Virus record (IMG/VR): IMGVR_UViG_3300043803_002147
Location: 1-28,663 of that record
Reading direction: 5' to 3' (one strand)
Length of the DNA stretch: 28,663 nucleotides
Origin: a virus
Each line of letters begins with the position of its first letter. Position 1 is the stretch's first letter. Positions 1 through 28,663 of the stretch are shown one piece after another. The notes under the pieces were generated by a model. It searched no databases. It was not told the DNA's origin and saw only the letters and a list, made by a program, of their open reading frames with translations. The position numbers were made by a program, and so were the translations under genes.

Positions 1-3000
1 CTTCTTGGACTGTTTTATACCCTTGTTTGGATCTTGCTTTTGACTTTTCTGTTTCTGTAGTTCCTGCATTTTTTTCTAGTTCCTGAAGCGACGCTTTTTT
101 GTCTTCTATACTTTTAGTAATGTTTTTTACAGGGTCAGTATCTTCAAATTCTTCCTTCTGTTCCTGTGTCATGGGTACAACTGGTCGGGCAACAAAGCTA
201 TAAGGGTTTTTTCCGTCTAAACCAATTGAAGCCATAAACTCTTTTAATCTTTCGTTGCTGAGTTGCTGATCTTTGTAAAGCTTAATAACTTGCATAGATG
301 AAGCATCTAGCCTTTCACCAGCTTTTTTAGCGTTAATAATCTGTTTAATTTCTTCTGGCAACCCACCTTTTTCTTCTGTGTTTAATTGCGCTTCAGTAAT
401 CTTAGGGGCAAACGCATCTAATGCCACACCAACTGCAACAATAGTAGCTATAAGACCTGCGATCGCTAAACCCCAAGGACCCATTATGGCAACCACAGGA
501 GCTATTGCTGTAGCAAGTCTGCCGAAAAGAGGAACAGCCATGCGTGGTCCAGGCGCCGACCCTAATGCTGCATTTGAGGCTAAGATTGGGGCTGTTTTTA
601 CTGCAAGGTCTACAATTGCTTTTATTGCTTTAGATCCGGCAGCAGCGGCATACCCAGCACCTCCGGCATATAAAGCACCAGTTCCTATAACATCCATTGC
701 GCTTGGACCTGAACCACCTTGTCTGTATTTCGCGTTAGTTTCCCGTACTGCGTCGTCCCATTTCCAATCACCACCACCCCAAAGACTTCTAACGTCTAAT
801 TGCACTCCTTTAGCCGGTAAAGCATGGGTGATCGTATTACCAAGTTTCTCTACAGATTTAGTGGCTTTATTAAACGCTTCGGTGGTTTGGTTGATGTTTA
901 ATCTGACTTGATTTAAATGTTTATTAATGTCTGCGGTAGATTTATTAATTGATTCTCGCAATGGGTCGCTAAAATCACCTTTAGAAAACATCAGAACAGC
1001 GTAAGCTAGTCCAAAATGTAACAGTGCTTTACTCAAAAATCCTAATGCACCTTGAACTATTGCCATGCTTCTTACGCCACTTTTTGCAACATTATTAGTT
1101 GCGTTTGAAGCAACCGCTGAAGATGTCATCATTAATTCAACAACAGCTTTAAGTGAACCCATTACCCCATAAAACGCTTTTGCTGTAGCACCAAATATTC
1201 CAGTAATGCCACCCCACAGTCCTTTGATAGCAGGCCACAAAGCCATAACCAGCAAACCTGTTCCCTGCTCTAGCATAAATACTATAGCTAGTATTTCTAC
1301 AATCCCAGAAGGAAGAATTTTAAAGAAACCTGCAAACACCCCTTTAAGCCAGTCTATGATACTACCAGCTTGTTCTGCCCCTTGGATTAAGCCACCAAAG
1401 ACTGTACCAAAAGAAACTTGATGGTCGCTCATGGAGCGCATGGCAGTGTCTATAGTGCTGAACACAACGACAATCATGTTATTTATACCTTGAGACATAT
1501 TGTCGATCAAGTTCTTTTCTGCACCTAGCCAACCATCAGCAACGTCTGAGACAATACCAATAACCATTGGCATCATATTGGTAGTAATAGCGGAAAAAGT
1601 AGCCAATAAGAAGTTTTGTAAACTCTTCATTGCAACTACAAAAGGTCCAAATTTAGAAAGAATGATTGTTAGTCCAATGGAAATTGTGGCTGCAAAGCCA
1701 ATCATAAAGGATTTGACTAATGGTATTAATTCTTTTAATGCACCGCTAAGTACGCCTAAAATATTAGCAAAAGTGTTAACAAAAAATGCTAGTGTGCCAC
1801 CAAGTTTATCAGTAAATATTGTTGTAATCTCAAAGCCCACATTACCTAGTTTGTTGAGCGCAACTACCAGTCCGCCAGCTTGATCGGAAGCAGCACTACC
1901 ATAATCTTCTTTTAATACTTTAGCTACTTTAGGTAAAATATCTTGGGATAAAATGCCACCAGAAGCTACCAGTTCATTCATTTCAGGAACGGTCACACCC
2001 ATGGCTCTAGCGAACGTAGCCATAGCAGGTGGGAACTTCTCACCTAACTGCTGCCTAAGCTCTTCCATAGACAGCTTACCTTTAGCTAATATCTGCGTAT
2101 ATGCCATAAATACCAAACTAGCATCCTGACCGTTGATACCTAACGCGCTTAAAGATGACGTAATACCTTCAAATAGATCTTTAACCCCTTGACCTTCCAT
2201 CTTGCTGTCTTTAGCTGCGATCGCCAGTTGAGAATAGGAGTTAGCAGCTACTTCTGAAGGTACATTTAATTTGTTAGCAATATCTTTTGCATATTTAAAC
2301 TCAGCTATACCTCCTTCTTTTGACCCGCCTAAAAACTTAAATCTTCTTTGTAATACTTCTACCCTTTGAATACCATCTATGAGTTTAGCTACATGGGGTG
2401 CAACCATGTTTACAGCCATGCCTATACCTGTAATAATTGGGGCTAAAGGTAATAATAATGGCGTAATTGCACCTATCATAGTGGTAATTGGTGCAAGGGT
2501 TGTAGCGATTGAACCGAAGAATTGAAGGACATTAGGGAACATCTCATCCCCTTCTTTAGAACCTCCAAACATGGCTTTTTTCACCCCTGCACCCATCTGG
2601 TTGTACATTTCTGCAAATTGACCTTGAGTCGCTGCTGTACCCCTGAACATACGACGGAATATTAAACCTACAGAATCACCAAAATTAGCTTGTCCCATGA
2701 CTTTTTTGGCGTTGTATTCTAAATCATCTTTGGCGTTAGCTAGATTCACCATTGAGTCTTTTAAGCCCTTGGCTAAGGCTTTACCCATGTCAAAGCCTTT
2801 TTCCCTGAACTTAGCCTGTAGTCCGCTCAACGTGGTCATCAATCCTGCGGTGGCTGTGTCTAAAAGCTTGGGGTCAATAGCATCAATCTGTTTAGCAGAC
2901 ATCCCAGTTTTTCTTAACCCTTCTTTAACCAGTCCTTTCATAGCATCCTGGTCGTTACTAGCATAAGCTTCTGTGAGTCTACCCATAAATCCGCCTGTAC

Positions 3001-6000
3001 GGGGATTGTCTCTCAAGTTGTCAGCAAAACTGCTTAAACCTTGTCCACCCTGTGATTGTTGAACCTGCTTCCTTTGATCCCGACTCATGCCGCGCTCTTG
3101 CAAAACAGACATTACCATAGCATCCCGTTTTCTTGTGGCTACATCATTTCCCATCGTTGCTGCATGAGATTCAAAATCACCCATAAACTTCAGAAGTTTA
3201 CGCTCTCTAGCGGTTAAATCAATTGGGGATTTAGTTATTTTTTCACGGGCTGCGGCTAATTGTTCCGGTGTCATAGCATCACGAACAGATTTAGTGACAC
3301 CACGCTCTCTCAGTATTTGCTTTGTAAGTCCATCTAATCTTTTTGTGTTACCTGATTCAAGATTCCGTGTTAATAATTGTTCAGCTTTACTTTTTTCAGT
3401 TCCAAACGCATTAATAGCATCTGCTATTGTTGCTGATCTCTCTCCCATTTTCTTGCCAATCAATTTTTGAATTACAGACTTAGGAATGACAGGAACATCA
3501 AGATTATTTAAAACACTGTTTAGTAAAGTATTTCCCAAGTTTTCTACTAGTTCTTTACTAGCAATACTGGCACTAGAAGTGCGTGGCTGAACTGTTTGTG
3601 TAGCAGTAGGCTGTTTTGTAATTGTAGGCAGGTTCTTTATTAAATCATCACCAACATCGAGTAGTGCGTATGCACCTGAATTTCGTATATTTTCAATATC
3701 CTGATCACTTTTCCCCCGTTCTTTAAGGATAGAGATAATCCTTTTATCTCGTTCTTTTTCAGTAGTAGCATTAAGTTTTTTTATGTCTGCTATGTACAAG
3801 AGAAAGTCACGTTCTTTACTGGTAGCGTTAAGAGGATTCTTAAGTATATTTTCCCGTTCAGCAAGCAACTCAGCAGAATCCATTTGATTACGAACAAAAC
3901 TACGTACACCACGCTCTCTTAATGCTTTCCTGGTAAGTTCATCTAATTTTGGTATTGCTTTACCTGACTCAACAGCACGTTTTAATGATTCTTCTGCTTT
4001 GGTTCTTTGGGCATCTGGATAAGCAGTAAGATTTTGTCCTACTCCTGTACTGATATTAGTGCTAGTGCCAACTTCCTTGACATCACGCAAGAGAGCTTTT
4101 TCTCTGTTGATTTTAGTCTGGTTTTGTAATACTTGTTCAATAGTAGGTGCTTGTTTTTTGGGGTTGGGTTTCACGGACTTATCTAGCCCCAAGATACCAC
4201 TAAAAGCATCATAAAGCGGGCTTGCGCTTAATGTTCCTAGTGACAGCAATGGATTAAACCGTGAACCGACTAGCAGAGGTAATGGACTTACGATATTATG
4301 TAAAAACCCTGTAACACCAGCAGTTTTAGTTCCCGACAAAGCTGATAAATCTACCCTAGTAATAGAACTTAATAAGTTTGTTAAAAAACCACCTTCTTTC
4401 AAAATATTGTTTTCTAATAAATTCTTAACAATTGAATTACCAAACCTTAATACCATACCACCAACAAAAGGTATGGCAAAACTTAATTTAGGAAGTAGTT
4501 GAAAACTGCGAGGTATAAATTTTAAGAACCAAGGCAATATACTCCTGGTTTGAGACAATAAAGCTTGATGCAGTGGTTGTTTAAGCGTATCCGCTAAAGA
4601 AAACAAAGCTGCGTTAACGGCATTCCGCATGACTTGACCCAATGAAGCATAACCAGATAAAGTGCTTTGGCGGATGCTTGCACTAACGGCATTAAAAATA
4701 TTTGTCACCAAATCAGTACCTAAATTTAAGTATTGATCTAATAATGTTGGTGGTATGGGTGGTACAGGTGCTATAGGTGGTTTTGGAGTTGGGTTAACAG
4801 GAAATGTGTATGCTGGTACGGTACTTCCAAGAGTTTGAGGCGGGAAAACATATTTTGGCGCAGTAGTACCAGCAGGTTGGGGGATAAGGGATGGTACGGT
4901 AGATGAAAGTGTAGCAGGTATTTGTCCAATAAGTAATTTACCGACTTGTTTAAACGCTTGGGTAGAACGCGGTGATGTTAGCCAAGAGTCAGGTATTGGA
5001 CCATATTGCCCAGCCATTTGTTTGACTGTTTGCGAAGGTGGTGTAGTCCAAGGATCTGGTATGGGTGCAAAACGAGAAGAGACCGTTACCTTATTCCCGG
5101 CAATAGTAGCTTGTACTTGTTTGTTAGCAGCAATTAAAGCACTTATACTATTTTGTGCTAGTGAATGAGTTGATCTTATGGCTGGCGACAACCCTTGGAC
5201 GACTGGTAAAATCAATTGTGCATCAGGCTTAGGCGTAAACTTTTGAGATGAGACTATTTGTGCATTTGGGTTAGGCGTAAACTTTTGAGATGAGATTATC
5301 TGTGCATTTGGATTGAGTACAAAGTTTTTACTGGAAAGTATCTGTGCGTTGGGATTGGGTACAAAGTTCCTTGGTAAAATTATTGGGCTAGTACGCTGTA
5401 TTGTTGGTGGCTGGGGTCTTGATAGTTGCGTCATCGGTTGTTGAGCAACAATTTCTTTAGCTAATCTTTGTAGATTAGACTGAGTTTGTACAAATGAGTT
5501 AATGTTTAAGCGTTCTCTAGCAGGTGGTAACAAAAACTGAGTTCTTGTTGTTTGTCTGACAGTGTTAACTAATTGCTGTACAGAATCGTTCCAAGGATCT
5601 GGGATTGGGGGAATAGTACGCTGTATTGTTGGTGGCTGGGGTCTTGATAGTTGCGTCATCGGTTGTTGAGCAACAATTTCTTTAGCTAATCTCTGTAGAT
5701 TAGACTGAGTTTGTACAAACGAGTTAATGTTTAAGCGTTCTCTAGCAGGAGGTAATAGAAACTGAGTTCTTGTTGTTTGTCTGACAGTGTTAACTAGTTG
5801 CTGTACAGAATCGTTCCAAGGATCTGGGATTGGGGGAATAGTAGTTTGTGTCCGCTGAACTAGTGGTACATTGGTTACAGGTTCAATAATCTCTCTTGCA
5901 TAAACGGGAACAGGAGGAAGTGCTGGTAGTTGGGTTCTCCGTGGTGTTGGGGTATTGCTAACGCCTAGTATCATTCGATTGTATGCGTTTTTAGCTTTGC

Positions 6001-9000
6001 GATAATTATTGTTATCTTCTGCTAAAGCGCGTTTTACAGCTTGACTATATTCTTGGTCTGTTTGTCCTGGCTGTCTTTCTGGTATTGGGGTCTTAGGTGC
6101 TACAAATCTAGGTGGCTGGTAAGCTGCTGTGTTTACAACTGACTGATTTGATGCTAACAATTTGTCAATTGACTGCCCTTTTATCCCCAATCTTTTTGAA
6201 AATTCAACTATTCTTAACAATATAGAATTAAAGCCCGCGTCAAGACCTCTGAGAACAGCGGGATCTACTGGGTTTCCATCAGCGCGAGCGATCGCAAAAT
6301 GATGGGCAGCTAGAGTTCTTTGTTCCTGAAAATCATCAACAAGTCTATTATAAACGGTGTTTTGAAGTGGAGTGAGACTTGCTGATTTGTTGCTTAAATA
6401 GCCAAGTAAATCAGAGCTAGAAAGAACATTACTGGTAATACCTTCATGCCCAAAATCAGCACCAAAGTTAACACCAATGTCAGACAATAAATCTTGAATC
6501 TTGAGTTTTTGGAAGTGTTCCTTGGTGGCTTTAATATGGGCTTGTGCCTGGTTTTCTAAATCTAAATCTTGCTTAAACACAAGGTTCATTGGGAGAGGGG
6601 TATCCCAAGGATCAGCGATCGCATTCCTAACATTTTCTGCCATGTTTCTAGCAGCATTAACAGCGGTCTGGGCTTGGTTGTTAATACCAATTCCCATGCT
6701 GCCAGCTAAGTTTTCCCCGGTATCAATGCCTTCACCTGATGGTGACGCTATTCTAAATACTTTTTTAACCGCGCTTAGTATGCCTTTAGCAAACGCAGTC
6801 ACTATCCCCAGTACACCACTGCTAACAGACAAAAATCCTTGTCCTAACGAAGAAATTAAATTAGAACCTATTTCCTTGAAGCTAGTTGTAGACTTGAGTT
6901 TTTTGGCAGTATTGACTACTTGATTTACGGCAGGGTTATTAAGTAAATTACTATTTCCGCTGTTTAACTGCTTATGGAAATCAAAATCATTTGCTTGGAA
7001 TTGTATAGGTAAAATAGGCGAAACAGCCCTGTGAACATTGGTTAATACTTCAGTAGACTTCACAGGAATGCTAGGAATATATTGATTAAATTTGTTTTGG
7101 GATTGGTTGGGTTTTAATTTTTTGTTGAACTCAGTTTCCCACTTGCGAGACTCAGTATCAACTGCCTGAAACTGCGTGGGTAGAATAGGTGAAATAGTTC
7201 TATAAGTATTAGTTAATGCTTGACCGGCTTGTTGAGGCAAATTCTGTTTAAAAGCTACAATTGGTTGATCTGTTACATCCGTGAAACCTGTAGTTACCTT
7301 TGCTATAAAAGATGATATATATTTGCGAACTGGATTTAAAATAGTTTGTACTATTGCGGATATGATATTAGTAGCTAATTCCTTTAAGTTAGCACTTCCA
7401 CTTACTACCTGTCTGATATTCCTGAAAAATTCACTTTGCTGGATTGATTGACTAGCCCTTGGTGTAACAGGTGCTTTCTGCTCTTGAGCAACTACTTCAT
7501 CGGGTTTGCTGATAAGCTTATTGATAGTTGTAGGAATATTAGAAAGGTAAGCACTATATTGATTAAATTTCTCCATAGCTGAATTAGCTTGTTCAGGAGA
7601 TAAGTCTTGAATATTGTTTAATACTTCAATTAGTTCAGTACCTTTATTATGACCTTTTTCAATAGCTTTATGGGCTTGAGAGTAAATATCGTTTGGCAAA
7701 TTCATCGTTTTGATTTGACCAGAAATATCTTGATAAGTCTGCTTAAACGATAGTATTGTTTGTTGTAATTCTTTTGGTAGTTTACTCTGTTCTAATGAGC
7801 TAGACTGTACTGCTTTAGCCACAGGTGTTGACTTTGATTTTTGTCTTTCACGACTTATCTCAGATGGTTTTTGGTTAACTGTTTCAGGGATATTGTTAAT
7901 GTAATCAACAATTTTATTAAATTTTTCTATAGCTTGTTGGACTTCTTCAGGAGATAAGCTTTCAACGCTGTCTAAAGATTCAGCAAAACTAATACCTTTG
8001 TCGCGGACAATATTAGCCATTGAATGATATTTGTTATACGCTTCATCAGATAGATTCATTTTCCGAAGTTTTTCTAAAGTATCATGATGAGACTTTCCAA
8101 CCTTTAACGCTGCTTGTTGTAGTTGTTGCACTTCTTTGGCAACTTGGTTTGGAGATCCTGATACAGACTGACTTAATGAAGTATTTGTTTTTAATGCTTC
8201 TTTAGCTTGTTGTGTATATCTACTTCCAAAACTATAAGCACCTAATTCCAAATCAAAGGTTGCGCTAACAACTTCAGGAGAATATTTACCTCTGCGTCTA
8301 TCAGCACTAAACTCTGAAACACTACTCCATTTAGCCATCTCTTTAAGAGTAGGAGATGGAGAAAACATAGATGCTTCCTGTACTGTTTTAATTTTCCCAA
8401 AATCATATTGAATAGCGTGAAACATCTCATGCAATATTGTATCAATAAGATCGTCAGACAACTTGCTAACATCTGATGAAATTAATGCTTCATAATCTTT
8501 TGCGTGTATACGTATTTTATTATCTCCTCGGTAATAAGCCCCAGCCATTCCGGCCATGCTGGGGTCAGTCTCTTTTTCTAGCAAAGGTATTTGTCGTTGG
8601 CTTGCAGTTTTTCCTGTTAGCTGCAAAACCAAATTAGCTAATTTATTATAATTGTTTCCAGTTAATTGTCCTGGCAATAAATCAGTAGTTAACTTAGGTG
8701 CTTCTAATGGTTGTTGGTTAGTTGCCATATCTGAATCTGAAGTTGAATTTAACTTCAGATTAGGAACATTGTTAACATCTGGCAAAAAGTTCTTAAATAT
8801 ATTCTTTGCAGATGTTAGAATATTTTTACCTATAGTAGCAATCGTTTTTAACAAATTGCCATTCAAGTTTGCTATACTTTTTCCTATAGGTGAAAACAAA
8901 TTAACTGCAAATTCTTTAAAGTTATTGCTGGTTAAAATAGCCGATTGCACTGACAGTAAGACATTTTTGTATACATCTTTTATTTTTGCACCAGAACCAA

Positions 9001-12000
9001 TAATTAGATTTTGTATTTTAGAGAAGGAATTTATTATGTTTTGTCCAATAGATGAAAATAAATTAATGCCAAAATCTGAAAAATTATCGCTTTTTGCAAT
9101 AATATCAATAAATGGAGACATCATGCTGGAGAAAAATGTCTCAAAGGTGTCAAATACTTTTATTTTAAGCTTATCAACTGAACTTGTTATTCCTTGTCCA
9201 ATTACAGACATAAAACCAGTACCAACCTCTTTAAAATTATTGCTTTGTTCAAAAATATTCTTAATTTTTGAGGTTAGTTTTTGATTAAATTCAGTAATTT
9301 TTTGCTCTATATTATTAAATAACTTATTCAAATTTTTTCCGATTGGCGTTGATAAAAGTAAATCATTGATCTTACTTATACTACCCTCCAAAGTTTTTTT
9401 AACTTTATCTAATTCAACGCCAATAAAACTATTTTCACCAAAATCTTTTTGCAATGACTGAATTGTTTGAGATATTATGTTTGTAGCGTTTTTATCTAAA
9501 CCTTGAGAAAGAAACTGCTTAATATTTTTGTATTTTTCCACTCCAGAATTAATATTAGCAATGACTGATTTCATAGAACCAGACACATTAACTGCACCGG
9601 AACTAATACCAATAGCTAACCCTGAAGATATCATTAGCCCTAATGCAATCATCACCTTTGATGGTGACTGAATACCCATATTCTGCTTAATCTGGGATTG
9701 GATTGAATTGCCCAGCCCAGCGATCGCATTAGTAGCAATACCAGCATTCTTGAGTATACCCTGTTCTAATCCTTTGACAACATCCTTACCCGTCTGGACA
9801 AAATTAGCTACTGGTGCAAACTTACTTATAGCTGCATTACCCAGAGAAGCTGCTGTTCCCATTGCCACAGCCCCAGCGTTATACAGATTAGCGTCGTTAC
9901 TACCGTGCATATCAGGAACGACTTTTAAGCCACCACCAAACATTTTTAACGCTTCGGCGCGTCCTATTTTATTTGCTTTTAAATATTGAGGAAGTACATT
10001 TTTAAATGTACTAGCGTAATTCAGAGTAGAGTCTTGTTGTGTTTGTTGCTTAGTATCTTGGTGTGCTTGTTTTAAGGACTTAGCGATCGCCATAGTTCTG
10101 AAAGCAGCCGCTACACCGTCGTTAGCAGACCCTATGGGATTAGTGAAAGCTTTTAATCCCAGTGGGGTAACGAGTTCCGTACCAAATTTAGCGATATTAA
10201 CTAAATGGTCAACAGCTTCTCTGGGTTGGGTAAAGGTCTTGTCTGTTACCGCGTCTTTAACAAAGTTTTTGGCTGTCCCATAAGTAGCTTGGAATAAAGT
10301 CTGATCCGGGTTAGCTGCGTGGTGTTCCCCAACCTTATCAAGCATATTTAAACCCGTGCTAGTGGCGGACATAGCAATCATGGCTTTGTTGCTAATGTCG
10401 CTTAAATTGGGTATCATGTACGTACCCGCCAAGCCTAAGCTAGATAAATCATTGAGAGGGTCAAATGCAGATTTAACGGTTGTCACCATTTTCCTAGCAC
10501 CCTCGGACACTTTGCTGTTCCCTTTTTGCATCCCAAAGAACAACCCAGAAGCTATCATCATCCCAATCTCAAACATCACCCAAGATGGAGACTGGATTTT
10601 CATCTTTTTCTCAACAGCTTCAATCAAGTCGTCAAGCATCTGTCTAGCAACATCAGACACACCATCAGAGCCATGCTTAACACCTTTTGCTAATCCTGCG
10701 TCAATATCAATACCTAATTGTTGAGCTAAAGGCGCATAGTGGGTAAGCTGCTTATCAAAAATACTTTTTTCTTCTGTGTTTAATTTGCCCAACAATCCCT
10801 TGGCATTTGTTTGTCTGGACTTGAGTTGAGACTTACCCCCAGCATGAACTTTACTAAGATCGCTGTTAATTGTTTTGTCAAAACCAGCATCTTGGGCTTG
10901 TTTGGCAATAGCATCTATGTCTGCAACTGCAAGCTTGGTATTATCTATAAATTTTTTAATTTTCTCTTTTGTAGCTTTAATTTCTGCTGAAGTTCCCGTT
11001 AATTTAACTATGTCAAACTCAGATTTTAATTTTTTATATTCTGCATTAAAATATTGATTTATGCCCGTGAATGAATCACTAACACCCTTTAAAGATATTT
11101 CTTTTTGCAGTTTTATTTCATCTGATTTTTTGGGTTTTCCTATTTGTAATGGTACTAATTCTTCACCGTTCTCTCTAGCAGTTGCCTCAGCATACTGCTT
11201 AGACAAATCAATATTTTTTAATGTATTAGTTTTTATGGCTTCAAAGTGCTGTTTTAGTTGCTGTGGTACTTGACTAGCAGTGGTTTCAACAGGCAGTAAT
11301 TCAAGTTCTGGTTGTGGTTTTTTGGTTTTTTTGGGAATATTTACAGGAATATCCAGTGCTGTTTGCAATTCTGTTTTTACTTGCTCAACAGTACTATTTA
11401 AATTTGGTGACTGAACATTTGTAATTTTTGACTGCAAAGCAAATTCGTTTAATGATTGAGCTGCGCTACTTAAATTCAGGGAAGCTTGCCCAAGTGCATC
11501 AAAAGAAGAATTTTGAAGAGGTTGAGTATAGTTTATTAAAGGAACAGAACTAGCAACAGAAGAACTACTCACTGATGGTGACTTGGCTTCAGAGTTGCCA
11601 ACATTAGAAGAATTGCTACCAATAGGACTAATATTTCCGCCCGTAGATATAAATTTCTTAGCTACTGAATAAGTGTTTGGAAGTATAGTTTTAAGTAAAT
11701 TATTAGTGGCACTTTTAGCTGCTGTGGCTAATTGTTTGCCCACCACTTGAGTAAAAGATTCACCGCCTCGCCCTTCTATTTCATTAAACAAAGCATTTGC
11801 AGCTTTTTGAACTTGAGTAGAAGCTTTATTTAAAACCCCTTGTGAACTTTTGCGAACAGCTTTAGATATAGCAACTTTGGACTGTTGACCTAACCCTTCA
11901 AGCGTCTCATCAATACTTAACAAAAAAGTATTACTGATACCACTTAATGTATTTGTGACGATAGCAGGAGCCTGAAAGGATTGAAGCTGGGAATAATCAT

Positions 12001-13264
12001 CAACCATACCTTTGATAATTGCTTCTATTCTTGCTTTTTCTTCTTTAGGATCAGATTGTGCTTTCTTCCCTATACCAAAAAACCGTAATAGCCCTCTAGC
12101 TGCTGAACCACCAGCAGCTTCAAAATCAACACCTAAATCGTCGTCTAACCCTAAATTGCGTTGTTTTTTACCCACCCTATTTGCAGTAGATACAGAAGAA
12201 ACTACTGTAGTAGTTTTGCGTGGAGTTGTGACTACTGTTATCGGTGAAGTTGTTGGTGCAGTAGTAACTGGACTTGCGATCGCAGTAGGTAACGTTGCCG
12301 CTGTAGTCTTTTGCTGAGGCGCAGATTTAATCACGGACGGAGCCGTCAATGTTGTTACAGGTTGATTTGTAACAACGGTTTTTTGAGTAATTGTACTTGA
12401 TTGAGGAGTAACATTAGATTTTTTGGTGTTAGCGTCATGTACTTTAATAAAAGTATCAACACCATCTTTAAGAATAGCTTCTACTCGCTTCTGTTCATTT
12501 TTAGGATCTGATTGCGCTTTTTTACCTACACCAAAATAACGCAACATCATGTTACTAGTTATCCTAGTCATAGTTGGAATATCCACACCAACAGCATCTT
12601 CAATACCTCTATTAATCCCATCAGTAAAACCTTTACCAAGTCCTCCAAATATCCCGTCCATGATAGCTCTACCTGGATTAACTACCATGTCTACTTTTTG
12701 AACTTTATTTGGCGATGAAGCTTCTTTCGCTGTTTGTTGTTGAGCCGTCGCTGAAGATTGTTCTGACATTTCTTCTTTAACAGCATTTTTCACAGCATCA
12801 GCTAAACTTTTTTCTAGTTGCTTACTTAAATCAGATTCAACAGTAATAGTAATAGTTCTACTAGAAAGCCCGCCTAATCTTTCTTCTAATTCATCAAGAC
12901 TTTTGGTATCAGTATTAACTTTAATTGGATTGTTATCAAAATATTTATTAACTTCTTTAAGATGTTGTACTTTTAAATTTAAGTGCTTATTTAAATCAGT
13001 TAATTCTTTGTCATCAACATTAACAACAATAGGATTATTAGTAAAATATTTATTAACTTCTTTAAGATGTTGTACTTTTAAATTTAAGTGCTTATTTAAA
13101 TCAACTAAACTATCATCGTCCACTCCAACATTAAGATTGATATTTTCAAAGCTTTTTTCTACTGCCACAGCCGCTTCATAAGCCTTCTTCTTAGCCCGTT
13201 CCAAAGTCTTTTCTAGCTCAGAAGAATCAGCAGATAACTCTACAATTAATTCGCCTAAATTCAT
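1..13264 (-). CDS. Giant phage tail tape measure protein, C-terminus cut by window edge
   Basis: This protein sets tail length and is ejected ahead of the DNA at infection. The start ATG (13262-13264) has an AGGAG ribosome site 8 bases upstream. The frame is the same wherever I translated it (13.2, 8.4, 7.2, 5.4, 4.1, 2.7 kb and the left edge), giving at least 4,421 residues. Visible parts: a duplicated charged helical repeat (about 50-115); SPS-containing modules of the type common in tape measures (about 885-908, 1190-1215, 2170-2195), the first two followed by a glycine-rich hydrophobic helix; a HEMFH...EFSAD metallopeptidase-like domain (H1612, E1613, H1616, E1651); proline-rich repeats with IPDPW motifs (about 2475-2682); duplicated ERG-motif helices (about 3110-3390); a TIGR02675-like tape-measure domain (about 3640-3790) with SYSQLAIAAKDSKMEGQG and QQLGEKFPPAMATFARAMGV; and several hydrophobic segments after 3590. 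The tape-measure identity is secure; the boundaries of internal domains are approximate. Confidence 0.95.
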   Translation of the reverse strand, partial: MNLGELIVELSADSSELEKTLERAKKKAYEAAVAVEKSFENINLNVGVDDDSLVDLNKHLNLKVQHLKEVNKYFTNNPIVVNVDDKELTDLNKHLNLKVQHLKEVNKYFDNNPIKVNTDTKSLDELEERLGGLSSRTITITVESDLSKQLEKSLADAVKNAVKEEMSEQSSATAQQQTAKEASSPNKVQKVDMVVNPGRAIMDGIFGGLGKGFTDGINRGIEDAVGVDIPTMTRITSNMMLRYFGVGKKAQSDPKNEQKRVEAILKDGVDTFIKVHDANTKKSNVTPQSSTITQKTVVTNQPVTTLTAPSVIKSAPQQKTTAATLPTAIASPVTTAPTTSPITVVTTPRKTTTVVSSVSTANRVGKKQRNLGLDDDLGVDFEAAGGSAARGLLRFFGIGKKAQSDPKEEKARIEAIIKGMVDDYSQLQSFQAPAIVTNTLSGISNTFLLSIDETLEGLGQQSKVAISKAVRKSSQGVLNKASTQVQKAANALFNEIEGRGGESFTQVVGKQLATAAKSATNNLLKTILPNTYSVAKKFISTGGNISPIGSNSSNVGNSEAKSPSVSSSSVASSVPLINYTQPLQNSSFDALGQASLNLSSAAQSLNEFALQSKITNVQSPNLNSTVEQVKTELQTALDIPVNIPKKTKKPQPELELLPVETTASQVPQQLKQHFEAIKTNTLKNIDLSKQYAEATARENGEELVPLQIGKPKKSDEIKLQKEISLKGVSDSFTGINQYFNAEYKKLKSEFDIVKLTGTSAEIKATKEKIKKFIDNTKLAVADIDAIAKQAQDAGFDKTINSDLSKVHAGGKSQLKSRQTNAKGLLGKLNTEEKSIFDKQLTHYAPLAQQLGIDIDAGLAKGVKHGSDGVSDVARQMLDDLIEAVEKKMKIQSPSWVMFEIGMMIASGLFFGMQKGNSKVSEGARKMVTTVKSAFDPLNDLSSLGLAGTYMIPNLSDISNKAMIAMSATSTGLNMLDKVGEHHAANPDQTLFQATYGTAKNFVKDAVTDKTFTQPREAVDHLVNIAKFGTELVTPLGLKAFTNPIGSANDGVAAAFRTMAIAKSLKQAHQDTKQQTQQDSTLNYASTFKNVLPQYLKANKIGRAEALKMFGGGLKVVPDMHGSNDANLYNAGAVAMGTAASLGNAAISKFAPVANFVQTGKDVVKGLEQGILKNAGIATNAIAGLGNSIQSQIKQNMGIQSPSKVMIALGLMISSGLAIGISSGAVNVSGSMKSVIANINSGVEKYKNIKQFLSQGLDKNATNIISQTIQSLQKDFGENSFIGVELDKVKKTLEGSISKINDLLLSTPIGKNLNKLFNNIEQKITEFNQKLTSKIKNIFEQSNNFKEVGTGFMSVIGQGITSSVDKLKIKVFDTFETFFSSMMSPFIDIIAKSDNFSDFGINLFSSIGQNIINSFSKIQNLIIGSGAKIKDVYKNVLLSVQSAILTSNNFKEFAVNLFSPIGKSIANLNGNLLKTIATIGKNILTSAKNIFKNFLPDVNNVPNLKLNSTSDSDMATNQQPLEAPKLTTDLLPGQLTGNNYNKLANLVLQLTGKTASQRQIPLLEKETDPSMAGMAGAYYRGDNKIRIHAKDYEALISSDVSKLSDDLIDTILHEMFHAIQYDFGKIKTVQEASMFSPSPTLKEMAKWSSVSEFSADRRRGKYSPEVVSATFDLELGAYSFGSRYTQQAKEALKTNTSLSQSVSGSPNQVAKEVQQLQQAALKVGKSHHDTLEKLRKMNLSDEAYNKYHSMANIVRDKGISFAESLDSVESLSPEEVQQAIEKFNKIVDYINNIPETVNQKPSEISRERQKSKSTPVAKAVQSSSLEQSKLPKELQQTILSFKQTYQDISGQIKTMNLPNDIYSQAHKAIEKGHNKGTELIEVLNNIQDLSPEQANSAMEKFNQYSAYLSNIPTTINKLISKPDEVVAQEQKAPVTPRASQSIQQSEFFRNIRQVVSGSANLKELATNIISAIVQTILNPVRKYISSFIAKVTTGFTDVTDQPIVAFKQNLPQQAGQALTNTYRTISPILPTQFQAVDTESRKWETEFNKKLKPNQSQNKFNQYIPSIPVKSTEVLTNVHRAVSPILPIQFQANDFDFHKQLNSGNSNLLNNPAVNQVVNTAKKLKSTTSFKEIGSNLISSLGQGFLSVSSGVLGIVTAFAKGILSAVKKVFRIASPSGEGIDTGENLAGSMGIGINNQAQTAVNAARNMAENVRNAIADPWDTPLPMNLVFKQDLDLENQAQAHIKATKEHFQKLKIQDLLSDIGVNFGADFGHEGITSNVLSSSDLLGYLSNKSASLTPLQNTVYNRLVDDFQEQRTLAAHHFAIARADGNPVDPAVLRGLDAGFNSILLRIVEFSKRLGIKGQSIDKLLASNQSVVNTAAYQPPRFVAPKTPIPERQPGQTDQEYSQAVKRALAEDNNNYRKAKNAYNRMILGVSNTPTPRRTQLPALPPVPVYAREIIEPVTNVPLVQRTQTTIPPIPDPWNDSVQQLVNTVRQTTRTQFLLPPARERLNINSFVQTQSNLQRLAKEIVAQQPMTQLSRPQPPTIQRTIPPIPDPWNDSVQQLVNTVRQTTRTQFLLPPARERLNINSFVQTQSNLQRLAKEIVAQQPMTQLSRPQPPTIQRTSPIILPRNFVPNPNAQILSSKNFVLNPNAQIISSQKFTPNPNAQIVSSQKFTPKPDAQLILPVVQGLSPAIRSTHSLAQNSISALIAANKQVQATIAGNKVTVSSRFAPIPDPWTTPPSQTVKQMAGQYGPIPDSWLTSPRSTQAFKQVGKLLIGQIPATLSSTVPSLIPQPAGTTAPKYVFPPQTLGSTVPAYTFPVNPTPKPPIAPVPPIPPTLLDQYLNLGTDLVTNIFNAVSASIRQSTLSGYASLGQVMRNAVNAALFSLADTLKQPLHQALLSQTRSILPWFLKFIPRSFQLLPKLSFAIPFVGGMVLRFGNSIVKNLLENNILKEGGFLTNLLSSITRVDLSALSGTKTAGVTGFLHNIVSPLPLLVGSRFNPLLSLGTLSASPLYDAFSGILGLDKSVKPNPKKQAPTIEQVLQNQTKINREKALLRDVKEVGTSTNISTGVGQNLTAYPDAQRTKAEESLKRAVESGKAIPKLDELTRKALRERGVRSFVRNQMDSAELLAERENILKNPLNATSKERDFLLYIADIKKLNATTEKERDKRIISILKERGKSDQDIENIRNSGAYALLDVGDDLIKNLPTITKQPTATQTVQPRTSSASIASKELVENLGNTLLNSVLNNLDVPVIPKSVIQKLIGKKMGERSATIADAINAFGTEKSKAEQLLTRNLESGNTKRLDGLTKQILRERGVTKSVRDAMTPEQLAAAREKITKSPIDLTARERKLLKFMGDFESHAATMGNDVATRKRDAMVMSVLQERGMSRDQRKQVQQSQGGQGLSSFADNLRDNPRTGGFMGRLTEAYASNDQDAMKGLVKEGLRKTGMSAKQIDAIDPKLLDTATAGLMTTLSGLQAKFREKGFDMGKALAKGLKDSMVNLANAKDDLEYNAKKVMGQANFGDSVGLIFRRMFRGTAATQGQFAEMYNQMGAGVKKAMFGGSKEGDEMFPNVLQFFGSIATTLAPITTMIGAITPLLLPLAPIITGIGMAVNMVAPHVAKLIDGIQRVEVLQRRFKFLGGSKEGGIAEFKYAKDIANKLNVPSEVAANSYSQLAIAAKDSKMEGQGVKDLFEGITSSLSALGINGQDASLVFMAYTQILAKGKLSMEELRQQLGEKFPPAMATFARAMGVTVPEMNELVASGGILSQDILPKVAKVLKEDYGSAASDQAGGLVVALNKLGNVGFEITTIFTDKLGGTLAFFVNTFANILGVLSGALKELIPLVKSFMIGFAATISIGLTIILSKFGPFVVAMKSLQNFLLATFSAITTNMMPMVIGIVSDVADGWLGAEKNLIDNMSQGINNMIVVVFSTIDTAMRSMSDHQVSFGTVFGGLIQGAEQAGSIIDWLKGVFAGFFKILPSGIVEILAIVFMLEQGTGLLVMALWPAIKGLWGGITGIFGATAKAFYGVMGSLKAVVELMMTSSAVASNATNNVAKSGVRSMAIVQGALGFLSKALLHFGLAYAVLMFSKGDFSDPLRESINKSTADINKHLNQVRLNINQTTEAFNKATKSVEKLGNTITHALPAKGVQLDVRSLWGGGDWKWDDAVRETNAKYRQGGSGPSAMDVIGTGALYAGGAGYAAAAGSKAIKAIVDLAVKTAPILASNAALGSAPGPRMAVPLFGRLATAIAPVVAIMGPWGLAIAGLIATIVAVGVALDAFAPKITEAQLNTEEKGGLPEEIKQIINAKKAGERLDASSMQVIKLYKDQQLSNERLKEFMASIGLDGKNPYSFVARPVVPMTQEQKEEFEDTDPVKNITKSIEDKKASLQELEKNAGTTETEKSKARSKQGYKTVQE
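3080..3935 (-). repeat. Duplicated ~205-residue module with ERG helices inside the tape measure
   Basis: Two related segments are encoded at about 3690-3935 and 3080-3325. Each carries a pair of motifs about 70 residues apart: ALRERGVRSF then ILKERGKSDQ in the first, and ILRERGVTKS then VLQERGMSRD in the second. Each is followed by a stretch rich in Lys, Arg and Glu (for example NATSKERDFLL and DLTARERKLLK). The DNA copies have diverged, so this is an old internal duplication. The function is unknown; helical packing along the tail lumen is an inference. Confidence 0.6.
5219..5386 (-). repeat. Four tandem 42-bp units (14 residues) in the tape measure
   Basis: Unit starts fall at 5219, 5261, 5303 and 5345, exactly 42 bp apart. 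The middle unit encodes KFTPNPNAQIVSSQ, with variants in the others. The repeat keeps the reading frame and lies next to the larger 225-bp duplication in a proline-rich, probably extended part of the protein. Confidence 0.85.
5391..5840 (-). repeat. Near-identical 225-bp tandem duplication (75 residues) in the tape measure
   Basis: Copy one is 5391-5615 and copy two 5616-5840, with only a handful of mismatches (for example the aatgag/aacgag and ggtggt/ggaggt variants). Each encodes a segment with the motif PIPDPWNDSVQQLVNTV and a following NINSFVQTQSNLQRL. The high nucleotide identity shows a recent duplication. Related IPDPW/IPDSW motifs occur further on at about 5055 and 4990. Confidence 0.92.
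12021..12532 (-). repeat. Diverged pair of GKKAQSDPK motifs 152 residues apart in the tape measure
   Basis: Segments beginning at 12477 and 12021, 456 bp apart, both encode a glycine-rich helix ending in F-G-(V/I)-GKKAQSDPK, then E-x3-R-(V/I)-EAI and a hydrophobic tail. They are a second, older duplication in the N-terminal fifth of the protein. Serine/threonine-rich linkers separate them. Confidence 0.7.
12923..13111 (-). repeat. Two 35-residue charged helical repeats near the tape-measure N-terminus
   Basis: The DNA at 12923-13006 recurs at 13028-13111 with a period of 105 bp. The repeated peptide includes LNKHLNLKVQHLKEVNKYF followed by NNPI and a Val/Asp-rich strand. The composition suggests alternating helix and short strand. 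The period is a multiple of three and the frame is kept. Confidence 0.85.
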
Positions 13265-13288
13265 AATATTAACTCCTATAAAGAAAAA

Positions 13289-13319
13289 GATTACAGACTA
13301 AGAATATTAATCTGTAATC
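13289..13319 (-). terminator. Terminator- or attenuator-like hairpin between chaperone and tape-measure genes
   Basis: A perfect 9-bp inverted repeat (GATTACAGA at 13289-13297, TCTGTAATC at 13311-13319) overlaps the chaperone stop codon. In the direction of transcription it is followed by TTTTTCTTT. The stem is A+T-rich, so termination is probably partial. It lies just upstream of the tape-measure ribosome site and could lower expression of that gene relative to the tail tube and chaperone genes. Confidence 0.55.
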
Positions 13320-13716
13320 AAGAAAGTAGCAGATTCAAAGCTGATAGAACCGGAGCGGGCAACCGATTGTTTTTGATAATATCCTTAACAATGTTTTCCG
13401 TTGCTTGGCTAATCTTGCGGGTATCCCCTCTAATATCGTCAGGAAAGGGTAGCAAATCAATGAACTCCATGTTGGGGTCAGTGTCTTTTTTGAACCCGTT
13501 AAACAATCCCGTCCAACCGATTGCATGAACCCGTCCCTCAATATTAGCCTGTTCCCTCCGGTGTTGTTCAAGTGCCTCAATGCACTCAAATACTACGTGA
13601 ATAGGCTGGTCTAAGAAACTATCCCAGTCTCTAAATCTGGGGTCAGAAACTCGGTAGGATTGGATTCGCCAGTAAATACTTCCCCAGTCAACTGAAGAAC
13701 TGGTAGCTGCTCCCCC
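13318..13716 (-). CDS. Tail assembly chaperone extension, reached by -1 frameshift (gpGT-like)
   Basis: This frame is open from a TGA at 13717-13719 to its own TGA at 13318-13320. It has no convincing start of its own: the first usable codon is a TTG far inside, at 13506. It overlaps the 3' end of the 287-codon gene by about 105 bases in the -1 frame. Encoded residues look protein-like and hydrophilic, with VDWGSIYWRIQSYR, an aromatic-rich DPRFRDWDSFLDQPI segment, EALEQHRREQANIEGR and HAIGWTGLFNG. Position between tail tube and tape measure, plus the -1 register, match the G/GT tail chaperones of siphophages. Read as an extension of the upstream gene, it would give a fusion of about 380-390 residues. 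The exact shift site is not certain. Confidence 0.7.
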   Translation of the reverse strand, partial: GGAATSSSVDWGSIYWRIQSYRVSDPRFRDWDSFLDQPIHVVFECIEALEQHRREQANIEGRVHAIGWTGLFNGFKKDTDPNMEFIDLLPFPDDIRGDTRKISQATENIVKDIIKNNRLPAPVLSALNLLLS

Positions 13717-14474
13717 TCAGTTACAGGTGCGGGTGCTGATTCTGGTTCTACCTTCCAACGACTACGCTCGTTCTCATAGAATTTGTAGATAGCAGATACA
13801 AATTCATCACTACAGTCCTTAGTGTCTTCTTCAGACCACTCATCTGTACCAACTACGTAAGACTTGGTTGAGTTATTGTAAAGAAACCCTACAGTCATGG
13901 GTAGATTTTCAGATACAGGTTGAACTCTAAGTATCAATCCTGTGTCTGAGGGTTGATAGTTGCCCAACACAGTGACTAAACAATCGCCGAAGCGAATTAC
14001 TTGTCCATCCTGTAATGGGAAGTGGGTTGAAGCAACGGAAATACTTGTGGAATTGAAAGGTACTGATGATGTGAGTTCCACTGGGAAAGCCACCCGTTTC
14101 TTAATGAACAGGGTAGCCACTGAAATGGACACAGAGGCACTGTCAATAGAACTCAGAGCATTTAGTTCAGTGAAGTCTTCAATGTAGTCGTAAATGACAT
14201 CAGAGTTATCAACTTCAGTCGCACCATCAGCAGACCGAGTAGGAGAAAGTAATTCTTGGGCTTCTGCAATTGTGACACCACGGTCTACAGAAATCTTTTT
14301 AACCAGCTTAGACGCGATAATAGCAGCTTTTTGACGTTTAGCATCAATGCTATCAATGTCCCTAGCTTCACCGACGCTCAAAGAACCGCGTTTTTCTAAA
14401 TAGATAATTCCCGTGGACTCATTACCCACGGGAATAACTTCATACTTGGCTTTTTTGTTAATTATTGGGCGCAT
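13611..14474 (-). CDS. Tail assembly chaperone, N-terminal (gpG-like) protein
   Basis: This 287-residue protein lies immediately before the tape measure and its -1 extension, the standard place of the siphophage tail chaperone that coats the tape measure during tail assembly. The N-terminal 75 residues are charged and helical (YLEKRGSLSVGEARDID, ending in an AEAQELL motif). A segment with ATLFIKKRVAFPVEL resembles the helix often seen in these chaperones. The C-terminus is acidic and Pro-rich. The gene starts 13 bases inside the preceding 79-codon gene, so translation is probably coupled. The assignment is from position and overall look; no residue motif proves it. Confidence 0.65.
   Translation of the reverse strand: MRPIINKKAKYEVIPVGNESTGIIYLEKRGSLSVGEARDIDSIDAKRQKAAIIASKLVKKISVDRGVTIAEAQELLSPTRSADGATEVDNSDVIYDYIEDFTELNALSSIDSASVSISVATLFIKKRVAFPVELTSSVPFNSTSISVASTHFPLQDGQVIRFGDCLVTVLGNYQPSDTGLILRVQPVSENLPMTVGFLYNNSTKSYVVGTDEWSEEDTKDCSDEFVSAIYKFYENERSRWKVEPESAPAPVTEGEQLPVLQLTGEVFTGESNPTEFLTPDLETGIVS
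13710..13719 (-). other. Candidate -1 frameshift site (G-run)
   Basis: In the mRNA the zero-frame codons here are GAG-GGG-GAG, preceded in the -1 frame by the TGA that opens the extension frame. Slippage of the GGG tRNA by one base re-pairs perfectly. The A-site codon (GAG to GGA) does not, so this is not a textbook X-XXY-YYZ heptamer. I found no better heptamer in the overlap down to 13611. Confidence 0.35.
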
Positions 14475-14701
14475 AATTCAATCTCTAAATTATCTTGGGA
14501 ATCTGCTAAAAGTTGATAGGTTGCCACCTGTTTAACGGAATCAGGAATCTTGACTTGATAAGAGGAGTAGCGATCAGAAACGGTAATTTGCCCTGACAGC
14601 CCTCCTCTAAAAACTGCCGCACCGCATAGCAACCTATCCTCATCCATGCGGCAGTTAATGAGGACAGCTAATAACCCAGTGCTATCCTTGAGAACCTTCA
14701 T
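14462..14701 (-). CDS. Small tail-module protein of unknown function
   Basis: A 79-residue protein whose ATG overlaps the stop codon of the tail tube gene (TAATG) and whose end overlaps the next gene by 13 bases, so the three are translated together. It appears to be mostly beta strand with alternating polar and hydrophobic residues (LLAVLINCR, GQITVSDRYSSYQVKIP). I do not recognise a family. Its place suggests a structural or assembly accessory of the tail tube. Confidence 0.75.
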   Translation of the reverse strand: MKVLKDSTGLLAVLINCRMDEDRLLCGAAVFRGGLSGQITVSDRYSSYQVKIPDSVKQVATYQLLADSQDNLEIELCAQ

Positions 14702-15462
14702 TAGTTAGGGTTGTAATTGGGGAATCCGGTACTAGAACCACCAGAAGCGTAGTAAGCAGGAGTCCAAAATATCTCATCTTGAAACTCTAAAGTGAAAGTA
14801 TATTTCATGACTTCCATCTGTGTTGCTGGCATGGTCAAAGCCGTTACTTTAGATGCACCTTCCAGTTTTGAGCCATTGGGATAGGTAGCGATCGCGTACA
14901 ATTCCCGATTCATATATATAGGGTCAAAGAATGTCCGTTTAACAAATTGTTCTAAAGCAATGTCACCGACGTACTCAATGCCTTCTACAGTAAGTTCTCT
15001 TTTAGTACGGACAATAGCAGAACTAGTACCACTACCAGATTGGGCGTGAGTAGTGTCCACCACAGTGGGACTAAGTTGAGGTCCAAGGTTGGTAATCCCT
15101 AATACAGGAAACATATCCTGAACTAATCTAGCAGTAGAGTTAGCTGCAATAGAATCTAAAAGAGGTGCAATTGTTAAAGATATAGTAGAACCACCTGATA
15201 AAGTAGCATTAGCGAGTAACAATACTTCTACTCGCCCCAATGGACTAGTGGGAGCAACAAAAGAAAGGGCAGTACCAGCAGCAATAGTATAATTAACACC
15301 AGTAGTAGCGGTAACATTAATACTAGTAGCACCTTCTAAAGCACCAAGTCCACAAGTCAAAGTAGTCACACTGAGATTGCGGTTGTTCTCTCCCAACATT
15401 TTTAAGTCAAGAGCAAAGTTTTGGAGAATTACGGTCTGAACCGGACGATTAGCTAAAGCCAT
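14701..15462 (-). CDS. Major tail (tube) protein, probable
   Basis: A 253-residue protein that should polymerise as the tail tube. The start is preceded by AGGAG, 8 bases away, a strong site as expected for a major structural protein. The body is beta-rich, with a Ser/Thr/Ala-rich insertion at about 35-115 (ALEGATSINVTATTGVNYTI) that looks like an immunoglobulin-like or viral beta domain. It has a tube-protein-like C-terminal half: VEGIEYVGDIALEQFV, a TFFDPIYMNRELYAIATYP strand pair and TFTLEFQDEIFW. Location between the tail completion genes and the chaperone supports this. A short Gly/Asn/Pro tail ends the protein. Confidence 0.75.
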   Translation of the reverse strand: MALANRPVQTVILQNFALDLKMLGENNRNLSVTTLTCGLGALEGATSINVTATTGVNYTIAAGTALSFVAPTSPLGRVEVLLLANATLSGGSTISLTIAPLLDSIAANSTARLVQDMFPVLGITNLGPQLSPTVVDTTHAQSGSGTSSAIVRTKRELTVEGIEYVGDIALEQFVKRTFFDPIYMNRELYAIATYPNGSKLEGASKVTALTMPATQMEVMKYTFTLEFQDEIFWTPAYYASGGSSTGFPNYNPN

Positions 15463-15505
15463 TTATAAACTCCTAAGCAATTACAAAATAAATGTAAACA
15501 AAAAA

Positions 15506-16126
15506 TTAAACACCGCGAGTAACACGGATTGCATTGTAAAAAGCATCAAAATCAATACTAGGCGCGTTACCTGATGAATCAGTGAGGTTAATTGCTGTGG
15601 TAGCATTAGCAACAGTCCCAGCAGTGCTTCCAAGACTACCATCGTAAAAATAGATGGTAGGGCGAATGGTAATTACAGAACCGGATTTTTGGTAAAGTAA
15701 TCTAATTCCCCACATAGTAGGAGAAATTGCGGGTGGTGCAAACTGTAGTGTAGAGCTATTGGCAGTTGTACTACTTACAGTTGCGTTCACACTAATAGTG
15801 ATAGAAGTAGTGCTATTGATAGTCAGCACAGTGTTAGGAGCAATAGTACCACCGCCAGACGATACTGTGACTACATCGCCGACACGCACATTAGCAAACC
15901 CGTTAGCAGTGGTAGTAGTAATAGTTGCGCTGCCACTGGTAATATTGCAAGCAGCAACAGTGAAAGTGCTAGGGGTGATGTTACCGTGATTAAAAGGCAA
16001 AAAGTAAGATTCTTCAGCGGTAACACCAGCACCGTCTACTTCTACTGCTGTACCTGCGGTAATTACAGCAGTAGTAGTATTGGTTGTAACAGATTTTGGT
16101 CTACTAAAATCTAAGTTAATTGGCAT
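15506..16126 (-). CDS. Beta-rich structural protein of unknown function in the tail module
   Basis: A 206-residue, Thr/Ser/Ala-rich protein with repeated short strands such as GSATITTTTANGFANVRVGD and TINSTTSITISVNATVSSTT, typical of phage decoration, fibre or tube beta domains. The C-terminus (SIDFDAFYNAIRVTRGV) looks like a folded end. It sits between the tail terminator and tail tube genes. The upstream ribosome site is weak. It could be a second tube-associated protein or a virion decoration; the sequence does not decide. Confidence 0.7.
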   Translation of the reverse strand: MPINLDFSRPKSVTTNTTTAVITAGTAVEVDGAGVTAEESYFLPFNHGNITPSTFTVAACNITSGSATITTTTANGFANVRVGDVVTVSSGGGTIAPNTVLTINSTTSITISVNATVSSTTANSSTLQFAPPAISPTMWGIRLLYQKSGSVITIRPTIYFYDGSLGSTAGTVANATTAINLTDSSGNAPSIDFDAFYNAIRVTRGV

Positions 16127-16142
16127 AATTTTTAAGTGGTTG

Positions 16143-16511
16143 TTATGTGACTATGGGGTCAAAAATGACAATCCTGCTTTGTTCTAGTATATCAGAAGTA
16201 GCGGGAATGTGTGTATAACGTAAGACTGGAAACCGTCTTTCTATCTTAGCGATCGCCGTTGGTAAATTAGAATTTTTTACCCAATTACGCAATAGAATTT
16301 CCCATTGCTGAGGCTTATATCTTGACCCGGCACTGGTAGCTTTAGCCGCAACATTAGGGGTTTCCTTGATCAAACATTCAAGCCCGTTACTTGCAGATGG
16401 TGGTTGAGATGAACTACCGTATACCCAGATTGAAGGCAACCCATTAGTATAAGTACCCAACTCAGTAGCCAGTAGCGTTGCCAGAATTTTTCTGAGGTCA
16501 ATTGCCTTCAT
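16143..16511 (-). CDS. Tail terminator / tail completion protein, probable
   Basis: This 122-residue protein is in the place of the gpU-like tail terminator that caps the tube and joins it to the head. It has an N-terminal helix (IDLRKILATLLATELG), a central strand pair (GLECLIKETPNV), QQWEILLRNW, then a helix TAIAKIERRFP and a final strand RIVIFDP. That helix-strand pattern is usual in the family, but I see no single diagnostic motif. It starts 14 bases inside the upstream gene with an AGGTG ribosome site. Confidence 0.6.
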   Translation of the reverse strand: MKAIDLRKILATLLATELGTYTNGLPSIWVYGSSSQPPSASNGLECLIKETPNVAAKATSAGSRYKPQQWEILLRNWVKNSNLPTAIAKIERRFPVLRYTHIPATSDILEQSRIVIFDPIVT

Positions 16512-16893
16512 ATTGCACCTGGTAAGAGTCTTTCAGTTCCCCAGTGTCCACAATGTCACGGGGTGAACCAACTACATCCCCACTCTTACGGACGGTGGTG
16601 CGTGGCCATTGCCAACGGACATCCTCAAGATTTGCCTGACAAGCTTCACCAAACCCTTCAGACATAGCCATAAAAGCTTGTTTGAAGTCCTCACTTTGGT
16701 TAAACCCGTCAGCATATTCACCCAAAAAATCATACTCATCAATAGCAGCACCAACCCAAGGACGGGCTGGGTTTTCAGAGCCATTAGAGAAAGTCGCGCC
16801 TTCATGGACAATCACTGCATGAGGGGCAGTCCATGCGTGGGTAGCAGTGAGTTTTCGGGGAATTTTAATACTTTTCCAATTAGCTACAACCAT
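16498..16893 (-). CDS. HK97 gp10-like head-tail/tail completion protein
   Basis: A 131-residue protein with the usual ending of HK97 gp10-like neck proteins: an aromatic stretch DVRWQWPR, then GSPRDIVDTGELKDSYQVQYEG near the C-terminus. The (I/V)VDTG-x-L-x-DS motif is the clearest sign. Preceded by an AGGG ribosome site and followed by an overlapping tail terminator candidate. It probably acts at the head-tail joint. A preceding segment (NPARPWVGAAI) also fits the family. Confidence 0.7.
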   Translation of the reverse strand: MVVANWKSIKIPRKLTATHAWTAPHAVIVHEGATFSNGSENPARPWVGAAIDEYDFLGEYADGFNQSEDFKQAFMAMSEGFGEACQANLEDVRWQWPRTTVRKSGDVVGSPRDIVDTGELKDSYQVQYEGN

Positions 16894-16895
16894 AA

Positions 16896-17318
16896 TTATA
16901 CCCTACTTGCTATAGTTAAACGACCCTCAATGTATCTTTTTCTTACTTCTAAATAAGTTGCAATTCGGTTTTGAGGCACAGGAATAAATTGCCATTGTCC
17001 TGTAACCATACTACCACTTGAATCAGTAAGTACAGCATCAGCAATTAATTGATAATTAAAAACCAAATTACTCCAATTACCAATCATCCTTCCCTTTAAA
17101 TAAAGAATATTTTGTCCCATTTGAGCATCTTCAAACAAAGGTTTAAAATCCTTCTTAATAGATACAGAAGCTTGAACAATCACAGTAGAAACTGTTTCAA
17201 TCCTATTCCCCACAGCATCCTCAACAAAATGACCATTACCCATTTGAAAGGTTAAGGTTAAGTTAGAATTAAAGGGTTCTAAATATCCAATTGTTTGGTT
17301 TACATAGGAGGAAATCAT
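16896..17318 (-). CDS. Probable head-closure (stopper-like) protein
   Basis: I start this protein at the ATG 17316-17318 (140 residues) rather than the TTG at 17375, because the extra N-terminus would only be the antisense of the divergent connector gene. Residues are beta-rich (NSNLTLTFQMGNGHFVE, then ETVSTVIVQASVSI), ending in YLEVRKRYIEGRL. It sits between the connector and the gp10-like gene, where head-closure proteins normally lie. No strong ribosome site is visible. Its start codon overlaps, on the opposite strand, the start codon of the 17317 gene (tCATGa). Family membership is inferred mainly from position. Confidence 0.6.
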   Translation of the reverse strand: MISSYVNQTIGYLEPFNSNLTLTFQMGNGHFVEDAVGNRIETVSTVIVQASVSIKKDFKPLFEDAQMGQNILYLKGRMIGNWSNLVFNYQLIADAVLTDSSGSMVTGQWQFIPVPQNRIATYLEVRKRYIEGRLTIASRV

Positions 17319-17730
17319 GATTTTATTCAGTAACTTTATTGTCAAATATCCAGAATTTGCGGGTGAAGAAACCAAGTTTAATTTGTTTTTACCAGAAGCA
17401 CTTCTAGAAGTTGAACTGTACCATTGGGGAACTTTAAAAGACGTGGCAACTGAGTTATTGACCGCTCACAAAATTACCTTAACTAAACAAAGTACGGGTA
17501 GTGATTACAGTACGGGAGTCTTAAAACGCTTAGAAGTAGATGATGAGTCTTACAACATTGAGTTACAAAGTGTTCCCGATAGCTACGGACAAAGTAAGTA
17601 TGGACTTGAGTACCAACGACTGTTAAAGATAGTCACAAATACCAGTCCAGAATCAGCATCACCAACCAAAGGTACATCCATGTTTGGGCTTCGGGGAAAC
17701 AGCCCAATCAAGTGGTCACAGTCTAAATAA
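17317..17730 (+). CDS. Head-tail connector (DUF4054-like), inverted relative to its operon
   Basis: A 137-residue protein with the DUF4054 connector pattern: F-x-x-KYPEFAG at 7-16, a helix LPEALLEVELYHWGTLKD, then ATELLTAHKITL, and a final YGLEYQRLLKIV. These adaptors bind below the portal. The start has an excellent AGGAGG ribosome site 5-6 bases upstream. It is exactly where a connector belongs, after the capsid and before head closure, yet it is encoded on the plus strand while all its neighbours are on the minus strand. It overlaps the neighbouring gene's start by 2 bases at its 5' end and the capsid gene's last 8 bases at its 3' end. No plus-strand promoter is evident upstream. Confidence 0.8.
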   Translation: MILFSNFIVKYPEFAGEETKFNLFLPEALLEVELYHWGTLKDVATELLTAHKITLTKQSTGSDYSTGVLKRLEVDDESYNIELQSVPDSYGQSKYGLEYQRLLKIVTNTSPESASPTKGTSMFGLRGNSPIKWSQSK

Positions 17731-18901
17731 CTGTCAACGCAGTGGTACTGTTGGTACTTCTAGCCCCAATAAACCGAGGGTCCATCACAAGAGGAAAGCC
17801 ACGTCCCGCTACAGTGATTTTTTCTTGAGGTGGTTCTTTGCTGACGACTTCAGTACTAGTTACCAGCCCCCCAGCAAAGTTGTTAGAAGCAGTGGGAACA
17901 ATCGCCCGTTCAATGTAGTTATCAAGAGCAAAAAAGTAATAGTCAGCAGGGACATAGGTTTTTACTTCTGTGCCTACACGACCTGAACCGCGCTGATAGT
18001 AAACCGCATCGGAAACAATAATCTCAATGTTGGGATTTTGACCACCACCTGCTAATAATCGTTGTCCAACCACACCACCAATTTCCTGTAAAGATGGAGG
18101 TGGCAAAGCAGCTACGGCACTGGCATTAGCTGCTTCTAAGGTTGTAATCATCCCTCTAGACCGTCCTACAATTTCTTTAGTGCTAGTTTGGTTTCTAAGG
18201 TTGTTAGCAGTTAGCCTAGACATAACAATATAAGGAGGAAATCTCTTAACACTGTTGTAGTAACTAGACAAGTGGCTCACCAAATCATCAATACCTGTAG
18301 CGGTAGTTGAAGCAGACCACACAGCAGTACCCGTCAAAGCAGATGGTAAATTTTCCGAAGGGATTTGACTTCTGTAACTAAGAACTGCTGACGCTCCTGA
18401 TGTAGGGTCAGGATAGTTGCATTGTCCAGTACAAGCAATCAGCAAAGTCAACACAGTATGTAAGTTAATAACAGACTGGGTAAGCAGTGCAGGTACGCCT
18501 AAAAAGATATTTCTAATAGCTTCAGACGCTTGAGCGTTACCAGACATTGCCAAACGTTCCGCCTGTTGAGCAAGGTTAAAATCCTCTTCAGTAATCAATC
18601 TAGATTTAGCCAGTTTAAAATTACCAAAGGTTTCTTGAGTCACGCTAAGGCGTTCTACATCTTGGGGAATAGCACCATCAGTAGCTACCACATAAGCAAG
18701 AGTAGGAGTATAAGCCCGCATTTTGAGCAATGCTAAAACCGGATCACTATACTGAACAAAAGGGAAAAAACGATTCAAAGCAGGGTCGGGATAACCGTCA
18801 GCATAGACTTCACCAGTGCTAGAGACAGTTGCCAGTTGCAAGTCAATAGCCCGCTGAACCACGCCCGGTTGTGAGTTAATTAATTCAATAATTGAGGGCA
18901 T
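17723..18901 (-). CDS. Major capsid protein (gpE-like)
   Basis: A 392-residue protein that forms the head shell. It follows the protease-scaffold and decoration genes, the lambda-like C-D-E order. The N-terminus (IIELINSQPGVVQRAIDLQ), then DPALNRFFPFVQYSDPVLALLKMRAY and a segment ATDGAIPQDVERL fit a gpE-type capsid. Later segments include a helix-rich domain (about 110-165) and FPPYIVMSRLTANNLRN, EIIVSDAVYYQRGSGRVG, and VPADYYFFALDNYI, typical of the conserved C-terminal half. The gene starts only 3 bases after the decoration gene's stop. Its end overlaps the convergent connector gene. Confidence 0.8.
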   Translation of the reverse strand: MPSIIELINSQPGVVQRAIDLQLATVSSTGEVYADGYPDPALNRFFPFVQYSDPVLALLKMRAYTPTLAYVVATDGAIPQDVERLSVTQETFGNFKLAKSRLITEEDFNLAQQAERLAMSGNAQASEAIRNIFLGVPALLTQSVINLHTVLTLLIACTGQCNYPDPTSGASAVLSYRSQIPSENLPSALTGTAVWSASTTATGIDDLVSHLSSYYNSVKRFPPYIVMSRLTANNLRNQTSTKEIVGRSRGMITTLEAANASAVAALPPPSLQEIGGVVGQRLLAGGGQNPNIEIIVSDAVYYQRGSGRVGTEVKTYVPADYYFFALDNYIERAIVPTASNNFAGGLVTSTEVVSKEPPQEKITVAGRGFPLVMDPRFIGARSTNSTTALTVI

Positions 18902-18904
18902 AAA

Positions 18905-19852
18905 TTACACCAAACGAATTTCAGGATATAAAGCGGCTAGTTGTCCATCCATATAAGGCAACCTAGACCCATAAACATCGCCTTCTAAGTAGAGAGCGTA
19001 ATTCTGGCTTTCTCTGTACAGCAAATCAATAGGAACTTCAGGAGACAACATTCCTAAGTTTTCCGGTGAACTAGCAGCCACACCTATAGGCATACCCAAA
19101 GGCACGGATACAGAAGCTGCACTAATGGTGACAACATCTGTAACTGTGTTAACCGCAGAGATTGTACCTATAGCTGCGTTAGGAGCAAATACAGCGGCAG
19201 AAGCGGTAGAAGTACCATTACTAGCTGTAGTAGTAGCAGTAAAACTGTAAAGACTGGTAAAATCTTTTGCCCAAAAGACGATTACCATAGCAGGGGAAGT
19301 ACCAGCCACCGATAAACCAGAAACCAGTCTAGAAGTATAAGAATTAGCAGCGATCGCTCCAATTACTTTATTAGCCACGTTAGTATTGGTTGCTGCCAAT
19401 GAACCACCAATATCGCCAGCCACCACAGTATAAGTAACAGCAACACCATTGACGGTTACAGTGATAGTATCATTAGCAGCCCATCCTGTACTTGAGGATG
19501 AGATTGTCAATCTTACTGAAGGTGCAATGATAGAGAGAACATCAGTAGGTATGAAAATACCAGCAGTACCGACAGGGAAAGAAATACTGGTAGCACTAGC
19601 AGCGGTAGCAGTTCTAGTAGTCATACGGGGTAAAATCCGATTGCCCACCAACGAAGTTGAAGTACCACTACCAGCAAAGAAACCAGGAGCAAAAATTTTA
19701 ACGAGCTTACGGATAGCCCCAGTAGATCCCGTTGCATAGGCTTCATTTAAGCGGGTGTATCGGGTAGGGGTTGTTTCTGTAGCCCGTGCTAATACAGGAA
19801 AAAACCCTGATAACTCATCGTCGTAAAGATACGACTCATAACGCATAGTCAT
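18905..19852 (-). CDS. Head decoration or capsid-associated protein, probable
   Basis: A 315-residue protein between the prohead protease and the capsid, the lambda gpD position. The ends (about 1-100 and 255-315) look like a small folded decoration domain: LYDDELSGFFPVLARATE at the start and SQNYALYLEGDVYGSRLPYM at the end. Between them lies a long Ser/Thr/Ala/Val-rich insert that resembles the phage fibre/tail repeat with T-V-T-V-N-G-V-A-V-TYTVVAGD. This makes it far longer than the usual 110-130-residue decoration protein. It could instead be another capsid-associated protein. Confidence 0.6.
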   Translation of the reverse strand: MTMRYESYLYDDELSGFFPVLARATETTPTRYTRLNEAYATGSTGAIRKLVKIFAPGFFAGSGTSTSLVGNRILPRMTTRTATAASATSISFPVGTAGIFIPTDVLSIIAPSVRLTISSSSTGWAANDTITVTVNGVAVTYTVVAGDIGGSLAATNTNVANKVIGAIAANSYTSRLVSGLSVAGTSPAMVIVFWAKDFTSLYSFTATTTASNGTSTASAAVFAPNAAIGTISAVNTVTDVVTISAASVSVPLGMPIGVAASSPENLGMLSPEVPIDLLYRESQNYALYLEGDVYGSRLPYMDGQLAALYPEIRLV

Positions 19853-19856
19853 AGTA

Positions 19857-20996
19857 TTAATCTATAATTGGTTTAGATTGACCTAAAGATTGAATAATCT
19901 GTAAAGCCCGTGTTTCTAAATCAGCAGGATTAGACTGACCAGCATTGACAATAGGCTCAGAAATTGACTGTTTCAGATTAAGTAAAGGTGCGGTTCTCTT
20001 ATTGATTAATTCAAGATGAAACTCAATATAACCCAAGCGATCGCTCTTGGTATGGTGAGCAATATCATTACTGGGTTTTTCAGAAAATAATTCACCAAAC
20101 TCAACAGCAGCTAGTTTGCCTTCAGACACCAAATCTTCAGCTTTTTGACGTAAATCATAATAGCGAGATACCACTGATTCACGCTTTTCAAAAGTAGAAA
20201 TAGCAGTGTTTTTTTCCTCAATAGACTTACTTAAAACCTTAATTTGTTCACTCAGTCTATTGTTTTCATTGGTTAACAAAACCTGCTTTTCAGACAATAA
20301 AACATTAGTATTATTAGCTTCTGCTAAAGCGGCTTTAACCGTGACTAATTCCAATTCAGTTTTCTCATTCATTTTTCGATTGGGGTTGAAATTGGGGTCT
20401 CCCTTAACTGAAATATCATCAAAACATACAAGAGACTTTCCGTATCCAACTGTTGGGTCCGCTGGTATGTCTTCAGAAGATATTTCCAATAGAACTATCT
20501 TTGTCGCTTCTAAGAGGGCTTTCTTTGTCAGCATAACGCAACCATCTTTATCAGTAGCGTATTCTGCCGGGGTGATAACACGGTATTCCTCTACGGTATA
20601 TCCAAAGCTGATACCTCCAGAAGTACCATCTTCAATGTCAGACATGAATTGTTCTGCTAAAGCGTTCCTAGACAGCTTCACAGTTGCCATGCCGCGATCG
20701 CCGTCCAAGCCGACTTCAGTAACAATGCCGATTTTTTGACCACGTGCATGATTTTTGAGAAAAGGACAAGTTTTATTAGTAACCCTTGTCAAGTCCCAGC
20801 TACGAGCATCGTGGGATAATTGTTCATCAAAAACGACACTAGCACCTTCAGGTAAATCACCATAGAGAGAATATCTTTCACAGATATTACTCTTAGAAGA
20901 AAACGAGAATCCTAAAGTTCTTGCGTCCCGATTTAATAGCAAATCAGAACTTAAAACCTTAGTTAAGATAGTTTTATTTTTAGTTGTATTTGGCAT
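19857..20996 (-). CDS. HK97-family prohead protease fused to a scaffold-like coiled coil
   Basis: The serine protease (family U35-like) matures the head. Using the ATG at 20994-20996 the protein is 379 residues. It shows FLKNHA with the catalytic His (about H83), GGISFGYTV with the catalytic Ser (about S130) and LLEISSEDIPADP, the usual L-x-E-x-S...P-A-x-P signature (about 169-181). After about residue 208 (MNEKTELELV) comes a heptad-rich coiled coil to about 290 (ENNRLSEQIKVLSKSIEEKN) and a charged tail. So protease and scaffold appear to be one polypeptide. An upstream in-frame start (21167 or 21131) is rejected because it would read through the divergent promoter region and the palindrome. 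Ribosome site weak. Confidence 0.85.
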   Translation of the reverse strand: MPNTTKNKTILTKVLSSDLLLNRDARTLGFSFSSKSNICERYSLYGDLPEGASVVFDEQLSHDARSWDLTRVTNKTCPFLKNHARGQKIGIVTEVGLDGDRGMATVKLSRNALAEQFMSDIEDGTSGGISFGYTVEEYRVITPAEYATDKDGCVMLTKKALLEATKIVLLEISSEDIPADPTVGYGKSLVCFDDISVKGDPNFNPNRKMNEKTELELVTVKAALAEANNTNVLLSEKQVLLTNENNRLSEQIKVLSKSIEEKNTAISTFEKRESVVSRYYDLRQKAEDLVSEGKLAAVEFGELFSEKPSNDIAHHTKSDRLGYIEFHLELINKRTAPLLNLKQSISEPIVNAGQSNPADLETRALQIIQSLGQSKPIID

Positions 20997-21020
20997 AACT
21001 AAAACATTTAAAACTGCTTT

Positions 21021-21039
21021 TAGTTTAACCGTTAAACTA
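21021..21039. promoter_or_regulatory. Perfect 19-bp palindrome, putative operator between late operon and XRE gene
   Basis: TAGTTTAAC-C-GTTAAACTA, two perfect 9-bp arms around one base. It lies 25 bases upstream of the protease ATG and about 90 upstream of the XRE start, in the only gap between these divergent genes. That is where a small XRE repressor would be expected to bind. Function is inferred from symmetry and position. Confidence 0.6.
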
Positions 21040-21090
21040 ATTTTTGACTTAATTAAATCTGCGAAAAAAGCGGGAATCAGCGGTTTTCTT

Positions 21091-21099
21091 TGATATATT
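21091..21099 (+). promoter_or_regulatory. Possible extended -10 promoter for the XRE gene
   Basis: TGATATATT is a TGN-TATATT extended -10 about 30 bases before the XRE start. The -35 is not recognisable. The stretch is very A+T-rich, so chance is possible. Confidence 0.3.
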
Positions 21100-21129
21100 A
21101 TTAGTGGTGTAAATAATAATATATCAGTC

Positions 21130-21396
21130 ATGATTGTAGAACCAAATAGCTTTGAAACCTTGTCCACAGAAGGGAAAATAGGAATCTTAATTTATATAGC
21201 TCGTGAGAAAGCAGGAATGTCTAGGAAACAACTAGCAGCAAAAATTGATAAATCCGTCAACGTAATAATTGCCATAGAAGACTTGTTCAAAGAACGGGAC
21301 GGCAGAAGACAGACCATAGCATTTAGTGAGATTGAATCAATTGCCAATGCTTTAAATCTCCCTATTCAATCTTTACTCCCAAAAAACGTATATTGA
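21130..21396 (+). CDS. XRE-family helix-turn-helix regulator
   Basis: An 88-residue DNA-binding protein. Residues about 16-75 form the five-helix XRE domain: GILIYIAREKAGMSRKQLA with the turn, AAKIDKSVNVIIAIEDL as the recognition helix region, and FSEIESIANALNLPIQSLL as the closing helices. There is no extra domain. It is divergent from the structural operon with a palindromic site between, so a role in controlling its own gene and the late operon is likely. The start ATG overlaps a minus-strand ATG (tCATGa), but that minus start is not the one I use for the protease. No strong ribosome site. Confidence 0.85.
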   Translation: MIVEPNSFETLSTEGKIGILIYIAREKAGMSRKQLAAKIDKSVNVIIAIEDLFKERDGRRQTIAFSEIESIANALNLPIQSLLPKNVY

Positions 21397-21400
21397 CAAG

Positions 21401-21454
21401 AAAAAATCTAGCGACATTGAGGCGATCGCTAGATTCACGTAACCAGGTATGCTC
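21401..21454 (-). ncRNA. Small RNA cassette 1 (promoter, ~54-nt transcript, terminator hairpin)
   Basis: On the minus strand an extended -10 TGCTACAAT (21461-21469) is followed by a short predicted transcript ending in a perfect 10-bp hairpin (arms 21405-21414 and 21426-21435) and a U6 tract (21401-21406). The right arm contains a HIP1 octamer. It is the third of three tandem cassettes of the same design. Transcript ends are predicted, not measured. Confidence 0.5.
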
Positions 21455-21472
21455 ATTACGATTGTAGCACAT

Positions 21473-21535
21473 AAAAAAATCCAGTGATGTTGAAGTGATC
21501 ACTGGACCGACTTGATAGTAACAAGGGGTTCTATT
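21473..21535 (-). ncRNA. Small RNA cassette 2 (promoter, ~62-nt transcript, terminator hairpin)
   Basis: A perfect extended -10, TGCTATAAT (21542-21550, minus strand), starts right after the terminator of cassette 3. The predicted transcript ends in a 9-bp hairpin (arms 21480-21488 and 21498-21506) with a U7 tract (21473-21479). Compared with cassette 1, the hairpin has paired changes (T-A to C-G and C-G to T-A) that keep the stem, and the HIP1 octamer is replaced by GTGATCAC. Confidence 0.55.
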
Positions 21536-21553
21536 TTCATAATTATAGCACAC

Positions 21554-21603
21554 AAAAAAATCAGTGGCTATAATTCCACTGATTCCGCTAAATTCACGCA
21601 CTT
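21554..21603 (-). ncRNA. Small RNA cassette 3 (promoter, ~50-nt transcript, terminator hairpin)
   Basis: A TATAAT (21610-21615, minus strand) precedes a short predicted transcript with CGTGAATTTAGCG, which recurs almost unchanged in cassette 1. It ends in a 9-bp hairpin (arms 21559-21567 and 21576-21584) and a U7 tract (21554-21560). The -10 overlaps the leader of the divergent plus-strand gene at 21631. Confidence 0.45.
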
Positions 21604-21630
21604 GACTATATTATAATCTAAAGAGGAAAT

Positions 21631-21918
21631 ATGAACAAAAATACTGAGATACCAGCAGAAAGTTTCTTAAATACAGATGTAACCCTTAAACGTACAGCAA
21701 TGCTATACAAAATACTTAATAACAGCAAAGAAGCATCAGCAACACGAAACATTGCCATTAACTCTGATTGCAACTATGAAGATCATAGCTTCAAAAAAAA
21801 TCAACACATTGCTAACGAAATCACAAGACGCTTAAATAAAATATTAGAAGGCTTTAAACAGCAAAAAAGAGTCCAGCGTTTTTATGAAGCGTCTAAACTA
21901 TTTGATGAACACAACTGA
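21631..21918 (+). CDS. Small helical protein of unknown function
   Basis: A 95-residue, lysine- and asparagine-rich protein with a good AGAGG ribosome site. The C-terminal half (QHIANEITRRLNKILEGFK, then RFYEASKLFDE) is a strongly charged helix. The N-terminal half is polar. I do not recognise a family. It lies next to the XRE gene and the small RNA cassettes and converges on the 287-residue gene, so an early or regulatory role is possible but unproven. Confidence 0.7.
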   Translation: MNKNTEIPAESFLNTDVTLKRTAMLYKILNNSKEASATRNIAINSDCNYEDHSFKKNQHIANEITRRLNKILEGFKQQKRVQRFYEASKLFDEHN

Positions 21919-21923
21919 AAACT

Positions 21924-21948
21924 TAGGTAAATCACATTAACTTACCTA
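21924..21948. terminator. Weak hairpin between convergent genes
   Basis: TAGGTAA (21924-21930) and TTACCTA (21942-21948) form a 7-bp stem between the ends of the 21631 gene and the convergent 287-residue gene. There is no long T tract on either side, only AAGTTTTC on the minus strand. It might be a weak two-way terminator. Confidence 0.3.
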
Positions 21949-21992
21949 GACACAATTAAAAATATTTTATTTCACTGAAAATAGTAGAAGTA

Positions 21993-22856
21993 TTAGTAGG
22001 GTACTTCTACTATACTTCCTAGTGGTTTATCGACTAGCTTAGACGTAAGTGATATAGCTTGTTGGGCTATTTGTCCTGCTTTGAGTAGCATACGTTCCCA
22101 AACCATCCTAAACAAGCCTTTACGTCTGGTCCACTTCCAGATAATGACTTTAAAGACTGGGGTTGGTTCAACAATCTCACCATCATCACTTAGCGTTTCA
22201 ATAATCACATCACCATGTCCATGACAATTGCCACGAAAGTCGCCAGTAACATGAAATAAGGCATTATAGAACTGAACCATCATCATGCCACCGTGATCTG
22301 GCATACACTCAAAACTGGAAACATTCTCTGAATGTCTTAACTTCCAGTTAATCCTGTCCCTGCGGACCTGATCGAACACCTGATAGAAAATCAGGATCTT
22401 GGGAATATCAACCCGTTCTAAGAGCGGGGGGGTAGCCGTACCTTGTCCTTCCACACCATTAGCCACACCCCAAGCCGCGCCCTTGGGACGGGAATCAATA
22501 TCAAACCAGAACAAACCCCACTGGATATGGAGTTTACGGTAAGTTCTTAAAGTGGTTTTATTATAAAACGCACCTTTCCAGTTGCTTGTCAAATAATCTT
22601 CTAAGTATTTGTGAGCGACCATGATATTCACATTCTGGTCCTTACTGCAAAGCAGCAGATTCTTCCAGTTGTCCAAATCCATATTCTTGGCATTGACTCC
22701 GTAATCAACAGCAGCCCGCCACATTAAGGCGTTGAGAATACCCATGTGAGTGAATAAAACCCGGTCAGTCAGGTCATTGGCGATCGCATAAGCCAACTCC
22801 CGAATTTCCGCTACTTCCTGTTCCGTTAAAATTGTTTCTACTACTTGATTTTCCAT
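21993..22856 (-). CDS. Conserved-looking phage protein of unknown function (287 aa)
   Basis: I do not recognise this soluble, Trp- and Met-rich protein. It has a helical N-terminus (TEQEVAEIRELAYAIANDL), WKNLLLCSKDQNVNIMVAHKYL, a strand-rich core with LHIQWGLFWFDIDSRPKGAAW and PKILIFYQVFDQVRRDRIN, a His/Gly cluster NALFHVTGDFRGNCHGHGD that could bind metal, a basic WKWTRRKGLFRMVWERML helix, and a Val/Pro-rich end. It sits just upstream of the head operon where a portal gene would usually be, but nothing in it resembles a portal. A consensus promoter lies about 120 bases upstream, so it probably has its own transcript with a long structured leader. Confidence 0.75.
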   Translation of the reverse strand: MENQVVETILTEQEVAEIRELAYAIANDLTDRVLFTHMGILNALMWRAAVDYGVNAKNMDLDNWKNLLLCSKDQNVNIMVAHKYLEDYLTSNWKGAFYNKTTLRTYRKLHIQWGLFWFDIDSRPKGAAWGVANGVEGQGTATPPLLERVDIPKILIFYQVFDQVRRDRINWKLRHSENVSSFECMPDHGGMMMVQFYNALFHVTGDFRGNCHGHGDVIIETLSDDGEIVEPTPVFKVIIWKWTRRKGLFRMVWERMLLKAGQIAQQAISLTSKLVDKPLGSIVEVPY

Positions 22857-22915
22857 AAACCATGAGTTACCATTTAATTATGTTTAATTATGTGTATCTT
22901 TAAACCTTATTTCCC

Positions 22916-22965
22916 AACGCTGTAGCGGTTGACAGACATCAAACCGTTACAGCGTTTTTGTTTTT
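22916..22965 (+). terminator. Strong hairpin with T tract; also the 5' leader of the 287-residue gene
   Basis: A 15-bp stem with one G-U pair (arms 22916-22930 and 22942-22956) is followed on the plus strand by TTTTTGTTTTT, the form of an intrinsic terminator. On the minus strand the same hairpin lies in the predicted 120-base leader of the 21993-22856 gene, between its promoter and its start codon. Either or both roles are possible. Confidence 0.65.
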
Positions 22966-22982
22966 GTAACCATCACACCTTT

Positions 22983-23011
22983 AGTGTAACATAGTTTTTT
23001 ATCCCTGTCAA
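22983..23011 (-). promoter_or_regulatory. Sigma-70-type promoter for the 287-residue gene
   Basis: On the minus strand TTGACA (23006-23011), a 17-base spacer and TACACT (22983-22988) match the consensus well. The predicted start is near 22976. Confidence 0.6.
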
Positions 23012-23183
23012 GCTAATTGGCTGGTTATTTGCTGTACTTTTAATAAATTCTCAATATTTAACTACAGTATCTTACTGGCAAACATTTATATCAAGAGAAT
23101 TTAATTCCAAAAAGATAGTTATTATCTATTAATAAGATAATGTAACCAAATATTTAAGCCCTTATTTTTCAACGCTTTCAAGC

Positions 23184-23213
23184 TTGACAAGAATATTTAT
23201 GTTATAATATATT
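23184..23213 (+). promoter_or_regulatory. Promoter for a short transcript
   Basis: TTGACA (23184-23189) with TATATT 18 bases later (23208-23213); an overlapping TATAAT at 23203 would give a 13-base spacer. It points at the terminator 20-50 bases downstream. Confidence 0.5.
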
Positions 23214-23217
23214 AAGA

Positions 23218-23266
23218 TGCACCTTTACAAACTACTAAGTAAATCTTCTTTATTTAGTAGTTTTTT
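23218..23266 (+). ncRNA. Candidate small RNA or terminated leader
   Basis: A predicted transcript of about 50 bases ending in a 10-bp hairpin (arms 23229-23238 and 23254-23263) and a T6 tract (23261-23266). It has its own promoter and no open frame. It may be a free small RNA, or the attenuated leader of the 23363 gene, which has a separate promoter just downstream. Confidence 0.45.
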
Positions 23267-23295
23267 ATTGTATGAAAATTCAGTACAAAAATTTA

Positions 23296-23326
23296 TTGAC
23301 GATATATAAATAATAAGATAGACTAT
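23296..23326 (+). promoter_or_regulatory. Regulon promoter A (TTGACG with ATAGACTAT)
   Basis: TTGACG (23296-23301), 16 bases, then the palindrome ATAGACTAT (23318-23326), which also holds a -10-like TAGACT at a 17-base spacing. CAGTACA lies just upstream and AGTACATAA just downstream. The 51 bases 23315-23365 recur identically before the 26508 gene. Confidence 0.7.
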
Positions 23327-23362
23327 ATTAAGTACATAAGGAAAAAACAGGAGACAAAAGCA

Positions 23363-23893
23363 ATGAATACTTTAACATTTGGCAAACACAAGGGACAAGA
23401 CATTAAAAATGTTCCTTTAGAGTATTTGGAATGGGGTTCTAACAAGCTAGAATCGCCGAAACTGAAGAAACAGTTTAAAGACGAAATTAAACGTCGCCAA
23501 GATGAAAATACCACTAAAGAAAGATTTATTCTGGAGAACATTGATTCCCCAGAAGTATGGGAAATACTTATTTCAGAAGTAGAAGCTGAATTATGGCAGC
23601 AAGAGATAAATGCAAATGCAGTTAATTGTCAGTATGATGGTCGGACTATTACACAAAAAGAAGTCAATAACTTAGCTAATGAAAAATTAGCTAAGTATAA
23701 AAAGAAAATACAATTAAGTCAGTTAGACGCTGACTTTAAAGTCAAATGGAATTTATCAGACAAGCAGATGAACACTTTGTTATCTGCATTTGAGATTAAT
23801 CAAAAGATGTTTTCAACAGAAGAGAAATACCTCTCTGCTGTTGAATATATAGAAGCAAGAAATGAACTTTTATGGCAAATAATGATGCCATAA
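23363..23893 (+). CDS. DUF3820/ExoX-C-like domain protein
   Basis: A 176-residue protein. The first 30 residues (LTFGKHKGQDIKNVPLEYLEWG) match the short domain found at the C-terminus of exodeoxyribonuclease X and in DUF3820 proteins: F-G-K-x-K-G, a Val/Pro turn, then YLEW. No catalytic exonuclease domain follows. The rest is charged and helical (KKQFKDEIKRRQDENTTKER, LANEKLAKYKKK) without a family I know. It has a strong AGGAG ribosome site and its own regulon promoter. A role in DNA metabolism is suggested only by the domain. It lies just before the large terminase, but I see no small-terminase features. Confidence 0.75.
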   Translation: MNTLTFGKHKGQDIKNVPLEYLEWGSNKLESPKLKKQFKDEIKRRQDENTTKERFILENIDSPEVWEILISEVEAELWQQEINANAVNCQYDGRTITQKEVNNLANEKLAKYKKKIQLSQLDADFKVKWNLSDKQMNTLLSAFEINQKMFSTEEKYLSAVEYIEARNELLWQIMMP

Positions 23894-23932
23894 TACATAA
23901 TAGATTTAGCTTTCTCATCCTTTAACCCATTT

Positions 23933-23959
23933 AACCCACTATTAACAGTGGGTTTTTTT
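23933..23959 (+). terminator. Intrinsic terminator after the DUF3820 gene
   Basis: AACCCACT (23933-23940), a six-base loop and AGTGGGTT (23947-23954) followed by a T7 tract (23953-23959). It ends 15 bases before the terminase start. Confidence 0.85.
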
Positions 23960-23974
23960 GTGCATATAAAAATC

Positions 23975-25447
23975 ATGAACAAACTTAATCCTAAAAACAT
24001 CATTAAAGTCAGGGAGTCCACTAAAACCAGGTCATCCAGAAACCAAATAGTTCAGATTGATCTGCCAGACCCTCAGCCCGGAGCGCAAGAACTATTTTAT
24101 GACAACTACGCTGATGTCTGCATATATGGGGGTGCAGCCGGCAGTGGAAAAAGTTATGCTATGTTACTAAAAGCGGCTAAATATTTAAACGTGCCTGGTT
24201 ATGGTTCAGTAATCTTCAGAAGAACTAGACCGGAAATAACTAATGAAGGTGGTTTATGGGATGAGTCTAGGAGTTTATATAAACAGATTAAAAACTCAAT
24301 AGCCCGTGAGTACCAGCTTGACTGGACATTTCCCAATGGTAGCGCGATTAGTTTTGGTCATGCTCAGTATGAGAAAGATGTAGAAGACAAGTACCCTGGT
24401 TCGCAGATATGCCATATCGGTTTTGATGAACTGACTAAGTTTACCGAGCGTCAATTCTGGTTTCTCTTTTCCCGTAATCGTTCCGCCTGTGGGGTCAAGC
24501 CTCGCATAGATGCAACTTGTAACCCTGATGCTGATTCATGGGTAGCCAAAATGATTAGTTGGTACATTGATCAAAACACAGGATACCCCATAGAGGAACG
24601 GTCAGGAATTATCCGTTATTTCTATCGGATTAATGGAGAATTGCACTGGGGTGATACTGAAGATGAACTCATGGACAAGTTTCCTGACTTAGCGGAAATA
24701 GCACCACCTAAAAGCTTTAGTTTTATTAAAGGTACAGTTTATGACAACCCAGCACTAATAGAAACCAACCCCCAATACTTACAAAATCTATTATCGTTGC
24801 ACCCTGTAGAGATGGAGCGACTACTTAAAGGCAACTGGAAAATTAAATATGAATCAGGGACCATCTTTAATCGTCAGTGGTTTGAGATTGTTAATGCAGT
24901 TCCCAGTGGTGGTACAACTGTGGCATTTTGGGACTTTGCAGCCACCGCCGCTGATGTTGCCACCAAGTCTAGTTTTTATAGTGTACGTACCAAAATTAAA
25001 TTACATCAAGGCACGTACTACATCCTTGACTGTCACTGGGAACAGGTATCAGCAGAAGAAGGCGACTTATCAGTAGTCAAAATAGCTTACCAGGATGGCC
25101 CAGATTGTAAAATCAGGTGGGAATTAGAAGGTGGTAGTGCTGGTAAACGTTATGAAGTTTCGCTAAAGCGTCAATTAGCACAATTTGATGCTAAAGGAAT
25201 TAAACCATTGGGGGATAAAGTGACCCGTGCCTTACCCATGGCGATCGCAGCCAAACAGGGAAAAGTCAAACTACTTAGGGGTGCTTGGAACGACCAGTTT
25301 CTCGCTGCAATACATGAATTTGATGGAAGTAAGAAACCCCTCACCAATGACATTGTAGACAGTGCCGATGGTGCTTTTAGTGAATTGGGCAACTCAGCAC
25401 CTCGAAGCACTTTTGTGGGCGGAAAAATCAACAATCCGTTTGCTTAG
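23975..25447 (+). CDS. Phage terminase large subunit
   Basis: The packaging motor and nuclease. The N-terminal ATPase has Walker A GGAAGSGKS (52-60), Walker B CHIGFDE (146-152) and the coupling motif IDATCNP (178-184). The C-terminal nuclease has AFWDFAATAAD (first acidic residues about D320 and D327) and NDIVDSADGAFSEL (about 458-471) with the closing Asp residues. At 490 residues it is full length. I start at the ATG 23975 because the upstream GTG (23948) lies inside the terminator. No ribosome site is visible at this ATG. No small subunit or portal gene adjoins it. It is on the plus strand, opposite to the capsid operon. Confidence 0.95.
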   Translation: MNKLNPKNIIKVRESTKTRSSRNQIVQIDLPDPQPGAQELFYDNYADVCIYGGAAGSGKSYAMLLKAAKYLNVPGYGSVIFRRTRPEITNEGGLWDESRSLYKQIKNSIAREYQLDWTFPNGSAISFGHAQYEKDVEDKYPGSQICHIGFDELTKFTERQFWFLFSRNRSACGVKPRIDATCNPDADSWVAKMISWYIDQNTGYPIEERSGIIRYFYRINGELHWGDTEDELMDKFPDLAEIAPPKSFSFIKGTVYDNPALIETNPQYLQNLLSLHPVEMERLLKGNWKIKYESGTIFNRQWFEIVNAVPSGGTTVAFWDFAATAADVATKSSFYSVRTKIKLHQGTYYILDCHWEQVSAEEGDLSVVKIAYQDGPDCKIRWELEGGSAGKRYEVSLKRQLAQFDAKGIKPLGDKVTRALPMAIAAKQGKVKLLRGAWNDQFLAAIHEFDGSKKPLTNDIVDSADGAFSELGNSAPRSTFVGGKINNPFA

Positions 25448-25790
25448 TATCTTCCTTGTTCTGTAGCTTTTTTAATCGTCTTTTTCTGCTGTACTCACGC
25501 ATATATTCCCGTTGCTTCTCGCGCTGTTCTTCAGTCATATTGTCTAACCATCTTTGCCTAGACTCACGCTGCTTTATTAATTGATCCTCTGTCATGTTAG
25601 CAGCCCACTCACGATTAGCTTGACGCTGCTTTTCCTTCTGTTCTTCAGTCATGTTTTCTGCCCATTCACGTTTAGCTTGACGCTGCTTTTCCTTCTGTTC
25701 TTCTGTCATGCCGGCAGCCCACTTACGTTTACGCGCTTTACCTTTTTCGGTAGCGTTGTAGCGGGCTTGAGTTTCTGGATGGTAAGTCAT
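25428..25790 (-). CDS. Charged repeat protein (MTEEQKEKQRQ repeats)
   Basis: A 120-residue protein from the ATG at 25788-25790, which has an AGGA ribosome site. An earlier in-frame start at 25823 lies in the promoter and is rejected. After a YHPETQARYNATEKGKARKRK head it carries four 20-residue repeats of the form MTEEQKEKQRQAKREWAEN, and a basic tail SRKRRLKKL. The repeats should form a long, highly charged helix. The T-E-K-G-K-A-R head recalls small basic proteins found near phage HNH genes. DNA or RNA binding is plausible but not shown. Its 3' end overlaps the terminase by 20 bases. Confidence 0.75.
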   Translation of the reverse strand: MTYHPETQARYNATEKGKARKRKWAAGMTEEQKEKQRQAKREWAENMTEEQKEKQRQANREWAANMTEDQLIKQRESRQRWLDNMTEEQREKQREYMREYSRKRRLKKLQNKEDTKQTDC

Positions 25791-25821
25791 ATTGTCTTCC
25801 TTTTGATTTGTAATTATTAAC

Positions 25822-25847
25822 ATAGTCTATCTATTAAACCTTGTCAA
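25822..25847 (-). promoter_or_regulatory. Regulon promoter B (TTGACA with ATAGACTAT)
   Basis: On the minus strand TTGACA (25842-25847), 11 bases, then ATAGACTAT (25822-25830). A TATGTT follows at a 17-base spacing from the -35. AGTACATAA is present upstream. It drives the charged-repeat gene and is divergent from promoter C. Confidence 0.65.
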
Positions 25848-25911
25848 CGTGCCTAGGAATTATGTACTTTAAGTATAAATAGAAATTATTAAAGTTCAGT
25901 ACATAAACCTG

Positions 25912-25942
25912 TTGACAATAAATAAATAGTAAGATAGTCTAT
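25912..25942 (+). promoter_or_regulatory. Regulon promoter C (TTGACA with ATAGTCTAT)
   Basis: TTGACA (25912-25917), 16 bases, then ATAGTCTAT (25934-25942), with TAGTCT at 17-base spacing. AGTACATAA lies upstream. Its 59 upstream bases (25868-25926) match 26402-26460 with one difference. Confidence 0.65.
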
Positions 25943-25964
25943 ATATATAAACAAAAAAACAGGA

Positions 25965-26126
25965 ATGTACAGGTTTAAATTAAAAGGTCAACATAAAACC
26001 AGCAAGATAATCTTCTGTAGTCCCTGGATTACTGAAGATTTGATGAGTGCGATCGCTCTCAAAGATGATTTTCTAGAAAGTCACCCTGAATACTATGGGT
26101 GTTTAATTAAGTGGGAGAAAAAGTAA
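25965..26126 (+). CDS. Small hypothetical protein (53 aa)
   Basis: An open frame of 53 codons begins 22 bases after promoter C: MYRFKLKGQHKTSKIIF at the start, then a WITEDLMSAIALKDDFLES helix and HPEYYGCLIKWEKK at the end. The sequence looks protein-like and the gene lies alone under a good promoter. The AGGA that could serve as ribosome site almost touches the ATG, so translation efficiency is uncertain. No known family. It ends 7 bases before the next start. Confidence 0.5.
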   Translation: MYRFKLKGQHKTSKIIFCSPWITEDLMSAIALKDDFLESHPEYYGCLIKWEKK

Positions 26127-26133
26127 TTAAGTA

Positions 26134-26346
26134 ATGGAAATACAAGTAATGGAAATACAAGCACTGGAGAACCACAAGGCTCACGCCAGACACTTAAAAT
26201 TGTTTAACCAAGGTATTGAATTGTTCAATACTGGGGCATCCTGCCCCAAAGAAGAGTCACCGTTGAAAGACGGTTGGCTCTGTGGACAACAACTTAGAGC
26301 AGTCAGGGTGGCTGCTTTAGCAGAAAGTCAATCCAAGCATCTTTAA
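26134..26346 (+). CDS. Ribosome modulation factor-like small protein
   Basis: A 70-residue protein. Residues about 25-52 have the spacing of RMF-type proteins: N-Q-G-x3-F-x2-G (27-34), CP (37-38), then an acidic loop and D-G-W-L-x-G (46-51). RMF binds resting ribosomes. Whether this protein does so is inference, since the usual basic residues are few. The start contains a 15-bp tandem duplication, so the first codon could be at 26134 or 26149. It is the second gene under promoter C and is closed by a terminator. Confidence 0.55.
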   Translation: MEIQVMEIQALENHKAHARHLKLFNQGIELFNTGASCPKEESPLKDGWLCGQQLRAVRVAALAESQSKHL

Positions 26347-26351
26347 TTATT

Positions 26352-26385
26352 AACCGCTTAGTCGTTTTGTCTAAGCGGTTTTTTT
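26352..26385 (+). terminator. Intrinsic terminator
   Basis: A perfect 10-bp stem AACCGCTTAG/CTAAGCGGTT (26352-26361, 26371-26380) and a T7 tract, closing the promoter C operon. Confidence 0.9.
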
Positions 26386-26445
26386 ATGTTTAAATATGTA
26401 ATTTAAGTATAAATAGAAATTACTAAAGTTCAGTACATAAACCTG

Positions 26446-26476
26446 TTGACAATAAATAAAAGATAGACTATATTAA
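26446..26476 (+). promoter_or_regulatory. Regulon promoter D (mosaic of A and C)
   Basis: TTGACA (26446-26451), 11 bases, ATAGACTAT (26463-26471), then TATATT (26469-26474) at 17 bases from the -35. Upstream sequence equals promoter C and downstream sequence equals promoter A, joining near 26460. Confidence 0.7.
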
Positions 26477-26507
26477 GTACATAAGGAAAAAACAGGAGAC
26501 AAAAGCA

Positions 26508-26774
26508 ATGACAGACCTATTTAATTTATGTGAACTGAACTTCCAATTTTACTGGAAACGGTTGAGTAGCGTCAAGCTACCTGTATTTAAAGTTGAAATC
26601 ATCCAAGGTTCTAGCTTTAGATGTGGGCGTATAGAATTTACCTGGGAAATATCTCAAATAAATATTTCACTCCCAGTTCTCTATTCTGAGTATATCAAAA
26701 ACGTTCAAGAACTCCATGACTACTATTGGGGTGCATACGAGGAGTCAGGCGACCCTGACGACATCCCTTTTTAA
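26508..26774 (+). CDS. Small protein of unknown function (88 aa)
   Basis: Strong AGGAG ribosome site in a leader identical to that of the 23363 gene. The protein is acidic and aromatic-rich (LNFQFYWKRLSS, then FRCGRIEFTWEISQINI and a C-terminal helix LYSEYIKNVQELHDYYWGAYEE, ending in DDIPF). The acidic tail is typical of small phage accessory proteins. I know no family. It does not resemble the other genes of the regulon. Confidence 0.75.
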   Translation: MTDLFNLCELNFQFYWKRLSSVKLPVFKVEIIQGSSFRCGRIEFTWEISQINISLPVLYSEYIKNVQELHDYYWGAYEESGDPDDIPF

Positions 26775-26825
26775 TCGTGCCAATTACTTGTCCCTGGCTA
26801 AAACCTTTACAGGGCAATAAGTTCA

Positions 26826-26900
26826 ATGAATACCGTTCAAAAACCCCAAGAACGGTTGGCACGATTGAATAACGAGATAATCAGCATTTGGCATGATTGA
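26826..26900 (+). CDS. Possible 24-codon micro-gene
   Basis: MNTVQKPQERLARLNNEI followed by a Trp-containing end, stopping at the first base pair of a terminator. It has only a weak AGGG-like ribosome site 10-15 bases upstream. The tight fit between its stop and the terminator is the main support; chance is quite possible. Confidence 0.25.
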   Translation: MNTVQKPQERLARLNNEIISIWHD

Positions 26901-26934
26901 GCCTGTTTAAATTAAATTTAAACAGGCAATTTTT
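26901..26934 (+). terminator. Intrinsic terminator
   Basis: Self-complementary GCCTGTTTAAATT/AATTTAAACAGGC (26901-26927) followed by AATTTTT on the plus strand. Confidence 0.75.
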
Positions 26935-26986
26935 ATGGCTTTTTGTTCTTTGGCACGATTGCTCAGGGACAAATTAAATAAACTAC

Positions 26987-27019
26987 ACCTGCTTAAACTT
27001 TAATCTAAGCGGGTTTTTT
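26987..27019 (+). terminator. Second intrinsic terminator, before the HNH gene
   Basis: ACCTGCTTA (26987-26995) pairs with TAAGCGGGT (27006-27014), one G-U pair, and a T6 tract follows. It lies 34 bases before the HNH start codon. Confidence 0.75.
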
Positions 27020-27052
27020 ATTATCATTGGTAGTAGTTATCTATTTGTCACA

Positions 27053-27397
27053 ATGACTAACTACCAAGTTCGATATGGAAGTAATGCCAAAAAGCATAAA
27101 AAAAAGTGCCGCAACGCACATATAAGAACCCATGGGATTTGTTGTGTGTGCATGATCAATAAGTCTGAACAAGTCCATCACTCTAGTTACAGGAAGTCAG
27201 GAGACAGATATGGGATTAATATTTTCCCAGTCTGTAGAAACTGTCATAAAACTGTCTGTCATAGTCCCAAAAATTGGATTATTGACCTTATAAATCCAGA
27301 ATGGAAGAATCATAATACCGCTGAGTTTACAGCCCGCTTAAAGCGAAATTATCAACGGTTGCGGAAATTAAAAATTAATGTTAAAAAACCCTCTTAA
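27053..27397 (+). CDS. HNH-type endonuclease-like protein
   Basis: A 114-residue basic protein with a zinc-finger HNH arrangement: CCVC (30-33), then VHHSSYRKSGD with the His pair (42-43), PVCRNCH (60-65) and a further His (70). The C-x2-C, HH, C-x2-C-H pattern is that of phage HNH nucleases; the pair of His residues is where the catalytic His normally lies. The N-terminus is very basic (KKHKKKCRNAH). It could be a homing-type or packaging-linked nuclease. There is no strong ribosome site and a terminator stands just upstream, so its promoter is unclear. Confidence 0.8.
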   Translation: MTNYQVRYGSNAKKHKKKCRNAHIRTHGICCVCMINKSEQVHHSSYRKSGDRYGINIFPVCRNCHKTVCHSPKNWIIDLINPEWKNHNTAEFTARLKRNYQRLRKLKINVKKPS

Positions 27398-27413
27398 CTA
27401 TCAAGAGGGTTTT
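27385..27413. terminator. Two-way terminator between convergent genes
   Basis: An 11-bp stem AAAACCCTCTT/AAGAGGGTTTT (27385-27395, 27403-27413) overlapping the HNH stop. A T tract follows on the plus strand (TTTT), and on the minus strand a T6 run is present, so it can end both the HNH transcript and the minus-strand acidic-protein transcript. Confidence 0.85.
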
Positions 27414-27427
27414 GATTGCTTTATGGT

Positions 27428-27604
27428 TTAATCTTCATCTTCATTACCATCTTCATCTTCATCACCGTCTTCATCTTCATCACCGTCTTCATCACCGCCA
27501 TATAAGTCATGAATGCTGTTAGCTTCACGAACTACTGCACATCTGCCTAACGCAGGTGAATAAGCGATCGCCTGTGCCTTGCCGTCTCTCCATCTATACT
27601 TCAT
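27428..27604 (-). CDS. Small protein with a D/E-rich tail
   Basis: A 58-residue protein with a good AGGA ribosome site and regulon promoter E. The first half (KYRWRDGKAQAIAYSPALGR, then CAVVREANSIHDLYGG) could fold into strands; the second half is almost only Asp and Glu (GDEDGDEDEDG repeats) encoded by a simple repeat of cttcatcacc-type units. Such acidic tails can imitate DNA, so an anti-restriction or anti-nuclease role is a guess; the length of the repeat may vary. Below the usual size cutoff, but well supported by its promoter, ribosome site and terminator. Confidence 0.7.
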   Translation of the reverse strand: MKYRWRDGKAQAIAYSPALGRCAVVREANSIHDLYGGDEDGDEDEDGDEDEDGNEDED

Positions 27605-27630
27605 ACTTTTTCCTGGTTTCGTTTATATAT

Positions 27631-27661
27631 ATAGTCTATCACATTAGATATTTACCGTCAA
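27631..27661 (-). promoter_or_regulatory. Regulon promoter E
   Basis: On the minus strand TTGACG (27656-27661), 16 bases, then ATAGACTAT (27631-27639). TAGAAAATATTTTGTA (27668-27683) and CAGTACA lie upstream of the -35. Confidence 0.65.
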
Positions 27662-27728
27662 GTGGTTTAGAAAATATTTTGTACTGATTTTTAGTAATTT
27701 TTATTTATACAACTACCACCAATAAACA

Positions 27729-27762
27729 CAAAAAACCGCTTAAGTGTTTTGCCTAAACGGTT
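27729..27762 (-). terminator. Intrinsic terminator of the 188-residue gene
   Basis: AACCGTTTA/TTAAGCGGTT-type stem (27734-27742, 27754-27762, one mismatch) followed on the minus strand by a T run. Confidence 0.7.
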
Positions 27763-27779
27763 AACTAGCTATTGACGAT

Positions 27780-27807
27780 ATAATCCGCTATTGGTGTAGC
27801 GGGTTAT
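27780..27807. other. Hairpin downstream of the 188-residue gene
   Basis: ATAATCCGCTA (27780-27790) pairs with TAGCGGGTTAT (27797-27807) with one G-U pair and a six-base loop. No T tract. It may protect the 3' end of the transcript that stops at the terminator beyond. Confidence 0.4.
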
Positions 27808-27814
27808 GATGGAA

Positions 27815-28381
27815 TTAAACTTTGAATTTTTTCCTTCTACCTTGATTGGGCGTTCTTTTTTTTCTGTATGCTATGCAGTTCATTGTATGTGAACTGAACT
27901 TGTCCCCAGGCTTAAATGCTGGGTGATTGCTATAATAAATTTCTTTGTTCCACACAATAATTTTGTCGTGTATGGATTTGCCTATATATTCTGATGGCTC
28001 AAAATCGAACCATTTTCTGGCTTTCGCCAGTTTATTTTTATAGTCATTGTAAGCATTTTGGAGTGCTGCATCAATAGTAATAGCTTCTTTGCACTCTACT
28101 TCTGTGTGTACTTCTGTTACCGACTCTGTCTCTGTTACTACTTCTGTTGCCGACTCTGTCTCTGTTACTACTAAAATAAATTGTTGTCCTGGCATTTGAA
28201 CTATTAGCCCAGCTAATTCAAATTCTAATAATATATCTGAAATTATAAAACCAAAGTTAGCTTGTATTTCCCTGTGAGATAATTTGTTTTTTTCGCAAAA
28301 CATAACTGCAATGTCATTCATTGCTGTCTGTCTTTCAATCTCTGTTGCTAGTCTTAATTCGTTGTTTTTTTTGGTAGCCAT
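27815..28381 (-). CDS. Accessory protein with Thr-Glu repeats, unknown function (188 aa)
   Basis: Strong AGGAG ribosome site. Residues 1-70 are helical and may form a small winged-helix-like domain (ATEIERQTAMNDIAVMF, then LSHREIQANFGFIISDILL, FELAGLIVQMPGQQFIL). Residues about 72-96 are Thr/Glu/Val repeats (VTETESATEVVTETESVTEV). After that comes a helix with NAYNDYKNKLAKARKWF and a basic tail (RKKRTPNQGRRKKFKV). The composition suggests a DNA-binding head, a flexible acidic linker and a basic tail. No family recognised; it could be a regulator of the shared promoters. Confidence 0.7.
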   Translation of the reverse strand: MATKKNNELRLATEIERQTAMNDIAVMFCEKNKLSHREIQANFGFIISDILLEFELAGLIVQMPGQQFILVVTETESATEVVTETESVTEVHTEVECKEAITIDAALQNAYNDYKNKLAKARKWFDFEPSEYIGKSIHDKIIVWNKEIYYSNHPAFKPGDKFSSHTMNCIAYRKKRTPNQGRRKKFKV

Positions 28382-28419
28382 TGTCTGTGTCTCCTGTGTT
28401 TTTTGCTTATGTAACTACT

Positions 28420-28445
28420 ATAGTCTATCTTTTATTTATTGTCAA
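28420..28445 (-). promoter_or_regulatory. Regulon promoter F
   Basis: On the minus strand TTGACA (28440-28445), 11 bases, ATAGACTAT (28420-28428), with TATAGT at 17 bases from the -35. The core from -35 to palindrome is identical to that of promoter D. Confidence 0.65.
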
Positions 28446-28449
28446 TAGA

Positions 28450-28471
28450 TTTTAGAAAATATTTTCTAAAA
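28450..28471. promoter_or_regulatory. Perfect 22-bp palindrome upstream of promoter F
   Basis: Its core TAGAAAATATTTTCTA (28453-28468) is perfectly symmetric and lies 7-8 bases upstream of the -35. A near copy sits at the same distance from promoter E. Candidate binding site for an activator or repressor. Confidence 0.55.
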
Positions 28472-28488
28472 CCTAAATCCAATTGTTT

Positions 28489-28662
28489 TTAAGCAAGTCC
28501 GGCTTGTTTCCATAAAGGAATAGCTTTACGTTTAGCCAGAAAATCTACTAAATCTTTATGGTGTATGTTGTTATCTTTACATATTTTCATGTATTCCTGT
28601 AATGTCATGTTATTAACCACTTTCTGCATTTCTGCTTTGATTGGATTGTAAATTGCGGACAT
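28489..28662 (-). CDS. Small hypothetical protein at the right edge (57 aa, start may lie outside)
   Basis: Open on the minus strand to an ATG at 28660-28662, one base from the window edge; the true start may be further upstream. It encodes MSAIYNPIKAEMQKVVNN, a helix LQEYMKICKDNNIHHKDLVD and FLAKRKAIPLWKQAGLA. Helix-turn-helix-like spacing is possible in the middle (KDLVDFLAKRKA) but not convincing. No family recognised. Confidence 0.55.
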   Translation of the reverse strand: MSAIYNPIKAEMQKVVNNMTLQEYMKICKDNNIHHKDLVDFLAKRKAIPLWKQAGLA

Positions 28663-28663
28663 C

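Follow-up and report, generated by a model that had tools for sequence, protein, structure and literature searches.

The DNA analysed here (hereafter the window) is a viral record of 28,663 bases from IMG/VR (IMGVR_UViG_3300043803_002147) with a G+C content of 38.6%, in which the plus strand carries the terminase gene and the head genes form a leftward block. This block includes genes for a protease-type head protein and the major head protein, both recognized by matches to PHROGs, and ends in an open frame of 4421 aa that matches tape-measure families; the frame, which occupies positions 2-13264 of the minus strand and is still open at the window end, is very long for a tape-measure gene. The HIP1 octamer GCGATCGC is present in 17 copies in the window, against 0.04 expected, and the protein encoded at 21993-22856 has its sole relative (E up to 1e-5) among 50,697 phage records in Aphanizomenon phage vB_AphaS-CL131, with 47% identity. 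From these two observations we infer a cyanobacterial host, and the phage is probably a cyanophage. A profile search of genome contigs, for which the 21993-22856 protein alignment was used, yielded no relative, the DNA of 19800-23000 had no match in the 50,697 phage records, and a search of genome contigs for the junction pattern described below returned no named cyanobacterium among the matches listed.

The locus of interest is bounded by a convergent XRE-type gene (21130-21396, plus strand; HTH_3, PF01381, E 7e-7; PHROG transcriptional regulator) and a divergent 95-aa ORF (21631-21918, plus strand), for which no Pfam or PHROG match was found. Between them, on the minus strand, lies a row of three hairpins, each followed by a T6-7 tract (21615-21401; array 1), and the XRE-type gene has its stop codon 4 nt from the last T tract. 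We number the units c1, c2 and c3 from the upstream end on the minus strand; an earlier sequence-only reading of this DNA had numbered them from the other end. Unit c1 starts with a -10-like TATAAT (21615-21610, within 21606-21618) embedded in the self-complementary ATTATAAT that is common to the array and the divergent ORF at 21631, and continues with the 5' tail of a predicted transcript (21586-21604) and a terminator hairpin with T7 (21554-21585; hairpin 21585-21559). Right behind this T tract stands the extended -10 element of c2, TGTGCTATAAT (21552-21542), followed by a predicted 5' tail (21509-21535) and a terminator hairpin with T7 (21473-21507; hairpin 21507-21480). Unit c3 has the extended -10 element TGTGCTACAAT (21471-21461), a predicted 5' tail (21435-21454) and a terminator hairpin with T6 (21401-21434; hairpin 21434-21406) that contains a HIP1 octamer at 21422-21429. 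The distance from the -10 to the next hairpin is 24-33 nt, with no gene enclosed, three times in a row, and if RNA synthesis is assumed to start 6-7 nt behind the -10, the predicted transcripts would be 51-63 nt long.

The view of the locus as three complete -10/hairpin/T cassettes, from which the sequence-only reading proceeded, thus has to be amended at one end: the three hairpins with their T tracts and two TGTGCTAYAAT elements are all in place, but c1 has TATAAT only, and shares it with the divergent ORF. The abutment of a promoter-like element on the preceding T tract was perceived correctly at both junctions. In the window, the pattern T6-N-TGTGCTAYAAT is confined to these two places, against an average of 0.00 copies over 100 shuffles; the 27-nt junction is a direct repeat with its copies 81 nt apart, and because these are related by duplication, the two occurrences are not independent. 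The short blocks said to be shared by the 5' parts are likewise there, with CGTGAATYTAGCG at 21598 and 21439, TGTTACT at 21523 and GGTTACG at 21444.

The T runs of all three hairpins are on the minus strand only, and the folding z-scores are -3.2, -2.8 and -1.8 for c1, c2 and c3, respectively. A terminator scan with loops of at most 8 recovered hairpin 1 only of the three and gave 7 sites in 5 kb against 3.4 expected; the wider scans, of the window and of the related genomes G003, G006 and G008, admit loops up to 11. Compensatory stem changes had been claimed as a mark of selection for structure, and two stem pairs are indeed changed on both sides between hairpins 2 and 3 (C-G/U-A and U-A/C-G), but an uncompensated C.A stands at the second pair in 2 of 5 distinct aligned hairpin sequences (hairpin 2 of loci L015 and L011), and the covariation score is reached by 22 of 500 column shuffles.

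Thirteen relatives hold the array region (L013 ends before it), and in none of them are the units separated by a gene. Unit c3 is kept in all 13, with its -10 reading TGTG[CT]TA[CT]AAT, c2 together with its extended -10 in 12, and a complete c1 in 11; a search for the c3 core found one copy in each of 13 viral contigs, every one already known to hold the array locus. In L010, the 5' end of the 95-aa ORF, including its start, has been lost together with the -10 and the tail of c1, with all three hairpins kept, and in L012, c3 is the sole complete unit, c1 and c2 being lost or damaged; both deletions have ends in or beside the array. From these two states we conclude that c1 and c2 are dispensable. 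The sequence-only reading had specified in advance that a homologous locus with a hairpin kept and its -10 lost would count against small RNA genes, and this is what L010 displays for c1. The -10 of c1, deleted in L010, is TTGTAAT in L012 and is invariant across the other haplotypes; its tail, absent from L010 and L012, shows otherwise just a single 1-base deletion, in L011. As an independent unit, c1 makes a weak case.

Variable sites were counted across the seven haplotypes in which c1, c2 and c3 are all present, the L010 and L012 haplotypes being left out. The -10 elements vary at 1 of 28 sites, the single change affecting the free base of the TGn motif, the stems at 2/58 and the tails at 2/62 (0/18 in c1, 2/26 in c2, and 0/18 in c3, where L012 has two changes); the loops of hairpins 2 and 3 vary at 3/15 sites, the spacers between the -10 and the predicted start at 5/18, and fourfold sites at 137/569. 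The tails thus vary far less than fourfold sites do (p 3e-5). Intergenic DNA elsewhere is also below fourfold sites in variability, and compared with two intergenic control stretches (63/551) the difference of the tails has p 0.049, which becomes p 0.074 against all intergenic controls, when 0/36 and 3/50 are added (66/637). Hence constraint on the tails is established in part: it is marginal beyond that of other intergenic DNA. With L010 and L012 included, the mean pairwise difference is 0.012 for tails, 0.040 for -10s and 0.153 for fourfold sites. With their conserved -10s and terminators and their little-changed tails, c2 and c3 have the appearance of short transcription units complete in themselves.

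Does such an arrangement exceed what is expected by chance or what is usual in phages? In G003, a 93-kb relative, 39 hairpin-T5 terminators were detected, compared with a mean of 9.3 in ten first-order resampled sequences, and a -10-like element stands 5-60 nt upstream of 8 of these 39 (mean 0.3 resampled), in a scan whose limits were set after the arrays had been seen. Six of the eight form two tandem triplets, namely the orthologue of array 1 and a second one unrelated to it. Terminators with an upstream -10-like element number 3 of 12 in the window, 3 of 18 in G006 and 5 of 21 in G008, where they comprise two units of each array and one single unit; G008 has two units per array because the c1 -10 is lost and the third unit of the second array fails the scan. 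The junction itself was compared across viral contigs at 112 of 119 loci among the matches listed, the seven loci of the window's own group being left out. Of 110 such junctions, among the matches listed, 57 have a hairpin ahead of the T run, while for other T6+ runs the count is 131 of 1528; the rows are not independent, because related phages are included. In bacterial genomes (119 loci) the respective figures are 19/118 and 162/3009. The terminator directly followed by an extended -10 is a common phage arrangement, and therefore the -10s of array 1 are credible as promoters. A second terminator within 130 nt was found at 1 of 53 viral junctions with enough downstream sequence (L017), among the matches listed. 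The unusual part is the gene-less unit, not the terminator/-10 junction.

The second triplet (array 2) lies at 46.9-47.2 kb of G003 (L137 6926-7170), is unrelated in sequence to array 1 and is present in 8/8 loci. Here too, a gene converges on the array, and its stop codon is 4 nt from the array's end; the 413-aa product of this gene (L137 7170-8411, minus strand) shows several HTH-like matches, all of them weak, in addition to one to Ren-like exclusion proteins (PHROG 142, E 3e-7). Among six haplotypes from the eight loci, no site is variable in the -10s of units 1 and 2 (0/20) or in the hairpins (0/50), and the tails vary at 7/89 sites, with gaps in two tails in addition. The sequence between units 2 and 3 varies at 6/28 sites and that beyond the array at 9/61; the difference between the tails and this surrounding sequence (7/89 vs 15/89) is not significant (p 0.11). 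In 7 of 8 loci, the -10 of the third unit, TGATATGAT, is a poor one. The middle unit, which contains AAAGGAGGTAGATG and a short frame, opens with AAAGGAGGTAGAT, a perfect ribosome-site sequence, and its start codon is not conserved. The short frame was considered as coding, an idea that was dropped with the finding that the ATG is ATA in L340 and L342, and derivation of the unit as a relic of the start of the 413-aa gene was likewise abandoned, that gene starting with TTGATAAAC behind a different leader. Two unrelated rows of gene-less promoter/terminator units in one phage have, as far as their layout can tell, the look of small RNA genes.

Additional evidence comes from a sister group of phages, in which the XRE-type protein and the protease are 69% identical to those of the window and the slot of array 1 is occupied by two cassette-like units. 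One consists of GGTAATAT, a tail and a hairpin with T4, and the other of TATGCTATAGT, a tail and a hairpin with a weak T tract. Across nine loci representing seven haplotypes and essentially two lineages, this module, with limits drawn on the alignment after the arrays had been seen, varies at 4/125 sites compared with 47/249 in its flanks (p 1e-5), and its tails including the first -10 are invariant (0/49). A seed homology between the tails of the window and those of the sister group (CATACC..., CCTTGTTA) appeared good by eye, but was rejected, as 21 of 300 shuffled sets reach the best score. A third group, with a protease of 58-59% identity, has no array at the locus in the two examined (L372 and L373) of its three loci; in L373, the XRE gene is directly adjacent to another gene. 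In the same contig, reading of the translation by eye suggests extra, intein-like sequence ahead of the ATPase part of the terminase frame (203-2185).

Comparison of the related phages also brought out a particular mode of hairpin change. In L005 (part of G003), hairpin 1 has an inverted loop on an intact stem, and the same has happened to other hairpins, one of them in array 2. Since the loops are thus free to change, pairing through loops is argued against, and the tails become the candidate for the functional part. By reading, there are about eight clear sites at which the hairpin interior is inverted and the stem kept between phages that are otherwise about 91-99% identical (window 21559-21585, 27385-27413 and 26987; L136 15245; L137 6957; L315 7647; L141 3238; L312 3236), and hairpin-genome comparisons comprise 73 inverted, 1624 same and 262 other cases. 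Minute hairpin inversions of chloroplast DNA are a similar phenomenon. Hairpin 1 contains TGGCTATAAT (21565-21574), which in the window is on the plus strand and faces the 95-aa ORF, and in L005, after the flip, is on the minus strand and faces the array; the flip could be a switch of promoter direction, or neutral.

Among known systems, the closest in layout is NsiR1 of Nostoc sp. PCC 7120, which the sequence-only reading had brought up. It is a tandem array of twelve ~60-nt RNAs with individual DIF1 promoters upstream of hetF, in which seven of the 12 copies are identical and diverged copies can act on different targets (PMC9045159). The likeness consists in tandem short units with promoters of their own next to a regulatory gene, here at the sequence level and with a doubtful c1 promoter. 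NsiR1, however, is a host locus, whereas here three diverged units are found in a phage, and the NsiR1 copies are largely identical, whereas in array 1 the tails differ and only the hairpin and junction blocks are common. The sequence TCCGGA, which we take to be the core of the DIF promoter motif, is absent from the window, and neither array 1 nor array 2 has an Rfam match. The missing TCCGGA, the lack of an Rfam match and the divergence of the copies lead us to regard the array as one that may work like a tandem small RNA array but is not NsiR1. Short non-coding RNA genes are found in phages and prophages in general; what is predicted here are tandem, diverging triplets. Non-coding RNA genes of cyanophages have been found by Rfam matches, and such an array is not among them in the available portion of that report (PMC9964418). 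A literature search produced no phage-borne tandem small RNA array in the titles among the matches listed, which is weak evidence of absence.

We put the probability that array 1 consists of small non-coding RNA genes acting through their tails at roughly 0.47; that short RNAs are made from the array at all seems probable. Under this reading, an extended -10 directly behind the previous terminator would start RNA synthesis, about 18-30 nt of unstructured 5' tail would follow, and the hairpin with its U tract would end the transcript at roughly 51-63 nt. Duplication would have spread the 3' hairpin and promoter blocks while the 5' tails diverged, and the likely use would be trans-acting base pairing by the tails in the infected cyanobacterium. 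That the promoters fire, that the RNAs begin and end at the predicted positions and that the tails act by base pairing are all inferred. The array proposed earlier may be said to have survived in c2 and c3, with the second triplet and the sister module on its side, and to have lost c1 as an independent member. Target prediction for the tails, recommended at the time, identified no phage gene start and gave no backing to the antisense or sponge role that had been proposed with it: when the six tails were matched against 69 candidate gene starts of G003 by duplex energies, with 60 letter-shuffles each, none was clearly better than its shuffles, the best, a tail of array 2, being equalled by 6/60 and the others by 11, 19, 43, 45 and 58 of 60.

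What else could account for these rows of units? Four alternatives are taken up here from the most to the least probable: modules resembling promoter early stem-loops, terminators in tandem, a leader that works by antitermination and a gene of 79 codons. The promoter early stem-loops (PeSLs) of T4-type phages are described as linked to gene shuffling (PMC4503421, PMC3950731). Like array 1, they are small intergenic modules with a hairpin directly joined to a promoter. PeSLs stand immediately upstream of the genes that they drive. The array could, then, be a set of ordinary terminator/promoter boundary modules that have lost the intervening genes and serve as recombination points, any short RNAs being functionless. 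The association of PeSLs with shuffling, the L010 and L012 deletions that end in or beside the array and the frequency of the junction elsewhere (a hairpin at 57/110 junctions, and no second terminator within 130 nt at 52 of 53, among the matches listed) all speak for this possibility, which we consider unlikely but far from negligible: most relatives retain the 5' tails, one phage has two separate gene-less triplets, and 0/13 relatives have a gene between the units. Furthermore, unlike in a PeSL, the next hairpin comes 24-33 nt behind the -10 with no gene, and the modules form a triplet.

Tandem unidirectional terminators might instead block leftward transcription from the 21993-22856 gene that would run antisense into the XRE gene and on into the structural operon. 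The orientation of the T runs and the placement of the array, with the leftward gene on one side and the structural genes on the other, fit this role, as does the four-T tract that is all that the gene's own hairpin, near 21980, has in the window; however, that hairpin has a five-T tract in G006, L012 retains one complete unit of three, and terminators alone account neither for the conserved extended -10s between them nor for a second array in a different setting, so we find this explanation rather improbable. Less probable still is a late-operon leader of the lambda pR'-tR' type, in which constitutive promoters would stop at the terminators until a phage antiterminator allows transcription to continue into the structural operon. 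Both array 1 and the sister module point at the structural operon, which begins roughly 270-410 nt downstream of array 1 (the start codon is uncertain), but the transcription would cross the XRE gene in antisense, array 2 is located elsewhere and faces a regulator-like gene, and in the third group this protease/XRE pair occurs with no array. Finally, a GTG-started frame of 79 codons runs through all three units (21601-21362) and is open, at 78-79 codons, in 6/7 tested loci that have its start, or 6/9 with L010 and L012 counted. That this is a real gene is very hard to believe, considering the early frameshift in L011, the absence of the start region from L010 and L012, the codons rewritten by the loop inversion of L005 and a ribosome site that is not evident by eye.

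If the small RNA reading is pursued beyond array 1, a broader scenario suggests itself, under which these cyanophages would keep at least two tandem small RNA arrays, each with a copied hairpin/promoter block and each facing a convergent gene for a DNA-binding regulator whose stop codon is 4 nt away. Such arrays would then be platforms on which the 5' seed is replaced to give diverging sets of trans-acting RNAs, with an array of the same kind persisting in the sister group. The two propositions taken together are doubtful at present. A tandem array with diverging tails in a phage would be a compact natural example of how small RNA families arise and change their targets.
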